NCBI RefSeq assembly: GCF_022758145.1
Contig: NZ_JAJVDH010000002.1
Span: 930,001 to 994,000 of the forward strand
Origin: Pontibacter vulgaris
Lineage (GTDB): Bacteria; Bacteroidota; Bacteroidia; Cytophagales; Hymenobacteraceae
Direction of reading: 5' to 3'
Length of the DNA stretch: 64,000 nucleotides
Below are positions 1-64,000 of the stretch, in pieces. Every line of letters starts with the position of its first letter. Position 1 is the first letter of the stretch. The notes beneath the pieces were generated by a model. The model made no database searches. It worked only from the letters and a program-made list of their open reading frames with translations, and had not been told where the DNA came from. The translations under genes and the position numbers were made by a program.

Positions 1-348
1 CGCCTGACCAGGCACTTGTTCATATCAGGCGGGTATAACCTGGATCTGAACAAAAATATTACGCTGGTACCTTCTGTATTGCTGAAATATGTTAACCCAG
101 CTCCCTTGCAGGCTGATATTAACCTGAAAGGGATTTATAGTTTCAGTAAAAGACGCAAAACAAAGTATGATGACCAGGTTTGGGCCGGACTGTCTTACCG
201 GACGCAGGATGCCGTGGTTGGGCTGGTTGGTATTCAGTTGCTGGAGCAGTACCAGATGAGTTATTCTTATGATATCACAGTTTCCCCTATGAAGAAACAC
301 AGTGCAGGCTCACATGAGATCATGTTTGGTTTTAGAATGAAAAAGTAG
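1..348 (+). CDS. PorP/SprF family type IX secretion membrane protein, 3' part only
   Basis: The reading frame is open from the first base and stops at 348, so only the last 115 residues are visible and the start lies outside the window. The fragment is a run of alternating polar and hydrophobic strands. It contains the family-like stretch HLFISGGYNLDL, then LVPSVLLKY, and ends in EIMFGFRMKK, as PorP/SprF barrels do when their last strand closes the barrel. Members of this family sit in the outer membrane of Bacteroidota. Some take part in T9SS and gliding; many genomes carry numerous paralogs next to large adhesins, so this copy need not be the core PorP. The T9SS-sorted giant protein 4 kb away fits that context. 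Family assignment is fairly sure; exact role is not. Confidence 0.75.
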   Translation, partial: RLTRHLFISGGYNLDLNKNITLVPSVLLKYVNPAPLQADINLKGIYSFSKRRKTKYDDQVWAGLSYRTQDAVVGLVGIQLLEQYQMSYSYDITVSPMKKHSAGSHEIMFGFRMKK

Positions 349-398
349 GTAAAACCGGTTACAAGGTTTACTCCCACTCTAAGTATAAATTATAAACA

Positions 399-430
399 AT
401 AAAAGCCAGCGCAAATGCGCTGGCTTTTAT
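399..430. terminator. Bidirectional terminator between convergent genes
   Basis: A near-perfect inverted repeat, AAAAGCCAGCGCA at 401-413 and TGCGCTGGCTTTT at 416-428, has A-rich and T-rich outer arms. It can therefore work as a rho-independent terminator on both strands. It sits between the end of the PorP/SprF gene and the end of the M14 peptidase gene on the other strand. Confidence 0.85.
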
Positions 431-449
431 ACTTCAAATTATGGTATAC

Positions 450-3044
450 TTATTCGTGTGCGTCTTCGTCGGCACGGGCAGAGCTGCCATTAATTAACTG
501 CCCGAAGAAGATGCTGTTGAGGAATAACTTGTTGGTGCCATACCAGAAAGCGCGGAAGTTCGGATTATCCGTCATCGCGATTACTTTGCCGCTGCCAATA
601 GCCGAAACCGTAATGGCCGCGCTGTTCTGCAGTTGCTTCAGATTTGGTTTGGAGATGTAGCCGCTCAGCAATGGTTTTGAAGTATAAACCAGCGGGTTGG
701 CGTAAGGGCTTTTAGAAACCTCCATAAAGTAAGTATTGTCGCGGAACACCGGCAACTTACTGTTATAGTAACCATAGCCCAGCGGGTGTGTCAGGTCCAG
801 GGTAGTTTCAAAAATAGCACCGCCAATTACCTGAGCTCCTGTTCTGTTGCCCATATCTGCATAAGGCTGGCGGGTGGTGTCGTTGCTTTCGCCGTTTTTA
901 AAGCTCATGTTTCCAATCTTGTTATCGGCCAGCCATTTTGCAGCGCCCCCTAACGCTACCAGCGTACCACCGCTCTGCACCCAGTTACGCAATTTGGCTT
1001 TCCCATTTTCAGAAATATCACCATAGTTGCCATCCGCCATTACCAGCACATTATACCTGCCCAGGCCGGCACGGTTAAACGTTTCCAGCGACATCATGGT
1101 TGGTGTCATGTTAAAGCGGTTGTCGAGCAGGTGCCAGGCTTCACCCATATCGTTGCTGTTTACGCCGCCGCCTATCAGCATGGCAACTTTAGGTTGAGTA
1201 AGTGGTAAAAACATCGGGCTACCCAGTTTTATACCTTTCGGGTTAAAGCCGGTGCTCATGTTATAAATAGTGATGCCGTTTTCAGTGGCTACTTTGGTTA
1301 AAAGCTGGTGAAGTTGGTCTGTGTTCAGTTGCTGGCCATTTACCGGAATCATGATGGTACCATAATCAAACTCTCTGCCATCGCCAGTCGAGAATTTATC
1401 GGTTGCTACTCTGGCCTGCACGCGGTTCTGGAACAGCGTGTTCAGGGCGCGCGGTGCGTAATAGCCATGCCATTCAAATACGTACGCATAGTCGCTTTTG
1501 CCTCCAACTACTTCACCTTTCGGCATACTTAATTCTTTTACACGCTCGCCTAGCTGGCTGCCCTTTAGATTTTTCAGGTTGGCATGCTCCAGGTTAAAAG
1601 CCAGCGGGAAAGTCCAGGCGGATATGTCGTAGAACAGGCTGTCCTGGAACTTGGTGCGGCGCTCAAACATGGCCTCAATTAGCTTGTACTGCGGCTGGTT
1701 GGTGGGCACGATGTAAGCATTTTCCGGCGTATAGGTCACGTTGTCTACCTTGAAAGATTCTTTCGGGCGGTATACTTCGATCTGGTGTTGTTTGATGATC
1801 TCGGCTAAATGATAAGCACGAACTTTGTCTTTTTCGGAGCCGAAAACATAAGCTGCAAAAGGAGCTTTGCGTGCTGCCTGTGTTGCTTCTTTGTAGAAAT
1901 CGCGCTGATGTGCTAGTAATTCCTCGCGCATGTTCTGCACCGCCTCTAACGTAGATAAAGTAGTGGTAAACTGGTTGCGGATGGTGAACGGGAATGACAA
2001 TACACCGTTGGTACTTTCCTGCGCATGACCGCGTGAGCTGGCCTGCTCAAAAAGTATACCTACTGCGCCGTTTACATCCGGGTAAGTAGAGCCTTTGCCA
2101 TAATAGAAGTCGTCGTAGCTTTCTTCGGTGTAATAAAACGAGCCGATCTTATCAAGCGCTTTGGCATGGAAGCCACCAATTTTCTGCGTCAGTTTGAAGT
2201 TGTTGGCAGGCGTGAGCGGGTGGTTACGGCTTGGTATGCCCGGCTGAAAGAAGAAAGTAGCGTTGGTGCCCATTTCGTGGTGGTCGGTTAGTACGTTTGG
2301 CTTCCACTCATGAAACTTTGCCAGACGCCCTCTCGATTCAGGGTGCTGCAGCGGCAACCAGTCGCGGTTAAGGTCGAACCAATAATGGTTGGTACGGCCG
2401 CGTGGCCAGACTTCGCTAAATTCTTCGCTGTTCGGGTCGGTAACCAGGTTTTTGCTGCGGTGCGAGTTTACCCAGCTGGCAAAACGGTTCATGCCATCTG
2501 GGTTAATGGAAGGATCAACAAGTATAACTGTCTCGCTGAGTAACTTCTCTATTTCCGGGCCTTGTGCAGCTGCCAAATGATATACTGCCAGCAAAGATGC
2601 ATTGCTACCGCTTGGTTCGTTGCCGTGCACACTATAGCCCATCCAAAGTACGGTTGGCATTTTTTTGATGTCGAGGTTGCCGGAGGCGCTCGGGTCTGTC
2701 AGTTTTTTATGCTGCTCTTTTATACTCTGGATGTTCTTGTGGTTTTCAGGCGAGGTGATGGTGAGCAGGTATAACGGCCTGTTTTCGTGGGTGCGGCCAT
2801 ACTCTTCCATGGTAATGCGGTCCGATATCTGGTCCATCTGGCGCATGAACATGACCAACTGGTCGTGGCTGGCGTGCCATTCGCCAACCTCGTAGCCAAG
2901 TATGGCTTTGGGAGTAGGGATGTTAGGGTTATAGGTTACATCTTTGGGCAGGTAATAACCCAGATTTGCCTGCGCTATAACCTGCTGGCTCAGAAGCACC
3001 AGCGCCGCTATAGCGAATGCGTAAAGTTTTTTCATGGGTGACAT
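450..3044 (-). CDS. Secreted M14-family zinc carboxypeptidase-like protein
   Basis: 864 residues. A signal peptide occupies about residues 1-25 (hydrophobic core AFAIAALVLL, cleavage after VIAQ). The M14 domain follows: HGNE gives zinc ligands H140 and E143, the third ligand is a histidine in DHHEMG (255/256), NPDG is at 181-184, and the catalytic-type glutamate is probably E333 in LFEQ. From about residue 600 a second domain (VAMLIGGGVNSND..., then a G-rich WVQSGGTLVALGG stretch) resembles the glutamine-amidotransferase-like fold often attached to these large bacteroidetal peptidases. Start may be at 3044 or three codons later at MKK. No T9SS sorting tail is seen, so it is probably periplasmic or exported another way. 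A paralog lies at 16247-18805. Substrate unknown. Confidence 0.88.
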   Translation of the reverse strand: MSPMKKLYAFAIAALVLLSQQVIAQANLGYYLPKDVTYNPNIPTPKAILGYEVGEWHASHDQLVMFMRQMDQISDRITMEEYGRTHENRPLYLLTITSPENHKNIQSIKEQHKKLTDPSASGNLDIKKMPTVLWMGYSVHGNEPSGSNASLLAVYHLAAAQGPEIEKLLSETVILVDPSINPDGMNRFASWVNSHRSKNLVTDPNSEEFSEVWPRGRTNHYWFDLNRDWLPLQHPESRGRLAKFHEWKPNVLTDHHEMGTNATFFFQPGIPSRNHPLTPANNFKLTQKIGGFHAKALDKIGSFYYTEESYDDFYYGKGSTYPDVNGAVGILFEQASSRGHAQESTNGVLSFPFTIRNQFTTTLSTLEAVQNMREELLAHQRDFYKEATQAARKAPFAAYVFGSEKDKVRAYHLAEIIKQHQIEVYRPKESFKVDNVTYTPENAYIVPTNQPQYKLIEAMFERRTKFQDSLFYDISAWTFPLAFNLEHANLKNLKGSQLGERVKELSMPKGEVVGGKSDYAYVFEWHGYYAPRALNTLFQNRVQARVATDKFSTGDGREFDYGTIMIPVNGQQLNTDQLHQLLTKVATENGITIYNMSTGFNPKGIKLGSPMFLPLTQPKVAMLIGGGVNSNDMGEAWHLLDNRFNMTPTMMSLETFNRAGLGRYNVLVMADGNYGDISENGKAKLRNWVQSGGTLVALGGAAKWLADNKIGNMSFKNGESNDTTRQPYADMGNRTGAQVIGGAIFETTLDLTHPLGYGYYNSKLPVFRDNTYFMEVSKSPYANPLVYTSKPLLSGYISKPNLKQLQNSAAITVSAIGSGKVIAMTDNPNFRAFWYGTNKLFLNSIFFGQLINGSSARADEDAHE

Positions 3045-3167
3045 GTTAAGGGAATTAGGGATTAGTTTGCTAACTGCAATATGAATTTTTACAGAGGCTT
3101 TTCCAAATATCAGCGCGAGGTTGTTAAAGAGGTTAGGTAATAGGTCTTGTTAAGATTATAAAAGTAA

Positions 3168-3193
3168 AAAGCCCTGCTTTTGAGGCAGGGCTT
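3168..3193 (-). terminator. Terminator of the PepSY gene
   Basis: GCCCTGC (3171-3177) and GCAGGGC (3185-3191) form a stem around a short loop. Read on the minus strand it is followed by TTTTTACTTTT. It lies about 30 bases past the stop of the PepSY gene. Confidence 0.8.
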
Positions 3194-3221
3194 CTAATCA
3201 AATGTTTCTCAGTTTTTTTTA

Positions 3222-4004
3222 TTAGCTAAACTTCTTAGGCCTAGCTTTTAGAGTTGTTTCACGCTGCAACTGTCGGCGTGTGCCGGAACTAACAAAGTAT
3301 AAAACAAAACCTGAAAGTATGGTAACCATGCCTGCAATGGAAAATACCCGCAACAGCAGGTTTCCGAAGTTGTCGCGGCCCTGGTAATCCATAGTATGCA
3401 GCATCCAGAGGAAATCAAAAACACGCCATTTATTGTTCCGGAACCTGGTTACTTCGCCCCGCTCAGCAGCTACGTAAACCGTAGTATTGGTAGGGTGGTC
3501 CATGGTAACAGCCCAGGCGGGTAAAGGGCTTTCGCGGTACTCATGGTGGCCATTTATGTTTTTCTCAGTGAGGTATTCAACTTGTTTAACCTTGGCCTTA
3601 TCGCTGAAACTTAGCTGCGCCATCTGTACGGCTTCCTGCTTTGTAAGCGGCGCCCGCAACTGGCCTGTAGCTGCTACTGCTAACTGCGTTTGCTCATGGG
3701 CATGGCCATTAGCTGTTGTAAAATAACTTACCTGGTACACCGGCTCGCCCAGCACATCTACCAGCTTCACTGATTTAATTTCCTTTGCCTGGGGCAGGTT
3801 GGTTAATACCTGAGCCGGCGAAACAAGCGATATTTCCTTGCTGAAGAAAGAAGCGTGGTTGCGTTGGTGGTCGCCGTGTATTTCATCTATGTCGCTCCAG
3901 CTAAAGTATAAGCCGCCTAATGTCCATAGTATAAACTGGAGCCCGGTAAACAAGCCCAGGTAACGATGTGCTTTGCGAATGCGGAGGTGTGTCTGGCGTT
4001 TCAT
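3222..4004 (-). CDS. PepSY domain membrane protein
   Basis: 260 residues. One membrane segment is at about 17-35 (GLFTGLQFILWTLGGLYF) and a second near 216-237 (RVFSIAGMVTILSGFVLYF); between them is a periplasmic portion with PepSY-type character (QAVQMAQLSF...). The N-terminal pattern of a basic RKAHRYLG followed by the first helix is typical of the PepSY-associated membrane family, which is found near iron-uptake receptors and reductases. No catalytic residues are evident. It is likely transcribed alone, with its own terminator downstream and a TATATTTG box at 4022-4029 just upstream. Family likely; function unknown. Confidence 0.8.
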   Translation of the reverse strand: MKRQTHLRIRKAHRYLGLFTGLQFILWTLGGLYFSWSDIDEIHGDHQRNHASFFSKEISLVSPAQVLTNLPQAKEIKSVKLVDVLGEPVYQVSYFTTANGHAHEQTQLAVAATGQLRAPLTKQEAVQMAQLSFSDKAKVKQVEYLTEKNINGHHEYRESPLPAWAVTMDHPTNTTVYVAAERGEVTRFRNNKWRVFDFLWMLHTMDYQGRDNFGNLLLRVFSIAGMVTILSGFVLYFVSSGTRRQLQRETTLKARPKKFS

Positions 4005-4504
4005 GTTAAATTGTTCTTACACAAATATAAAGAACTCTTACGGCATAACAGTGCCTAACTTTTTAAATATAGTACGTTTTCTATATTTATACTTATTCGA
4101 TATGACGTTATAATATTTTTATAAATATTGTTTTTTGAATGAAACTTATTTTATTATTATCTGTACATATCTTTTATTAAGTCAATTCTGTATAAAATTT
4201 AACATAAAATACAGGTGTTTAGTAGCTGTTTAGAAGCTTTGCAGGCGCTTAAAAGTTATAAGCTTAGGCAAGCTATGCTCGTGCATTATCATAACGCCCC
4301 GTTTTTACCGCCAAACGATCTATAAAAAATAATATAGTTGTTTGAGTATGGCTATACATTCATGGGTTTAACCTCCTGAAAGTATAACTACAGGCTTCGC
4401 TATGCTTCTTCGTTGCCACTATATGGCTAAAGTATAATTTCCGATTTAACTGATCCTTTATTCACCTCCGAAGGGAGGCATCCAAACCCTAATAACCCAA
4501 TATT
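4005..4504. other. AT-rich 500-base intergenic region between divergent genes
   Basis: It separates the PepSY gene (leftward) from the giant surface-protein gene (rightward), so it should hold both promoters. On the minus strand TATATTTG at 4022-4029 fits the bacteroidetal -7 box, but the -33 position reads ACTG, a weak match. I found no good TAnnTTTG for the rightward gene. A short palindrome, CCTCC-GAAG-GGAGG, lies at 4465-4478, about 26 bases before the ATG. AGTATA/TATACT occurs several times. No open frame of note. Confidence 0.6.
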
Positions 4505-7500
4505 ATGCAGAAAAATTTTACAAAACTGATCTTACGGGCAGGATCAATGCGGCAATATGCAATTGTCGTTGCGAGTTTATTGCTCGTGCTGGCAGCAGCA
4601 GCATATTTACGCGCAGCTGTAGGAATAACTGTAACCGGCGGAACCCCCATTACTATTTCCGCGGATCTTGCAGCCAATGCCACTTTGTCAACTCCAACCT
4701 ATACTGTGTTGGGGCCTATAAACTTCAGGGAGAGTTCGACGAAAGATGAGTTTGGGGCCGGCAGTAAGACAATCGAAATTAATGCTCCTACCGGATGGAG
4801 TTTTTATTCTACAGCTCCTCATGGCATTACTGTTACACCTAATCAAATTGACAATGGTGCTAGAAGTATCAATGCAACTATTACCAGTGTTACTGCATCA
4901 AAAATTACCATCACTTATACAGGTGCTGTAACGAATAAGCAAGAAGAAATTACTATATCCGGCATTAAAATAATAGCTTCCCTTGGAAGCTCTGCACCAG
5001 AAACGGTAAAAGTTACAGCTGGAGGTACTCTTTTTACCACTTCTGTTGATATTCTTCAGATTAATCATGTGAATGGTACAGCCAGAACAATAGAATTTAG
5101 CACACAACCAGGAGGAGCATTAATAGATGCTTCTTTAAATCCGCAACCATCCATAACGCTTAAAGACCAATTTGGAAAGATCACTACAACAGGAGCAAGT
5201 GCTACAAATTCAGTAACAATAGCTTTGGGCACTAACCCTAGTGGTGGAGTTTTAAATGGTACTAAAACAGTAGTAGCATTAAGTGGCGTGGCTGCCTTTT
5301 CTGGGTTAAATATAGACAAGGCAGGCGTTGATTATACTTTAGTTGCAAATGTTGGTTCTTTAACAGCAACGAGCAACCCTTTTACTGTTAACAATAAACA
5401 GCCAATTATAGCAAGTATCAATAAAGAGGATAATTCGGCCTTATGTCTTTCTGCTGGAGATGCTGGACTTACAATACGCATCAATGGTACTAACTTCATG
5501 TCAGGCTCAACTGTGCTTGTAAATGGTGTTTCCAGGGCAGCAACATTTATCAGTGCTTCTATCTTAACAACCACGATTACTACCGGGGAGTTAGCTACAG
5601 CCGGCAGTTTAAGTATTGTAGTTAAAAACCCAACCCCAGCTCAAAATAACGGCGCATCGGATGCTGCGACTCTTACAATAAACCCACTGTTAACAGCCGG
5701 ATCTATTACAGGTGCCGGCGATGTTTGCGTTGGTACCCAGGGCAAAACCTATAGTATAGCTGCCGTTACGGGCGCTAAATCTTATGCTTGGGCTGTAACG
5801 GGAGATGCCACCATTGTTTCAGGGCAAAATACCAGAACTGTAACTCTGGACTTTGGAAGCACAGCAGGAGATGTTGAACTATCGGTGCGTGTGCTTAACC
5901 AGTGCGATAAACCAGGTGCACCTGAAACGTTGACTATAAAAGTCGGTTCTCTGGCAAAACCGGAGATTACCGCTGAAAGCTCTACTGAGTTTTGTACAGG
6001 TGGAAGTGTAACGTTAAACGCTCCTGTTCAGGAAGGGTATACTTACCAATGGAAGCGCAACGGTGATGATATTGGTAATGGCGAAGCAAGTATAGAAGTA
6101 AGTACTTCTGGTAGCTATAGCGTAGTTATAACCAGCGGCGCCTGTACTTCAACTTCAGATGCAGTAGCTGTTACCGTAAATACTCCTCCAACAGCTACGA
6201 TCAGTGGCAACTCCTCTTTCTGCGCAGGCAGCTCCATAACACTAACAGCAAATACAGATAAAGGCACCGTTTTCCAATGGTATAAAGATGGTGTGCTTAT
6301 TCCGGATGCTGATGATGCAACACTTACTGTAGATGCAGCACTACAGACTGTTGATGAAGCCAGTTATACAGTAGCAATTACAGATGCAAAAGGCTGCGCT
6401 ACAACGTCAAATGCAAAACTGGTAACTAAAACGCCATTGCCTGTAGCCACCATTGCGCCTGCGGGGTCAGTTGCAATTTGTGCTGGCAGCAAAGTAACCC
6501 TGACAGCAAGCGAAGGAGATAGCTACGAGTGGAGCAATGGAGCAACAACGCGTTCAATAGAAGTTTCGGCTGCCGATAGCTATACTGTAGAAGTTACTAC
6601 AAATGGTTGTTCTGCAACTTCGGAGGCAGTAGAGGTTACGGTTAATCCGCTGCCAACTGCCCTTGCCGGTGCCGACCAAAATGTGTGCGATAACGCAATA
6701 GTTACATTGGGTGGCGCTGCTAATTCAAACTATACTTATAGTTGGGAGCCAACTGCAGGTTTATCAGACCCGGCCAGCGCTAACCCTACCATTACTGTAG
6801 ATAATTCAACAAACAATACAAAGACCTATACTTTTACGCTCACTGTAACCGACAATGAAACAGGTTGTACCGATACCGATGTTGTTAATATCAATGTATA
6901 TAAACCGGTAATAGCTACAGCAAATGTGCAGGAGCCTGTGTGTACGGGCGGTACTATACAGCTAAGTGCAGCAGGCGGTACAAGTTATGAGTGGAGCGGC
7001 CCTAATGGCTATACTTCTACACAACAAAACCCGGCTATTGCCAACGCAGCTGCAACTATGGCCGGCACTTATACTGTAACTGCCAGAAACGCCGGTGGCT
7101 GCGAGTCTATTGCTACTGTAAATGTGGTGGTAAATGAATTGCCAACAGCCACTATTTCCGCTGACGGTCCTTTAACTTTCTGTGCCGGCGGCTCTGTTGA
7201 GTTAACAGCCAGTTCAGGCGAAAGTTACCTGTGGAGCAACGGCGCTACAACACCATCTATAACAGTCAGCACTACTGGTAATTATACTGTCAGGGTTACG
7301 AATGCGGCAGGCTGTTCTGCAACTTCAGCAGTTACCAGTGTTACGGTTAATCCGGTGCCCGTTGCCGAAATTGTGCCTAGCGGCTCTACCACTTTCTGCG
7401 CCGGCGGCTCTGTAACATTAAGTTCTAAGAATACTGCTGCAGGTTATACTTATGCCTGGTATAAAGATGGCGGTACAACAGCAGTGGGTACAAGCAGCAC

Positions 7501-10500
7501 GTTAGCCGTGTCGGATGCCGGTAGCTATACTTTAGAAATAACCAGCAGTGCCGGTTGCTCTGATATGTCGGTGGCTACGGTTGTAACTGAAACACCATTG
7601 CCTGTAGCTAATGCCGGAACAGATAAAACTATATGCTCCGGAGGAAATGCGCAATTAGGTAACGCTGCAGTAGCTGGCTATACTTACAGTTGGTCGCCTG
7701 CTACAGGCTTATCGAGCACAAGTGCGGTGCAGCCTACAGTAACGCTAACCAATACCGGAACAGCACCTGTAACGCGCACTTATACTTTAACTGTTACTGC
7801 CAATGGCTGTACATCTATTGCAGATGAAGTTACCGTTACTGTTAACCCATTACCAGTCGTTACACTAGGTAGTTTTAATGATATCTGCGTAAGCGCAGGG
7901 ACAATTACTTTATCTGGTGGTTTGCCGGCAGGGGGCAGTTATTCCGGCCCGGGCGTAAGCAACGGCCAGTTCGATCCTGCTGTAGCTGGCGTAGGTACAA
8001 AAACGATCACGTATACTTTCCAGGATGCGCAGGGCTGTAGCAACTCAGCTACGAGTACCATAACCGTAACTGCTGAACCAACTGTTACACTGGCGGCTTT
8101 CAGCCCTGTTTGTGTAGATGCGCCTGCATTTGCGCTTTCGGGTGGTTCGCCGGCTGGGGGCTCCTATACCGTAAATGGTACCGCTGCTACGCAATTTAAT
8201 CCGGCTACTGCAGGGGTTGGTACACATACTATCGTATATTCTTACTCTCTGAATGGTTGTACCAAAACAGCAACCCGATCTATAGTTGTAAATCCGCTGC
8301 CAACAGCAAACGCAGGTGAAGCTCAGGCCAAATGTTTAGCCACAGATGGAAAAGCAATCTTCAACTTATCTGGTTCAGTTACAAATGCTACGCCAGCCTG
8401 GACTGTGTTCAGTACAAGTGGTGGCGCAACAGCTACTGTAACAAATGCCAACACGCTTACTCCTACAGTAACAGTTTCGGGTGGAACAACGGTGGGTGCA
8501 GTAACCATGCGTTTAACAGCCAGCAGCAGTTGCGGCTCAGTTACCAGCGATGTTGTACTAACTGTTAATCCTCGCCCTATAGCTAATGCCGGCACCGACC
8601 AGACAAAATGTACTTCAGGAGCAAGCGTATTATTTACACTTGCAGGTGTTGCTACCAACGGAACCGGCCAGTGGTCTTTCCAATCTGCAACACAAAGTGC
8701 ATCGGCTACCATTGCTGACCCGGATAAACTAAATTCGGATGTTACCTTCAGTGGCATTGGTAGTGTAACGCTGCGCTTAACTACTACAGGACCATGCGGC
8801 ACAACCACCGATGATGTGGTGCTTACCGTTAATCCTACACCTGTAGTTACCGTTAATAGCCCAACCGTTTGTTCCGGTTCACAAGCTACTGTTACAGCAA
8901 GCGTAACTGGCGGTACGCCGCCATACCGTTATGAGTGGACAGTGCCTGCAGGGGCAATTAAACCGGCAAACACAGTAGGCACCTTTCAGACTTCAGTTGC
9001 TGGTACTTATAGTGTTATTGTAACCGACAAAACCGGTGCCGGCTGCGCCAGCGCCAGTGCTTCGGGTGTAGTAACTTTAACACCTGCGCCTACAGCTAAT
9101 GCCGGTGCTGCTCAAACTAAATGTGTGGCAGGTGCTACTACCTCGTTTACGCTTGCCGGATCGGGTAGCAACGGAACGTTTATGTGGAGTGTAGTGAGTA
9201 CTACAGGCGGAGCCACTGCAAGTATAACAAACCCTACGCAGTTAAACTCGGGGGTTGTTGTTACAGGCACAGGTTCAGCTACCCTGCAACTTACAACTAC
9301 AGGAAATGCGCCTTGCGGCTCAGCTACAAGCACGGTTACGCTTACCGTTAATCCGAACCCGGTAGCAACCTTTACAGGTGTAACCAACGGGCAGGTTTTA
9401 TACTCCGGAGGCAGCAATGTAACCCTGACACCTACAGTAGCCGGGGGTACTTTCTCCATAGTAGGCGGAGGGGCCGGAATTACAGGTAACACGTTCTCGC
9501 CTTGTACTGCCCTCGGAACTTCAACAGAAAAACAAGTAACCATCCGGTATACTATTACTTCAGGAACATCTCCTAACCAGTGTACTTCAACTGAAGAGAA
9601 AACGGTAACGGTTAAGAAATCTACTTATACCATTGTAGTAAAAGCTACCCCGATGCCGTTCTGCCGAGGCGATAATGTTAATTATGAGACCTTTGTATAC
9701 AGAGATGTAGCGAAAGTAACCTATCCATACTTAGTGGACAGCCAGGGCAGGCCGGTTTATGCAAACGGAACACTGGTTCCGGCGGGCAGAGCAAACTTAC
9801 CTGTCGCAAATGATAAACCAGTAGCTGAAGGCGGATATCCTTTCCCGGCTGGTACACCGGATATAATTAAAAAGTATGGATTCAGATTTTTTGAGCCAAT
9901 AGTAGAAAAAGGAAACGGCGAACAAATGGACCCAGCGCTGTTTACTTACCAATGGACCAAAAACGAAGGCAATGAAAGGAAAAATGACCTTTACAAAACC
10001 TCCGATGCCGGCTTGTCATCCATGGACTACTATGGTGTATATGTTACTTCTAAAAACAGCAGCACGTGTCTTCCTACACTTTCCGGGCAAATATCCGACA
10101 GAAAGTATAGCGCTGAAATAGAGGAGTATACCATAGCCTTAACTGCTAACCCTGTGTGCCAACCAGGCACAATAAACTTTACCGCAACGCTTAACTCTGC
10201 TTTCCCTTACTGGAGCACAGCTAACCTGCAGGTAGAGCTTGTTAGAACAAGAGGTAATTTAGTGTTGGCTACTGCTACTTACAATGGCACTAACACCTTT
10301 AACTTCTCTTTCAACACAGCTACTACAGACCTGGTAAATGGCGATGAAGTATATGTTAGGTTTAATTCTATAATCGATCAGTACAGAGTCAATACAAAAT
10401 GTACCGGATCGTCTAAATCTAATACTGTTACTATACAGATAGATCAGCCTGCTGCCATAACTACAGATATATCTGCAACGCCGCAAAACAAGTGCGAAGG

Positions 10501-11878
10501 CGAAACAGCAACTTATACTGTAAGCGCAACCGGTACCGGTATTCAGTTTGTGTGGTATAAAACTGGCTCTACCGATCCGCTTGCAATCGGAGGCAATATT
10601 AGCGTACAAAATACAACTACTAGTACTACATCTACCAGCACACTGACTATAGCCAATGTTGCAGAAGCCAATGAGGGGCAATACTATGTGAAGGTGAGCA
10701 ACGCAGCTACTACTGCATGTACTACAACAGTCCAGTCCGGAAATGCTACGCTGGTAGTTAATCAGCTGCCACTTGCAAGAACGGTGTCTGGCAGTACATT
10801 CTGCCCTCTTACTTCGCCTGTAGGTGGTAACATTGAGTTGCAAGGTTCTGAATCCGGTGTTGTTTATACTTTGAAAAAAGGCACTGCTACAGTTGAAACA
10901 AAGACTGGTAATGGTAGCAACCTGGTGTTCGGCCCTCATGCCGAAGGTACTTATATAATAGAAGCCGCAACTGCCAGTAACTGTACAAATAGTAATGTAG
11001 GCCAGGCCACCATTACAAAAACAGAACCGCCTTTTGTAACCGGCGAAATGCAAATCTTCTGGCGTAATAACACGACTACCTGGGAAGTGCACGCAATTTC
11101 TGACCACGAAGAAAAAGGAGTAGACATGACCGGGTTTACTTATGAGTGGTACACCGGAACTACAGAGGAAAACGCCATGCTATTAACAACTACCACTTAT
11201 CCAGCAGATAGTATCATGATTTCTAACCCAACGACAAGCAGTTATGTTAAATGTGTAATCAAGGGGCCTGACGGAATGTGTATTGAAAGCTTAATGCTGG
11301 ATAACAGGGAAGTTGTTCCACTGCCGGTTGAGATTATGTACCTGAAAGCTGTGAAACGTGGAAACGATGTGGTGCTGCGTTGGGCAACTGCCATGGAGCG
11401 CGATAATACCGGTTTTGAAGTACAAATGTCAGAAAACGGTTATACTTACAAAACGCTGAGCTTTGTGCCAACACGCAATGGAAACGCCGCAACCAAGCAG
11501 GAATACGAGTACATAGACAGCGAGAATGGTAAGTATGGCACCCGCTACTACAGGCTCAAGCAGATTGATGAGGATGGTTCCTTCAAATACTTCGGGCCGC
11601 AGGCTATAACGATGGGCGAACTGGTGGAGCAGGTAAAAGCATACCCGAACCCATTCCGCTCAGAGATTAACCTTGAAATGAATGTTGAAACAGAAGGAGA
11701 TATGCTGATAACTGTAACCAACTCTATCGGCAAAGTTTTACTTGAACGTACCGTGCAGGTACAGAAAGGTATGAACACTGAGCGCCTGGTGCTGGATGCA
11801 GCATTGCCACGAGGAATATACTTTATAACTACCCGCATGGGCGATGATACAAACCATTTCAAATTATTAAAACAGTAA
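4505..11878 (+). CDS. Giant T9SS-sorted repeat surface protein (Ig/PKD-like repeats)
   Basis: 2,457 residues. Residues 15-38 (MRQYAIVVASLLLVLAAAAYL) give a signal peptide; the true start could be the second Met at residue 15. Residues about 65-400 are beta-rich with an IPT/TIG-like part (INGTNFMSGSTVLVNG). About 480-1640 is a long array of Ig/PKD-like modules, many ending in TVNPLP. About 1650-2230 is less repetitive. The end is a classic type A sorting domain: the AYPNPF motif about 80 residues from the C-terminus, a VTNSIGKVLLE strand, then PRGIYFITTRMGD and HFKLLKQ. Such proteins cross the outer membrane by the T9SS and are attached to, or released from, the surface. No enzymatic domain is seen, so an adhesin or matrix role is inferred. 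It is monocistronic and ends at a strong terminator. Confidence 0.9.
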   Translation: MQKNFTKLILRAGSMRQYAIVVASLLLVLAAAAYLRAAVGITVTGGTPITISADLAANATLSTPTYTVLGPINFRESSTKDEFGAGSKTIEINAPTGWSFYSTAPHGITVTPNQIDNGARSINATITSVTASKITITYTGAVTNKQEEITISGIKIIASLGSSAPETVKVTAGGTLFTTSVDILQINHVNGTARTIEFSTQPGGALIDASLNPQPSITLKDQFGKITTTGASATNSVTIALGTNPSGGVLNGTKTVVALSGVAAFSGLNIDKAGVDYTLVANVGSLTATSNPFTVNNKQPIIASINKEDNSALCLSAGDAGLTIRINGTNFMSGSTVLVNGVSRAATFISASILTTTITTGELATAGSLSIVVKNPTPAQNNGASDAATLTINPLLTAGSITGAGDVCVGTQGKTYSIAAVTGAKSYAWAVTGDATIVSGQNTRTVTLDFGSTAGDVELSVRVLNQCDKPGAPETLTIKVGSLAKPEITAESSTEFCTGGSVTLNAPVQEGYTYQWKRNGDDIGNGEASIEVSTSGSYSVVITSGACTSTSDAVAVTVNTPPTATISGNSSFCAGSSITLTANTDKGTVFQWYKDGVLIPDADDATLTVDAALQTVDEASYTVAITDAKGCATTSNAKLVTKTPLPVATIAPAGSVAICAGSKVTLTASEGDSYEWSNGATTRSIEVSAADSYTVEVTTNGCSATSEAVEVTVNPLPTALAGADQNVCDNAIVTLGGAANSNYTYSWEPTAGLSDPASANPTITVDNSTNNTKTYTFTLTVTDNETGCTDTDVVNINVYKPVIATANVQEPVCTGGTIQLSAAGGTSYEWSGPNGYTSTQQNPAIANAAATMAGTYTVTARNAGGCESIATVNVVVNELPTATISADGPLTFCAGGSVELTASSGESYLWSNGATTPSITVSTTGNYTVRVTNAAGCSATSAVTSVTVNPVPVAEIVPSGSTTFCAGGSVTLSSKNTAAGYTYAWYKDGGTTAVGTSSTLAVSDAGSYTLEITSSAGCSDMSVATVVTETPLPVANAGTDKTICSGGNAQLGNAAVAGYTYSWSPATGLSSTSAVQPTVTLTNTGTAPVTRTYTLTVTANGCTSIADEVTVTVNPLPVVTLGSFNDICVSAGTITLSGGLPAGGSYSGPGVSNGQFDPAVAGVGTKTITYTFQDAQGCSNSATSTITVTAEPTVTLAAFSPVCVDAPAFALSGGSPAGGSYTVNGTAATQFNPATAGVGTHTIVYSYSLNGCTKTATRSIVVNPLPTANAGEAQAKCLATDGKAIFNLSGSVTNATPAWTVFSTSGGATATVTNANTLTPTVTVSGGTTVGAVTMRLTASSSCGSVTSDVVLTVNPRPIANAGTDQTKCTSGASVLFTLAGVATNGTGQWSFQSATQSASATIADPDKLNSDVTFSGIGSVTLRLTTTGPCGTTTDDVVLTVNPTPVVTVNSPTVCSGSQATVTASVTGGTPPYRYEWTVPAGAIKPANTVGTFQTSVAGTYSVIVTDKTGAGCASASASGVVTLTPAPTANAGAAQTKCVAGATTSFTLAGSGSNGTFMWSVVSTTGGATASITNPTQLNSGVVVTGTGSATLQLTTTGNAPCGSATSTVTLTVNPNPVATFTGVTNGQVLYSGGSNVTLTPTVAGGTFSIVGGGAGITGNTFSPCTALGTSTEKQVTIRYTITSGTSPNQCTSTEEKTVTVKKSTYTIVVKATPMPFCRGDNVNYETFVYRDVAKVTYPYLVDSQGRPVYANGTLVPAGRANLPVANDKPVAEGGYPFPAGTPDIIKKYGFRFFEPIVEKGNGEQMDPALFTYQWTKNEGNERKNDLYKTSDAGLSSMDYYGVYVTSKNSSTCLPTLSGQISDRKYSAEIEEYTIALTANPVCQPGTINFTATLNSAFPYWSTANLQVELVRTRGNLVLATATYNGTNTFNFSFNTATTDLVNGDEVYVRFNSIIDQYRVNTKCTGSSKSNTVTIQIDQPAAITTDISATPQNKCEGETATYTVSATGTGIQFVWYKTGSTDPLAIGGNISVQNTTTSTTSTSTLTIANVAEANEGQYYVKVSNAATTACTTTVQSGNATLVVNQLPLARTVSGSTFCPLTSPVGGNIELQGSESGVVYTLKKGTATVETKTGNGSNLVFGPHAEGTYIIEAATASNCTNSNVGQATITKTEPPFVTGEMQIFWRNNTTTWEVHAISDHEEKGVDMTGFTYEWYTGTTEENAMLLTTTTYPADSIMISNPTTSSYVKCVIKGPDGMCIESLMLDNREVVPLPVEIMYLKAVKRGNDVVLRWATAMERDNTGFEVQMSENGYTYKTLSFVPTRNGNAATKQEYEYIDSENGKYGTRYYRLKQIDEDGSFKYFGPQAITMGELVEQVKAYPNPFRSEINLEMNVETEGDMLITVTNSIGKVLLERTVQVQKGMNTERLVLDAALPRGIYFITTRMGDDTNHFKLLKQ
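5950..9420 (+). repeat. Array of diverged Ig/PKD-like coding repeats
   Basis: Within the giant gene, units of roughly 70-95 residues recur, each with a Cys-containing start (FCAGGSV, ICSGG, VCVDA), a central YTYSW or YEWSNGA strand and an end close to TVNPLPTA. Visible unit ends lie near nucleotides 6640, 7350, 7840, 8290, 8570, 8830 and 9350. The units are diverged at DNA level, so this is an old array rather than a recent tandem expansion. Confidence 0.8.
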
Positions 11879-11897
11879 GCAAATTAGGGTTTATAAC

Positions 11898-11931
11898 AAA
11901 AAGAGCCGGGTATTTTACCTGGCTCTTTTTA
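11898..11931. terminator. Bidirectional terminator after the giant gene
   Basis: AAAAGAGCC (11899-11907) pairs with GGCTCTTTT (11921-11929), with flanking A and T runs on both sides. It lies between two convergent genes: the giant repeat protein and the CocE-type hydrolase. Confidence 0.88.
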
Positions 11932-11987
11932 CTTATAGGCTATTTGGTTTTCAGCTTACAGGGCAAGCTGGTGTGCTTAAGGCAAAA

Positions 11988-13877
11988 TTATAATACCTTA
12001 ACTTTTATACTTGTAGGCTGCTGCTGTGAGTGGTATACTTTATGTGTAGCCTTGATAAAATCTTCTTCGTTGGCTTTAAAAATATTATCTACATACTTCT
12101 GCGGGTTGCGGTCTACGAGCGGGAACCAGGTACTTTGAACCTGCACCATAATGCGGTGGCCTTTCTTGAAAGTATAAAGTACATCCTGCAGCTCCACATT
12201 AACAGGCGTTACCTGGTTTGGCGTAAACGGCTCCGGTTTTTCGAAGCTGTTACGGAAACGGCCACGAAAAACTTCGCTGCGAACCATTGCCTGATAGCCA
12301 CCCATTGGCTTGTTTGGCTGGTGCGGGTTAGCTTTCGCAGAGTCAGGGTATACGTCTATCAGTTTCACAACCCAGTCGGCATCGGTTCCGGTTGTAGCTA
12401 CTTTCAGTTGTGCCAGTATTTCACCTGCCAGCGTTACGTCATCGGTCAGTACTTCAGTCTGGAAAGCCAGTACATCGGGGCGGCGGCTGGCAAAGCGCTG
12501 GTCGTCGGTCATGTATTCGCGCGTCATGCCAGTTGCAACTGCTTCTGTAAAAGGTACTGGCTTGGCCGGATCTGAAATGTATTCGCTTGCTTCGGCTTCG
12601 CCTTGTTTTGGCGCCTCAAAGCTCAGTTTACCATTGGCATGGAAGTATAGAGTTTTCTCCTGCGCATTTTTAGGAGGCCATACTTCAAACTCGCGCCACT
12701 TGTTGTTACCACCTTCAAACATAACGGCTTCCGGTAGTTTAACATCAGATTTGGCATCGCCTTTCAGGTAATGGCTGAAGAATTTAGCTTCAACCTCCTG
12801 CTGATACCACGGCGAGTTTTTCTGCCCGAAGTATACATTGCCCAGATTAGATCCATCAGTCCTTGCCCAGCCACCGTGTACCCACGGGCCCATTACCAGC
12901 ATGTTTGTCAGCTTCGGGTTGTTCTTTTCTATTGTCTGGTAAATCTTCAGCGGGCCGTACAAGTCTTCTGCATCGTACCAGCCGCCAACAGTCATTACGG
13001 CAGTGCCTTTCAGGTTTTTCAGGTGTGGGAGCAGGTTGCGGTCCTGCCAGTATTTGTCGTAGTTCGGGTGTTCCACCATGTCGTTCCAGAAAGCCACGTT
13101 GTTTTTGTAATACTTATCGTTGGCATTCTTTAGCGGCCCCATGCGCATGAAAAACTCATAGCCATCGGGCGTGCCATGGTTGAAACCGGGGTTGCGCTTG
13201 GTAGTTGGTTCGGGGCGGGGCAGGCCAAAGCTTGCCAGGAAGTTAAAAGCATGTGGCAGAAATGTAGCGCCGTTGTGATGGAAATCATCCCAGAACCAGT
13301 CGGCAATAGGGGCCTGCGGCGATACCGCTTTAAGTGCTTTGTGGTTACTCATGAGGCCGGCAGCAGCATAAAAGCCCGGATACGAAATACCCCACTGGCC
13401 AACGCGCCCGTTATCGTTTTTTAGTTTTTTGGTAAGCCACTCAATGGTATCGTAAGTATCGGAGCTTTCGTCAATGTCTTTTTTGCCTTTTTTGTTCGCA
13501 ACATGCGGTGTCATGTTCACAAACTCACCTTCCGACATGTAGGTGCCTCGCACATCCTGGTACACAAAAATATATCCGTCGCGCAGCATGGTAGAAGAGG
13601 GGCCAAGCGATGTTTTATAGTCCGCACCGTACGGGCCAACCGAATAAGGCGTGCGGTTCATCATGATCGGGTACTTCTTCGACTGGTCTTTGGGAGAATA
13701 CACCACGGTAAAAAGCTTTTTGCCATCGCGCATCGGGATCTGGTACTCTGCTTTCGTGTAATTACCGCGAATGTAGAGCGAATCCTGATTTACTTTTTGC
13801 GCCATGGCACCGGTTGCACTTAACTGCCAGAGCAGCACCAATGCAAGCAAACGGAGCAGCGTTAAAGGTTTGTTCAT
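11988..13877 (-). CDS. CocE/NonD family (S15-type) secreted hydrolase
   Basis: 629 residues. The signal peptide is residues 1-27 (LLRLLALVLLWQLSATGAMAQ). The alpha/beta-hydrolase part follows: an oxyanion region at QDVRGTYMSEG (107-117) and the nucleophile elbow GISYPG with Ser165. The acid is probably in WYDAEDLYGP and the base His in the VHGGWAR region, although the exact His is not certain. A C-terminal jelly-roll of about 200 residues (TEVLTDDVTLAGEILAQL..., ending in HKVYHS) is the X-Pro dipeptidyl-peptidase C-terminal domain. The family contains glutaryl-acylases, cocaine esterase and X-Pro peptidases; the physiological substrate here cannot be told. It appears to be a single-gene unit. 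Confidence 0.88.
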   Translation of the reverse strand: MNKPLTLLRLLALVLLWQLSATGAMAQKVNQDSLYIRGNYTKAEYQIPMRDGKKLFTVVYSPKDQSKKYPIMMNRTPYSVGPYGADYKTSLGPSSTMLRDGYIFVYQDVRGTYMSEGEFVNMTPHVANKKGKKDIDESSDTYDTIEWLTKKLKNDNGRVGQWGISYPGFYAAAGLMSNHKALKAVSPQAPIADWFWDDFHHNGATFLPHAFNFLASFGLPRPEPTTKRNPGFNHGTPDGYEFFMRMGPLKNANDKYYKNNVAFWNDMVEHPNYDKYWQDRNLLPHLKNLKGTAVMTVGGWYDAEDLYGPLKIYQTIEKNNPKLTNMLVMGPWVHGGWARTDGSNLGNVYFGQKNSPWYQQEVEAKFFSHYLKGDAKSDVKLPEAVMFEGGNNKWREFEVWPPKNAQEKTLYFHANGKLSFEAPKQGEAEASEYISDPAKPVPFTEAVATGMTREYMTDDQRFASRRPDVLAFQTEVLTDDVTLAGEILAQLKVATTGTDADWVVKLIDVYPDSAKANPHQPNKPMGGYQAMVRSEVFRGRFRNSFEKPEPFTPNQVTPVNVELQDVLYTFKKGHRIMVQVQSTWFPLVDRNPQKYVDNIFKANEEDFIKATHKVYHSQQQPTSIKVKVL

Positions 13878-14115
13878 CTTAGTTTTGTGTTAAAAGTATA
13901 GTGTGTTTAGGTGGTTGAATATAATAATAATGAAATATAAATAACAGCCCAAAGGCTACCGTTAAGCATTGAGTATCAGAGTTTCTTTAGTTATTGATTT
14001 TGTATATTATATTAATTATATGTTTTATGATTATCTGCTTTATGAATAAAATACCCCTGACCTGACAAAGCAGGTGCAAGAATAAATTTTTGATGAAGTA
14101 TGATGGGAGAGGGGA

Positions 14116-14796
14116 TTAGCGCAAATGCCGCATAATGGCGAAAGGAAGCGGGGCCCAGGCAGCTGTTTTTACACCTATTGTTTTAAGGCCGCGGTTTGTC
14201 CAGTTGTTGCAGTTGCGGAAGAGGTGGAAACGGCCATGTGCCTCATAAAAATTGTCTTCGGAAGTATAGCCGGCCCCTTTTATAAGTATAAACTGCCCGT
14301 TCTGCTGCCGGAAGGTTCCGGAAATATAGTTTACCAGTTGCTCGTATTGCGCCTCCGATAGTATAACAGGCCGCTGGTATTTGTTGGGTATTAATGGCCT
14401 GCGAATATAGGATACATGCATGGCGCTTCGGGTGGGCCAGAACAAGGCCGTAATAGCTACATCCAGTCGCAGGTCTTTCCATTCGGGTGTTTCCATGTAA
14501 AACCTTCTGTCGCCCCAGCCAAAAGCAATGTGCGTGTAGCTGCTGTCTGCACCTTTGTAATCCTGTAATAGTAATTGGGTTCTCCAGTCGGTAATGGCGG
14601 TTTTTACAGGTAATACAAAATCAGTATGCACGCCATTATCTGTAACAAAAATCTCTATGCCTTCACGGGTTTCCGCATAGCTCCTGTTTACCGGTATACT
14701 GCCCAGAACCACCACTGCCAGCAAGTATAACAACACCAGTAAACTACCAAAACCTATACTTAATAAACACCCGCTGCGGCACTTAAATTTTTTCAT
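14116..14796 (-). CDS. DUF2459 / TIGR02117 family membrane-anchored protein
   Basis: 226 residues with one N-terminal hydrophobic segment (about 11-34, LLSIGFGSLLVLLYLLAVVVLG), so it is likely anchored in the inner membrane and facing the periplasm. The rest matches my memory of the DUF2459 family: VTDNGVHTDFVLPV, then FGWGDRRFYMETPEW, and near the end FRNCNNWTNRGLK, where conserved Cys and Asn sit. In other genomes such genes can lie near urease or PHA-related genes; nothing of that kind is seen here. Function is not established for the family. Confidence 0.75.
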   Translation of the reverse strand: MKKFKCRSGCLLSIGFGSLLVLLYLLAVVVLGSIPVNRSYAETREGIEIFVTDNGVHTDFVLPVKTAITDWRTQLLLQDYKGADSSYTHIAFGWGDRRFYMETPEWKDLRLDVAITALFWPTRSAMHVSYIRRPLIPNKYQRPVILSEAQYEQLVNYISGTFRQQNGQFILIKGAGYTSEDNFYEAHGRFHLFRNCNNWTNRGLKTIGVKTAAWAPLPFAIMRHLR

Positions 14797-14898
14797 TTTA
14801 TTGCATTAATGGTAAAGGTTCTGCGTTATGGTTATACTGTAGATCGTATGTAATAGTATGAAATTCAGTTGTATAAGTTCTGTCTTTAAACTGCACCC

Positions 14899-15771
14899 AT
14901 GAAATTTTTCTTTTTATGCGGGCTGTTGCTCACGATGGGGGCTGCTACCGCGCAAATACCGGCTGCAAGGCTGGTAAGGCCCGGCAGATTGCGCAGGCTG
15001 CAACTTGGAGTTACGTATGGCTATTGGGGGCAGGTAGGTGGCTATACCAAAGTGCGGGAGTATGAATATGAAGGCGATAAGCTACAGCTTCGCAGGGATT
15101 TGGGCGTTGATAACCTGCAAAAAATCGGGCTTGAGATAGAATACAAATTACCTGGCCAACGCAATGCCCTTCGCTTTAAATTTGATAACCACACAACAAG
15201 CGGCAATGCGACCCTCAAAAAAGATGTATGGTATAACGGCACCTTACTGCAAGGCGGAACGCAGGCCAGTATAAACAAAAACAAGTATACCAGGGCCGCA
15301 GCCTTTTATGAGCACACAGTAGGTACAGGCAAAAGCCCGATTGATGTTACATTGCTTGGTGGGCTGGTGCTGGATTACGTTAAATTTCATATTGATGCCC
15401 CTGTTTCCGGTGACCAGCCCCAAAACGTAAGGATAGAGCCTTACGAGTCTTTTTACAGGCAGGCCGTACCATTTCCGAATATTGGAGCTAGGGTAAAGTA
15501 TACTATTAATCCACGGCTGAGTTTGCAGGCAGAAACTTTTGGCACATACATCCCGAAGTTTAAATCGTGGTATACAGAAGGAGGAAATATGTACCTGAAA
15601 CAGGAAGGGCTTGATGCCGAGCTTGGGCTGTATTACCAGTTTCATAAGCTGCAACTGAAAGGTGCTTACAACTTCAGGCACCTGTACATTTTTCAGGAAA
15701 GCGGAGAAGATACAAATGAGTTGCTCCTGAATGTGGGTGGTATTTCTGCAGGTTTATACTATCGTTTCTGA
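14899..15771 (+). CDS. Predicted outer-membrane beta-barrel protein, family not recognised
   Basis: 290 residues. Residues 1-19 form a clean signal peptide (MKFFFLCGLLLTMGAATAQ). The remainder is built of amphipathic strands separated by short turns (LQLGVTYGYWG, LGIEYKL-type, ALRFKFDNHT, VDVTLLGGLVLDY, ISAGLYYRF). The last residue is Phe, the usual barrel-closing signal for BAM insertion. About 10-12 strands could fit. I do not recognise a named family. It is divergent from the DUF2459 gene, 102 bases away. Confidence 0.65.
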   Translation: MKFFFLCGLLLTMGAATAQIPAARLVRPGRLRRLQLGVTYGYWGQVGGYTKVREYEYEGDKLQLRRDLGVDNLQKIGLEIEYKLPGQRNALRFKFDNHTTSGNATLKKDVWYNGTLLQGGTQASINKNKYTRAAAFYEHTVGTGKSPIDVTLLGGLVLDYVKFHIDAPVSGDQPQNVRIEPYESFYRQAVPFPNIGARVKYTINPRLSLQAETFGTYIPKFKSWYTEGGNMYLKQEGLDAELGLYYQFHKLQLKGAYNFRHLYIFQESGEDTNELLLNVGGISAGLYYRF

Positions 15772-16246
15772 TCTGAAAGTATAATTTGCTCTAAGCTTCT
15801 GGTTGGAGGTTGCCCTATACCTATGGCCATGTAGCGTCTGGTTAATTTGTCGGCTTTATACTTCTATCACTTCCCCAAAATCATCAAGCATTTTTTTGCT
15901 GAAGCTACCATGTGAATACAAAGAAATTACAGGAAGCAAATGAGTGTTATTAGTTAAATATAGCGATTCTGTAATTTTTATTGAACTACAGGTGAAAGAT
16001 GCGCCACAAAAATCCACTTAAAACGTATACCCTGCAGCTGTTTTTCGGCAACTCAGGAAGATACTTTCCTATTATACTTTACTTCTGATGTGAGTTGTGT
16101 GATTGATTATGCTGCCTGGTGTAGTCACCTGTTTTTTACACAATAGTGGCTGTTTCAAAGTATAAACCTTTGCCGTATGCATCTTTTTCCGCAGATTGTA
16201 TCACATTTGCATTTACAATAGGAACTCTTACCATACTATAAAAACA
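15772..16246. other. 475-base intergenic region, no gene seen
   Basis: It lies between two rightward genes. It contains several AGTATA/TATACT copies (near 15778, 15857, 16073 and 16159) but no T-tailed hairpin and no clear TTTG-N19-TAnnTTTG pair. A 29-codon frame from about 15999 is too short and featureless to support. The promoter of the following M14 gene presumably lies in the last 100 bases. Confidence 0.5.
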
Positions 16247-18805
16247 ATGATAAACACCTTAAAGCGGTTTTTCGCTTTTGCCCTGGTGCTGCTAAGTGTG
16301 CAGGTAGCTGTGGCACAACAAGCCATACAAACGCCGGCGCAATTTCTGGGCTATGAGCTGGGTGAGCAGTTTACAACCCACGAGCGCATACTGGCTTATG
16401 TAAATTACCTGGCCGCACAGGCTCCGAAGCGCATAAAAGTGCAGGAGTATGGCCGCACCTATGAGGGCCGCCCCTTGGTACTGGCTTACGTGGCAAATGA
16501 TGAAAACCTGCCACGCTTGGATCAGATACGCGAGAATAACCTGCGCCAGGCCGGCGTACTCAGCGGTCAGGCACAAGGTAACCAGCCAGCCATTGTCTGG
16601 ATGAGCTACAACGTACACGGCAACGAGTCTGTATCGTCGGAGGCGGTAATGCAGGTATTGTACGACCTTGTAAACCCGGGTAATGCCCAGACACAAAAAT
16701 GGCTGCAGAATTCGCTCGTTATCATCGACCCATGTATAAACCCTGACGGGCGCGAAAGATATGTGCAGTGGTATAAGCAAGCTTCTAACCAGGGAGGCAA
16801 TGCCAACCCGTTTGCCTGGGAGCATTACGAACCATGGCCGGGCGGCAGGCCAAACCATTACTACTTCGACCTGAACCGCGACTGGGCATGGCAAACACAA
16901 ATAGAATCGAAGCAAAGGCTGGCTGTTTACAACAATTGGCTGCCGCAGGTACACGCCGACTTCCATGAAATGGGGCCTGAATCGCCGTACTACTTTTCGC
17001 CTGCTGCCAAGCCATTTCACGAAAGTATAACACCGTGGCAGCGCCAGTTCCAGAACACCATCGGCGACTATAACCGGTCATACTTCGATAAAAACAACTG
17101 GCTATACTTTACCCGCGAAAGCTTTGACCTGCTATACCCGAGCTACGGCGATACCTGGCCTACTTTTAACGGTGCCATCGGTATGACTTATGAGCAGGGA
17201 GGTTCTGGCCGCGCCGGCCTGGCCTACAGAAAAGAAGACGGCGATACGCTAACGCTTAAAGACCGTATTGCGCACCACCACGCTGCCAGCCTGGCAACCA
17301 TGCAGGCCACTTCCGAAAAAGCCGACCAACTAAAACAGGAGTTCAAAAAATATTACGCAGATAACCAGAAAAACCCGCAGGGCAAGTATAAAGCCTTTGT
17401 TTTTAAAGCAGATGGTGCCAATGCCGCAAACCTTAAAATGCTGACCGAGTACCTCGACAGGCAAGGTATAAAGTATGGCTACGCCGGTAAAAAAGGTTCT
17501 GCCAGAGGGTATAATTACGCCACAGGCAAAGACGGAAGTATAAAACTGGCGGAAAACGATGTGATCGTAAGTATGTATCAGCCAAAATCTACATTGGTGA
17601 AAGTACTGTTTGAGCCAAGCTCGCCACTGGAAGATTCGCTGACCTATGATATTACTTCCTGGGCTATGCCGTATGCTTTTGGCCTGGATGCCTATGCTGT
17701 GCGTGGCCACTTAGAGCCAAAAGCTTCTAAGCCAAACACACCAACTCCTGCTGCCATAACTATTGATAAACCATACGCGTACCTGGCCCGCTGGAACAGC
17801 GTGCAGGACCTGAAATTCCTGGCTGACTTGATGAAGCAGAACATTCGGGTGCGGCAGGCTGGCAAAGCTTTCGAAACCGATAAGCAGAAGTATGAAGTGG
17901 GTACACTGATTATCACACGAACCGGAAACGAACGCCTGGGCGATAAATTTGACAAACTGGTGCGCGAAGCAGCGACCAAACATGGTATAACCCTGGGTGC
18001 TGCCGCTACCGGCTTTGTTACCAGCGGCGCCGATTTTGGTTCTGAAAGCGTGCGTTCTATTAAAATGCCGCGTGTGGCTTTAATGGGAGGCGATGGTGTA
18101 TCGTCTAACGCGTTTGGCGAAGTATGGCATTACTTTGAGCAGCAGATCGGATACCCGGTTACAGTGCTTAATACCGCATACTTCAGCAACGTGCCACTAA
18201 ACCAGTTCGATGTGCTTATACTTCCGGCTGGTAACTATAACCGCCTGCTAAACGACCAAACCCTAGACCAGGTAAAGAACTGGGTAAAAAGCGGCGGCAA
18301 ACTCATAGCCATGGAAAGTGCTGCCGGTTTCCTGGCCGGTAAAAAGGATTTCGAATTGAAGAAAAAAGATGGGGCCGAAGAAACTGAAAGCAAAGAGAAA
18401 TCAAAAAAGAAAGAAGATACCTACAGCAATCTCAGAACTTACGGCGATCGTGAGCGCGAGGCATTGGCCGGAGAAGTACAAGGCAGTATTTTCCGTGTGC
18501 ACCTGGATAAAACCCACCCGCTGGCTTACGGCTACGGCGATACATACTTTGCGCTTGTGCGATCATCCGATACTTTCGAGTTTATGGAAAGTGGCTGGAA
18601 TGTAGGTGTACTTAAAAAAGACAATTACACCACAGGTTTTGTAGGCTCAAAAGCAAAACAACGCCTGCAGGATGCCCTTATACTTGGCACACAAGACTTA
18701 GGCCGTGGGCAGGTAGTTTACATGGCTGATAACCCGTTGTTCCGTGGTTTCTGGCAGAATGGTAAATTGCTTTTCGGAAACGCTGTTTTCCTGGTAGGGC
18801 AATAG
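16247..18805 (+). CDS. Secreted M14-family zinc carboxypeptidase-like protein (second copy)
   Basis: 852 residues from the ATG at 16247. I prefer this start because MINTLKRFFAFALVLLSVQVAVAQ is a proper signal peptide, while an upstream in-frame start at 16196 would put a polar extension before it. Zinc ligands H124 and E127 lie in NVHGNE, a further His in FHEMGP, the NPDG motif precedes them as in the first copy, and the likely catalytic Glu is in TYEQGG. The C-terminal third again has the amidotransferase-like fold (VALMGGDGVSSNAFGEVW, then WVKSGGKLIAMES). A lysine/glutamate-rich insert (about 703-725, KKKDGAEETESKEKSKKKED) interrupts that domain and is absent from the first copy. A strong terminator follows, so it is monocistronic. 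Confidence 0.88.
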   Translation: MINTLKRFFAFALVLLSVQVAVAQQAIQTPAQFLGYELGEQFTTHERILAYVNYLAAQAPKRIKVQEYGRTYEGRPLVLAYVANDENLPRLDQIRENNLRQAGVLSGQAQGNQPAIVWMSYNVHGNESVSSEAVMQVLYDLVNPGNAQTQKWLQNSLVIIDPCINPDGRERYVQWYKQASNQGGNANPFAWEHYEPWPGGRPNHYYFDLNRDWAWQTQIESKQRLAVYNNWLPQVHADFHEMGPESPYYFSPAAKPFHESITPWQRQFQNTIGDYNRSYFDKNNWLYFTRESFDLLYPSYGDTWPTFNGAIGMTYEQGGSGRAGLAYRKEDGDTLTLKDRIAHHHAASLATMQATSEKADQLKQEFKKYYADNQKNPQGKYKAFVFKADGANAANLKMLTEYLDRQGIKYGYAGKKGSARGYNYATGKDGSIKLAENDVIVSMYQPKSTLVKVLFEPSSPLEDSLTYDITSWAMPYAFGLDAYAVRGHLEPKASKPNTPTPAAITIDKPYAYLARWNSVQDLKFLADLMKQNIRVRQAGKAFETDKQKYEVGTLIITRTGNERLGDKFDKLVREAATKHGITLGAAATGFVTSGADFGSESVRSIKMPRVALMGGDGVSSNAFGEVWHYFEQQIGYPVTVLNTAYFSNVPLNQFDVLILPAGNYNRLLNDQTLDQVKNWVKSGGKLIAMESAAGFLAGKKDFELKKKDGAEETESKEKSKKKEDTYSNLRTYGDREREALAGEVQGSIFRVHLDKTHPLAYGYGDTYFALVRSSDTFEFMESGWNVGVLKKDNYTTGFVGSKAKQRLQDALILGTQDLGRGQVVYMADNPLFRGFWQNGKLLFGNAVFLVGQ

Positions 18806-18826
18806 CAAATATAAATTCAGAAGAAG

Positions 18827-18860
18827 AATCCCCTGAGCGAAATATCTCAGGGGATTTTTT
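18827..18860 (+). terminator. Rho-independent terminator after the second M14 gene
   Basis: ATCCCCTGAG (18828-18837) pairs with CTCAGGGGAT (18846-18855) over an 8-base loop and is followed by a T run. It lies 22 bases after the stop codon. Confidence 0.92.
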
Positions 18861-18972
18861 TATGCCGTTAGAGGCCTGCTATAGTTTGCTCGCACTGCGA
18901 TAAATAGTAAATTAGCGGAGATACCAGGTACAGATGTATCACTTATAAAGAGGAGTGCCTCAACCCAGAACT

Positions 18973-19503
18973 ATGAATAACATTATTACTTACCCGGGCC
19001 CGGAAGAATATCCGGAAGGAATGAAAAATTATATTGAAGCTGCCAAGGCAGAAGATCTGTTGCACGGCTTAGCTGCCAGCCAGGAGTTCATCATAAACTT
19101 TATGCTCAGCCTGGATCAGGAAAAACTGACGTATCGTTATGCTGAAGGCAAGTGGTCTATAAAAGAGCTGCTGGTACATATGATGGATGCCGAGCGTATT
19201 TTTGCTTACCGCGCCCTGCGTTTTGCCCGCCAGGATAAAACAAACCTTGCCGGCTTCGACGAAAACCAGTACGTTGGCCCATCAAAAGCAGATAACAGAA
19301 CCATTACGTCTATACTTGCTGAATACGCTGCCGTGCGCCAGGCTACGATAGAGCTGTTCAAAAATTTTGATAACGAAATGCTGAACCAGACCGGAACAGC
19401 CAATAATAACCGTATTTCTGTAAGGGCGCTGGGTTATGCTATACTTGGGCACGAAATCCATCACCTCAACATTATTCGCCAGCGCTACCTGGAGCAGGTA
19501 TAA
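18973..19503 (+). CDS. DinB-family protein
   Basis: 176 residues from the ATG at 18973; an in-frame GTG at 18955 would only add PQPRT and is less likely. The four-helix DinB/YfiT-like fold is indicated by the metal-site histidines: H69 in LLVHMMDAE and H160 with H163/H164 in GHEIHHLN. WSIKELLVHM and DAERIFAYRALRFAR are the usual helix 2 and 3 signatures. Members bind a divalent metal and include thiol-dependent transferases and DNA-damage-inducible proteins; no specific substrate can be read here. A weak hairpin with GCTTTTT follows at about 19510-19530. Confidence 0.85.
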   Translation: MNNIITYPGPEEYPEGMKNYIEAAKAEDLLHGLAASQEFIINFMLSLDQEKLTYRYAEGKWSIKELLVHMMDAERIFAYRALRFARQDKTNLAGFDENQYVGPSKADNRTITSILAEYAAVRQATIELFKNFDNEMLNQTGTANNNRISVRALGYAILGHEIHHLNIIRQRYLEQV

Positions 19504-19551
19504 ACACCTAACCATTGCTGGTGCTTTTTGCTCAGTACTTAATTAAATTAT

Positions 19552-19728
19552 ATGCAGAACCGTAAACCGTTCAGAATTGTACTTGCCATAGCCTGCTTTA
19601 TTTTTGCCGGTGTAAAGGCGTACGAAATTATTAAGGGAGAATACGAGTGGTTGGATGTGTTCTTTTTAGTTGCTTTCCTGGGCTTTGGTACAATGTACCT
19701 GGTTGCAATGAAGAAGGAAAACAAGTAA
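19552..19728 (+). CDS. Small two-helix membrane protein, 58 residues
   Basis: An intact frame from ATG to TAA encodes 58 residues: a basic N-terminus (MQNRKPFRI), a first membrane segment (VLAIACFIFAGVKAY), a short acidic loop (EIIKGEYEWLD), a second segment (VFFLVAFLGFGTMYLVAM) and a basic tail KKENK. The charge pattern puts both ends in the cytoplasm. It starts 48 bases after the DinB gene and could be co-transcribed. No family is recognised. The clear topology and normal codon use argue that it is real. Confidence 0.65.
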   Translation: MQNRKPFRIVLAIACFIFAGVKAYEIIKGEYEWLDVFFLVAFLGFGTMYLVAMKKENK

Positions 19729-20333
19729 CCTAAAGCCCTTTAAATGGGAAAAACCTGAAAGTCAACAAGTATCTTGGTAGATCGCTTAAGACTTTCAGGC
19801 TTTCAACTTTTAGCCAAAGGTATCTGTGTATACGGTCACTCTCAGGCCGTAGTTGCAGCCTGTTAAAAAAATTGGAATAATTTTCGGCTGTTCACTTTTG
19901 GCGCAATCTAACGCATAGCCCTATTTTCCACTGGGCTTTCCGCCAACTATAAACTCCAACACTTAGGTAGCTATCTAAGGAAGTATGTTACTGCTACATA
20001 CTTTACCTTAAAAGCTATAATTTAAAATATCTCCAAATTTGAATAAACTCCCCCGGAATTATAAAAAATAGCATATAATTTAAATATTTTAATAAAAATT
20101 TTAAACTATATAATTAAAGTATGGTATAATAAAAAAATCTAAAGCCCTAATAAAAAATTAAAACTTAGTATAAATAAGCCTCATTTACAGGCGCAAACCG
20201 GGATGATTTTTTATTAGTTGCTGCCAAAGGTGCTATGCTACACGCTTTATATTTAACAGGTTTCCATGTACAAATTTATTGAATAGAATAGCTAACCCTT
20301 TAAAACGAGTTTCTTATTTTTTAAAAGTATATT
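19729..20333. other. 605-base AT-rich intergenic region
   Basis: No coding frame is supported. A 10-bp inverted repeat, CCTGAAAGTC at 19754-19763 and GACTTTCAGG at 19790-19799, is followed by a T-rich tail and may be a terminator for the preceding small genes, though its 26-base loop is long. From 20030 to 20200 the sequence is strongly AT-rich, with A/T runs. It leads into an equally AT-rich gene. Confidence 0.5.
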
Positions 20334-21218
20334 ATGCTTAACGCGCAATTAAAGTCGATAAAAAACTCCTTTTTGAACAAAGTGTTAAAACGCAAAGGCA
20401 ATGACTTTGCGGAGCGTATAAGAAATAGAAATAATGAGTTCTGGGGGATACCTGAAGGTAAAAGTATAAAAGCTATACCTATGAACGCCCATGACCCGCT
20501 ACCTAAATGGCAGGACGTAAAATATTGGCAGCGAAAGCTAAGTAACAAGTATAATGCCCGCCTATTTGCCCAAATGCATGGATGTAAGGTAGCGGATTTG
20601 TATTGGAGAGGAAAAGACCTGAACCAGGTAAATTTCGATGATCTTCCGGATCAATATGTCATAAGGCCTACTATAGGGTATGGCTGTGATATGGTTTACC
20701 TGATGGATAACCATGTAAACCACATGGATAATTGCACCTACACGAGCGGTCAGATAAGAGATAATCTTATGGATGCTTTACAACAAAATCCCAATCAGGA
20801 GTTTTTAATAGAGGAGTTTTTACGTACGGAGCAAGGTGAGTATAAAATTCCTGTAGATTATAAAATTCACACCTTTAATGGCGAAATAGCTTTTATACAC
20901 TTAATTAAACGGTTAAGCCCATCCAAAGGCTACAGTACATTTTATGACGTGAATTGGAACCAGTTAGGCCATCTGCAGGATTGTTACCCGGCGGGTACTT
21001 ACCAGCAAGCTCCGGAATGCCTAAACGAAATGCTGGAACAAGCCAGGACGCTAAGTAAAGCGTATGAGATATTCGTAAGAATCGACTTTTATGCCACAGA
21101 CAAAGGCGCAGTTTTTGGGGAGTTTACACCTACTCCTGCTATGGGGAAAAACTATAAACCCGAAGGTGTAAAAATCCTGCTTAATTTCTGGGATACCTAT
21201 TGTAAAGAAATGGTTTAA
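20334..21218 (+). CDS. TupA-like ATP-grasp protein
   Basis: 294 residues, no signal peptide. The middle (QYVIRPTIGYGCDMVYL, then EFLIEEFLRTEQGEYKIPVDYKIHTFNGE) and the end (FVRIDFYATDKGAVFGEFTPTP) match the ATP-grasp pattern. The final RIDFY...GEFT segment, which carries the Mg/ATP acidic residues, is typical of the TupA-like group found in polysaccharide and teichuronopeptide clusters, where it is thought to join an amino acid or sugar-acid to a glycan. No glycosyltransferase is next to it. The gene and its upstream 300 bases are AT-richer than their neighbours, hinting at transfer. Family likely, acceptor unknown. Confidence 0.72.
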   Translation: MLNAQLKSIKNSFLNKVLKRKGNDFAERIRNRNNEFWGIPEGKSIKAIPMNAHDPLPKWQDVKYWQRKLSNKYNARLFAQMHGCKVADLYWRGKDLNQVNFDDLPDQYVIRPTIGYGCDMVYLMDNHVNHMDNCTYTSGQIRDNLMDALQQNPNQEFLIEEFLRTEQGEYKIPVDYKIHTFNGEIAFIHLIKRLSPSKGYSTFYDVNWNQLGHLQDCYPAGTYQQAPECLNEMLEQARTLSKAYEIFVRIDFYATDKGAVFGEFTPTPAMGKNYKPEGVKILLNFWDTYCKEMV

Positions 21219-21301
21219 GACTTTGCTCAGGCCTTATGTAAGTATGCCTATCCGTAACTTCAAATTAAAAGATGCCTGGCTGCCTTATAAGCAACTATAG
21301 T

Positions 21302-23833
21302 TTACATCGGGTCTACATCGGCTACTACTCTTATTCCTTTAAAATCCGGAAGCAGTTTCAGTTGTTGTATTGCCACAGCTATCTGGCCTTTGGCTGCACG
21401 CAGGTTTGTGTTTTCGCGTGGTAACTTAATGTGGATCTCGTTCAAGAACAGGTTACGTATCTTAAAAATGTAAGGCACTTCCGGGCCTAGTACCTGCTGT
21501 TTCCCTAACTTATCAGCCAGGTCGTTTGTTAAAACAATGGCTGCATTTTCAGAGGTACGTTCGTCGGCATGCTTTACCGTTATCCGGATCATCCGCATAA
21601 ATGGTGGGTAACCAAACCGCATGCGCTCCTCAATTTCATGCTCGTACAGGCTTATATAATCGGTGCTGTGTACCTTCCGGAATATAGGTTGCAAAGGGTC
21701 GCGGGTTTGGATGATAACAGTGCCAGGCTTGCCTTTACGGCCTGCACGACCACTCACCTGCACGAACAACTGGAAAGCCCGCTCATGCGCCCTGAAATCC
21801 GGGAAATTGATAATGCTGTCTGCATTCAGAATACCAACTAGGCTTACGTTCTCGAAATCGAGGCCTTTGGTTACCATTTGCGTGCCCACCAACACATTTG
21901 TTTTGCCGCTTTCAAAATCTGAGATGATCTGCTGGTAACTGTTCTTCTTTTTGGTAGTGTCGAGGTCCATGCGTTGCACCTCGGCGTTTGGCAGCAGCAG
22001 TTTCAGGTCGTCCTCGATCTTTTCGGTACCAAAACCCATACTTTTAAGCGTGGTGGCACCACAGGCCGGGCAATCGTGGGGCATGCGTTCGGTGTAACCG
22101 CAATAGTGGCAACGCAGCTCGTTGTTATACTTGTGGTACGATAAACTAACTGCACAACACTTGCATTTGGGTATCCAGGAACATTCGTCGCAGCTGATAA
22201 AAGGGGCATAGCCACGGCGATTCTGGAAAAGTATAACCTGCTCGTGGCGTTGCAGGCGCAGCTCCATTTCGGTTAATAATTTGCCCGAAAAGTGGCTGTG
22301 CATGTTTTTGCGGTGTTGCTCTTCGCGGGTATTCACCAATTCAATTTCCGGTAACTGGGCTTCGCCAAAACGCTTGCTCATAGTTACCAGGCCCCAGCGG
22401 CCGGTTTTGCAGTTGTAATAAGTTTCGATGGATGGTGTAGCGGAGCCAAGCAGTGTTTTTGTACCCTGCAAATGCGCCATCATCAACGCTGTTTCACGTG
22501 CATTGTATCGCGGGGCGGGTTCGTACTGCTTGTAGCTGGCTTCGTGCTCCTCATCTATAATAATAAGCGAGAGATCATGGAAAGGCAGAAATACAGCCGA
22601 ACGCACGCCCACTACCACCTGGAAACGCCCTGCCAGGATGCCCTGCCATACTTCGGCCCGCTCGTTATCCGAGAATTTGGAATGGTAAACACCCAGTTTT
22701 TCGCCAAACACCTTCATCAGGCGTGTTACGATCTGGGCGGTAAGTGCAATTTCGGGTAGCAAGTATAAAACCTGTCCGCCGCCTTCCAGCGCATGTTTTA
22801 TCAGATCAATGTATACTTCAGTTTTGCCACTGCCAGTAACACCGTGCAGCAGCACCGTATCTTTTTCTTTAAATAAGCCCAGGATTTCATCTTTAGCCTG
22901 CAACTGATGTTCTGAAAGCGCCATGGGCAACTTTCTGGGGCCATCTTCTATCGGAAACCTGGATATGATCTGATCGAACTGCTCCAGCACGCCTTTTTTA
23001 ATCAGCGAATCGATGGAGGATTTGGAGAGGTGGGGGTTAGAGGTAAGTACGCTTTTCTCCAGCCCTTTATAGTTCATGTGCACATCCTGGTACACCGGCA
23101 CTTTCTGCAGGTAATTTAACAGAATATCCAGTTGCTTTGGCTTCGGGGATAGCTGTTCAAAAAGCTCTTCCAGCATGCCTTCTTCCTGAACAAAATGCTC
23201 TGTGAGGCGCACCTTTTTTACCACCTTGGGCGCATACTTATCGCATACCTGCTCAAATATGATAATGGCCTCTTTCTGAATGAGCGACTTGATATACTTG
23301 TGGTAACTTTTGCCCTGCAGCAGGTTGCCTACTTCTGTAAAAGTAAGTGTCTGGTTCTGTTCTAAAGCGTATATGATCTTTGCCTCCTGCGCCGACATCG
23401 GTATATCGTCTTCCTCAGGGTTGAAGTGCGGGTGCAGTTGTATTCTAGACTCGCTGCTAAGCTTTAAAGCCGATGGCAAAGCTGCATTGATCACTTCGCC
23501 GAGCGTGCACATATAGTAATCTGCAATCCACCTGAACAGCTTTAGTTGCGGAGCCGTTACGATAGGCTTGTCATCCAAAACATCCAGAATATACTTTGCC
23601 TGGTAATCAGCAGGGGCATTTTCGTGGATATCGGCTACAATACAACTCAATACTTTTTTTGCCCCGAACTGCACAATAACCCGCACGCCTACCAGTACAT
23701 CGTCGTTCATTTCGAGCGGAATGCGGTAAGTATAAAGCTTAGGCAGCGGCAGCGGAAGTATTACGTCAGCGAACAGCGTAACGCGCTCCACAGCCGGCTC
23801 GGGCGGGTAATTAAAGTTGAGTAGTTCAGACAA
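21302..23833 (-). CDS. priA: Primosomal protein N' (replication restart helicase PriA)
   Basis: 843 residues. The N-terminal 3'-end-binding domain begins with the VTLFADVILPLPLPKLYTYRIP strand. The helicase core has Walker A GVTGSGKTEV at 331-340, DEEH at 427-430, GSATPS near 463-468 and QNRRGY near 537-542. A zinc-binding insert carries paired cysteines: C548/C551, C557/C560, C575/C578 and C588/C591. PriA binds stalled forks and reloads the replisome. The start must be TTG at 23833, because an in-frame TAG lies two codons upstream and no ATG occurs before the conserved N-terminal strand. Confidence 0.96.
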   Translation of the reverse strand: MSELLNFNYPPEPAVERVTLFADVILPLPLPKLYTYRIPLEMNDDVLVGVRVIVQFGAKKVLSCIVADIHENAPADYQAKYILDVLDDKPIVTAPQLKLFRWIADYYMCTLGEVINAALPSALKLSSESRIQLHPHFNPEEDDIPMSAQEAKIIYALEQNQTLTFTEVGNLLQGKSYHKYIKSLIQKEAIIIFEQVCDKYAPKVVKKVRLTEHFVQEEGMLEELFEQLSPKPKQLDILLNYLQKVPVYQDVHMNYKGLEKSVLTSNPHLSKSSIDSLIKKGVLEQFDQIISRFPIEDGPRKLPMALSEHQLQAKDEILGLFKEKDTVLLHGVTGSGKTEVYIDLIKHALEGGGQVLYLLPEIALTAQIVTRLMKVFGEKLGVYHSKFSDNERAEVWQGILAGRFQVVVGVRSAVFLPFHDLSLIIIDEEHEASYKQYEPAPRYNARETALMMAHLQGTKTLLGSATPSIETYYNCKTGRWGLVTMSKRFGEAQLPEIELVNTREEQHRKNMHSHFSGKLLTEMELRLQRHEQVILFQNRRGYAPFISCDECSWIPKCKCCAVSLSYHKYNNELRCHYCGYTERMPHDCPACGATTLKSMGFGTEKIEDDLKLLLPNAEVQRMDLDTTKKKNSYQQIISDFESGKTNVLVGTQMVTKGLDFENVSLVGILNADSIINFPDFRAHERAFQLFVQVSGRAGRKGKPGTVIIQTRDPLQPIFRKVHSTDYISLYEHEIEERMRFGYPPFMRMIRITVKHADERTSENAAIVLTNDLADKLGKQQVLGPEVPYIFKIRNLFLNEIHIKLPRENTNLRAAKGQIAVAIQQLKLLPDFKGIRVVADVDPM

Positions 23834-23952
23834 GGGCTAAAGTATAAATACCTTGTGCAAAGGTCGGAAAAAAAGCGGATTGTTTTAAACCGATACATGG
23901 ACAAAACAAAAACCAGTTTAATTGGCGTCAATAGCCTGTCTGTAACCTTAAT

Positions 23953-26016
23953 TTATAAAGCTGGAAATTTAGGCTGGTATTGGGCCTGATTCAGCAACTG
24001 TTCTAATGCTTCCGAAGCTGTATGCACCGGCAACTGGCACGTTTTGTTATAGCACACATAAATAGTAGTCTTGCCATTAACAGCTACTCTTTCTTTAAGT
24101 AGGGCCAGGTTGCTGCTTGTTTTTGTGCCAAGCAGAATCATGTTAGGGATATAAAAGGAGCTAAGTTCAGCACGTATGGCAGCTGCTTTCGGGCCAACTA
24201 TGGCAACTTCAGCAGTAGGTTTAAGTTTTTGGAAGTATAAAGCAGCCCAGTTGCCCAGATGCGAAGGTTCTTTAATTACCAGGTCTTTTACCTTAGCAAG
24301 CATTTCGTCGGATAATTGCTGGTAACGCTCCTCATCAAAGTATAAACCCAGCAGGTGCAGGTTTGTAGCCATAACGGAGTTAGAAGCGGGTACTACGTTA
24401 TCCAGTATTTCTTTTTTGCGGGCAATTAATTTACCTGAGTTGTTATCCGTGAAGTAGAACATATTTTCCGCTTCGTCCAGGAAATTTGTTAATGTATAAT
24501 CGGTAAGCTGTTTTGCTTCCTGCAACCATTTTTCATCAAACGTAACTTCGTAAAGCGCTACTAAGGCCCGGGTCAAAAGTGCATAATCTTCCAGGAAACC
24601 ATCTATAGTTGCTTTGCCTGCTTTATAGTTGTGGTATAGTTTGTTGTCTTGTTTTAGATGCTGGAGCAGGAAGTTTGCATTTTGTAAGGCCAGTTCCAGA
24701 AAATGGTCTTCTCCGAAAGTATAAAATGCATCAGCAAGGCCTTTCAGCATGAGGGCATTCCAGGAGCAAAGAATTTTGTCGTCGGTGCCGGGACGCACAC
24801 GTTTTGCACGTACGGCCATCAGTTTATCTTTCCAGGCTTTTACCATTTCTTCCAGTACTTCGAGCTCCAACTCGTTTTCTTCTGCAAATTTTTCGTTGCT
24901 GATTCGCCGGTGCAGAATGTTGGTGCCATGCTCGAAGTTACCGGCAGCTGTAACGTGATAATACTTGGAGAAAAGCGGTTCTTCGGCAGCAAGTATGGCA
25001 TGCAGCTCTTCTTTGGTAAACACATAAAACTTGCCTTCTTCTCCTTCGCTATCAGCATCTAAGGAAGAATAAAATCCGCCTTCCGGACTTAAAAGCTCAC
25101 GCTCAGCAAAAGCTATAGTTTCGTATACTACATCTTTATAAAGCGGATCTTTGGTAACCTGGTAAGCTTCCGCATATAAACTGATAAGCTGGCCATTATC
25201 ATACAACATCTTTTCGAAGTGTGGTACCAGCCATTCGTTATCCACTGAATAACGGGCAAAACCGCCACCAATCTGGTCATAGATGCCGCCGTATGCCATT
25301 TCGTGCAAGGTCAGGTTTACATGCTTCAGGGCAGCCTGGTCGCCTGAATAAGTATAATAACGCAGCAGGAAAAGATAATTAGCGGGCATCGGAAACTTGG
25401 GTGCATGGTCTAAACCGCCTAGCTTCTTATCGAACCGCGCGCTGAGATGATGAAACATCTGCTTAAAATCAGACTCGGTTATAGTGGGGTTGCTCTGGCT
25501 GAGGCCATACTTCTGGAGTTCGCTTTGGTTGAGGTGCGCTACAAATTGCCCGGCCGAGGTATCAAGTTCAGCCCTGTTCTTCTTATAAGCTTCAGCAATG
25601 TTCAGCAGCAGATTTGCCCACTGCTCCGGCGGAAAATACGTGCCTCCGTAAAATGGCTGCGCAGCCGAATTCAGAAAAACGTTTAAAGGCCAACCGCCCT
25701 GAAGTCCCATTGCCTGCAGCGCATCCATGTAAATAGCATCCACGTCAGGGCGTTCTTCCCGGTCCACTTTAATGCATACAAAGTGCTCGTTCATCAAGTC
25801 AGCAATCTTTTCATGCTCAAAGGATTGATGCTCCATCACATGGCACCAGTGGCAGGCGGCATAACCTATACTTACAAGAATTGGTTTATCTTCCTGCTTC
25901 GCTTTTTGCAATGCTTCATCGCCCCATGGGTACCAATCTACAGGGTTATAGGCATGCTGTAGCAGGTAAGGGCTGCTTTCATGTATAAGTCGGTTAGGGT
26001 TTTTCTTTTTTGCCAT
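23953..26016 (-). CDS. DUF255 thioredoxin-fold protein (YyaL / SPATA20-like)
   Basis: 687 residues. The N-terminal DUF255 domain starts [20 protein letters not shown] and contains the thioredoxin-like ACHWCHVM site (C55, C58) followed by [12 protein letters not shown]. From about 200 to 600 there is an (alpha/alpha)6-barrel part like that of glycosyl hydrolases and N-acylglucosamine epimerases ([29 protein letters not shown]). The C-terminus ([13 protein letters not shown]) has another Cys pair. Family proteins are widespread from bacteria to animals with no settled reaction. It follows the GSCFA gene at 87 bases on the same strand. Confidence 0.92.
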
Positions 26017-26103
26017 GGCTCAGTGAAATTGCAGCTTAATATTACATGCTACTAACTTACGACCAGGCTGGCTAAAAGTATGTTTTTAAAGCAGGGAAGG
26101 AGT

Positions 26104-27087
26104 TTATACTTGCTGAAGCTGTGCCTGTAATTGCTGTTGTTCTGCCGAAGCGTCTATTTTATACTTTAGCTCTAACTGCCGGAGTTGTGCGATGGTATTT
26201 TGTAAAAATGCCTGATGAGCTGGCGTATCCGGGTGAAAAGGCCGATGGGCTACGGCGCGCAGCATCTTTTCCCACTCAGGCAGAAACTCTTGAAATTCCT
26301 TACTGAAATACGCTTTAGTAAACTTCTGCCAGATATAATCTTCGGCCACTTCGGTGGGGTGGAGCATGTCTGGTTTGTAAAAGCGGTAATCGCGCAGGTC
26401 GTCCATCATAATCTCATAGGCAGGAAAGTATAACACATGATCATGCGTTTGTTTAAGCTGATGGCAGGCCACCCGAAGTATAGATTTGCTGACGCTGTTG
26501 ATCTCTATAGTTTCTTTTATATGCCGAACCGGGCTTACTGTTAGCAGCACTTTCAGGTTGGGGTTTACCTGATTAAGTACTGCTAGCAAACTTTCGAAAG
26601 CAGTTGAGATCTCAGTTATACTTAACAGCTCTCTGTTGAAATTACTGGCAGGCAACTTATGGCAGTTGGCAACTATAGCACCCGTTTTTATTAGTTTATA
26701 ACTGACAGCTGTGCCTAATGTAATGATAAGCAGCGATGCCTGCTGCAATTGTTGTTCGGTTTGTTGCAGGCGTTGCCTGATAAGCTCAGTGAGTTCTTCT
26801 TTATCAGGAGATGATAGGGAGGAGTGCAGGTCATACACATACCAGATGCCATTATGCTGCACCAGATGCTCTTCAAAGTTATAGGGCTGTCCGGCAGCAG
26901 CTTGTAAAAGTTTACAAACAGAAATGGGGTTAAAAAGCGTACCAAAAGGATTGACAAGTGCCCGGGCCTTGTTCTGAAGTAATTTGTTACCGATAACTTC
27001 GGCAAAGCAGGAGCCAAAGGTAAGCACATTACTTTGCAGGCCAAGCGCAAGGCTGGCAGGCGATACATTAACTTCGGTTCTGAACAT
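26104..27087 (-). CDS. GSCFA domain protein
   Basis: 327 residues from the ATG at 27087 (MFRTEVNVSP), which fits the usual GSCFA start; a longer frame to 27153 adds a Ser/Lys-rich stretch with no homology that I can see. The defining motif is at 25-30 in LTFGSCFAEVIG, followed by NPFGTLFNPIS and a SGNH-hydrolase-like His block near the end (KPDMLHPTEVAEDYIWQKF). This suggests an esterase of the GDSL/SGNH fold. In Bacteroidota the gene is common near housekeeping loci; substrate unknown. It sits just beyond the rplI terminator. Confidence 0.88.
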   Translation of the reverse strand: MFRTEVNVSPASLALGLQSNVLTFGSCFAEVIGNKLLQNKARALVNPFGTLFNPISVCKLLQAAAGQPYNFEEHLVQHNGIWYVYDLHSSLSSPDKEELTELIRQRLQQTEQQLQQASLLIITLGTAVSYKLIKTGAIVANCHKLPASNFNRELLSITEISTAFESLLAVLNQVNPNLKVLLTVSPVRHIKETIEINSVSKSILRVACHQLKQTHDHVLYFPAYEIMMDDLRDYRFYKPDMLHPTEVAEDYIWQKFTKAYFSKEFQEFLPEWEKMLRAVAHRPFHPDTPAHQAFLQNTIAQLRQLELKYKIDASAEQQQLQAQLQQV

Positions 27088-27166
27088 ACTTAACAATACG
27101 GTAGTCTTACTGCAAATATACTTGCTGCTGTTAGCTTTAAGTATATTTAGCAAAGTATAAAAACAA

Positions 27167-27194
27167 AAGCGCCCTGCTGTGAGGCAGGGCGCTT
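27167..27194 (-). terminator. Terminator of the rpsF-rpsR-rplI operon
   Basis: AAGCGCCCTGC (27167-27177) and GCAGGGCGCTT (27184-27194) form an 11-bp perfect stem. On the minus strand it is followed by TTGTTTTTATAC. It lies 26 bases past the rplI stop. Confidence 0.92.
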
Positions 27195-27219
27195 AAAAGT
27201 AGTAGTAGTCTTCTAAGTA

Positions 27220-27663
27220 TTACTCAGCAACTACATTGAAGCGTATTTGCGGCTTAACTTCTTTGTGCAGGTTCAGCGTAGCAGTGTACTCGCCAGCTGT
27301 TTTAACATCCTGATCAAAAGAGATACGCTTACGATCGATATCAAAACCTTTCGCTTTAAGCGCTTCAGAAAGTTGAAGTGTAGTTACAGAACCGAAAATT
27401 TTACCGGTCTCACCAACTTTAGCAGTAAGTTCAACAACAACATCAGTAAGGCTGTTAGCCAGCTCCTGCGCATTGTTTTTAAACATTTCAGCTTTGTGGG
27501 CAGCCTGACGTACGTTCTCAGCTACGATTTTCTTGTTTACTTTATCAGCGATAACAGCCAAACCCTGTGGGATCAGGTAGTTACGGCCATAACCTGGCTT
27601 AACAGCTACAATATCATTCTTGTAACCTAGGCCTTTAACGTCATCTTTAAGTATTACTTCCAT
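27220..27663 (-). CDS. rplI: 50S ribosomal protein bL9
   Basis: 147 residues, the normal length. It starts with the diagnostic MEVILKDDVKGLGYKNDIVAVKPGYGRNYLIPQ N-domain; a long helix and the C-terminal domain (ISFDQDVKTAGEYTATLNLHKEV) follow. L9 binds 23S rRNA near the L1 stalk and extends from the ribosome. It is last in the rpsF-rpsR-rplI operon, 13 bases after rpsR. A strong AAGGAGG lies 8 bases before the ATG. Confidence 0.98.
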   Translation of the reverse strand: MEVILKDDVKGLGYKNDIVAVKPGYGRNYLIPQGLAVIADKVNKKIVAENVRQAAHKAEMFKNNAQELANSLTDVVVELTAKVGETGKIFGSVTTLQLSEALKAKGFDIDRKRISFDQDVKTAGEYTATLNLHKEVKPQIRFNVVAE

Positions 27664-27671
27664 TAGTCAAT

Positions 27672-27678
27672 CCTCCTT
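27672..27678 (-). promoter_or_regulatory. Strong Shine-Dalgarno sequence of rplI
   Basis: AAGGAGG on the minus strand, with 8 bases between it and the ATG at 27663. Most genes in this window lack such a site, as is usual in Bacteroidota. Confidence 0.8.
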
Positions 27679-27928
27679 ATTTTAAAGAATCAGTTACATA
27701 AGGCAAAATAGCCAGGTGGCGTGCTCTGGCAACTGCCTGAGACACTTTGCGCTGGAACTTAAGGCTTGTGCCAGTAAGTCTTCTTGGAAGGATTTTACCT
27801 TGTTCGTTAACAAATTTCAGTAAGAAGTTACCGTCTTTGTAATCGATATACTTAATTCCGCTCTTCTTGAAACGGCAGTATTTCTGACGATTCTCCTGCT
27901 TGTGTACTCTTTCGTTTACTAAGCTCAT
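27677..27928 (-). CDS. rpsR: 30S ribosomal protein bS18
   Basis: 83 residues. The family core [22 protein letters not shown] is followed by the RNA-binding [32 protein letters not shown]-like end (here AILPYVTD). bS18 sits with bS6 on the 30S platform and, in Bacteroidota, helps form the pocket that hides the 16S anti-Shine-Dalgarno tail (established for Flavobacterium). Its ATG overlaps the rpsF stop by one base and is preceded by AGGAGGT. Confidence 0.98.
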
Positions 27929-28296
27929 TATCCTTTAACCTCCTCTTTTTTAGCTTGAGATTTAAACTCGCCTTTTCTTCTGCGCTCATTGTAAGCAATA
28001 GCATGCTTATCAAGGGCAGTAGTTAAGAAACGAACAACTTTTTCATCACGGCGATAAGCCAGTTCCAGTTGATCTACAATTGTAGAAGGAGCCTTGAACT
28101 CGATGAGGTGATAGAAACCAGTTGATTTCTTCTGGATTGGGTAAGCAAGTTTGCGTAGTCCCCAGTTTTCCTCATGGATAATGTCGGCGCTATTTTCCTT
28201 AAGCACCTGTCTGAACTTCTCGACCGTTTCCTGCATCTGAACCTCGTTAAGCAACGGGGTAAGGATGAAGACCGTTTCGTAATTTTTTAATTCCAT
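27928..28296 (-). CDS. rpsF: 30S ribosomal protein bS6
   Basis: 122 residues: [20 protein letters not shown] begins the ferredoxin-like fold, with [24 protein letters not shown] in the centre and a basic, Lys/Arg-rich tail. bS6 pairs with bS18 on the 30S platform. It is the first gene of the operon; its start lies about 25 bases below a canonical promoter. In contrast to rpsR and rplI, it has no Shine-Dalgarno sequence. Confidence 0.98.
27938..27944 (-). promoter_or_regulatory. Strong Shine-Dalgarno sequence of rpsR
   Basis: AGGAGGT on the minus strand, 9 bases before the ATG at 27928, inside the last codons of rpsF. The seven bases are fully complementary to the conserved 16S 3' tail ACCUCCU. 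Confidence 0.8.
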
Positions 28297-28325
28297 TTCT
28301 TTCTAGAATTTTTTATTTAAGGGTG

Positions 28326-28356
28326 CAAATATAACAGAATATGAAGTAATAACAAA
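28326..28356 (-). promoter_or_regulatory. Bacteroidetal promoter of rpsF-rpsR-rplI
   Basis: On the minus strand TTTG (28353-28356), exactly 19 bases, then TATATTTG (28326-28333): a perfect match to the Bacteroidota consensus TTTG-N19-TAnnTTTG. Transcription would begin near 28319, giving a 5' leader of roughly 25 bases. Confidence 0.88.
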
Positions 28357-28706
28357 AAGTATACAGTATTTATACTTGGGTGAATCTAAATATCAGAAAG
28401 ATCAAACTACACCTATATATAATAAGGAGTATACAGTTTGGGAAGAGGTTTGAAAAATATGAATTGGCAACGCTTAAGTTGGATTTAGCATAATTAATTA
28501 TGACCAAAACAAACCAATGTTTTGCTTGTTGATTTTGTAATAAAAATTTGAATTAGATTAAGTTGGATGAAGTAGGTAGAAGAGTTTTGTTATTTAAAAA
28601 GGTTCTAAATAAATCCTGTTTAATGCGTTAAAAACCGAGTTTTTGCTGCTTATAAACTCTGAAAAAGGCACATATCGTTTTAGTTCCCAAAAATACACTT
28701 ATTCTA

Positions 28707-28737
28707 TTTGATTAATGGAAATCGGGTAGTAGATTTG
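28707..28737 (+). promoter_or_regulatory. Bacteroidetal promoter of the act-cox operon
   Basis: TTTG (28707-28710), 19 bases, TAGATTTG (28730-28737): a perfect TTTG-N19-TAnnTTTG match. Predicted start near 28744, leader about 40 bases to the actA ATG. Confidence 0.88.
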
Positions 28738-28785
28738 TGCCCGTAAAGTAATTTCACCATATACTAAACACACAAGTTCGAGGCT

Positions 28786-30108
28786 ATGATTAGCTGTATA
28801 CTTAAAACAAAAACCAAAATACTAATTGCCTTCCTGTTTGCTTTAACTGTTTCTTTCGGAGCTTATGCTCAGGGTGGCAGCGAGCAGGCTGAGGTGGCAA
28901 AAGAAGGGGTAGTGCCAGGCGCTACGCAAGGTGCCGATGCAGGTGGCTCATCTGCAGATCCTGCAGTAGTTGATGCAGGCGCAACTCTTTTCAAAAATAA
29001 CTGTGCCGTTTGTCACTCAGCTGGTAGTGATGTAGTGGTTGGCCCTGGTTTGCAGGGTGTAACAGAAAGAAGAAGCGAAGCCTGGCTTCTTAAGTGGATA
29101 AAGAACTCACAAGCTCTTATCCAGTCTGGCGATGCGGATGCTGTTGCTGTATATAATCAGTTTAACAAGCAGGCTATGCCTTCTTTTGCCTTTTCTGATG
29201 ATGAGGTAAAGTCAATCCTTGCTTACGTTCAGTCTGGCCAAGGTGCTGCAGCGGCTGCTCCGGCTCCTGCTGAAGGCGTGGAAGGTGCAACTCCTGGTGA
29301 AAACGTGGGAACTGAGGCAATTGGTGCTGTAGGTAATTACCTGGATATCGTACTGGTTGTTCTTATTGTTGTGTTAATAGTGTTGGTGGTTACACTCCTG
29401 TTAATTACCTCATTACTTAAGAACTATCTGAACAAGAATCGTCAGCTGGATGAGTATGACAGTGAAGTTGTAAATCAGCGTTTCGATTTCTCTAAGATTT
29501 ATAAGTCTAAAGCTGTTCGCACACTGGTTGTGTTGATATTTGTAGTTGTTCTGCTTGACCTTACTATAGATAAGGTAATGGGCATTGGTATTCAGCAAGG
29601 CTATCAGCCAAAGCAACCTATTGCTTTCTCGCACAAACTGCACGCAGGCGATCACCAGATCAACTGTAATTACTGCCACACTACAGTATATAAAGGTAAG
29701 AGCGCAAGCATTCCTTCTGCCAATATCTGTATGAACTGCCACAGCCAGATCAAAAAAGAATCTCCTGAGATTCAGAAGATATACAGAGCAATTGAGCGTA
29801 ACAAGCCAATCGAGTGGGTTAGAATTCACAATTTACCTGATCTTGCATACTTTAACCACTCTCAGCACACGCAGGTTGGTGGTGTAGAATGCCAGACGTG
29901 CCATGGTCCTATTCAGGAAATGGAAGTTGTGTCGCAGTATGCTCCGTTAACAATGGGCTGGTGTATTGATTGCCACCGCGAAACTCCGCTGAACACTGAA
30001 GGTAATGCCTATTATGACAACCTGGTGAAACTGCATGAGCAGTCTTCTAAAGGAGCCTTCACTGTTGCTTCAAATGGTGGTGCAGAATGCTCTAAATGCC
30101 ACTATTAA
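28786..30108 (+). CDS. actA: Alternative complex III subunit A: monoheme domain fused to pentaheme cytochrome c
   Basis: 440 residues with a signal peptide (about 1-29, ending AYAQ). A class I cytochrome c domain carries CAVCH at 73-77 and a likely Met ligand at 131 (AMPSF). An Ala/Pro linker follows, then two membrane segments (about 187-212 and 245-262). The pentaheme part has CNYCH 294-298, CMNCH 315-319, CQTCH 369-373, CIDCH 393-397 and CSKCH 435-439, the last one residue from the end. Six hemes in total. In alternative complex III this subunit passes electrons from the quinol/iron-sulfur side towards cytochrome c or directly to the oxidase. It is the first gene of the operon. Confidence 0.93.
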   Translation: MISCILKTKTKILIAFLFALTVSFGAYAQGGSEQAEVAKEGVVPGATQGADAGGSSADPAVVDAGATLFKNNCAVCHSAGSDVVVGPGLQGVTERRSEAWLLKWIKNSQALIQSGDADAVAVYNQFNKQAMPSFAFSDDEVKSILAYVQSGQGAAAAAPAPAEGVEGATPGENVGTEAIGAVGNYLDIVLVVLIVVLIVLVVTLLLITSLLKNYLNKNRQLDEYDSEVVNQRFDFSKIYKSKAVRTLVVLIFVVVLLDLTIDKVMGIGIQQGYQPKQPIAFSHKLHAGDHQINCNYCHTTVYKGKSASIPSANICMNCHSQIKKESPEIQKIYRAIERNKPIEWVRIHNLPDLAYFNHSQHTQVGGVECQTCHGPIQEMEVVSQYAPLTMGWCIDCHRETPLNTEGNAYYDNLVKLHEQSSKGAFTVASNGGAECSKCHY

Positions 30109-30153
30109 TCAATCCAGCTTTTTAATTAAGTATTCGAGTTTTCTAAATATAAT

Positions 30154-33147
30154 ATGCAAGACAGAATAAAATACTGGAAAGGAATTGAGGAGTTAGAAAA
30201 TACTCCGGAGTTCGCAAAGCATGCTCATAATGAGTTTCCAGAATTCCTGCCGGTTAATGAAACAAGAGGAGAGAGCTCCTCTGCTGGTGCAACTCCAGCA
30301 AGAAGAGATTTCCTGAAGCTTCTGGGTTTTGGCTTTGCAGCTGCGACTCTGGCTTCGTGCGAGGCTCCAGTAAGAAAAGCGATTCCTTACCTGAACAAGC
30401 CAGTGGATTTAGATCCGGGTGTGGCTAACTGGTATGCGTCTACTTACTTCGCTAACGGAGATTACAACAGTATACTTGTTAAGTCACGTGATGGTCGTCC
30501 TATCAAGATTGAGCCAAATCCTAGCTCAACGCTGGTAATCGGAACGAGCCCACGCGCACAGGCTTCGGTACTGGGTCTGTATGACAACAACAGACTTCGC
30601 ACTCCTCTTATTAAAGGTAAAGAGGCCAAGTGGGAGCAGGTAGACCGTGAGATTGCTTCTCGTTTAGGTAGTGTAAATGGTAAAGTAGCTTTTGTTTCTT
30701 CTACTATTATCAGCCCTACCACCAAAAAACTTATAAATGAATTCGGTGCTCGTTTTGCAAACTTCGAGCATGTAGTATACGATGCAAATTCAGCTTCTGC
30801 ACTGCTTGGAGCGAATGGTGGCGTTGTTCCAGGATATGATTTCAGCAAAGCCAATATTGTAGTTGGTATCAGCGCTGACTTCCTTGGCTCTTGGATGGCT
30901 CAATCGGTTTTTGCTAACCAGTATATTCAGAAAAGAAAGCTTTCTTCTGACAAGAAGGAAATGTCGCGTCATTACCAGTTTGAGACAATTATGTCGCTTA
31001 CAGGTGCTAACGCCGACGTTCGCGTTCCGATTAAGCCATCAGAAGAACTGGCAGTAGTAACTGCTCTATATAATGGAGTTACAGGACAGGGCGGAAGCAC
31101 TACTGGCAACTTTGATAAAAAAGCAATCGCAAATGCTGTTGCTGACTTAAAAGCTAATTCAGGTAAAGCATTAGTAGTATCTGGTTCTAATGATCCTGCA
31201 GTGCAGACATTAGTAACAGCTATCAACCAGGCTATTGGTGCAGAAGGTGCAACTATCGATACTGCTGCTCCATTCTTCGTGAAGCAGGGTAACGATGCCC
31301 AGATGCTTCGCCTGATCAACGAAATGAATGCAGGATCAGTTGGTGCTGTGTTCTTCTATAACGCTAACCCGGCTTACGATCACCCACTGGCAGATAAAGT
31401 AGTAAGTGGCCTAAAGAAAGTAGGATTAAAAGTATCGTTTGCAGATAGAGTGGAAGAAACTGCTGCTCTGTCTGACTACGTAACTCCGGATAACCATTAC
31501 CTGGAGTCTTGGAACGATGCAGAGCCTAAGAGAGGTATCCTGAGCCTGGCACAGCCGGTAATCAGCCCGATCTTTATGACTCGCCAGATGCAGGATAGCT
31601 TATTGAAGTGGAGCAACAACAAAACTCCATTCTATGAGTATCTGCGCAATAACTGGAGAGGCATCGCTTCTGGTGACTTTAATAAGTTCTGGGAAAAATC
31701 AGTGCACGATGGTGTAGTAAACGGATCGTTATTCCCGGCTACAACAGCAACAGCTAATACATTAACAGCTGCTGCAGCTGCAAGCAGAGCGAATAAAACT
31801 GCAGGAACGGGTATTGAAGCCGTAGTTTATGAAACTGTAGCTATCGGTACAGGTGCAGAAGCCAACAACCCATGGTTACAGGAAATGGCTGACCCTATTT
31901 CTAAAGCAACCTGGAGCAATTATGTGGCTATGCCACGTAAGATGGCTGATGAAATGAAAGTTGTACAGGGAGATGTGCTGAAAGTTAAGTTAGCTAACGG
32001 CAAATCAATCGAGCTGCCAGCGCTTATTCAGCCAGGACAGGCACAAGGCACTATTAGTATAGCAATGGGTTACGGACGTAATCTGGAGACTATGCCGGTA
32101 GCGAAAGGCCTTGGTGCAAATGCTTTCCCAATTGCAACAGTAGCTGGTAATAATATCATCTATAGTGGTAAAGTTGAGCTTGAGAAAACCAACGCTACTG
32201 TAGAAATCGCACAAATGCAGACGCACCATACTATTATGGATCGTAATGTAGTGCAGGAGAATACACTGGCTAACTATAAGAAAAATCCGAAAGATGTAAC
32301 GGAGTATGTGCGTTTAGCTACCCACGAAGGACCTGCTAAGCCATCTACTATTTCGTTATGGGATGATTACGAGTACAAGAATCACCACTGGGGTATGGTT
32401 ATCGACCTTAACTCATGTATTGGTTGCGGTGCTTGTACAATCAGTTGCCAGGCAGAAAACAACATACCGGTTGTAGGTAAGCAGGAAGTTCAGAATCGCC
32501 GTGAAATGCACTGGATGCGTATAGACAGATACTATAGCGCAGTAGAGCATGAAGAAGGTGATTATGCAACAATGGAAGATCCAGCAGAAAATCCTTCTGT
32601 TATTTTCCAGCCAATGCTTTGCCAGCACTGTAACCACGCTCCATGCGAAACTGTTTGCCCGGTAGCAGCAACTATGCACAGCTCTGAAGGTATAAACCAG
32701 ATGGCTTATAACCGTTGCGTAGGTACACGTTATTGCGCTAACAACTGCCCTTACAAAGTACGCCGCTTCAACTGGTTTGCTTACTCTAACAACGATAAGT
32801 TCGACTACAACATGAACAACGACCTCGGTAAGATGGTGTTGAACCCAGATGTAGTAGTTCGTGCAAGAGGTGTAATGGAGAAGTGCAGCTTCTGCGTACA
32901 GCGTGTACAGCTAGGTAAACTAGATGCAAAACGCGAAAACAGAAGGCCTAAGGATGGTGAGATCATTACAGCATGTGCGCAGTCTTGTCCGACAAACGCT
33001 ATCACGTTCGGTGATATGCTTGATCCGGAAAGCCGCGTATCTCAGTTGCTGGCTCGCGAGCAAGGCGAAAGAGCCTTCCACGTACTGGACGAACTTAACG
33101 TTCAGCCAAACGTGACTTACCTGACGAAAATTAGAAACTTAGCTTAA
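30154..33147 (+). CDS. actB: Alternative complex III subunit B (molybdopterin-oxidoreductase-like plus Fe-S domain)
   Basis: 997 residues. A Tat-type signal, [12 protein letters not shown] (49-60), runs into a lipobox LASC with C69, so export as a folded lipoprotein is likely. Residues about 90-700 resemble the molybdopterin oxidoreductase fold, which in ActB is known to lack the cofactor. The C-terminal Fe-S domain has four cysteine clusters: C755/758/761/765, C823/826/831/835, C855/861/865 and C911/914 with C941/945. One cluster reads [11 protein letters not shown] with three cysteines, which fits a 3Fe-4S site. It sits on the periplasmic side and links ActC to the hemes of ActA. Confidence 0.94.
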
Positions 33148-33167
33148 AATTAAATAAAGATAGCGTT

Positions 33168-34604
33168 ATGCAGCATGTATCTCCTATAAGAGAGCCTCTT
33201 GTAACCGGGGGGAAAACATACCACGACATCACCGAAGATGTCTGCAGACAAGTGGAGGCGAAACCCAACGCACGTTGGGCCGCTGCTTTTGCAGTAGCTT
33301 TGGTAGGTTTAGCTATTTTCCTTTATTCAGTATATCGTACCTTATGGTACGGTATAGGCGAGTGGGGCCTTAATAAAACAGTAGGTTGGGCATGGGATAT
33401 CACCAACTTCGTATGGTGGGTAGGTATTGGTCACGCCGGTACACTTATCTCTGCGATCCTCCTGTTGTTCCGCCAGAAATGGAGAACTTCAATTAACCGA
33501 GCTGCAGAAGCGATGACAATCTTCGCTGTAATCTGTGCCGCAATGTTCCCTGTGCTTCACATGGGGCGTCCATGGTTAGCATACTGGGTGTTACCTTTAC
33601 CAAACACTTTCGGTTCTCTTTGGGTTAACTTTAACTCACCACTTCTTTGGGACGTATTTGCGATCTCAACTTATTTTTCCGTATCGCTTGTATTTTGGTA
33701 TATCGGTCTTATTCCAGACTTTGCTACTATCCGTGACAGAGCTACAGGCCCGATCGCAAGACGTGCTTATACTATCCTGTCTATGAACTGGACTGGCTCA
33801 GCTAAAGCATGGTCGCGTTACGAAACAGTTTCCTTGATCCTTGCAGGTCTTGCAACTCCTCTGGTACTTTCTGTACACACAATCGTATCCATGGACTTTG
33901 CAACTTCAGTTATACCAGGATGGCACACTACAATCTTCCCTCCATACTTTGTGGCAGGTGCGATTTTCTCAGGTTTTGCCATGGTACTTACACTGATGAT
34001 CATCACTCGTAAAACGTTTAAGCTGGAGGATTATATTACACTTGAGCACGTAGAGTCGATGAACAAGGTAATTATCCTGACCGGATCAATTGTAGGTATA
34101 GCTTATACAACAGAATTCTTTATTGCATGGTATTCAGGTGTAGAATATGAAGCTTATGCTTTCATTAACCGTGCAACTGGTCCTTACTGGTGGGCATACT
34201 GGTCAATGATGACTTGTAACGTAATCACGCCACAGTTATTCTGGTTCAGAAAGATCAGAAGAAGCTTAACTGCAACATTCATTATCTCGATCTTCGTGAA
34301 TATTGGTATGTGGTTCGAGCGTTTCGTAATTATCGTAACTTCACTACACAGAGATTATCTGCCATCTTCATGGGCTATGTTCTCTCCGACCTCTATAGAT
34401 ATAGGAGTGTATGTAGGTACAATCGGATTGTTCTTTACATTATTCTTATTGTTCGCTAAGTTTTTCCCTGTAGTGAACATGGCTGAAGTAAAAGCGATTT
34501 TGAAGTCATCTTCAGAAGTAAAGCATAATCACCACGCACATGCAAATACAATGCATGGCACTGCAACGGATTCGAACACTAATACACATCATAGCAATGA
34601 CTAA
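33168..34604 (+). CDS. actC: Alternative complex III subunit C (NrfD-type quinol-binding membrane protein)
   Basis: 478 residues with about ten membrane helices; NrfD/PsrC-like features include [16 protein letters not shown] and [16 protein letters not shown]. It provides the quinol oxidation site and probably a proton path. The N-terminal segment [18 protein letters not shown] is typical of ActC. The C-terminus is a histidine-rich tail ([14 protein letters not shown]..., ending THHSND) not needed for the fold. It begins 20 bases after actB; its last codons overlap the start of actD. Confidence 0.94.
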
Positions 34605-35121
34605 AAAATTTGTTCTCGGTATCTACGATGATGAAGATGTCCTGCTGCAGGCCATCGAAAATGTACGGGCTGCTGGCACTAAAATATACGACGTTTTCTC
34701 ACCTTATCCTGTACACGGTATCGATGATGTATTAGGAATTAAGCGCTCAAGACTGCCAATCGTTGCGTTCTTCTGCGGTTTATTCGGTACTTCGTTCGCA
34801 CTTTGGATGCAGATCTGGATGCTAGGTTTTGACTGGCCAATGATCATTGGTGGTAAGCCTCACATTGCATTGCCATCATTTATACCTGTAACATTCGAAC
34901 TTACAGTTCTGTGTGCGGCATTTGGTATGGTTATCACATTCTTTATAGTGTCCAGAATCAGACCAACTACGCGTGTAAATGTTTTCGATAAGCGTTCAAC
35001 AGATGATAAATTTGTAATGGCTATCGAAGTTAATGAAGGAACAACTGATATTTCTACACTTAATAACCTGCTTCGCTCTAACGGTGCTATCGAAGTAAAT
35101 GAGAAGGAGGTAATTAAATAA
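34597..35121 (+). CDS. actD: Alternative complex III subunit D (DUF3341)
   Basis: 174 residues from the ATG at 34597; this start gives [19 protein letters not shown], the standard ActD opening, whereas the longer frame upstream only reads through the actC tail. DUF3341 has a cytoplasmic alpha/beta part and two helices (about 61-81 and 101-124), joined by a loop with [18 protein letters not shown]. It packs against ActC. It overlaps actC by eight bases and actE by one, so translation is probably coupled. Confidence 0.93.
35104..35111 (+). promoter_or_regulatory. Strong Shine-Dalgarno sequence of actE
   Basis: AAGGAGGT, complementary over eight bases to the 16S 3' tail, lies 9 bases before the actE ATG (35121) and inside the last codons of actD. 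It is the longest such match I saw in the window. Confidence 0.7.
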
Positions 35122-35774
35122 TGAAAGCGATAAAAAACATAGGTTTCAAAGCCTCAGCTGTCCTATTTTCATCTGCAGTTCTGTTTGCCTGCAGCAATGA
35201 ACAGGATCCAGGCTTAGAGTATGCTCCGGATATGTATGAATCTATTCCTTTAGAGCCATACAAACAAATCAAAGCAAATAAGTTTAACCCAGGCGGCATG
35301 AATTTGCGTGTACCGGCACAGGGAACTGTAGCACGTGGCAAAATGGGTTATAATTTATACTTGTCACAGGATACTGCAGAAGTTGCAGGTGTTGAACTGA
35401 CAAATCCTTTAGCAGTTAATGAAGTTAACCTTGCTGAAGGTAAAGTGTTATACTCTCGTTTTTGTTCACCGTGCCACGGAGAGCAAGGCGATGGCCAGGG
35501 ATTGGTAGGACAGAAGTTCAAAGGTGTTCCTTCTTATTCTTCCGGTCGTGTAGCTTCTTTGCCAGCAGGTCATATTTTCCATGTTATTACAAATGGTAGA
35601 GGTAGAATGAGACCACATGGTTCTCAGGTTACTCCAACTGAACGATGGAAAATTGTAATGTATGTACAGCAATTACAGACAGGTTCTGTTCCTGCTGCAC
35701 CAGCAGATTCAACGGCTCAGGATGCAAGTGGACAACCAAGTACAGAAGTAACAGGTTCAACCCCGAATAACTAA
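35121..35774 (+). CDS. actE: Alternative complex III subunit E (monoheme cytochrome c lipoprotein)
   Basis: 217 residues. The signal ends in a lipobox LFAC with C24, so it is a membrane-anchored lipoprotein in the periplasm. One heme motif, CSPCH, is at 115-119, with GEQGDGQGLVG after it and a probable Met ligand in RGRMRPHG. The C-terminal 30 residues are Ala/Ser/Thr/Gln-rich and look disordered. In the Flavobacterium supercomplex the matching subunit is the monoheme partner near the oxidase. Translation starts one base inside the actD stop. Confidence 0.93.
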   Translation: MKAIKNIGFKASAVLFSSAVLFACSNEQDPGLEYAPDMYESIPLEPYKQIKANKFNPGGMNLRVPAQGTVARGKMGYNLYLSQDTAEVAGVELTNPLAVNEVNLAEGKVLYSRFCSPCHGEQGDGQGLVGQKFKGVPSYSSGRVASLPAGHIFHVITNGRGRMRPHGSQVTPTERWKIVMYVQQLQTGSVPAAPADSTAQDASGQPSTEVTGSTPNN

Positions 35775-35800
35775 GTCTAAGGCATAATTATTAAAGGATA

Positions 35801-37069
35801 ATGACAGAAGAAAGACTCATCATTTCCAGAAAAACGACAAACAAGTTTTTCTTGATGATAGCTATAGGTGTAATTTTACTTATAGTTGGAATTATAGCAA
35901 TGGCTGCAGGAGGGGGAGAGCATCATGCTGAAGGGCATGGAGAAGCTGCAGCAACTGCGCATGAGGCAGTATCATGGACTAAAAGGTTATTAATTAACCT
36001 TTGGTTAAACAATGTATACTTTACTGGTATCGCACTTGCAGGTGTATTCTTTGTAGCGGTACAGTATGTTGCTTATGCTGGCTGGTCTGTATTGATCAAG
36101 CGTGTGCCGGAAGCATTAGGTTATTACCTGCCAATTGGTGGTGTAGTAATGCTGCTGGTTTTCTTATTTGGTTCGCACGATATTTTCCATTGGACGCATG
36201 AGGGCCTTTACGATGTAAACAGCCCTGAGTACGACCCAATTATTGCCGGTAAATCTGGTTACCTGAACACAGCATTCTTCTTAATCAGAATGATTGTTTT
36301 CTTTGCTCTTTGGATATTATTCTTCAACTGGTTAAGAAGAAATTCAATCAATGAAGATTTACACGGAGGTACCACTTATTATCACAAGAGCATCAGAATA
36401 TCTGCCATGTTCCTTGTAGTATTTGGTATTTCTTCTTCAGTTTCAGCCTGGGATTGGGTATTATCAATTGATACACACTGGTTCTCTACCATGTTTGGCT
36501 GGTATGTTTTCGCCAGCTGGTTTGTATCAAGTCTTGCTGCCATCACGCTTACAGTAATTATTCTGAAGCAAAATGGCTACCTGAAAATGGTAAATGCCAA
36601 CCACCTACACGACCTAGGTAAGTTTGTTTTCGCATTCTCTATTTTCTGGACGTATGTATGGTTCTCGCAGTTCATGCTGATCTGGTATGCTAACATTCCG
36701 GAAGAATCTATCTATTTTATTGATAGACTTAGTGGCAATGCAGGTAACTTTAAATGGATTTTCTTCACTAACCTTCTTGTTAATTTTGCATTCCCTTTCC
36801 TTGTATTAATGACAAGAGATGCAAAACGTCAGATGATCATGTTGAAGATCGTAACTATAGCCATCCTTTTTGGTCACTGGTTAGACTTTTACCTAATGAT
36901 GATGCCAGGTACACTTCGTACAAGTGCCAGCATTGGATTCATTGAAATAGGTACTGCTCTTGTTTTCTTAGGTGTGTTCCTGTTAACTTTTACAAAAGGT
37001 CTTACTAAAGCATCTCTTGTACCTGTTAACCACCCATTTCTGGAAGAGAGTGTTCATCATCATGTTTAG
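35801..37069 (+). CDS. actF: Alternative complex III subunit F (second NrfD-like membrane protein)
   Basis: 422 residues with about ten helices, homologous in plan to ActC but shorter. Family stretches include SAWDWVLSIDTHWFSTMFGWYVFASWF and FIDRLSGNAGNFKWIFFTN. ActF is the paralogous membrane partner of ActC and is thought to share in quinol binding or proton movement. The loop after helix 1 is His-rich (EHHAEGHGEAAATAHEA) and the last residues are HHHV. 26 bases separate it from actE. Confidence 0.93.
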   Translation: MTEERLIISRKTTNKFFLMIAIGVILLIVGIIAMAAGGGEHHAEGHGEAAATAHEAVSWTKRLLINLWLNNVYFTGIALAGVFFVAVQYVAYAGWSVLIKRVPEALGYYLPIGGVVMLLVFLFGSHDIFHWTHEGLYDVNSPEYDPIIAGKSGYLNTAFFLIRMIVFFALWILFFNWLRRNSINEDLHGGTTYYHKSIRISAMFLVVFGISSSVSAWDWVLSIDTHWFSTMFGWYVFASWFVSSLAAITLTVIILKQNGYLKMVNANHLHDLGKFVFAFSIFWTYVWFSQFMLIWYANIPEESIYFIDRLSGNAGNFKWIFFTNLLVNFAFPFLVLMTRDAKRQMIMLKIVTIAILFGHWLDFYLMMMPGTLRTSASIGFIEIGTALVFLGVFLLTFTKGLTKASLVPVNHPFLEESVHHHV

Positions 37070-37093
37070 AGATCACACTAAAAGCGTTATATA

Positions 37094-38152
37094 ATGATTA
37101 CGATCGCCATAGGTTTATCCCTTATACTTTTATTAGTAATCCTCTTCCTGTTGTTCAGGATAGGTACGCTGGCTTCTATATTTAGAGGTTCTACACAGCG
37201 TGCAGCAGGTACTACTAAAACCAGTAACCGAGTAAACAGTACACTTCTTCTGCTTTTCCTTATACTTGGTGGAGCAGCCTTTGTATGGTCTTTTGCTGAT
37301 TCATGGGATGATATGAATCAGCCCTTGGCTTCTGTACATGGTGAGTGGACTGACAGCCTGTTCTGGACAACGATGATTATCATCGGTATTGTGTTTGTTA
37401 TTACACAAGTGTTGCTATTTTTCTATTCTTTTAAATATCAGCACAAGGACAACAAGAGAGCTTACTATTATCCGCATAACAACAAACTGGAAATTGTTTG
37501 GACAATGATTCCGGCTGTAGTAATGGCTATACTTGTATTTGCGGGTTGGAAAACCTGGACTAAGATTACAAGTGCAGCTCCTGAAGATGCAGTTGTAGTA
37601 GAAGTGATGGGTAAGCAGTTTAACTGGATGGTTCGTTACCCAGGACCAGATGGAAAACTGGGAAGCGCTAAGTATACGCTTATCGACGCTACAAACGAAT
37701 TTGGTGTAGATTTCAGCGATCCAAATTCTAAGGACGACTTTATGCCGCGTGAATTACACGTGCCTAAAGGTAAGCCAGTTCTTTTGAAGATTCGCTCAAG
37801 AGATGTTATCCATAGTGTTTTCATGCCTCACTTCCGTTTGAAAATGGATGCTGTACCAGGTATGCCAACTAAGTTCTGGTTTGTTCCGACTAAAACTACT
37901 GCTGAAATGCAGAATGAGACTGGTAACCCAGACTTCAAGTATGAGTTAGCTTGTACTGAAATTTGTGGACGTGGTCACTTCGCAATGCGCTTTATAGTTG
38001 TTGTAGATGAGCCGGAAGATTATGAGGCTTGGTTAGCAACACAGCAGCCATTCATTGAGCAGAATCCTGATCTGATGGCTAAGTTTACGAATAAAGCTCA
38101 AGCTTCATTAGAAGTTGAGAAGAAGTCGGAAACAACAGAAGTAGTAAAATAA
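37094..38152 (+). CDS. coxB: Cytochrome c oxidase subunit II
   Basis: 352 residues. There are three hydrophobic segments (about 3-21, 50-66 and 91-111), one more than the usual two, followed by the cupredoxin domain. The CuA ligands are all visible: H240 (DVIHSVF), C287, E289 and C291 (CTEIC), H295 and M298. There is no C-terminal cytochrome c domain, so it is aa3- rather than caa3-type; ActA or ActE can deliver electrons directly. 24 bases downstream of actF, same operon. Confidence 0.96.
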   Translation: MITIAIGLSLILLLVILFLLFRIGTLASIFRGSTQRAAGTTKTSNRVNSTLLLLFLILGGAAFVWSFADSWDDMNQPLASVHGEWTDSLFWTTMIIIGIVFVITQVLLFFYSFKYQHKDNKRAYYYPHNNKLEIVWTMIPAVVMAILVFAGWKTWTKITSAAPEDAVVVEVMGKQFNWMVRYPGPDGKLGSAKYTLIDATNEFGVDFSDPNSKDDFMPRELHVPKGKPVLLKIRSRDVIHSVFMPHFRLKMDAVPGMPTKFWFVPTKTTAEMQNETGNPDFKYELACTEICGRGHFAMRFIVVVDEPEDYEAWLATQQPFIEQNPDLMAKFTNKAQASLEVEKKSETTEVVK

Positions 38153-38179
38153 GAAATTAGCATTTAAATACTGTTGACA

Positions 38180-40006
38180 ATGTCTAGTACTGATATTTCT
38201 ATTCATAAGGAAGTGCACCATGCTCACGACGAGCATGATCACCACCATGACCTAAATTTCTTTGAGAAGTACATCTTTAGCCAGGATCATAAAGTAATTG
38301 CAAAACAATTCTTGTTTGCAGGTATATTCTGGGGCTTTGTTGGTGGCTTCCTTTCAATTCTTTTCCGTTTGCAACTTGGATGGCCAGAAGCTACTTTCAG
38401 CTTCTTAGAACCACTTTTAGGTAAATGGGTTGAAAACGGTAAACTGGATCCTGAGTTTTATCTTGCATTGGTTACGATGCACGGTACAATCATGGTATTC
38501 TTCGTATTAACGGCTGGTTTGAGCGGTACTTTCTCAAACTTTCTGATTCCACTACAGATTGGTGCCCGTGATATGGCATCAGGCTTTATGAACATGCTGT
38601 CTTTCTGGATCTTCTTCCTATCCAGCATTGTTATGTTTGCCTCATTATTCATTGAAACCGGACCTGCAGGTGGTGGTTGGACAGTTTATCCGCCGCTTAG
38701 TGCTTTACCACAGGCGATATCGGGATCTGGATTGGGTATGACGCTTTGGTTAGTAAGTATGGCATTGTTTATCGTTTCTCAGTTATTGGGTGGCGTAAAC
38801 TATATCACTACAGTTATTAACCTGAGAACAAAAGGTATGTCTATGACGAAGCTTCCGCTTACGATCTGGGCATTCTTCCTGACTGCAATCCTTGGTCTAC
38901 TTTCGTTCCCGGTTCTTTTCTCAGCAGCACTATTACTGATCTTTGACCGTAGTTTTGGTACTAGCTTCTACTTATCAGATATATTTATTGCTGGTGAGGC
39001 TTTATCAAACACAGGTGGTAGCCCTATCCTGTTCCAGCACTTATTCTGGTTCCTGGGTCACCCTGAAGTATACATCGTTATTCTGCCTACTTTTGGTATC
39101 GTATCAGAGGTAATTGCAACCAACTCACGTAAGCCAATCTTTGGTTACAGAGCCATGATCGGTTCAATGTTGGGTATCTCGTTGCTATCATTCGTAGTAT
39201 GGGCTCACCATATGTTCGTTACAGGTATGAACCCTTTCCTGGGTTCTGTATTTATGTTCCTGACATTAATCATTGCAGTTCCATCGGCTGTGAAAGTATT
39301 TAACTGGATTGCTACTTTATGGAGAGGTAATATCCGTTTCACTTCTGCTATGATGTTTGCTGTAGCATTTGTTTCATTGTTTATCTCAGGTGGTTTAACA
39401 GGTATCATACTTGGTAACTCTTCTTTGGATATTCAATTACATGATACTTATTTCGTAATTGCTCACTTCCACCTTGTAATGGGTGCAGCGGCTTTCTTTG
39501 GTATGTTCTGTGGTATTTACCACTGGTTCCCTAAGATGTTCGGTCGTATGATGGATGAGAAATTAGGTTATGTTCACTTCTGGTTGACATTTACGGCTGT
39601 TTACTTGGTGTTTATGCCAATGCACTACATTGGTATCGCTGGTTTCCCTAGAAGATATTATTCATGGACTGGTTTTGAAGCATTCAACACGTTTACAGAT
39701 CTGAATACTTTCATCAGTTTAGCTGCGATCTTAGGTTTTACAGCTCAGTTTATCTTCCTGTTTAACTTTATATACAGCATCTTTAAAGGACGCCGTGCAA
39801 CTGAGAACCCTTGGCACTCTAACACAATTGAGTGGACTACTCCTGTAAATCCAGGACATGGTAACTGGCCAGGCGAGATACCAACTGTTTACAGATGGCC
39901 TTATGACTATAGCAAGCCAGGAGCTGCTGAAGACTTTATACCACAAACAGTACCTTTCTCTCAAACGCAGTCATCTAACCTGCCACAGGAGAAAGATTTC
40001 GAATAA
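38180..40006 (+). CDS. coxA: Cytochrome c oxidase subunit I
   Basis: 608 residues from the ATG at 38180; a TTG two codons earlier is possible but unneeded. It is a twelve-helix heme-copper oxidase core with HPEVYIVILPTFG (CuB ligand and A-family loop), WAHHMF (the two CuB histidines) and HFHLVMG (heme ligands). The YIVILPTFG region carries the cross-linked Tyr and Glu pattern of A-type enzymes. It reduces oxygen and pumps protons. The N-terminal 25 residues are strikingly His/Asp-rich (HKEVHHAHDEHDHHHD), which is unusual for subunit I. Confidence 0.97.
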   Translation: MSSTDISIHKEVHHAHDEHDHHHDLNFFEKYIFSQDHKVIAKQFLFAGIFWGFVGGFLSILFRLQLGWPEATFSFLEPLLGKWVENGKLDPEFYLALVTMHGTIMVFFVLTAGLSGTFSNFLIPLQIGARDMASGFMNMLSFWIFFLSSIVMFASLFIETGPAGGGWTVYPPLSALPQAISGSGLGMTLWLVSMALFIVSQLLGGVNYITTVINLRTKGMSMTKLPLTIWAFFLTAILGLLSFPVLFSAALLLIFDRSFGTSFYLSDIFIAGEALSNTGGSPILFQHLFWFLGHPEVYIVILPTFGIVSEVIATNSRKPIFGYRAMIGSMLGISLLSFVVWAHHMFVTGMNPFLGSVFMFLTLIIAVPSAVKVFNWIATLWRGNIRFTSAMMFAVAFVSLFISGGLTGIILGNSSLDIQLHDTYFVIAHFHLVMGAAAFFGMFCGIYHWFPKMFGRMMDEKLGYVHFWLTFTAVYLVFMPMHYIGIAGFPRRYYSWTGFEAFNTFTDLNTFISLAAILGFTAQFIFLFNFIYSIFKGRRATENPWHSNTIEWTTPVNPGHGNWPGEIPTVYRWPYDYSKPGAAEDFIPQTVPFSQTQSSNLPQEKDFE

Positions 40007-40013
40007 AGTATAA

Positions 40014-41090
40014 ATGACTTCAAAGTCTTTACAATACAAAAAATTTAAAAATATTGGGGTGCTTACTGTACTCGCCGTATACTTTTTAATATTGGTTGGA
40101 GGAATCGTGCGAAGCACAGGATCAGGAATGGGATGCCCGGACTGGCCTAAGTGTTTTGGCAGTTGGGTTCCTCCAACTGATGTTAAACAACTACCCGAAA
40201 ATTACCTTGAAGTATATAAAGGGAAGAGGATAGAAAAGAATAAGAAGCTTGCTTCATTTCTTGATAAAGCAGGTTTTGAAAAATTAGCTGAAAATATATT
40301 TTCTCATCCAAGTCAGTACATTGAAACAGAATTCAATGTTACTAAAACCTGGATAGAATATGTTAACAGGCTGGTAGGTGTATTGATTGGCATCTTTATT
40401 TTTCTGACAGTACTCTACGCTATCCCTTTTCTAAAAGGAGATAAAGTAATTTTTTACCTGTCATTTATCAGTTTTATCCTGGTAGGATTTCAGGGTTGGC
40501 TGGGTTCGATAGTTGTGTCAACTAATTTGTTGCCTCAAACTATAACAATACATATGGCACTGGCACTTGTGATTGTAGCCATGTTGCAATATGCTGTAAT
40601 TCGTTCCCAATCAGAAAGTATAAAGAAACGACTTACATTTAATAGCAGATTAAATGCGCTGTTTATACTTATTACACTAGTTACTTTTCTGCAGATTATA
40701 CTAGGGACGCAGGTAAGAGAAGATATTGATATTGTAGCATTCAGTATGAATGGAGGTAACAGGGACTTGTGGATTGATAAATTAGGATTAGATTTTTACA
40801 TACACCGTTCTTTCTCCATATTTATACTAGCGCTTAATGCTTACGTAGCATACCTGATTTACAAAGTGAAGGATAGCACGCTTACCAGGTTTGCTAACCT
40901 GATGATGGTGATGTTGGGATTGGAAATTGTTTTCGGTGTAGTAATGGCGTATTTTGCTATCCCACCAATCATGCAGCCGCTTCACTTAACATTAGGTACT
41001 TTGCTGTTTGGTATGCAGTTCTTGATTTTAGTTTTTTACAATTATGCCTCTTTTAAGGCAATTGATAAGCCAGTAGTAGTTACAAACTAA
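40014..41090 (+). CDS. ctaA: Heme A synthase (COX15/CtaA family)
   Basis: 358 residues with about eight helices. The N-terminus carries GGIVRSTGSGMGCPDWPKCFGSW, the standard start of the family, with a Cys pair (C in GMGCP and PKCFG). Further on are histidines in membrane helices (TIHMALALV, YIHRSFSIF and LHLTLGTL) that bind the two hemes. It oxidises the C8 methyl of heme O to give heme A for the adjacent oxidase. It starts 7 bases after coxA and its stop overlaps the ctaB start by one base. Confidence 0.95.
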   Translation: MTSKSLQYKKFKNIGVLTVLAVYFLILVGGIVRSTGSGMGCPDWPKCFGSWVPPTDVKQLPENYLEVYKGKRIEKNKKLASFLDKAGFEKLAENIFSHPSQYIETEFNVTKTWIEYVNRLVGVLIGIFIFLTVLYAIPFLKGDKVIFYLSFISFILVGFQGWLGSIVVSTNLLPQTITIHMALALVIVAMLQYAVIRSQSESIKKRLTFNSRLNALFILITLVTFLQIILGTQVREDIDIVAFSMNGGNRDLWIDKLGLDFYIHRSFSIFILALNAYVAYLIYKVKDSTLTRFANLMMVMLGLEIVFGVVMAYFAIPPIMQPLHLTLGTLLFGMQFLILVFYNYASFKAIDKPVVVTN

Positions 41091-41992
41091 TGTTTACGCA
41101 AAAGTCCACAGCGCTACTGCCAATACATATTATGGCACATCAGGCAGTATTATATTTCAGACTGTTAAAATTTAGGTTAAGTGCCGTAGTTGCTTTTTCC
41201 AGTGCAATAGGTTTTGTGTTAGGCCATCCGAAAGCTTCTGCTCTTGAGATAGCTCTTGTTACACTTGGAGGGTTGTTAGTTACAGGTTCTGCCAATATCA
41301 TCAATCAGATAATAGAGAAAGACCTGGATAAAATGATGAAGCGAACGTCTAAAAGACCGCTTCCAACAGGTGAACTAAGTGTAAAGCAAGCTGCCATTTA
41401 TTGTGTTCTGATTGGGGTAACAGGTTTAAGTATACTTGCAGTTTACTTCAATGTACTTTCAGCTATACTTGCTTTTATCTCACTAGTGCTTTATGGGTTT
41501 GTTTACACGCCTTTAAAGCGCATCAGCCCTATTTGTGTTTTTGTCGGAGCTATACCGGGTGGTTTGCCGCCCCTTATTGGATGGGTTGCGGCTACAGGAA
41601 CATTAGGCGTAGAAGCTTGGATACTTTTCGGAATTCAGTTTATATGGCAGTTCCCGCATTTCTGGGCTATTGCCTGGGTGCTAGATGATGATTATAAGAA
41701 AGCAGGGTTTAAAATGCTGCCAATGGCTGGCGGTAAAAACTTAAAAACGGCTTTCCAGATTATGATTTATACTTTGGTGCTGATTCCTTTAAGCTTATTA
41801 CCATTACAGTTTGGCATGACAGGTACAACTTCTGCATTTGTAGCAGTTGTATGTGGTGTCCTTTTTCTTGCCCAAACATTTTATCTTATGCGTACCTGCT
41901 CTAAAAAAGCTGCCATGAGTATCATGTTTGGTTCATTTTTATATTTACCTATCGTTCAGATAGCGTTTGTTTTAGATAAAGTAACTCTTTGA
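41090..41992 (+). CDS. ctaB: Protoheme IX farnesyltransferase (heme O synthase)
   Basis: 300 residues, UbiA prenyltransferase superfamily with about eight or nine helices. The first aspartate-rich motif is NIINQIIEKDLDKMMKRTSKRPLPTG and the second is in WVLDDDYKKAGFKMLP. It adds a farnesyl chain to heme B, the step before CtaA. The start could be the ATG at 41090, which overlaps the ctaA stop, or MAHQAV fourteen codons later. Confidence 0.95.
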   Translation: MFTQKSTALLPIHIMAHQAVLYFRLLKFRLSAVVAFSSAIGFVLGHPKASALEIALVTLGGLLVTGSANIINQIIEKDLDKMMKRTSKRPLPTGELSVKQAAIYCVLIGVTGLSILAVYFNVLSAILAFISLVLYGFVYTPLKRISPICVFVGAIPGGLPPLIGWVAATGTLGVEAWILFGIQFIWQFPHFWAIAWVLDDDYKKAGFKMLPMAGGKNLKTAFQIMIYTLVLIPLSLLPLQFGMTGTTSAFVAVVCGVLFLAQTFYLMRTCSKKAAMSIMFGSFLYLPIVQIAFVLDKVTL

Positions 41993-41994
41993 TT

Positions 41995-42579
41995 ATGGTT
42001 TCAAGATCAATAGAAGATAGCAATAACTCAGCGGGAGCTCACCCACTTAAATTCTCGTTATGGTTGATTATTATAAGTATTATTATGATGTTTGCAGCCT
42101 TTACGAGTGCCTACATAGTAAGGCGCGAAGAGGGCAACTGGCTGGAGTTTGATTTACCAAACATGTTGTTGATTAATACTGCTGTAATTGTTTTAAGCAG
42201 TATTACCATGCAATTAGCCTACAATGCAGCTAAAACAGACAGCCTGTCAAGGTTGAAAGTTATGCTGGTTGCGACAGCTGTTTTAGGTGTTGTTTTCCTG
42301 TTAGGACAGTGGAATGCATGGGGCGAACTGGTAGCTAATAATGTATACTTCGGTGGAGTGTCAAGTAACCCTTCAGGCTCCTTTCTGTATGTATTAACTG
42401 GTGTACACGGTTTTCACCTTATTACAGGGCTTATTTTTCTGGTACTTGTATTAAGGTCTAGTTTTAAATTCAAAGTACACTCTAAAAATACATTGCGTAT
42501 ACAGTTGTGTACCATCTATTGGCACTTTCTGGGTGGCCTTTGGATATATTTGTATATATTTTTAAAGTTGAATCACTAA
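41995..42579 (+). CDS. Heme-copper oxidase subunit III-type protein, short form
   Basis: 194 residues from the ATG at 41995, just after the ctaB stop; a TTG at 41989 would overlap it. Five membrane helices are predicted; the pattern FLYVLTGVHGFHLITGLIFL and YWHFLGGLWIYLYIFL is the family signature of the last helices of subunit III. It lacks the two N-terminal helices of seven-helix forms. A second, longer subunit III gene follows directly. Whether both are in the enzyme together cannot be read from sequence. Confidence 0.88.
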   Translation: MVSRSIEDSNNSAGAHPLKFSLWLIIISIIMMFAAFTSAYIVRREEGNWLEFDLPNMLLINTAVIVLSSITMQLAYNAAKTDSLSRLKVMLVATAVLGVVFLLGQWNAWGELVANNVYFGGVSSNPSGSFLYVLTGVHGFHLITGLIFLVLVLRSSFKFKVHSKNTLRIQLCTIYWHFLGGLWIYLYIFLKLNH

Positions 42580-42604
42580 ACACGTTTTTTTCAATACATA
42601 TACT

Positions 42605-43351
42605 ATGTCTACTTCAACTACGCTGGAAGCACCTAACTCAGGTACATGGGATGGCGGCAACGAGCCATTAAAGGCGAGCTATGGAAAACTTATGATGTGG
42701 TTTTTCCTGCTATCTGATGCATTTACATTCGGCTCCTTTTTAATTGTTTATGGTTTATCTCGCCATAAGCACCTGCCTTATACAGGCGAAGCGGATGCCT
42801 TCACCTTTTCTACGCAGTGGTGGCCAATACCAGAAAAAGTATTTAATGCTTTCCCTGGTTTCCATGGAGTAGATCTTCCGTTGGCTTTTGTGGCTTTGAT
42901 GACGATGATTCTGATTCTAAGCTCGGTAACAATGGTGCTTTCTGTTGAGGCCGGCCATCGTATGGATAAAGAAGCTGTTCAGAAGTGGTTACTTTGGACT
43001 ATCCTTTTCGGAAGCATATTCCTTGGTTGCCAGGCATGGGAGTGGTCACACTTTATTACTGGTACTGAAGAAGGTATGTTGCTAGCAGATGGAACCAGAG
43101 TATTTGGAGCTAACCTGACTATTAACCAGTACGGTCCTCCGTTGTTTGCAGACCTGTTCTTCTTCATAACAGGTTTCCACGGAACACACGTATTGAGTGG
43201 AGTTGTACTGCTTATTATGATCTTCATTAACACTGTAAATGGTGTTTACCAGAAGCGCGGTCACTACGAAATGGTTGAGAAAGTTGGTCTTTACTGGCAC
43301 TTTGTAGACCTTGTATGGGTATTCGTGTTTACATTCTTCTACCTGATCTAA
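42605..43351 (+). CDS. coxC: Cytochrome c oxidase subunit III
   Basis: 248 residues, about six helices. Family stretches are KLMMWFFLLSDAFTFGSFL (helix 1, with the Asp of the family), FGSIFLGCQAWEWSHFI, FFITGFHGTHVLSGVVLL and LYWHFVDLVWVFVFTFFYL. Subunit III stabilises subunit I and helps proton uptake. It is separated by 25 bases from the short paralog and precedes the subunit IV gene. Confidence 0.93.
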   Translation: MSTSTTLEAPNSGTWDGGNEPLKASYGKLMMWFFLLSDAFTFGSFLIVYGLSRHKHLPYTGEADAFTFSTQWWPIPEKVFNAFPGFHGVDLPLAFVALMTMILILSSVTMVLSVEAGHRMDKEAVQKWLLWTILFGSIFLGCQAWEWSHFITGTEEGMLLADGTRVFGANLTINQYGPPLFADLFFFITGFHGTHVLSGVVLLIMIFINTVNGVYQKRGHYEMVEKVGLYWHFVDLVWVFVFTFFYLI

Positions 43352-43378
43352 CAGTAGTTAATTTTAAAAATATATCCG

Positions 43379-43400
43379 GTACCCGACTTATTCCGGGTAC
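43379..43400 (+). other. Hairpin inside the cox operon
   Basis: GTACCCG (43379-43385) and CGGGTAC (43394-43400) form a 7-bp stem with an 8-base loop. No T run follows, so it is not a simple terminator. It could mark mRNA processing or stability between coxC and the subunit IV gene. Confidence 0.45.
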
Positions 43401-43423
43401 TGTAGCTAAAGAAATAGAATACT

Positions 43424-43771
43424 ATGGCAATGCATTCTGATCATTCTCACGATTTCACTCAAACTGGTGAGATCCCTAAAGCTCAGACCAAAGCAATCTG
43501 GAGAACCTTTATGATTCTTGTTGGTCTTACGGCACTTGAGTTCGTGTTCGCATTCTTTATGGAAGCTAGCACGTTGCGTAACTCTATCTTTATTGTGCTT
43601 ACAATTTTCAAAGCATTTTACATTGTAGCTGAGTTTATGCACTTAAAGCATGAGACAAAAGCTTTAATCTGGGCAATCTTAATTCCCATGGCCCTTGTTA
43701 TCTGGTTAATGGTTGCTTTGATTTCTGAAGGTAGTTACTACTTTGATTCGGTAACGAACTACTTTAAATAG
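43424..43771 (+). CDS. Cytochrome c oxidase subunit IV family protein
   Basis: 115 residues with three helices (LVGLTALEFVFAFFM, SIFIVLTIFKAFYIVAEFM and LIWAILIPMALVIWLMVALI). The FKAFYIVAEFMHLKHE signature is that of the small bacterial subunit IV (CyoD/CtaF type). The N-terminus MAMHSDHSHDF has three closely spaced histidines. It probably supports assembly of the CuB centre. Same operon, 72 bases after coxC and 11 before the SCO gene. Confidence 0.88.
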   Translation: MAMHSDHSHDFTQTGEIPKAQTKAIWRTFMILVGLTALEFVFAFFMEASTLRNSIFIVLTIFKAFYIVAEFMHLKHETKALIWAILIPMALVIWLMVALISEGSYYFDSVTNYFK

Positions 43772-43782
43772 TATATCTTATC

Positions 43783-44451
43783 ATGAGTACAAAAAAGGCA
43801 CTAATATTAGGTATCCTACTATTAGTGCCTCTTCTTGTTTTTATGTTTTTAGGTAAATTTGGGGAACACCATTTTACGCTAAAAACATACTTCCCCGAAG
43901 TGGATGACAGTGGAGAGGCGTTAATTGATACAAAAGGTGATACGATTTTTCACCAGGTTCCATCTTTTAAATTTGTTTCGCAGCAAGGGCAATCTATAAC
44001 CGAAAAGCAATTGGCCGGTGGCATTTATGTTGCTAACTTTTTCTTTGCTACTTGCCCGGATGTCTGCAAGAAAATGTCATCGCAGATGGTAAGAGTGCAG
44101 GAAGCATTTGAGAACAATCCTTCTGTAAAGCTTGTTTCCTATACAGTAAACCCTGAGCATGATTCTGTTGAAGTGCTGGCTAACTATGCAGCAATGTATG
44201 GTGCCATGCCCGGGAAATGGTTTTTCCTGACAGGCGAGCGCGAAAAGATTTATGAGCTGGCTAAAAAGGGATTTTATTTACCGGTGCAGCAGGTAGCAGG
44301 CCAGCAGGACTTTATACACAGCGAAAAGTTTATGCTGGTAGATAAGGAGCAACATGTGCGCGGAATTTACGATGGGACTGACCCTGCAGAAGTTGACCGG
44401 TTAATAACAGAGATAAACGTATTACTTGATGGATACAGTAAAAGTAAATAG
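43783..44451 (+). CDS. SCO1/SenC family copper chaperone
   Basis: 222 residues. The membrane anchor is at about 6-23 (ALILGILLLVPLLVFMFLG). The thioredoxin-like domain has the copper site C91-P-D-V-C95 and the third ligand H179 in FIHSEKFMLVD. SCO proteins deliver or reduce copper for the CuA centre of subunit II. The position directly after the oxidase genes fits. The 3' end overlaps the start of the DUF420 gene. Confidence 0.94.
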   Translation: MSTKKALILGILLLVPLLVFMFLGKFGEHHFTLKTYFPEVDDSGEALIDTKGDTIFHQVPSFKFVSQQGQSITEKQLAGGIYVANFFFATCPDVCKKMSSQMVRVQEAFENNPSVKLVSYTVNPEHDSVEVLANYAAMYGAMPGKWFFLTGEREKIYELAKKGFYLPVQQVAGQQDFIHSEKFMLVDKEQHVRGIYDGTDPAEVDRLITEINVLLDGYSKSK

Positions 44452-44983
44452 TGCTTCATCAGCAAAGGATAAAAAGTTTTTAACTTTGATTGCTGTGCTT
44501 TCTGTTGCAATTCCAGTAGTTGTAGCGCTATTATTCTTCATGCAGAAAGAAGGTGAGAGTAAAGCAGATGTATCTTTTTTACCCGCTTTTCATGCTATAC
44601 TTAACAGCCTTACAGCTTGTGCGCTTTTAGTAGGTTATTATAATATCCGGAAAGGTAAGGTTCGTAACCACAGAGCAGCTATGCTTACTGCTTTTGGCTT
44701 ATCTGCCATATTCCTTATATCATATGTAACGTACCACTTTCTTGGTGAAAGAACTATTTACGGAGGTGATGGTGCCTTAAAGTATATCTATTACTTTATA
44801 CTTTTAACTCACATCGTACTGGCTGTAGTTATTGTACCACTGGTTTTACTTTCAGTATATTTTGGTATTACAGACCAGTTAGCCCGTCACAGGCGCGTGT
44901 CCCGCTGGACTTTCCCGATCTGGATGTATGTTGCAGTAACCGGTGTTTTGGTTTACCTTTTAATTTCTCCGTATTATAGTTAA
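44429..44983 (+). CDS. DUF420 membrane protein (oxidase assembly, CtaM-like)
   Basis: 184 residues from the ATG at 44429; it overlaps the SCO gene by 23 bases. Five helices are predicted, with FLPAFHAILNSLTACALLVGYYNIRKG, then NHRAAMLTAFGLSAIFLISYVTYHF and LLTHIVLAVVIVPLVLLSV. The conserved His residues in helices are typical of DUF420. Related proteins in Gram-positive bacteria (CtaM) are needed to mature aa3-type oxidase. The link here is by family and by operon. Confidence 0.9.
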   Translation: MDTVKVNSASSAKDKKFLTLIAVLSVAIPVVVALLFFMQKEGESKADVSFLPAFHAILNSLTACALLVGYYNIRKGKVRNHRAAMLTAFGLSAIFLISYVTYHFLGERTIYGGDGALKYIYYFILLTHIVLAVVIVPLVLLSVYFGITDQLARHRRVSRWTFPIWMYVAVTGVLVYLLISPYYS

Positions 44984-45001
44984 TAAACAGACGTAACTGT
45001 G

Positions 45002-45268
45002 ATGAAGAAGAAAATAATACTGATGGCTTCTATGCTGGTTTTCGTACTGATATTGTCAGTGGGGAATGCCTACAGCCAATGTGCTATGTGCCGTGCCACC
45101 GTTGAATCTAACGTAGGTACAGGCAGCAAAGAGCCCGAATCAGAAGTTGGTTCAGGCTTAAATACCGGAATACTTTACCTGATGGTTATTCCATATCTGC
45201 TGGTTGGTACGGTAGGGTTCTTATGGTATAAGAGCAGTCGTAAAAAGAAAGATGGCGCAACCATCTAA
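45002..45268 (+). CDS. Small exported CxxC membrane protein in the cox operon
   Basis: 88 residues from the ATG at 45002 (a GTG one codon earlier is possible). A signal peptide (LMASMLVFVLILSVGNAYSQ) is followed at once by CAMCRATVES, so the mature chain would begin with a Cys pair on the outer face. A short polar stretch rich in Gly, Ser and Glu leads to a second helix (ILYLMVIPYLLVGTVGFLWY) and a basic tail. I know of similar small genes beside DUF420 in bacteroidetal cox operons but no assigned function. It overlaps the DUF983 gene by 17 bases. Confidence 0.8.
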   Translation: MKKKIILMASMLVFVLILSVGNAYSQCAMCRATVESNVGTGSKEPESEVGSGLNTGILYLMVIPYLLVGTVGFLWYKSSRKKKDGATI

Positions 45269-45638
45269 GCTGGGAGCCATAGTAGGGGCAAAGTGCCCGC
45301 GATGCCGTAAGGGGGATGTCTTTACACATTCTGCATTTAATCTGACAAAGTTTGATAAGATGTATGAGCAGTGCCCCGTTTGTGGTTTCCATTATGAAGT
45401 AGAGGTTGGTTTTTTCTGGGGAGCCATGTATGTCAGCTATGGCTTTTCAGTAGCTATTGTGCTACTGGTTGGCATTTTATTATATTATTTGGCTAACGAT
45501 CCTCCCACCTGGGTTTATGTAACAGTAGTTGCAGTTGTTGTTCTGCTCTTCACGCCGGTCCTTTTCAGGTATGCCAGAATTCTGATGCTCCATTTTTTTG
45601 GTGGGGTAGATTATGATCCTGGCTACAACAAACGTTAA
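45252..45638 (+). CDS. DUF983 family zinc-finger membrane protein
   Basis: 128 residues. An N-terminal CPRCRKG...CPVCG zinc ribbon (about 15-18 and 41-44) is followed by two helices, FFWGAMYVSYGFSVAIVLLVGILL and WVYVTVVAVVVLLFTPVLF, then RYARILMLHFFGGVDYDP. DUF983 genes are often beside cox genes in both Alphaproteobacteria and Bacteroidota, so an assembly role is inferred. It is the last clear member of the respiratory run. Confidence 0.88.
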   Translation: MAQPSKLGAIVGAKCPRCRKGDVFTHSAFNLTKFDKMYEQCPVCGFHYEVEVGFFWGAMYVSYGFSVAIVLLVGILLYYLANDPPTWVYVTVVAVVVLLFTPVLFRYARILMLHFFGGVDYDPGYNKR

Positions 45639-45703
45639 TTACATCCTGAATCAATAGCTGTTATCTTTCGTTTTCTTTAAATTCGTGGATAAACTCATCT
45701 GCT

Positions 45704-48700
45704 TTGAATAGGAAGATAATACTTGCCCTTCTCTTTTTTATTTCGTTGCTGTGCTTTTCAGCACTGGCATGGCTGCATTTTAATGTGCCCTCACAGGCAG
45801 TTAATCTTAAAAGCCAGCAGAAGGAGTTATCCCTGATAACTTCCAGAATAGACAGCGCGCTTGCCCACGCTCATCAAAGTGCAGTAATTATTGGTAATCA
45901 GTTAGCTAATGATACTGTTTCTTTTTCCAGGTTACTGAAGCAGACCCATTATCCATCTTTTGTATATAGACAGGATACGCTGGTTTTCTGGTCTGATCAT
46001 ACCATTATACCTGATCTTGATTTCCCACCTGATGTTATAAAACCTGCCATCGTAAATAATAGCTATGGCGTATTTATAGTTGTACCACATCAGGTAAAGG
46101 CCTATAAAATTTTAATCTACATACCGCTTCAGGTAAATTACCAGATCAGCAACAGTTACCTTACTTCAGGGCTGCAGGAGAATATATTTGGTAATGTGCA
46201 GGCGAGTCTGGTACTGGAGCCAGTGAAAGGTTTGCCTCAAATAAAAAGTCCTGCTGGTGAATTTCTATTTGCATTAGAATTCGCTGAAGTAAAAACCCAT
46301 GCTGTTTCCAATAACCTTTTGCTGGCGCTTTTCATTTTTGGGTCGCTTCTGTTTATTGTTTTCAGCATAGCATGTGCCCGCACACTGTTTAAAAAGGGCA
46401 AGTATACTTTAGGTGTAGTACTGTTGCTTATACTATTAGGAGGTTTCAGATTAGCTTTATTATTCCTGAATCTGCCCTTTGCACTTGTAGAGCTAAACCT
46501 GTTTGACCCTTCATTATATGCAGCTTCTTTCTGGTCGCCATCTATAGGTGATCTAGCATTGAATATGCTGTTGCTCTTGGTTGTGGCCTGGGCTATACTT
46601 TACTTATTCAAGAAACAAAATGTATTAGCAGAACTTAAAGGAATTACAGTAAAAAATAGCCGCCTTTTACAGGCAGGGTGCTTTGCAATATTTTACATGC
46701 TGCTATTCCTGCTATTCGGTTTCTACCATGGCATTTACCATAACTCGCCTCTGGTACTCGATATTACCCAATCGCTTGATTTGTCAAAGTATAAGATCGT
46801 GATTTTAGGAGTGATGTTTCTGCATACCATTGTGTTGGGCATTTTCTGCTACATATTGGTAAGTATAATTTCCTTCTTACTAAAAAAAGAGCAGTTCTCG
46901 TGGCCTTATAAGCTTTTAGCGGGTATAGCGATCTTACTGCTTTTAGTTTTTGTTTTTTTTGCAAAAGAGCTGCTTCTGCTTGTATTGGGTGGAACAATCT
47001 TTTGGCTGGTGGTGATAATTTCGGCGCAATACCGGCAGGAGGTTAGTTTTCCGTACCGGACTTATTTCTTTGTGTTTTTAATTATTACCGTTAGTGCATT
47101 TACAGGATCAATTGCCTTGTTTGAGCATTACCAGAACGAAGTAAAAGTATACAAGCAGAAATTTGCGTTTAACCTGTTGCAAGATAATGATGTTTTGGGC
47201 GAGTACCTGCTGGAAGATGTTGCCAAAAAGATAGCGAAAGATGCCCTGATACAGGCTAAAATGAAAGGCCCTTATGTAGATGCTGCCTTTATCAAGCTTA
47301 AAATCTCCAAACAGTACCTGCGGCATTACTTTGACAAGTATGAAACGAACGTGTTTCTTTATGACAGTGAAGGCAGAACACTGGAGAGCTCAGACACAAC
47401 AGCAACATCCTTGCAAGAGCTTAAGAGTAAGTATGACACGCCGGCTACACGAACAGAGCGCAAAAACCTTTTCCTGGTTAAAGACCCTGGGCGCTATAAT
47501 GCCCGCACATACTTTAAGCTGATTGAAATACCGATAAGTACGCGCCAGAAAGGTACTATAGTATTACAGTTAAGCCTCAAACGTTTGCTGCCAAATAGTG
47601 TGGTGCCTGAGCTGCTCGTAGACCAGAAGCAAGACCAGCATTTTAGAATAGATATGCTTAGTTATGCTATTTATGATGGAAAGCAGCTGAAGTATAGCGA
47701 AGGCGAGTATGACTATGCCACCAACATGGATCCTGTTCACATTGATCATGCAGAGTTTTACAGGGATGGACATAACCAGGGCGATTATCATCATTTTGGC
47801 GTTAAAGACGAAGATGGGAAAGTACTTGTAGTTACTACCAAGAAGTATGGCGCAAGTGAAATACTCTCTAACTTCTCATTTCTTTTCCTTGTATTTACGG
47901 CCGGGCTCATACTGCTGGCAATTTTAATCCTGGTATTCCGCCGAAGTTATATCCGGGAGTTCAGGCCAAATTTCAGCACCAAAATACAGCTCTTTCTAAA
48001 TTTCGGGATTTTGCTGCCGCTTTTGCTGGTAAGTATAACAACAGCCGGTCTGGTTACTGCTTCCTACAAAAGGGATTTAATGATGTCGTATGAGAGGCGT
48101 GGAGAAGCAATACAGGAGAATATGGCAACGGCATTGGCTAACGGTATTTTACAGCGCCAGCTCTGGCTTCAGCGCCGTATTGTGGATGTGGCGGCTATTT
48201 CTGAAGCTGATGTAAACCTCTATGATCGTAACGGCAGGTTACTTGTTACCAGCCAGCCATTGATATTTGAAGCCGGGCTTTTATCTAAACTCGTCAATCC
48301 CGAAGCTATTGCTGCTATTTCGGAAAGGCAGGCTTTGCGTGTATTGCTCGAAGAACAAGCCGGGAGTTTAAAATTTAACGCTTTATACTTGCCATTACGC
48401 AACGAAGCTGCCGCCGGTGAGTTGGTGGGGTATATTGGTATTCCATTCTTCGATTCTGAAAAGCAACTGGACCTGAAGCTGATTGAGCTGATTACAACCA
48501 CGATGAATATTTTTACCGTGATGTTTATCGTGTTCATTGTGCTTACATTTTTTGCCTCGCGTGCGCTTACTGTTCCGCTACGTCTGCTGGCCGATAAGCT
48601 TAAACGCACATCGCTTACCGGTAAGAATGAAATGCTGGCTTATGCAAGTGCCGATGAGATCGGGATGCTGGTGAACGAGTATAACCGCATGCTGCTGACG

Positions 48701-49411
48701 CTGGAAAAGAACAAGGAAGAGCTGGCTACGAAAGAAAAAGAGGCTGCATGGCGCGAAATGGCCAGGCAGGTAGCGCATGAGATAAAGAACCCACTGACGC
48801 CCATGAAGCTTTCGTTGCAGTATTTACAGAAAGCTATTGCCGAAAAAAAACCGAATACAGAGCAACTAATCGATAAAATCTCTCATACGCTGATTACGCA
48901 GATTAATATACTGAGCGATATAGCCACTTCTTTTTCTGACTTTACAACCATGCCCGAGCCTAAAGCAGAACTGATAGACGTGGCGGCTGCTTTGCGTAAA
49001 TCTTCTGACCTGCACAACGACCCTGCAACGGCGACCTTAATTTCTAAAATACCAAACGAGCAAGTAATGGTAATGGCCGATGAGAATTTGCTGGTTCGTA
49101 CGTTCAATAATTTGCTGCTGAACGCTATACAGGCAGTGCCTGCCAGCCGGAAACCAAAGTTATTGGTAATGCTTCAGGTAGAGCAGGACAAAACTGTTGT
49201 GATATCTATCAAGGATAACGGCAGCGGCATACCTGCCGAAATTCAGCAGAAAGTATTTATACCAAACTTCAGCACCAAGTATACAGGTTCGGGCATTGGG
49301 TTAGCGGTTGCTAAAAAAGGAATCGAAACTGCGGGCGGCCAAATCTGGTTTGAAACGGAAGAAGGTAAGGGAACCACATTCTTTATTTCGTTACCGTTGG
49401 CTGCGCCATGA
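45704..49411 (+). CDS. NtrY-like membrane sensor histidine kinase
   Basis: 1,235 residues, long for a kinase. An N-terminal helix and a periplasmic domain (about 30-200) are followed by a block of about seven or eight helices (200-475), a second extracytoplasmic sensor region (about 490-735), a helix pair and a second sensor segment, then HAMP (about 945-1000). The H-box is VAHEIKNPLTPMKLSLQYLQ with H1025, N-box NNLLLNAIQA, G1 DNGSGIP and G2 GSGIGLAVAKKG. Only TTG at 45704 fits as start, with no ATG upstream in frame. There is no response regulator beside it. The 3' end overlaps the next gene by ATGA. Confidence 0.9.
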   Translation: MNRKIILALLFFISLLCFSALAWLHFNVPSQAVNLKSQQKELSLITSRIDSALAHAHQSAVIIGNQLANDTVSFSRLLKQTHYPSFVYRQDTLVFWSDHTIIPDLDFPPDVIKPAIVNNSYGVFIVVPHQVKAYKILIYIPLQVNYQISNSYLTSGLQENIFGNVQASLVLEPVKGLPQIKSPAGEFLFALEFAEVKTHAVSNNLLLALFIFGSLLFIVFSIACARTLFKKGKYTLGVVLLLILLGGFRLALLFLNLPFALVELNLFDPSLYAASFWSPSIGDLALNMLLLLVVAWAILYLFKKQNVLAELKGITVKNSRLLQAGCFAIFYMLLFLLFGFYHGIYHNSPLVLDITQSLDLSKYKIVILGVMFLHTIVLGIFCYILVSIISFLLKKEQFSWPYKLLAGIAILLLLVFVFFAKELLLLVLGGTIFWLVVIISAQYRQEVSFPYRTYFFVFLIITVSAFTGSIALFEHYQNEVKVYKQKFAFNLLQDNDVLGEYLLEDVAKKIAKDALIQAKMKGPYVDAAFIKLKISKQYLRHYFDKYETNVFLYDSEGRTLESSDTTATSLQELKSKYDTPATRTERKNLFLVKDPGRYNARTYFKLIEIPISTRQKGTIVLQLSLKRLLPNSVVPELLVDQKQDQHFRIDMLSYAIYDGKQLKYSEGEYDYATNMDPVHIDHAEFYRDGHNQGDYHHFGVKDEDGKVLVVTTKKYGASEILSNFSFLFLVFTAGLILLAILILVFRRSYIREFRPNFSTKIQLFLNFGILLPLLLVSITTAGLVTASYKRDLMMSYERRGEAIQENMATALANGILQRQLWLQRRIVDVAAISEADVNLYDRNGRLLVTSQPLIFEAGLLSKLVNPEAIAAISERQALRVLLEEQAGSLKFNALYLPLRNEAAAGELVGYIGIPFFDSEKQLDLKLIELITTTMNIFTVMFIVFIVLTFFASRALTVPLRLLADKLKRTSLTGKNEMLAYASADEIGMLVNEYNRMLLTLEKNKEELATKEKEAAWREMARQVAHEIKNPLTPMKLSLQYLQKAIAEKKPNTEQLIDKISHTLITQINILSDIATSFSDFTTMPEPKAELIDVAAALRKSSDLHNDPATATLISKIPNEQVMVMADENLLVRTFNNLLLNAIQAVPASRKPKLLVMLQVEQDKTVVISIKDNGSGIPAEIQQKVFIPNFSTKYTGSGIGLAVAKKGIETAGGQIWFETEEGKGTTFFISLPLAAP

Positions 49412-52400
49412 GCAGGCAGTTATACTTGCTAGTGCTTTTTCTGTTGCTGAGCATTCCGTTGCTGGCGCAAGTACCCGTAAATAACAAGCGTTGCAAATGG
49501 CTGCGCATCACATCCGATCCGGTTATACTTGATTCTCTTACGCTGCTGCCATCCTCGGTCAGCTTTTATCATCCTAAAAAAGAGCAGTTTACCTTCGATT
49601 ACAACTATAGCCGAAACGAGTTCAGGCTTACTAACTTTCCACAACCGAATTATACTATACTTGATACCTTAGGCTCTTTGCAGCCGATACCGGACTCGGT
49701 GCTTGTTTGCTTTCGGGTGCTGCCGCTTAATATTACCAGGCCTGCTTTTCGCCGTGATATTGCCAAGCTGGAGATGAACTCGTTTCAGAAAGGCTTTTAC
49801 CAGGAAGACATAAATACCCGCGAAGAAATTTTCCGGACGCCGGGACTGAACAAAACAGGAAGTATAAGCCGGGGCATCTCGTTTGGTAATACCCAGAATG
49901 TATTTGTGAACTCGGCCCTGAACCTGCAACTCGACGGCAAACTGACCGACGACATAAGTATAACCGCTGCCATAACCGACCAGAATATCCCGTTTCAGCC
50001 GGAAGGAAATACCCAGCAGCTACAGGAGTTTGACAGGGTTTACATTACGCTGAAGCATAAACTCTGGCAGCTCACGGCCGGCGATGTGGTGTTGCGCAGT
50101 AAGCCCTCATACTTTATGCAATTTTACAAGAACGTGCAGGGCGGCGCTTTCGAAACTACAGTGGGCTCTAAGCCTGACAGGCAAGGAGTAACTACAGTTG
50201 CAGCCTCTGTATCGAAGGGTAAGTTTGCTTCGCAAAGTATTGTAGCGCAGGAAGGCGTGCTGGGTCCGTACCGCCTTCGCGGGCCAAACAACGAGCGCTT
50301 TATTATTGTACTTGCCAACTCGGAGCGTGTTTTCTTGGATGGCCGCTTACTGACGCGGGGTTACGATTACGATTATACGATTGACTATAACCAGGCAGAG
50401 ATAACTTTTACCACGCGCCACGTAATCACCAAAAATACCCGCCTGAAAGTAGATTTTGAATACTCTGATCAGAATTATAGCCGCGGCATTTATAACCTGA
50501 GCCATTACCAGAACCTGGGAAAACTGAAAGTATACGGTAACTACTATAACGAATCTGACAACCCCAATAATCTTATAAATCTGGACCTGCAGGACGAAGA
50601 AAAGCGCTTGCTGGCAAGTATAGGCGATAGCCTGAACCTGGCCGTTGCCCCCGGCGCCGATAGCGTAGCTTTTGACCCAAGCCAGGTATTATACGCCAGG
50701 CGCGATACTTTTTTTAACGATGGGCAGCAAGGCGCCAGCATATTTGTATACTCTACAAATCCTGATTCTGCTTTTTACAATGTGCGTTTCTCTGAAGTGG
50801 GTGCTAATAAAGGCGATTATGTGCTGGATAACTCTACCGTGAACGGACGTGTGTATAAGTGGGTAGCGCCGCTGAATGGTGTGCCTCAGGGTAATTACCT
50901 GCCGGTGCGTATACTTCCAACCCCTCGGAAAAAGCAATTGGTAACGGTAGGTGGTAACTATGAAGTGCTGAAAGGAGTGAATTTTTTCCTAGAAGGTGCC
51001 GCTTCTCAGAATGATCTGAACCGGTTCTCAAAACTAGATTCGCAGGATGATAATGGCAAAGCAGTGCGTGTAGGCTATGTAGTGCAGGACAGGGAACTGC
51101 CATTGCTGGGCAAGTATAAACTGAACAGCACGCTTAACTATGAGTATACCGACAGGCATTTTGCGCCCATTGACCGTTACCGCCCCATTGAGTTTGACCG
51201 CGACTGGAGCCTTACAAATACTGAAAAACCCGCCGAAGATCATATCTTGAATTTTTCTTTTGGTGCTGTGCGCGATGCTGCAAACCTTGTCAATTACCGC
51301 ATCAGCCACCGCTCTCGTGCAGAGCAGGTAGATGGCGTGCAGCATTACCTGGATGTGTTTAAAAGTATAGGAAAACTGGAGCTCCGGAACAATTTTTTTA
51401 TGCTGAACAGCTCGCAGCGCGACCGTAGGTCAGAATGGTACCGTGGTGAAGTAGGTGCAAAGTATAAAACCAAGCTTTTTGCCCCCGGCTATAGTTACCG
51501 CTTTGATAAAAATAAGATAAAAGCCCTGAACAGCGATTCTGTTACTGGCTCGGCCATGTACTTTGATGAGCACCTGGTTTTTGTGGAAAGCAACGATACC
51601 AGCCGCGTTAAATTCAGGGTAGATTATAGCCACCGCACTGACCTGAGGCCAACTGTAAACGGCACCTTAGGCAACCGCGAAATAGGGCAGACCTACAACG
51701 GTTTGCTGCAAACCCGCTACGGCAAAGAAAGCGATCTTGCATTGCAGCTAACCTATCGCAAACTGGAACTGGCCACCGCACTAAACGAAGAAACAGTGCA
51801 GTCGCGCATAGATTGGAACACCGGTTTCCTGGATGGCAGTTTCCGCTCTGAAATGACGTATGCTGTAGGTACAGGGCGCGAACTGAAACGTATTTTCATT
51901 TTCAGGGAAACGCTGCCGGGGCAGGGCACGCACTACCTCCGCGATGGTGGCAACCCCAACGACCTCAACGATTACCTGGAAGCACAAACTATAGACCAGC
52001 GCCGCTACATCAAGATCTTCCTGCCCACCGACGAGTATATTAACGCCTATACTAACAACTTCAGTTACAGGCTTAACAGCAGCACGCCCCGCAGCTGGCG
52101 TAGCCAAAAAAACTGGAAAGGATTTGCCTCACGTTTTGCCGTACTCACTTTCGTAAGCATCGATAAAAAGACAACTGACGATAACCTGCAAAACCGTTTT
52201 AACCCGTTCATCGATGATTTTGAAGATGAATTCCTGCTGTCGCTCGCGAAAACTCTGCGTAACACGGTATACTTTAACCGCAGCAATCCTAACCATGGTT
52301 TGGAGTATACTTTTCAGCAGAACCAGCAGAAATCGCTTTTAACAAATGGCACCGAAACCCGTAACCTGGGCAGCCATGTACTTACAGGGCGATTAAACCT

Positions 52401-52899
52401 GAATGAAGTGTTGAGCTCGAAACTAACCGTGGGGCAGAACGTGCGCGAGAACCGTTCTAATTTTCTGGAGTCGAAGAACTTCCGCATAGAATCGAAAGAG
52501 CTGACGCCCGAACTTGCTTACCAACCCAACGCAAAGCTCCGCTTTACAAGCACCTACCTGTTTGCTTTGCGACAAAATGAGCTGGCTGCTACCGACGAAC
52601 AACAGCAGGAAGGTACCTTCCACGAGTTAGGGCTGGAAACGAAACTGAGCCAGGTAAGCAAACGAACTATAACCGGCAACCTCCGCTATGTGAACATCGG
52701 GTTTAAGGGCGATATGAACTCTTATGTTGGCTACGAGATCCTGAATGCGCTTCGGCCGGGTAACAACATAACCTGGTCTCTTAACCTACAGCAACGCCTG
52801 AGTAACGGACTGAACATCTCGATGAACTATGATGGCCGCAAAGCCAACGGTATAGGTGCTGTGCATACCGGAAGAACACAGGTTTCGGTGTTGTTTTAA
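49408..52899 (+). CDS. Very large predicted outer-membrane barrel protein
   Basis: 1,163 residues with a signal peptide (LLVLFLLLSIPLLAQ). Residues about 150-230 (SISRGISFGNTQNVFVNSALNLQLDG... AAITDQNIPFQPEGNTQQL) and about 280-360 (GPYRLRG..., VFLDGRLLTRGYDYDYTIDYNQAEITFT) are soluble beta modules that I associate with large bacteroidetal outer-membrane and SprA-like proteins. From about 480 on, amphipathic strands repeat to the end, finishing RTQVSVLF with a terminal Phe. A barrel of twenty or more strands is plausible. Start codon lies within the stop of the kinase gene, so expression is coupled. Function unknown. Confidence 0.75.
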   Translation: MSRQLYLLVLFLLLSIPLLAQVPVNNKRCKWLRITSDPVILDSLTLLPSSVSFYHPKKEQFTFDYNYSRNEFRLTNFPQPNYTILDTLGSLQPIPDSVLVCFRVLPLNITRPAFRRDIAKLEMNSFQKGFYQEDINTREEIFRTPGLNKTGSISRGISFGNTQNVFVNSALNLQLDGKLTDDISITAAITDQNIPFQPEGNTQQLQEFDRVYITLKHKLWQLTAGDVVLRSKPSYFMQFYKNVQGGAFETTVGSKPDRQGVTTVAASVSKGKFASQSIVAQEGVLGPYRLRGPNNERFIIVLANSERVFLDGRLLTRGYDYDYTIDYNQAEITFTTRHVITKNTRLKVDFEYSDQNYSRGIYNLSHYQNLGKLKVYGNYYNESDNPNNLINLDLQDEEKRLLASIGDSLNLAVAPGADSVAFDPSQVLYARRDTFFNDGQQGASIFVYSTNPDSAFYNVRFSEVGANKGDYVLDNSTVNGRVYKWVAPLNGVPQGNYLPVRILPTPRKKQLVTVGGNYEVLKGVNFFLEGAASQNDLNRFSKLDSQDDNGKAVRVGYVVQDRELPLLGKYKLNSTLNYEYTDRHFAPIDRYRPIEFDRDWSLTNTEKPAEDHILNFSFGAVRDAANLVNYRISHRSRAEQVDGVQHYLDVFKSIGKLELRNNFFMLNSSQRDRRSEWYRGEVGAKYKTKLFAPGYSYRFDKNKIKALNSDSVTGSAMYFDEHLVFVESNDTSRVKFRVDYSHRTDLRPTVNGTLGNREIGQTYNGLLQTRYGKESDLALQLTYRKLELATALNEETVQSRIDWNTGFLDGSFRSEMTYAVGTGRELKRIFIFRETLPGQGTHYLRDGGNPNDLNDYLEAQTIDQRRYIKIFLPTDEYINAYTNNFSYRLNSSTPRSWRSQKNWKGFASRFAVLTFVSIDKKTTDDNLQNRFNPFIDDFEDEFLLSLAKTLRNTVYFNRSNPNHGLEYTFQQNQQKSLLTNGTETRNLGSHVLTGRLNLNEVLSSKLTVGQNVRENRSNFLESKNFRIESKELTPELAYQPNAKLRFTSTYLFALRQNELAATDEQQQEGTFHELGLETKLSQVSKRTITGNLRYVNIGFKGDMNSYVGYEILNALRPGNNITWSLNLQQRLSNGLNISMNYDGRKANGIGAVHTGRTQVSVLF

Positions 52900-53130
52900 G
52901 AGGGCGTGCTCTTGGCTACTTTGTTACATTAATAATTAAAATCTTATTTGAAGTCGAGCTATCAAAAGGGGCATTTCATAGCTTTCTGCTATATTGTATA
53001 TAAGCCAAAAGTATAGCAGCTGAGAGCAATATTAAGCTCAATAGTAACTAATATTATTACAAAGGTAGTATAGCTAGGAGAGTTATTCTTGTTAACAGAT
53101 AACTATGTAACCAAAAAATGTCTTAGGAAA
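52900..53130. other. AT-rich intergenic stretch, no gene seen
   Basis: 230 bases rich in A and T, with AGTATA at about 53011 and 53067. A TAGCTTTC near 52978 is one base from the -7 consensus but has no good -33 partner. No terminator is evident after the large barrel gene. Confidence 0.4.
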
Positions 53131-53586
53131 ATGGAAAAATCAAATTATACTACTTTTATACTAATGTTGATTTGCTCAGCAATTTCAATGTATATCACCA
53201 TGTATTTTAACACCTATGAGTTTAATCACATATATTTTAGCTGGACTAGAATGTATATGACTTTCATTGGTATCAGCGGAATGGCGATTATAATGTTTTT
53301 GTTCATGAAAAAGATGTACAATAACAGAATGAAAAATGCAGCAATAGTTATAGGCAGCCTTTTACTTATGTCCATTTCGACTTATTTAGTTCGACGGCAG
53401 ATACCGATAGATGAAGTTAAATGGATGAGAGCGATGATCCCACATCATTCGATTGCAATTTTAACTAGTAAACGAGCCGATTTGAAAGACCCAGAAGTAA
53501 AAAAATTAGCTGAGGAAATTATCAAAGCGCAGGAAAGAGAGATAGCAGAGATGAAAAAAATGATTGAACGATTGGAAAATGAATAA
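53131..53586 (+). CDS. DUF305 membrane protein
   Basis: 151 residues from the ATG at 53131 (MEKSNYTTFILML), preferred over a TTG 14 codons earlier. Three helices (FILMLICSAISMYITMYF, MTFIGISGMAIIMFLFM and AAIVIGSLLLMSISTYLV) precede a C-terminal DUF305-type helical part with WMRAMIPHHSIAIL, then SKRADLKDPEVKKLAEEII and an amphipathic coiled-coil-like end, EIAEMKKMIERL. The MIPHH motif is the family core and probably binds metal; many DUF305 proteins lie near copper-resistance genes. GC content is lower than the flanks. Confidence 0.8.
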   Translation: MEKSNYTTFILMLICSAISMYITMYFNTYEFNHIYFSWTRMYMTFIGISGMAIIMFLFMKKMYNNRMKNAAIVIGSLLLMSISTYLVRRQIPIDEVKWMRAMIPHHSIAILTSKRADLKDPEVKKLAEEIIKAQEREIAEMKKMIERLENE

Positions 53587-53718
53587 TGGCAGCAGACAAC
53601 GAGTTGTTTGACCTATCGAGAGTGAATACATAGTTTGAAATGTTCCACTTTTGGTCAAGTTTATTTAGAACAGAAAGGTAAGTTTTTCTAAAACCGCTTA
53701 AGCTATTTGTGAGATCGT

Positions 53719-54126
53719 TTGCTAAAACATGCAGCTAAAAAGTATATAAAAAGAAGGAAGTTGAAAACAGCGACAGGTATAAAAACCGAAGACTGGAATA
53801 GAATAATAAGAGGCCTGTTGGACGAAGGTTGGGTAGTGTCTGCTAAATATGATGGGTTTGACGCTGGGATAGATTATGACTTTATAATACTAAGAGACGG
53901 GAAAAGAACGATAGAATTTGGTTGGGATAATTGGATGGAGGGAGAAATAAAAGCTACCGAGGAAATTCTGGAAGAAATAACTCAAAAATTCGAAATTGAT
54001 TTTAAGTATGGGAAGCCTTCTAATTTGACTTTGCCATTAATAAGAGTAACAAAGATTAACATTGCCATAAATAAAATCACAAGCTTGATTAATAACAAGT
54101 TGGGTAGATTGATAACTAAGAAATAA
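53719..54126 (+). CDS. Orphan protein of 135 residues
   Basis: The frame opens at TTG (53719) right after an in-frame stop; no ATG exists near the start, so the exact start is uncertain. The N-terminus is very basic (KHAAKKYIKRRKLKTATGIK). The middle (DWNRIIRGLLDEGWVVSAKYDGFDAGIDYDFIIL) and RTIEFGWDNWMEGEIKATEEIL look like a small alpha/beta fold with several acidic residues. No signal peptide or helix. I recognise no family. It ends 71 bases before a strong terminator. Confidence 0.55.
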   Translation: MLKHAAKKYIKRRKLKTATGIKTEDWNRIIRGLLDEGWVVSAKYDGFDAGIDYDFIILRDGKRTIEFGWDNWMEGEIKATEEILEEITQKFEIDFKYGKPSNLTLPLIRVTKINIAINKITSLINNKLGRLITKK

Positions 54127-54197
54127 CTGAGTACTAAGTATAGCGGCTAAGTATAAGGCAAGAATTGATTAGGCAAATAGTACATCTAACTAAATTA

Positions 54198-54243
54198 ATG
54201 AGCAAGGCCCTGGCTATTCAAATATAGCCAGGGCCTTGCTCAT
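54198..54243. terminator. 20-bp perfect bidirectional terminator
   Basis: The arms at 54198-54217 and 54224-54243 are perfectly complementary over 20 bp with a 6-base loop. Both flanks are A/T-rich. It lies between the convergent orphan gene and the epimerase gene. The palindrome includes an ATG in each orientation, but no frame follows from it. Confidence 0.9.
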
Positions 54244-54283
54244 TTTACTAAAACTCAATTCAGCATTTATACTTTATACTTAC

Positions 54284-55249
54284 CTAATAATATTTTCCCT
54301 CCATCAGGTAATTCTGCACGTAATCTTTCACGCCTTCTTCCAAAGTATAAAAAGGCTTATCGTATCCGATAGCGCGCAGCTTGCTCATGTTGGCTTCCGT
54401 AAAATACTGGTAGGTATCGCGTATACTTTCCGGGGTGTCTACAAAATCAATTTCGGCGGTTTTGCCCATTGCTTCAAATGTATTCAGCGCCAGGTCCATA
54501 AACGTGCGTGCTTTGCCCGAGCCTAAGTTATAGATGCCCGAGTTTTTGCGGTGTTGCATCAGGAACATACATACTTCCACCACATCTTTTACATAAACAA
54601 AGTCGCGCATCTGCTCGCCATCGGCATATGCCGGGTTATGGGAGCGGAACAAAGTAAGGCGGCCTTTTTCTTTTATCTGGTTGTATGCATGGAAAATAAC
54701 AGAAGCCATGCGGCCTTTGTGGTATTCGTTCGGGCCATACACGTTAAAGAACTTCAGGCCGGCCCAGAAAAATGGTTTAGCCGTTTGCTCCAGTGCCCAC
54801 TTATCGAAATCGTTCTTAGAATCGCCGTACGGGTTCAGTGGTTTCAGCAATGGAATGGTAGCTTCGTCATCATCATAACCAAGCGTGCCCGAACCATAAG
54901 TAGCTGCCGAAGACGCGTAAACCAGCGGGATTTGGTACTCGCAGCAGGCATTCCATACTTTCTTGGAGTAGTTTAGGTTAAGCAGGTCGAATACATCCTT
55001 GTTAAACTCGGTGGTATCGGTACGGGCACCCAAATGAAAGATAAATTCTACTTCTTCATAGTTCTTGTCCAGCCACTCAATAAAGCCATCACGGTCTACA
55101 TACTCTTTTATCTTTTTCCCTTTCAGGTTGTCTTCTTTTTTAGCGACAGAGAAATTATCTACCACCACTATATCATTAAAGTTGGCTGCATTCAGCCTGC
55201 TTACAAGGCAGCTTGCAATAAAGCCGGCAGCACCAGTTACGACGATCAT
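54284..55249 (-). CDS. rfaD: ADP-L-glycero-D-manno-heptose-6-epimerase
   Basis: 321 residues, extended SDR family. The NAD(P)-binding GAAGFIAS is at 6-13, FHLGARTDTTE follows at 71-81, and the catalytic YxxxK is Y141 to K145 in NPYGDSK. The FFNVYGPNEYHKGRMASV and RDFVYVKDVVEV segments are specific to the heptose epimerase group. It makes the L,D-heptose donor for the lipopolysaccharide core. It is divergent from the binding-protein gene at 55340. lpxB, in the same neighbourhood, also serves lipopolysaccharide. Confidence 0.93.
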   Translation of the reverse strand: MIVVTGAAGFIASCLVSRLNAANFNDIVVVDNFSVAKKEDNLKGKKIKEYVDRDGFIEWLDKNYEEVEFIFHLGARTDTTEFNKDVFDLLNLNYSKKVWNACCEYQIPLVYASSAATYGSGTLGYDDDEATIPLLKPLNPYGDSKNDFDKWALEQTAKPFFWAGLKFFNVYGPNEYHKGRMASVIFHAYNQIKEKGRLTLFRSHNPAYADGEQMRDFVYVKDVVEVCMFLMQHRKNSGIYNLGSGKARTFMDLALNTFEAMGKTAEIDFVDTPESIRDTYQYFTEANMSKLRAIGYDKPFYTLEEGVKDYVQNYLMEGKYY

Positions 55250-55339
55250 AATTCAGAATTTAGGCTGTAACGTAAATTGCGCTAAATTTACGAAAATAAA
55301 TGGAGCTGCCCCTGTAAATGTACCTGGCAGCAAAAGCCC

Positions 55340-56257
55340 TTGAAACAAAATCATACGTTGTACTTCCGCCTGAACCGGCTTTTTTATACTTGCCTGCTGC
55401 TACTGTTGCTGGCCTGTAACGGTAAAAAGCAGGAGCCGGCTACAGGGCAAGTTATAGTTTTTAGAGATGATCTGGGGCGCGAACTCAAACTACAGCACCA
55501 GCCAAAACGCGTGATGGCATTTTCCCCGGCCATGACCGAAATGCTATTCGCTATTTGCGATACCGCTACCATTATTGCCAGAACTCCCCAATGCGATTAC
55601 CCTACTCAAGTAGTAACCAAACCTATTGTCAGTAACTACCCTGTAGATTACGAACAGGTGCTGGCGCTGAAGCCGGATCTTATTTTCTCGAGTGAAGGCA
55701 TTGTTCCGATGGAAGTAGTAGAGAAATTGAAAGAGCTTGGCGTGCCGGTATACATACAGAAGTATAGAACGGTAGAGGATGTTTTTAAAGGAATGGAAGC
55801 TATTGGTAAGATCATGGGGCGGGAGCAACAGGCAAATCATCTGGCAGATTCGCTTAGGCAGCAGGTGAAACAATTAGAGCAACGCCACAAAGGGCAAGCC
55901 AGGCCGCAGCAGGTACTCGCCATCACCTGGACCGACCCGATCTATGTATATGGTCAGAACACCATCCTGACGGACAAGCTACACATACTTGGGGCACAGA
56001 ATGCTGTTCAGGAAGTTTTCGACCAACCATACCCGGCACTTACCCGCGAGTACATACTTAAGCTGAACCCTAATGTGCTGTTAGGAGGTTCACCTGAAAA
56101 ACTGGAGCAGACTTTCTTCAGCCAATACCCGGAACTGCGCAAAATAAAAGCTTACCAGAACCACCGTATATATGCTGTAACAGGCAACCTGATGGAGCGT
56201 CCCGGCCCGCGCGTGGTAGAATCTATACTTGAACTGGAGCGTTTACTATACCCATGA
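55340..56257 (+). CDS. ABC transporter substrate-binding lipoprotein (cobalamin/iron type)
   Basis: 305 residues. The signal ends in a lipobox LLLAC with C26. The type III periplasmic-binding fold follows: RVMAFSPAMTEMLFAI, then NYPVDYEQVLALKPDLIFS, a long central helix (REQQANHLADSLRQQVKQLEQR) and ALTREYILKLNPNVLLGG. This is the BtuF/FecB group, binding B12, heme or siderophores. Start is TTG at 55340, as no upstream ATG is in frame. Only 90 bases separate it from the divergent rfaD, which leaves no room for a cobalamin riboswitch. It overlaps the permease gene by 4 bases. Confidence 0.88.
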   Translation: MKQNHTLYFRLNRLFYTCLLLLLLACNGKKQEPATGQVIVFRDDLGRELKLQHQPKRVMAFSPAMTEMLFAICDTATIIARTPQCDYPTQVVTKPIVSNYPVDYEQVLALKPDLIFSSEGIVPMEVVEKLKELGVPVYIQKYRTVEDVFKGMEAIGKIMGREQQANHLADSLRQQVKQLEQRHKGQARPQQVLAITWTDPIYVYGQNTILTDKLHILGAQNAVQEVFDQPYPALTREYILKLNPNVLLGGSPEKLEQTFFSQYPELRKIKAYQNHRIYAVTGNLMERPGPRVVESILELERLLYP

Positions 56258-57261
56258 GCAGAACTTTATACTTTATAGTTGCGCTGCTGCTTATACTTAT
56301 AGTATTGGTGCTTGGGCTGCAGGTTGGCTCTTTTGATACCGGGCTGGCAAGTATAGCCGATGCTTTTTTTAACTATAACCCCGACAATACCATACACTAT
56401 GCTATTGTGCACCTGCGCCTGCCGCGTTTGTTGCTGGCCCTGGTAGTTGGTGCGTCGCTGGCCTTTTGTGGGTATTTAATGCAGGCGATGGTAAACAATG
56501 CTCTGGCCGATCCATACTTGCTGGGTACCGCTTCGGGAGCATCGTTGGGTGCTGTGTTGGTATTCTTTGGGTTTGTAGATGTCGCAATAGCTGGTTTTTA
56601 TATGCCTCCGGTTTTTGCTTTGCTCGGTGCTTTTATAGTTACGCTGGTGGTGGTAAGGCTTGGTTACCGGAAACGGCAGCTTATTCCGGCACAGCTACTG
56701 CTGGCTGGCGTTGCTATCAGCTCGCTGGCTACAGCTATAGTTGGTTTGCTCACTTTTCTTTCCGATTCGGAGGGTAAACTGAAAGCGGTTATTTTCTGGT
56801 CGATGGGGAGTTTTGAACGGGCCAGCTGGAGCTTGTTGCCTTATCCGGCAGCGGCACTTATACTTGCACTTATACTTTTTGCTTTTCTGCAAAAGCAATT
56901 AAACATACTTTTATTAGGGGCCGACCGGGCACAGGCGCTGGGTGTGCAGGTGGTAAAAACACGCTGGGCTATACTTGCCACAGTGTCGGTGGTTACCGGC
57001 TTTGCCGTTGCTACCTCAGGCCCGATAGGTTTTGTAGGTCTTATTGTTCCACATGTAACACGCGCGCTCATGGGGACAACCGGAAAATCGAATCTGCTTT
57101 TTTGTGCATTTACCGGTGGTTTATTTATGCTCCTCTGTGATTTACTTTCCAGAGTAATTTATCCGCCGGCAGGCCTGCCAATTGGCATCATAACATCGTT
57201 CTTTGGTGTTCCTTTCTTTGTATATTTGCTGTCCAGAAAGAATTATAAGTTTAGCAGTTAA
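56254..57261 (+). CDS. FecCD-family ABC transporter permease
   Basis: 335 residues, about ten helices. Family signatures: LRLPRLLLALVVGASLAFCGYLMQAMVNNALADPYLLGTASGA near the start, GPIGFVGLIVPHVTRALMG near the end and LPIGIITSFFGVPFFVYLLSRK at the C-terminus. It imports what the upstream binding protein captures. No ATPase gene is next to it; the next gene is a pterin-synthase-like enzyme that starts directly after the stop. Confidence 0.92.
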   Translation: MSRTLYFIVALLLILIVLVLGLQVGSFDTGLASIADAFFNYNPDNTIHYAIVHLRLPRLLLALVVGASLAFCGYLMQAMVNNALADPYLLGTASGASLGAVLVFFGFVDVAIAGFYMPPVFALLGAFIVTLVVVRLGYRKRQLIPAQLLLAGVAISSLATAIVGLLTFLSDSEGKLKAVIFWSMGSFERASWSLLPYPAAALILALILFAFLQKQLNILLLGADRAQALGVQVVKTRWAILATVSVVTGFAVATSGPIGFVGLIVPHVTRALMGTTGKSNLLFCAFTGGLFMLLCDLLSRVIYPPAGLPIGIITSFFGVPFFVYLLSRKNYKFSS

Positions 57262-57678
57262 ATGATTTACGTAAGCAGATTAGAGCATTTCAATGCGGCC
57301 CACAAGCTGCACAACCCGAATTGGTCGTTGGCGAAGAATAAGGAGATTTTCGGGCCATGTGCCAATGTGAACTGGCATGGCCACAATTATGAGCTGATCG
57401 TGACCGTAAAAGGTAAACCAGACCCGGAAACCGGCTTTGTAATAGACCTGAAAAAATTAAGTACCCTCATCCGCGAAAACATCATTGATAAGGTTGACCA
57501 CAAAAACCTGAACATGGATGTGCCTTTTATGGAAGATAAACTGGCCAGCACCGAAAACCTGGTGATCGAGTTCTGGAAAATTCTGGAGCCTAAGATCTCT
57601 GAAATTTCGAGTGCCAAACTGCACAGTTTGAAATTATATGAAACCCCACGTAACTACGTAGAGTATTTCGGCGAATAA
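57262..57678 (+). CDS. 6-pyruvoyl-tetrahydropterin synthase / QueD family enzyme
   Basis: 138 residues, the normal length. Zinc ligands are H14 (HFNAAHKLH), H39 and H41 (NWHGHNY), with the probable catalytic Cys33 in GPCANVNWHGH. Later motifs are TGFVIDLKKLS, DHKNLN and STENLVIEFW. The family includes QueD (6-carboxytetrahydropterin synthase of queuosine synthesis) and PTPS. The C-x3-H spacing is seen in QueD and some PTPS, so I leave the symbol open. It begins on the base after the permease stop, and lpxB follows at 57 bases. Confidence 0.9.
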   Translation: MIYVSRLEHFNAAHKLHNPNWSLAKNKEIFGPCANVNWHGHNYELIVTVKGKPDPETGFVIDLKKLSTLIRENIIDKVDHKNLNMDVPFMEDKLASTENLVIEFWKILEPKISEISSAKLHSLKLYETPRNYVEYFGE

Positions 57679-57735
57679 GCAACAGCATTTCTTTTCCTTT
57701 TTCCAACGTTGCGTCCTTAACCGGAGATTAACCGC

Positions 57736-58851
57736 ATGAAATATTATATAATAGCCGGCGAGCGTTCAGGCGATCTGCACGCCTCAAACCTTATTAAGCA
57801 GCTTCGGCTTAAAGACCCTGATGCTGAGATCAGAGGCTGGGGCGGCGACATGATGCAGGAGGCTGGTATGGAGCTGGTAAAACATTACCAGGAACTTGCC
57901 TTCATGGGGTTTGCGGAGGTTTTCAAAAACCTGTTCAAGATATTTCGTTTCCTGAAAGAGTGTAAAGCCGATATTAAAGCTTTTAACCCGGATGTGGTCA
58001 TTCTGGTTGATTATGCCGGCTTTAACATGCGCATCGCCAAATTTGCCAAAGCCCGGGGCTTGAAAGTTTTTTACTATATCTCTCCCAAAATCTGGGCCTG
58101 GAACCAGGGCCGTGCGCACAAGATCAAAAAGTATGTAGACCGCATGTTCGTGATCATGCCTTTTGAGGAAGAGTTCTATGGCCGCTACAACTATAAAGTA
58201 GATTACATTGGCAATCCCGTAAACGATTCTGTTTCAGACCATGTGGCATGCTCTGATTTCAGGGCCAGGAACAGGCTTTATAATAACAAACCCATAATTG
58301 CTATACTTCCGGGTAGCCGCCGTCAGGAAATTGAGAACATGCTGCACGTAATGCTGAGTGTGTTGCCCTCTTTCCGTGATTACCAGTTTGTGGTGGCCGG
58401 GGTTTCCAACTTCTCTAAAGAGTATTACGAGGAGTATAACAAAGACAAAAACATTAAAATAGTTTATGACCAGACCTATGATCTGCTGGCCCACTCAAAA
58501 GCTGCGCTGGTAACATCGGGTACGGCTACTTTAGAAACAGCCTTGTTTAATGTGCCGCAGGTAGTTTGCTATAAAACGAGTGCCATCTCTTATTATATAG
58601 GTAAGCAGGTAATAAAAGTGCCATACATTTCGCTTGTAAACCTGATTGCCAACAAGCCGGTAGTTACCGAACTTATACAGGATGATTTTACACCGAAAAA
58701 GATCGTGGCTGAGCTGAAGCAGATCTTGTTTGATAAATACTTCCTGAAAAAGCAGCTGGATGGCTATGCCCTGGTGCGCCAGAAAATAGGGGAGTACCGC
58801 ACTGCCGAGCGCGCTGCAGAACTGATGGTTGGTTATCTGAACGAAAAATAA
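57736..58851 (+). CDS. lpxB: Lipid-A-disaccharide synthase
   Basis: 371 residues, GT19 family. The N-terminus KYYIIAGERSGDLHASNLI and the segment GGDMMQEAGMELV with ELAFMGFAEV are the family signature. YYISPKIWAWNQGRAHKIKKYVD, LPGSRRQEI and GTATLETALFNVPQVV (nucleotide-sugar part) complete it. It joins UDP-2,3-diacylglucosamine to lipid X, giving the disaccharide of lipid A on the inner membrane. It is the last gene before a strong terminator. Confidence 0.96.
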   Translation: MKYYIIAGERSGDLHASNLIKQLRLKDPDAEIRGWGGDMMQEAGMELVKHYQELAFMGFAEVFKNLFKIFRFLKECKADIKAFNPDVVILVDYAGFNMRIAKFAKARGLKVFYYISPKIWAWNQGRAHKIKKYVDRMFVIMPFEEEFYGRYNYKVDYIGNPVNDSVSDHVACSDFRARNRLYNNKPIIAILPGSRRQEIENMLHVMLSVLPSFRDYQFVVAGVSNFSKEYYEEYNKDKNIKIVYDQTYDLLAHSKAALVTSGTATLETALFNVPQVVCYKTSAISYYIGKQVIKVPYISLVNLIANKPVVTELIQDDFTPKKIVAELKQILFDKYFLKKQLDGYALVRQKIGEYRTAERAAELMVGYLNEK

Positions 58852-58856
58852 AAAGT

Positions 58857-58910
58857 ATAAAGTATAAAAAAAGCCCCGGCACAACTGCCGGGGCTTTTTT
58901 TATACTTTAT
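58857..58910. terminator. 24-bp perfect bidirectional terminator with AAGTATA arms
   Basis: Arms at 58857-58880 and 58887-58910 are complementary without mismatch, with a 6-base loop. The inner part is the GC stem GCCCCGGC/GCCGGGGC with 7-base A and T runs. The outer part is AAAGTAT and its inverted copy ATACTTT. It lies between convergent lpxB and clpX and can terminate both. Confidence 0.93.
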
Positions 58911-58923
58911 GATCTATAATTAC

Positions 58924-60147
58924 TTAAGCAACACGCAGCTGCTTTAGCGTAGATTTATCAAATTTTTCACGGGCATATTCGCCGGTTATCAGTAATTCGT
59001 GTGTGCCTTCTTCAGACGGAAGCTCAAACATAGCATCTGTCATGATACCTTCGCAGATAGAACGCAGACCACGGGCACCTAACTTATACTCTGCTGCTTT
59101 CTCTACAATGTAGTTCAGGGCATCGTCGTCGAAGGTAAGTGTAATGTTTTCCATCTCGAACAGGCGCTTGTACTGCTTTACGATAGAGTTCTTCGGCTCT
59201 AGCAAGATCAGGCGTAGTGTTTCCTTGTCAAGCGGATCTAAGTGGGTAAGCACTGGTAAGCGACCAATAAGTTCTGGTATCAGACCAAAGTTTTTCAGGT
59301 CTTGTGCCGTCAGGTATTTCAGGAAGTTTTCTTTTTCTTCTTCCTCGTCCATTTTAGATTTAGAGAAACCTATAGGGCGTGTATTCAGACGGTTCTTAAT
59401 CAGTCTGTCTATTCCAACAAAGGCACCACCGCAAATAAACAGGATGTTCTCAGTGTTAACCGTGATCATTTTCTGCTCAGGGTGCTTGCGGCCACCTTGT
59501 GGCGGTACGTTTACTACAGTACCTTCCAGTAATTTAAGAAGTGCTTGCTGTACGCCTTCGCCGCTCACGTCGCGGGTAATAGATGGGTTATCGCTCTTGC
59601 GAGCAATTTTATCAATTTCATCAATGTATACAATGCCACGCTCTGCCGCTTCTACATTGTAGTCGGCAGCCTGTAGCAAACGGGTAAGTATACTTTCCAC
59701 ATCTTCGCCCACATAGCCAGCCTCAGTAAGTACAGTTGCATCGGCAATACAGAATGGCACCTGCAGGATGCCGGCCATCATACGGGCAAGGTATGTTTTA
59801 CCTGTACCGGTTTCACCTACCATAATAATGTTCGACTTCTCGATCACAACATCGCTGTCATTGGTGTCCTGCATCAGGCGTTTGTAGTGGTTGTAAACAG
59901 CCACCGACATTACCTTCTTCGCTTCATCCTGGCCTACCACAAACTGATCAAGGTATTCCTTCATCTGCTTCGGTTTCATCAGGTTGAATTTAGGCGTACG
60001 GCTACTGGCGCGTATCTTATTCTCCTCGTTCAGAATTTGCTGCGCCTGTCCGATACAACGGTCACATATATGTGCGTTTATACCGGATATCATCACCGAT
60101 ACGTCTTTCTTGTTTTTGCCGCAAAAAGAGCAAGTAATTTCAGCCAT
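58924..60147 (-). CDS. clpX: ATP-dependent Clp protease ATP-binding subunit ClpX
   Basis: 407 residues from the ATG at 60147 ([12 protein letters not shown]). An upstream in-frame codon at 60201 would add 18 residues, but a TACCTTTG -7 box at 60199-60206 overlaps it. Zinc-binding cysteines are C6/C9 and C28/C31; Walker A is GETGTGKT (111-118), Walker B DEID (176-179), with a YVGEDVE pore loop and an IGF loop near IGFSKSK. ClpX unfolds proteins and feeds ClpP, which is encoded just upstream on the same strand. Confidence 0.97.
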
Positions 60148-60498
60148 AAAAAGATTGGTCCTGCGTTGTCCGGGTCTCAGTTGGTAAGACCTCTGAAACA
60201 AAGGTACAAAATTGAAAAGTTATAAAAGCAGAAAATTTTTTAGGACTATGTTAATATACAGCGCAAAACTAACTATAAATTTTAAAATATAAATTAATCT
60301 ATTTTTGCATAACTAATTGACATTTAGATTGTTGTAAGTTTATGATTTCCACATTGGCTTGTTGATAAATTTCTTGCAGTTTTTCACTTTTTATTAAAAG
60401 CAGAAGGAGCAAAGGATGGTTAAAGTATAAAAATAAAGCCCGCTCCGTGTTTCCGGGGCGGGCTTTAGATAAGTATAAGCTTAAAGCTTTAGCGAACC
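60148..60498. other. 351-base region between clpP and clpX
   Basis: It holds the clpP terminator (60435-60466) and, near clpX, a TACCTTTG -7 box (minus strand, 60199-60206) without a clear -33 TTTG at 19 bases. The middle, 60230-60430, is AT-rich with no supported frame. ClpX thus seems to have its own promoter rather than being read from clpP. Confidence 0.6.
60435..60466 (-). terminator. Terminator of clpP
   Basis: AAAGCCCGC...CCG (60435-60447) pairs with CGG...GCGGGCTTT (60453-60466) with one mismatch. On the minus strand it is followed by ATTTTTATAC. It lies about 30 bases past the clpP stop. Confidence 0.85.
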
Positions 60499-61197
60499 TT
60501 ATGCCTTTTTGCGTGTCAGTACTTCATCAATCAGGCCATACTCTTTCGCTTCATCTGCTTTCATCCAGTAATCACGGTCTGAGTTGTCGTAGATATCCTG
60601 GTAAGATTTACCTGAATGCTCAGCTAAGATTTCATAAAGCTCTTTCTTTAGTTTCAGGATCTCGCGCGCTGTAATCTCTATGTCAGAAGCCTGGCCTTGC
60701 GTACCGCCCATTGGCTGGTGAATCATAACACGGGCGTGCGGCAGGGCAGAACGCTTGTTCTTAGCGCCACCTGCTAATAGCACAGCACCCATAGAAGCTG
60801 CCAAACCTGTACAGATAGTAGCCACATCCGGGCTTACATACTGCATGGTATCATAAATACCCAAGCCGGCATATACAGAACCACCCGGGCTGTTAATGTA
60901 CAACAGGATGTCTTTCTTCGCATCAGCAGACTCCAGGAACAGAAGCTGAGCTGTAATAATGTTTGCTATAAAATCATCTACCTGCGTTCCCAGGAAAATG
61001 ATACGGTCCATGATCAGGCGGGAGAATACGTCAATCTCGCGGAAGTTCGTAGGGCGTTCTTCAATTACAGAACGGGTCATGCTTTCTATAGTATGCATGG
61101 CTCTGCTCTCTACATGATGAATATACTGGTCTACACCCAGGCTGCTCATGCCCTGGCCTTTTACAGCAAATTTCCGGAACTCGTCTTTGTTAAACAT
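60499..61197 (-). CDS. clpP: ATP-dependent Clp protease proteolytic subunit ClpP
   Basis: 232 residues. Catalytic Ser135 lies in LAASMGA, His160 in MIHQPMGG, and the Asp is probably D209 in SDRDYW. The [19 protein letters not shown] segment forms the handle. The N-terminus is about 25 residues longer than E. coli ClpP, consistent with a propeptide. Forms a 14-mer peptidase with ClpX. Upstream gene on the same strand is tig. Confidence 0.97.
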
Positions 61198-61221
61198 ATC
61201 GTGTTTATTTTACGGTTTAGT

Positions 61222-61252
61222 CAAAAATAAAAAAGTCCTTTAATAATTTAAA
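61222..61252 (-). promoter_or_regulatory. Possible promoter of clpP
   Basis: On the minus strand TATTTTTG (61222-61229) fits TAnnTTTG, and 19 bases upstream the -33 position reads TTTA, one mismatch from TTTG. It overlaps the tig terminator, which would let clpP be read separately from tig. The A/T-rich context raises the chance of a random match. Confidence 0.45.
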
Positions 61253-61260
61253 GGACTTTT
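61231..61260 (-). terminator. Terminator between tig and clpP
   Basis: AAAAGTCCTTTA (61231-61242) pairs with TAAAGGACTTTT (61249-61260); a T run follows on the minus strand. It lies 26 bases past the tig stop and 33 before the clpP start. Confidence 0.82.
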
Positions 61261-61286
61261 TTGAAAGTATATAAGCTAATCGCTCT

Positions 61287-62609
61287 TTAGAACGATAGAT
61301 TTCTGAAGTCCTCTGCAGAGATGGTCTTCTCTACAACAGTCATCTTTTCTTTAAGTTTAGCGAGCACCTTCTCAGCCAGCAGTTGCTCGTACTCATTAAT
61401 ATAATTACGGCCATTATCCTGGCTCAGGTATTGGTTTGCATAGTTGTTCATGCTCTCAACCAGTTCTTCCGGTATTTCAGGCATGTTAAACTGCGCCAGC
61501 ATTTTCTCTTTAGTAGAGGCTACAACTTCTTCGTTGCTTACTTTTAGCTCGTTTTCTTCTACAACCTTGTTCTTGATCATAGACCACTTCAGCTCACGCA
61601 GGTACTTATCAAAGTTTTCCTCGATCTGCTCAGTAGTTAAACGTCCTTCGTTCGTAACTTGTAGCCAACGCTTAAAGAATTCAGTTGGAAGCTCAACATC
61701 TACGTTGTCAACCAGCGTGTCAATTACGTTACGGCTCAGCAGGTTATCAGCTTCGCGATCGTAGTTTTCCTTGATCGTTTCACGGATCTTGGCATCAAGC
61801 TCTTCTTCTGATTTTACTTCATCCTTTCCGAAAAGCTTGTCGAAAAGCTCCTGGTTCAGTTCTGCAGCTTCAGTACGGTTGATCTTTTCTACAGTAAATT
61901 CAAACTCACCGTTCAGTTCAGCAGCCATATCTTTGCTTAGGCCGGTTACGTGTGCCAGGGCAGCGTTATCATCGCCAAAAGTTTTACGGATATCGAAGCG
62001 GATAACATCGCCGGCTTTTACACCAACAAATTTATCCTGGCCTTCTACTACGCGGCTTGTAGGAATAAGGGTTTTAGACTCGAATTCGCCATCTACTGCC
62101 TTCAGCTCACCTGAGATAAAGTCGCCTTGCTCAGAAGTTTCCGGGTTGATGGTTTTACCGAACTGGCGCTTTATGTTCTCATACGCCTCGTCAATCGTTT
62201 TCTGGTCTAACTCAACAGTGTACCCCTCTACGCTTTTATCAAGCGGAAGGTTAATTTCAGGTAGAAGGCCTACTGCATAGTTAAACTCAAAGCTCTTCTG
62301 GTTGTCCCAGTCAATCTCGGCTTGGTTAGGCTCCGGAAGTGGCTCGCCCAGCAGCTTTACATCATTATCTTTAATGTACTTAGAGATTTCGTCCTGAAGC
62401 AATTTGTTGATCTGCTCTACCAGGATGCTCTTGCCATACATTTTTTTAACAAGACCTGCAGGCACCTTACCAGGTCTGAAGCCTTTTATCTGGGCCTTTT
62501 TGCTGTATTCCTTTACCTGCTGGTCTACCTTCGGTGCGTAATCTCCCTCTTCCAGTACAACCTTCAGTTGCGCGTTGGTGCTGTCGGTTTGGTTTAATGT
62601 AATATTCAA
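61287..62609 (-). CDS. tig: Trigger factor (ribosome-associated chaperone)
   Basis: 440 residues. The N-terminal ribosome-binding domain contains the signature loop GFRPGKVPAGLVKKMYGKSI; the central part (about 150-240) corresponds to the peptidyl-prolyl isomerase region, but it is poorly conserved in bacteroidetal forms. The C-terminal helical arms (EELDAKIRETIKENYDREADNLLSRNVIDTLVD...) follow. The start appears to be TTG at 62609, since MNITLN is the usual bacteroidetal opening and no ATG is in frame nearby. It is the first of the tig-clpP-clpX block, downstream of tRNA-Leu. Confidence 0.95.
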   Translation of the reverse strand: MNITLNQTDSTNAQLKVVLEEGDYAPKVDQQVKEYSKKAQIKGFRPGKVPAGLVKKMYGKSILVEQINKLLQDEISKYIKDNDVKLLGEPLPEPNQAEIDWDNQKSFEFNYAVGLLPEINLPLDKSVEGYTVELDQKTIDEAYENIKRQFGKTINPETSEQGDFISGELKAVDGEFESKTLIPTSRVVEGQDKFVGVKAGDVIRFDIRKTFGDDNAALAHVTGLSKDMAAELNGEFEFTVEKINRTEAAELNQELFDKLFGKDEVKSEEELDAKIRETIKENYDREADNLLSRNVIDTLVDNVDVELPTEFFKRWLQVTNEGRLTTEQIEENFDKYLRELKWSMIKNKVVEENELKVSNEEVVASTKEKMLAQFNMPEIPEELVESMNNYANQYLSQDNGRNYINEYEQLLAEKVLAKLKEKMTVVEKTISAEDFRNLSF

Positions 62610-62642
62610 AGCTACTAAATTTTAGTATGAAACATCATGTAA

Positions 62643-62678
62643 AAACAAACCCCCAACATCGCTGTTGAGGGTTCGTTT
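62643..62678 (-). terminator. Terminator of tRNA-Leu, with G-U pairs
   Basis: Arms at 62643-62658 and 62663-62678 pair over 16 positions. Two positions mismatch in plus-strand RNA but become G-U pairs when read from the minus strand, which supports function for the leftward tRNA transcript. Loop of 4 bases, then a T/A-rich tail. Confidence 0.78.
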
Positions 62679-62683
62679 ATGTG

Positions 62684-62765
62684 TGCGGATGGAGGGACTC
62701 GAACCCCCATGCCTCGCAGCGCTAGATCCTAAGTCTAGTGCGTCTACCAATTTCGCCACATCCGC
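62684..62765 (-). tRNA. tRNA-Leu (anticodon UAG)
   Basis: 82 bases on the minus strand. The acceptor stem is GCGGATG/CATCCGC with discriminator A; the D-arm has AATTGGTAGA; the anticodon stem CTAGA/TCTAG encloses CTTAGGA, giving UAG, which reads CUA and, by wobble, other CUN codons; the T-arm has TTCGAGT. The long variable arm is that of a class II tRNA. CCA is not encoded. No integrated element is seen at its 3' end. Confidence 0.96.
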
Positions 62766-63064
62766 GTGGTGTTGTTTGTAATGATGATGCAAAATTAAGC
62801 ACAGGAATTATATTTGCAATAGCTGAGCGCAAAAAAAGTGAAATATTTTTCATCTTTTTTTCGCGGTATTCTAGTGGTGTAAGTATAAGATATTGATAGT
62901 TAGAAGGTAAAGGTGCATAAACAGTAAAGTATGGAATGCAAAGTATAATCAGTTATATTTGAACCTAAGAATACCTGTGCCTGATTTATACTTATATATA
63001 AGTATAGCCGGCATTTGGTGTTGGCTCCGGGAGCCCCCTTTATACTTCTCTTATTATAGTTACT
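62766..63064. other. Divergent intergenic region between tRNA-Leu and the RelA/SpoT gene
   Basis: About 300 bases with promoters at both ends: leftward as listed, and rightward a TATATTTG at 62954-62961 with a weak -33 (ATGG). AGTATA/TATACT occurs at least six times (near 62881, 62942, 62988, 63001 and 63042). No supported frame. Confidence 0.55.
62790..62820 (-). promoter_or_regulatory. Promoter of tRNA-Leu
   Basis: On the minus strand TAATTTTG (62790-62797) matches TAnnTTTG, and at exactly 19 bases upstream ATTG (62817-62820) matches three of four -33 bases. Start expected near 62783, about 18 bases before the mature tRNA. Confidence 0.7.
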
Positions 63065-64000
63065 ATGATCGATCCGGAAGCAGAACGCAAAGAGATCTTA
63101 AGACAATACCGCAGAATATTAAGGTATGCCAAGCCTTTCTTAAAAGACAATGATGCCAAGATCATAAAGAAAGCTTTTAATACTTCAGTGGAAGCGCATA
63201 AAGACATGCGCCGTAAATCAGGTGAGCCCTATATTTTCCATCCGCTGGCAGTAGCCCAGATTGCCGTAGAAGAAATCGGGCTGGGTACAACTTCAATAGT
63301 TGCCGCTCTGCTGCACGATGTGGTTGAAGATACCGAACTGGAAATTGCCGACATAGAGCGGGAGTTCGGGCCGGGAGTTGCCAGGATCATTGAAGGACTA
63401 ACCAAGATCTCCGGTGTTTTTGATTACGGTACATCGCAGCAGGCTGAAAACTTCCGTAAGATGCTGCTTACACTGTCTGATGATGTTCGGGTTATACTTA
63501 TAAAGCTGGCCGATCGCCTGCACAACATGCGTACATTGGATAGTATGCCGCGGCACAAGCAGTTGAAGATCGCTTCCGAAACCATGTACCTGTATGCGCC
63601 GCTGGCACACCGCCTTGGTTTGTATGCGATAAAATCTGAGTTGGAAGACCTGTACCTGAAGTATACCGATACCGAAACTTATAAAGACATCTCCAATAAG
63701 ATCCGCCAGACACGGGCAGCGCGTACCAAGTTTATAAAGGATTTCCTGGCGCCGATAGAAGAAGAACTGACCCGGCATGGTTTTAAGTTTACCATTAAAG
63801 GCAGGCCGAAATCTATCTACTCTATATTAAAGAAGATAAAGAAGCAGAACATCACCTTTGAGGAGATCTACGATCTGTTCGCTATCCGGATTATACTGGA
63901 TGTACCTTATGAAAATGAAAAAGCTGCCTGCTGGCAGGCTTACTCTATTATAACAGACTTTTACCAGCCTAACCCCGACCGCCTCCGCGACTGGGTGAAT
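63065..64000 (+). CDS. RelA/SpoT family (p)ppGpp enzyme, 5' part
   Basis: From ATG 63065 the frame stays open to the window end, giving the first 312 residues. The hydrolase HD domain is intact: H59 in YIFHPLAVA, then HDVVEDT with H84 and D85, and LADRLHNMRT. The synthetase domain begins with KGRPKSIYSILKKI (about 246-259) and DLFAIRIILD. An intact HD site suggests a bifunctional SpoT/Rel, making and degrading (p)ppGpp in the stringent response. TGS and ACT domains would lie beyond the window. The upstream region holds TATATTTG at 62954. Confidence 0.94.
   Translation, partial: MIDPEAERKEILRQYRRILRYAKPFLKDNDAKIIKKAFNTSVEAHKDMRRKSGEPYIFHPLAVAQIAVEEIGLGTTSIVAALLHDVVEDTELEIADIEREFGPGVARIIEGLTKISGVFDYGTSQQAENFRKMLLTLSDDVRVILIKLADRLHNMRTLDSMPRHKQLKIASETMYLYAPLAHRLGLYAIKSELEDLYLKYTDTETYKDISNKIRQTRAARTKFIKDFLAPIEEELTRHGFKFTIKGRPKSIYSILKKIKKQNITFEEIYDLFAIRIILDVPYENEKAACWQAYSIITDFYQPNPDRLRDWVN

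Follow-up and report, generated by a model that had tools for sequence, protein, structure and literature searches.

Among the closest described relatives of the system considered here are the NtrYX two-component systems, in which a membrane kinase with ectodomains, a HAMP domain and a HisKA-HATPase core usually adjoins the gene of its NtrX-type regulator. In Rhodobacter, NtrYX controls the cell envelope, and proteobacterial NtrYX is tied to low-oxygen bioenergetics as well as to the envelope (PMC7240162). A third-component variant, PlrP-PlrSR, likewise has an envelope protein gene beside an NtrY-type kinase; PlrP is periplasmic and beta/gamma-proteobacterial, and is always co-localised with its kinase (PMC13001219). 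Among large outer-membrane proteins, the point of comparison is SprA, the T9SS translocon of about 2,300 aa, for which the structural account cited here gives 36 strands (PMC10994853).

The window analysed here is a stretch of 64,000 nucleotides of the Pontibacter vulgaris genome (C2:930001-994000). It contains a sensor histidine kinase ORF (45704-49411, + strand, TTG start, 1,235 aa) followed by the ORF of a giant outer-membrane beta-barrel protein, hereafter OMP (49408-52899, + strand, ATG start, 1,163 aa). As an earlier note on this DNA had stated, the two have the tetranucleotide ATGA in common (49408-49411, + strand), which supplies both the kinase stop codon TGA and the OMP start codon ATG. 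The pair forms the 3' end of a cytochrome c oxidase gene cluster (37094-45638, + strand) comprising COX2, COX1, CtaA, a UbiA-type (CtaB-like) gene, two COX3 genes, COX4, SCO1, DUF420 and DUF983, together with an 89-aa ORF that matches no family (44999-45268, + strand). The gene setting resembles that of PlrP, but the partner here is an outer-membrane barrel that is adjacent to the kinase only in some lineages. Literature searches returned nothing joining NtrX in Cytophaga with a histidine kinase and an outer membrane protein, and nothing on a Hymenobacter sensor histidine kinase with a cytochrome c oxidase operon; the OMP is not named in the portions cited here of a paper on the Bacteroidota BAM (PMC12611786) or of one on T9SS and gliding (PMC12635249).

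The kinase differs from NtrYX kinases in its membrane portion. Hydropathy and the structure model give about 12 predicted transmembrane helices and three predicted ectodomains (residues about 31-200, 497-716 and 783-929), not the two extracytoplasmic regions proposed earlier. The third ectodomain (48050-48490, + strand; its C-terminal part at 48374-48490, + strand) is predicted to be WalK/PDC-like, the best structural match of the model being the WalK extracellular domain (Z 12.9 over 138 residues). The kinase core motifs are intact: HisKA (residues 1016-1073, 31.9 bits) and HATPase_c (residues 1126-1233, 83.1 bits) score above their cut-offs, a HAMP domain (residues 951-1001) reaches 18 bits, under the cut-off of 25, and the phospho-acceptor His1025 is invariant across 28 sequences. 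No PAS domain was matched between HAMP and HisKA up to E 1, and since only about 15 residues separate the end of HAMP at 1001 from the start of HisKA at 1016, the cytoplasmic PAS domain that is present in proteobacterial NtrY is absent here. The description "NtrY-like" therefore fits the HAMP-HisKA-HATPase core only. The best NCBIfam match, LIC_11548 over residues 931-1232, scores 178.3 bits, far lower than the curated cut-offs for LIC_11548 (750 bits) and AtoS (646 bits), and neither of these nor WalK has counterparts of the N-terminal 750 residues of the kinase.

The earlier note had also remarked that no response regulator accompanies the pair, and none of the 47 receiver-domain matches of the genome falls inside the window. 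The orphan NtrX-type regulator that it proposed to look for elsewhere has a candidate in an unlinked NtrX-like protein of 388 aa (G000:C4:373813-374976) consisting of a receiver and a sigma-54 AAA+ domain. This protein scores 433.9 bits against the NCBIfam NtrX model (cut-off 600), covering model positions 3-371 of 452 with the C-terminus missing, and 334.6 bits against the FlgR model (cut-off 750); in contrast to a typical NtrX it has no detected DNA-binding domain, as no HTH family was matched up to E 1e-4. FlgR and CtcC are NtrC-family regulators that lack a DNA-binding domain and have the same combination of receiver and sigma-54 AAA+ domain. Of the 138 genomes of the order that have the kinase, 136 contain an ortholog of the candidate, and the remaining two are assemblies of 78% and 84% completeness; the ortholog was found in none of the 10 kinase-lacking genomes, all of which retain sigma-54. 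In G116 and G131, where the regulator is present, a profile search recovered a diverged kinase of 1,168-1,173 aa; the same search found none in the ten genomes without the regulator. For eight of these ten joint absences the genome measures 1.1-1.6 Mb; G094 and G144 are the two larger ones. Kinase and regulator are thus co-inherited across the order, and the NtrX-like protein is most likely the partner to which the kinase would transfer its phosphoryl group. In the phylum at large the regulator is broader than the kinase, and many genomes have it with no recognisable kinase of this kind. A regulator lying beside the kinase where the OMP is apart was also considered and rejected: BLAST with eight sigma-54 activators on the kinase loci read gave four distant partial matches (L069, L106, L115 and L159) and no adjacent full NtrC-type gene.

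The OMP is predicted to start with an N-terminal hydrophobic helix (residues 2-18) and a small beta domain (residues 27-104), followed by a barrel (residues about 147-1163); we counted 37 strands of at least 10 residues in the model. The top PDB match of the model in Foldseek is SprA (E 1.1e-7), whose chains align end to end over 618-733 residues (model 142-1163 to SprA 132-2401), compared with at most 375 residues for the other structures among the matches listed. This alignment has an rmsd of about 9 Å and a low TM-score of 0.25, and when matches are ranked by Z, SprA (13.6-14.8) comes after smaller barrels, AlgE (17.4) among them. Profile-profile comparison aligned one 97-column block with SprA (residues 282-386; 50251-50565, + strand) with P from 5e-5 to 3.4e-4 and an hhalign probability of only 38-67%; the controls gave 0.029 or weaker and the next of 50 clusters 0.046. 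TIGR04189, the SprA model of NCBIfam, gave no match in the OMP at E values up to 1, the OMP is half the length of SprA, and a true SprA is encoded elsewhere in the same genome (C3:1107393-1114304). The OMP belongs to a family of giant barrels that occurs across the phylum, and its predicted fold is similar to that of SprA. Assignment to TonB-dependent receptors, SusC included, or to another named family was rejected, since neither Pfam nor NCBIfam gave a match that reached its cut-off and Pfam showed no TonB plug or receptor domain up to E 1; sequence and profile searches of the PDB gave no relative beyond a UreE match with an E-value of 0.44. The neighbouring 2,457-aa ORF (4505-11878), tried as a SprA, proved to be an Ig/PKD protein that carries a T9SS sorting tail, and it has no BLAST match to the OMP.

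The OMP was found in 174 of 296 genomes of the phylum. SprA is also present in 173 of the 174, the exception being G409, and the OMP is missing from 54 of 227 SprA-bearing genomes; the OMP is therefore not a strict T9SS component. The association between the two gives a Fisher p of 0.011 at genus level and is confounded by one family, f36, that lacks SprA as a whole. Outside the order the OMP neighbours include NUDIX, PfkB, IF-2B-type and RecO genes in some Bacteroidales, ExbB/ExbD in some other genomes and fumarate reductase genes in others, and are too variable to serve as a functional clue.

Kinase and OMP are adjacent in all 50 genomes of the genus that hold both and in all 39 other such genomes of the family, which exceeds chance. 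The earlier note had taken separation of the pair in most relatives as a test of its proposal, and the answer depends on distance: the pair is kept in 89 of 89 cases in the genus and family, but it is adjacent in only 12 of the 35 genomes of the order's other families with both genes, being apart in the remaining 23, and in none of the 28 checkable genomes outside the order (G218, G307, G383 and G395, with both genes and the place of the OMP unlisted, are left out of this number). Across the order's remaining 58 genomes kinase and OMP co-occur, with these 35 having both genes and a single one having the OMP alone, while 11 genomes of the other families have the kinase and no OMP. In the phylum, no such kinase is recognisable in 135 of the 174 OMP-bearing genomes, and 15 of the 54 that have the kinase lack the OMP, the kinase count being a lower bound that rests on a fast-evolving N-terminal profile which short or diverged kinases would escape. 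The idea of an envelope-sensing pair is supported by conservation of the two genes side by side within the family and in some of the order, and by the large predicted periplasmic domains of the kinase, but an obligate one-to-one pairing is not supported, given the separated pairs and the occurrence of either gene alone. The same occurrence of each gene without the other makes it very unlikely that the barrel is in general an outer part of the sensor, touching the kinase ectodomains across the periplasm and needed for signal perception, even though translational coupling, equal copy number where the genes are adjacent and the size of the ectodomains would suit such a role.

It is quite possible that the arrangement reflects gene packing only, with the kinase and an unrelated housekeeping OMP sharing a long operon and the overlap setting expression levels with no functional meaning. 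Overlaps of 4 bp are ordinary in operons, and the exact overlap is less fixed than the adjacency, being found in 18 of 29 readable loci of the genus, 12 of 59 readable named loci and 5 of 17 readable order and family loci (ORFs in these scripted readings follow a simple longest-ORF rule, which missed the OMP in L134 and L136, where it had been matched by another search, one limited to the best 80 among 570 or more relatives). Packing would also accommodate the absence of the pair outside the order and the many OMPs without the kinase. In two Hymenobacter loci (L177 and L189), genes intervene between kinase and OMP. The linkage to the oxidase genes is comparable in strength: COX/SCO/DUF420 genes directly precede the kinase in 60 of the 65 named loci that contain one, in 7 of 8 family loci and in 9 of the 35 loci from other families, and reconstruction on a quick kinase tree with long branches gave 6 changes for kinase-OMP adjacency and 6 for kinase-oxidase linkage, so the former tie is no firmer than the latter. 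Against packing alone stand the invariant adjacency in the genus and family and six of the 12 adjacent pairs of other families, which sit away from oxidase genes at loci with a readable upstream region (L069-L072, L077 and L079; L074 and L080 start within the kinase and are unreadable in this respect) and indicate that the pair can persist through a change of neighbourhood. The oxidase linkage raises another reading, in which cytochrome c oxidase is the real partner and the kinase reads its assembly, redox state or oxygen through the transmembrane block and ectodomains, the OMP being a passenger or an envelope output. Five of the nine oxidase-linked kinases of other families have no adjacent OMP, and the low-oxygen role of proteobacterial NtrYX points the same way, but 18 of the 35 other-family kinases have neither neighbour, and we consider this reading unlikely.

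These results lead us to favour, with a probability of roughly 0.4, a reading in which an envelope sensor is expressed together with a SprA-like barrel that it probably monitors or supports. The kinase and OMP genes, closing the oxidase cluster, would be translated as a coupled unit, and the kinase would act as a constitutive inner-membrane envelope sensor whose three periplasmic domains and transmembrane block feed HAMP and the kinase core, signalling to the NtrX-like regulator. The OMP, drawn from its phylum-wide family, may have been joined to the kinase in this lineage such that the two are produced jointly, and the barrel or its traffic would be a client of the pathway that is sensed, with no necessary part in the sensor itself. 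It may be monitored cargo, as suggested earlier, or a co-regulated client of the kinase. A bolder version seems to us rather improbable. In it the OMP would be a compact translocon of the SprA type, additional to SprA itself, with a substrate of its own to export or assemble across the Bacteroidota outer membrane; in Cytophagales the coupled kinase would read this traffic, report to the unlinked NtrX-like regulator and adjust the envelope to respiratory capacity, the oxidase genes being part of one transcript with the pair.

To our knowledge, the envelope-stress pathways of Bacteroidota are poorly known. The system links an uncharacterised, phylum-wide barrel resembling the T9SS pore, an envelope kinase with several ectodomains and an orphan NtrX-like regulator, a connection not found in the literature searched. 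The pairing of kinase and regulator makes an envelope-stress pathway of this phylum readily accessible to genetic testing. If the barrel is indeed a relative of SprA, giant translocon-like barrels of two kinds would exist in Bacteroidota, and ideas on how the T9SS pore arose could be put to the test.

The plus-strand open reading frame at 45704–49411, which starts with TTG and encodes a 1,235-aa sensor histidine kinase, shares the motif ATGA (49408–49411) with the plus-strand frame at 49408–52899, which encodes a 1,163-aa outer-membrane protein (OMP) predicted to form a giant barrel. The earlier note had described this overlapping pair and the absence of a response regulator beside it; both observations hold, and none of the 47 receiver-domain matches in the genome falls within the window. 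Upstream of the kinase, in the same orientation, come COX2, COX1, CtaA, a UbiA-type gene, two COX3 genes, COX4, SCO1 and DUF420, followed by an 89-aa open frame (44999–45268) with no family match and by DUF983, whose end is 65 bases from the kinase start. Because the COX, SCO1, DUF420 and DUF983 genes run upstream on the same strand, the pair is the 3' tail of a cytochrome c oxidase cluster. The region 44900–53200 contains 19 promoter-like and 11 terminator-like matches compared to shuffled expectations of 13.3 and 8.2, which is near chance and indecisive. Frames of about 80–92 aa occupy the position of the 89-aa frame in many of the named loci (the best 80 of at least 570 relatives matched by the OMP). 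Elsewhere in the window, 4505–11878 encodes an Ig/PKD protein of 2,457 aa carrying a C-terminal T9SS sorting domain.

Among the 148 relatives from the order Cytophagales, the OMP is present in 125, and the first 929 residues of the kinase were matched in 136 in an initial search. Where both genes are present, they sit side by side in the same direction in all 50 genomes of the genus, all 39 other genomes of the family, and 12 of 35 genomes from other families of the order, where 11 further genomes have the kinase without the OMP and one (G144) the OMP without the kinase. The pair is adjacent in 61 of the 80 named loci (read by script), the closest of which, from Pontibacter, have 72–77% OMP identity. 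In the Hymenobacter loci L177 and L189, intervening genes separate the kinase from the OMP by 1,682 and 2,027 bases. Two OMP-bearing records titled Rickettsiales (L203, also with kinase and oxidase genes) and Bifidobacterium breve (L204) are likely to be MAGs with a wrong label or contamination. Of 296 genomes sampled evenly across the phylum, 174 have the OMP and 54 match the kinase profile; 39 have both, 135 the OMP alone and 15 the kinase alone. Kinase absence here is a lower bound, since weak matches include both long (1,240–1,415 aa) and short (494–497 aa) frames. The short frames, in G324 and G273, match only the membrane-proximal ectodomain and are likely short kinase relatives without the N-terminal 750 residues. 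Outside the order 32 genomes contain both genes, and in none of the 28 with places listed do they lie within 10 kb. The earlier note offered the barrel either as an outer part of the sensor or as its monitored cargo. Because kinase and OMP each often occur without the other, the former is less likely than a role for the barrel as a client or a co-regulated product.

Of the 65 named loci with a kinase, 60 carry a COX, SCO or DUF420 gene no more than 3 kb upstream of it; so do 7 of the 8 loci read from the family and 9 of the 35 kinase loci read from other families. Of these nine, five have the OMP elsewhere or not at all; 8 of 12 adjacent other-family pairs show no oxidase gene there, although in two of the eight (L074, L080) the contig begins inside the kinase and so cuts off that stretch. 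On a quickly built kinase tree with 43 rows, kinase–OMP adjacency and kinase–oxidase linkage each take six changes. The bond to the OMP is no firmer than that to the oxidase genes, and the simplest history is an old oxidase–kinase–OMP order broken many times.

The search for an orphan NtrX-type regulator, proposed in the earlier note, led to an unlinked candidate. Among the genome's eight strong sigma-54 activators, one (contig C4, 373813–374976) is a 388-aa protein with receiver and AAA+ domains and no detected HTH family; it is flanked by genes for a Peptidase_M90 and for a protein that matches no family. It scores 433.9 bits against the NtrX model, with the C-terminus missing, compared to 295.1 for another activator (L032). 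Orthologs occur in 136 of the 148 relatives, with identities of 63–96% versus at most 46% for listed paralogs. Two of the 12 genomes initially without a kinase (G116, G131) held the regulator, and a profile search of the 12 detected a diverged kinase in exactly these two. The final tally is 136 genomes with both, two with the kinase alone (G080 and G120, with assembly completeness of 78% and 84%), ten with neither and none with the regulator alone. Sigma-54 is kept in all ten; among 20 genomes tested only the G080 assembly lacks it. Eight of the ten are 1.1–1.6 Mb in size, so joint losses in larger genomes are limited to G094 and G144. In the phylum set, the regulator is common where a kinase of this kind is unrecognised, for example in genus g58 of family f26. 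The protein is a good candidate for the kinase's regulator, not a proven one. It is highly conserved, and its frames are about 385–420 aa in most of the order and often 455–480 aa in less closely related families elsewhere in the phylum, the shorter length suggesting that a C-terminal domain was lost.

In the kinase, HATPase_c and HisKA exceed their cut-offs and HAMP falls under its own; a set of 28 sequences retains both H1025 and the ATP-binding motifs. Because one of 11 hydropathy peaks spans two modelled helices (400–419 and 422–445), the protein is predicted to have about 12 transmembrane segments, with N-terminus and kinase core both inside. The structure model (mean pLDDT 79.4) has three ectodomains rather than the two extracytoplasmic regions proposed earlier, and predicted ectodomain 3 (783–929) resembles the WalK extracellular domain (Z 12.9 over 138 residues). 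The label "NtrY-like" suits only the HAMP–HisKA–HATPase_c core; canonical NtrY has a cytoplasmic PAS domain and this kinase does not.

No Pfam or NCBIfam model names the OMP, which represents a large uncharacterised family. Its AlphaFold model (44 sequences, mean pLDDT 81, pTM 0.66) has 37 predicted strands of at least 10 residues within 147–1163, a count of listed strands that does not fix the strand number of the barrel. In family f25 (six genomes: G159, G239, G351, G405, G417, G421), matches start only at model position 92–118, and the small N-terminal domain seems to be missing. Foldseek against the PDB placed SprA, the T9SS translocon, as the top two matches (E 1.1e-7 and 1.5e-7); TM-scores are low (0.25), and further large barrels as well as apolipoprotein B follow closely. 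VIA ranks smaller barrels first by Z (AlgE, 17.4 over 281 residues), while SprA chains align 618–733 residues from first to last strand, versus at most 375 in the other rows listed. Profile comparison with SprA yielded one block, OMP 282–386, with P of 3.4e-4 (44 sequences), 9.5e-5 (153) and 5.1e-5 (154-member cluster) and hhalign probability of 38–67%; controls gave 0.029 and 0.11 (reversed), 0.14–0.84 (shuffled) and 0.046 (next best of 50 clusters). True SprA (TIGR04189) is encoded by a separate gene in the same genome, and the OMP is half its length. In the phylum set, SprA is present in 173 of 174 OMP genomes (exception G409) compared to 227 of 296 overall, and occurs without the OMP in 54 genomes; family f36, which has no SprA, confounds the association.

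Parallels are on record: in proteobacteria, NtrYX governs the envelope and reacts to low oxygen (PMC7240162), and an NtrY-type kinase is controlled by a periplasmic third component (PMC13001219). The literature searched, with subscription journals mostly outside coverage, contained no paper joining kinase, regulator and OMP. Kinase and regulator both represent variants of familiar types. The likeliest reading is that an envelope sensor kinase, co-expressed with the respiratory genes and the predicted giant barrel, reports to the NtrX-like sigma-54 regulator. A SprA-like giant barrel of half length would be new.
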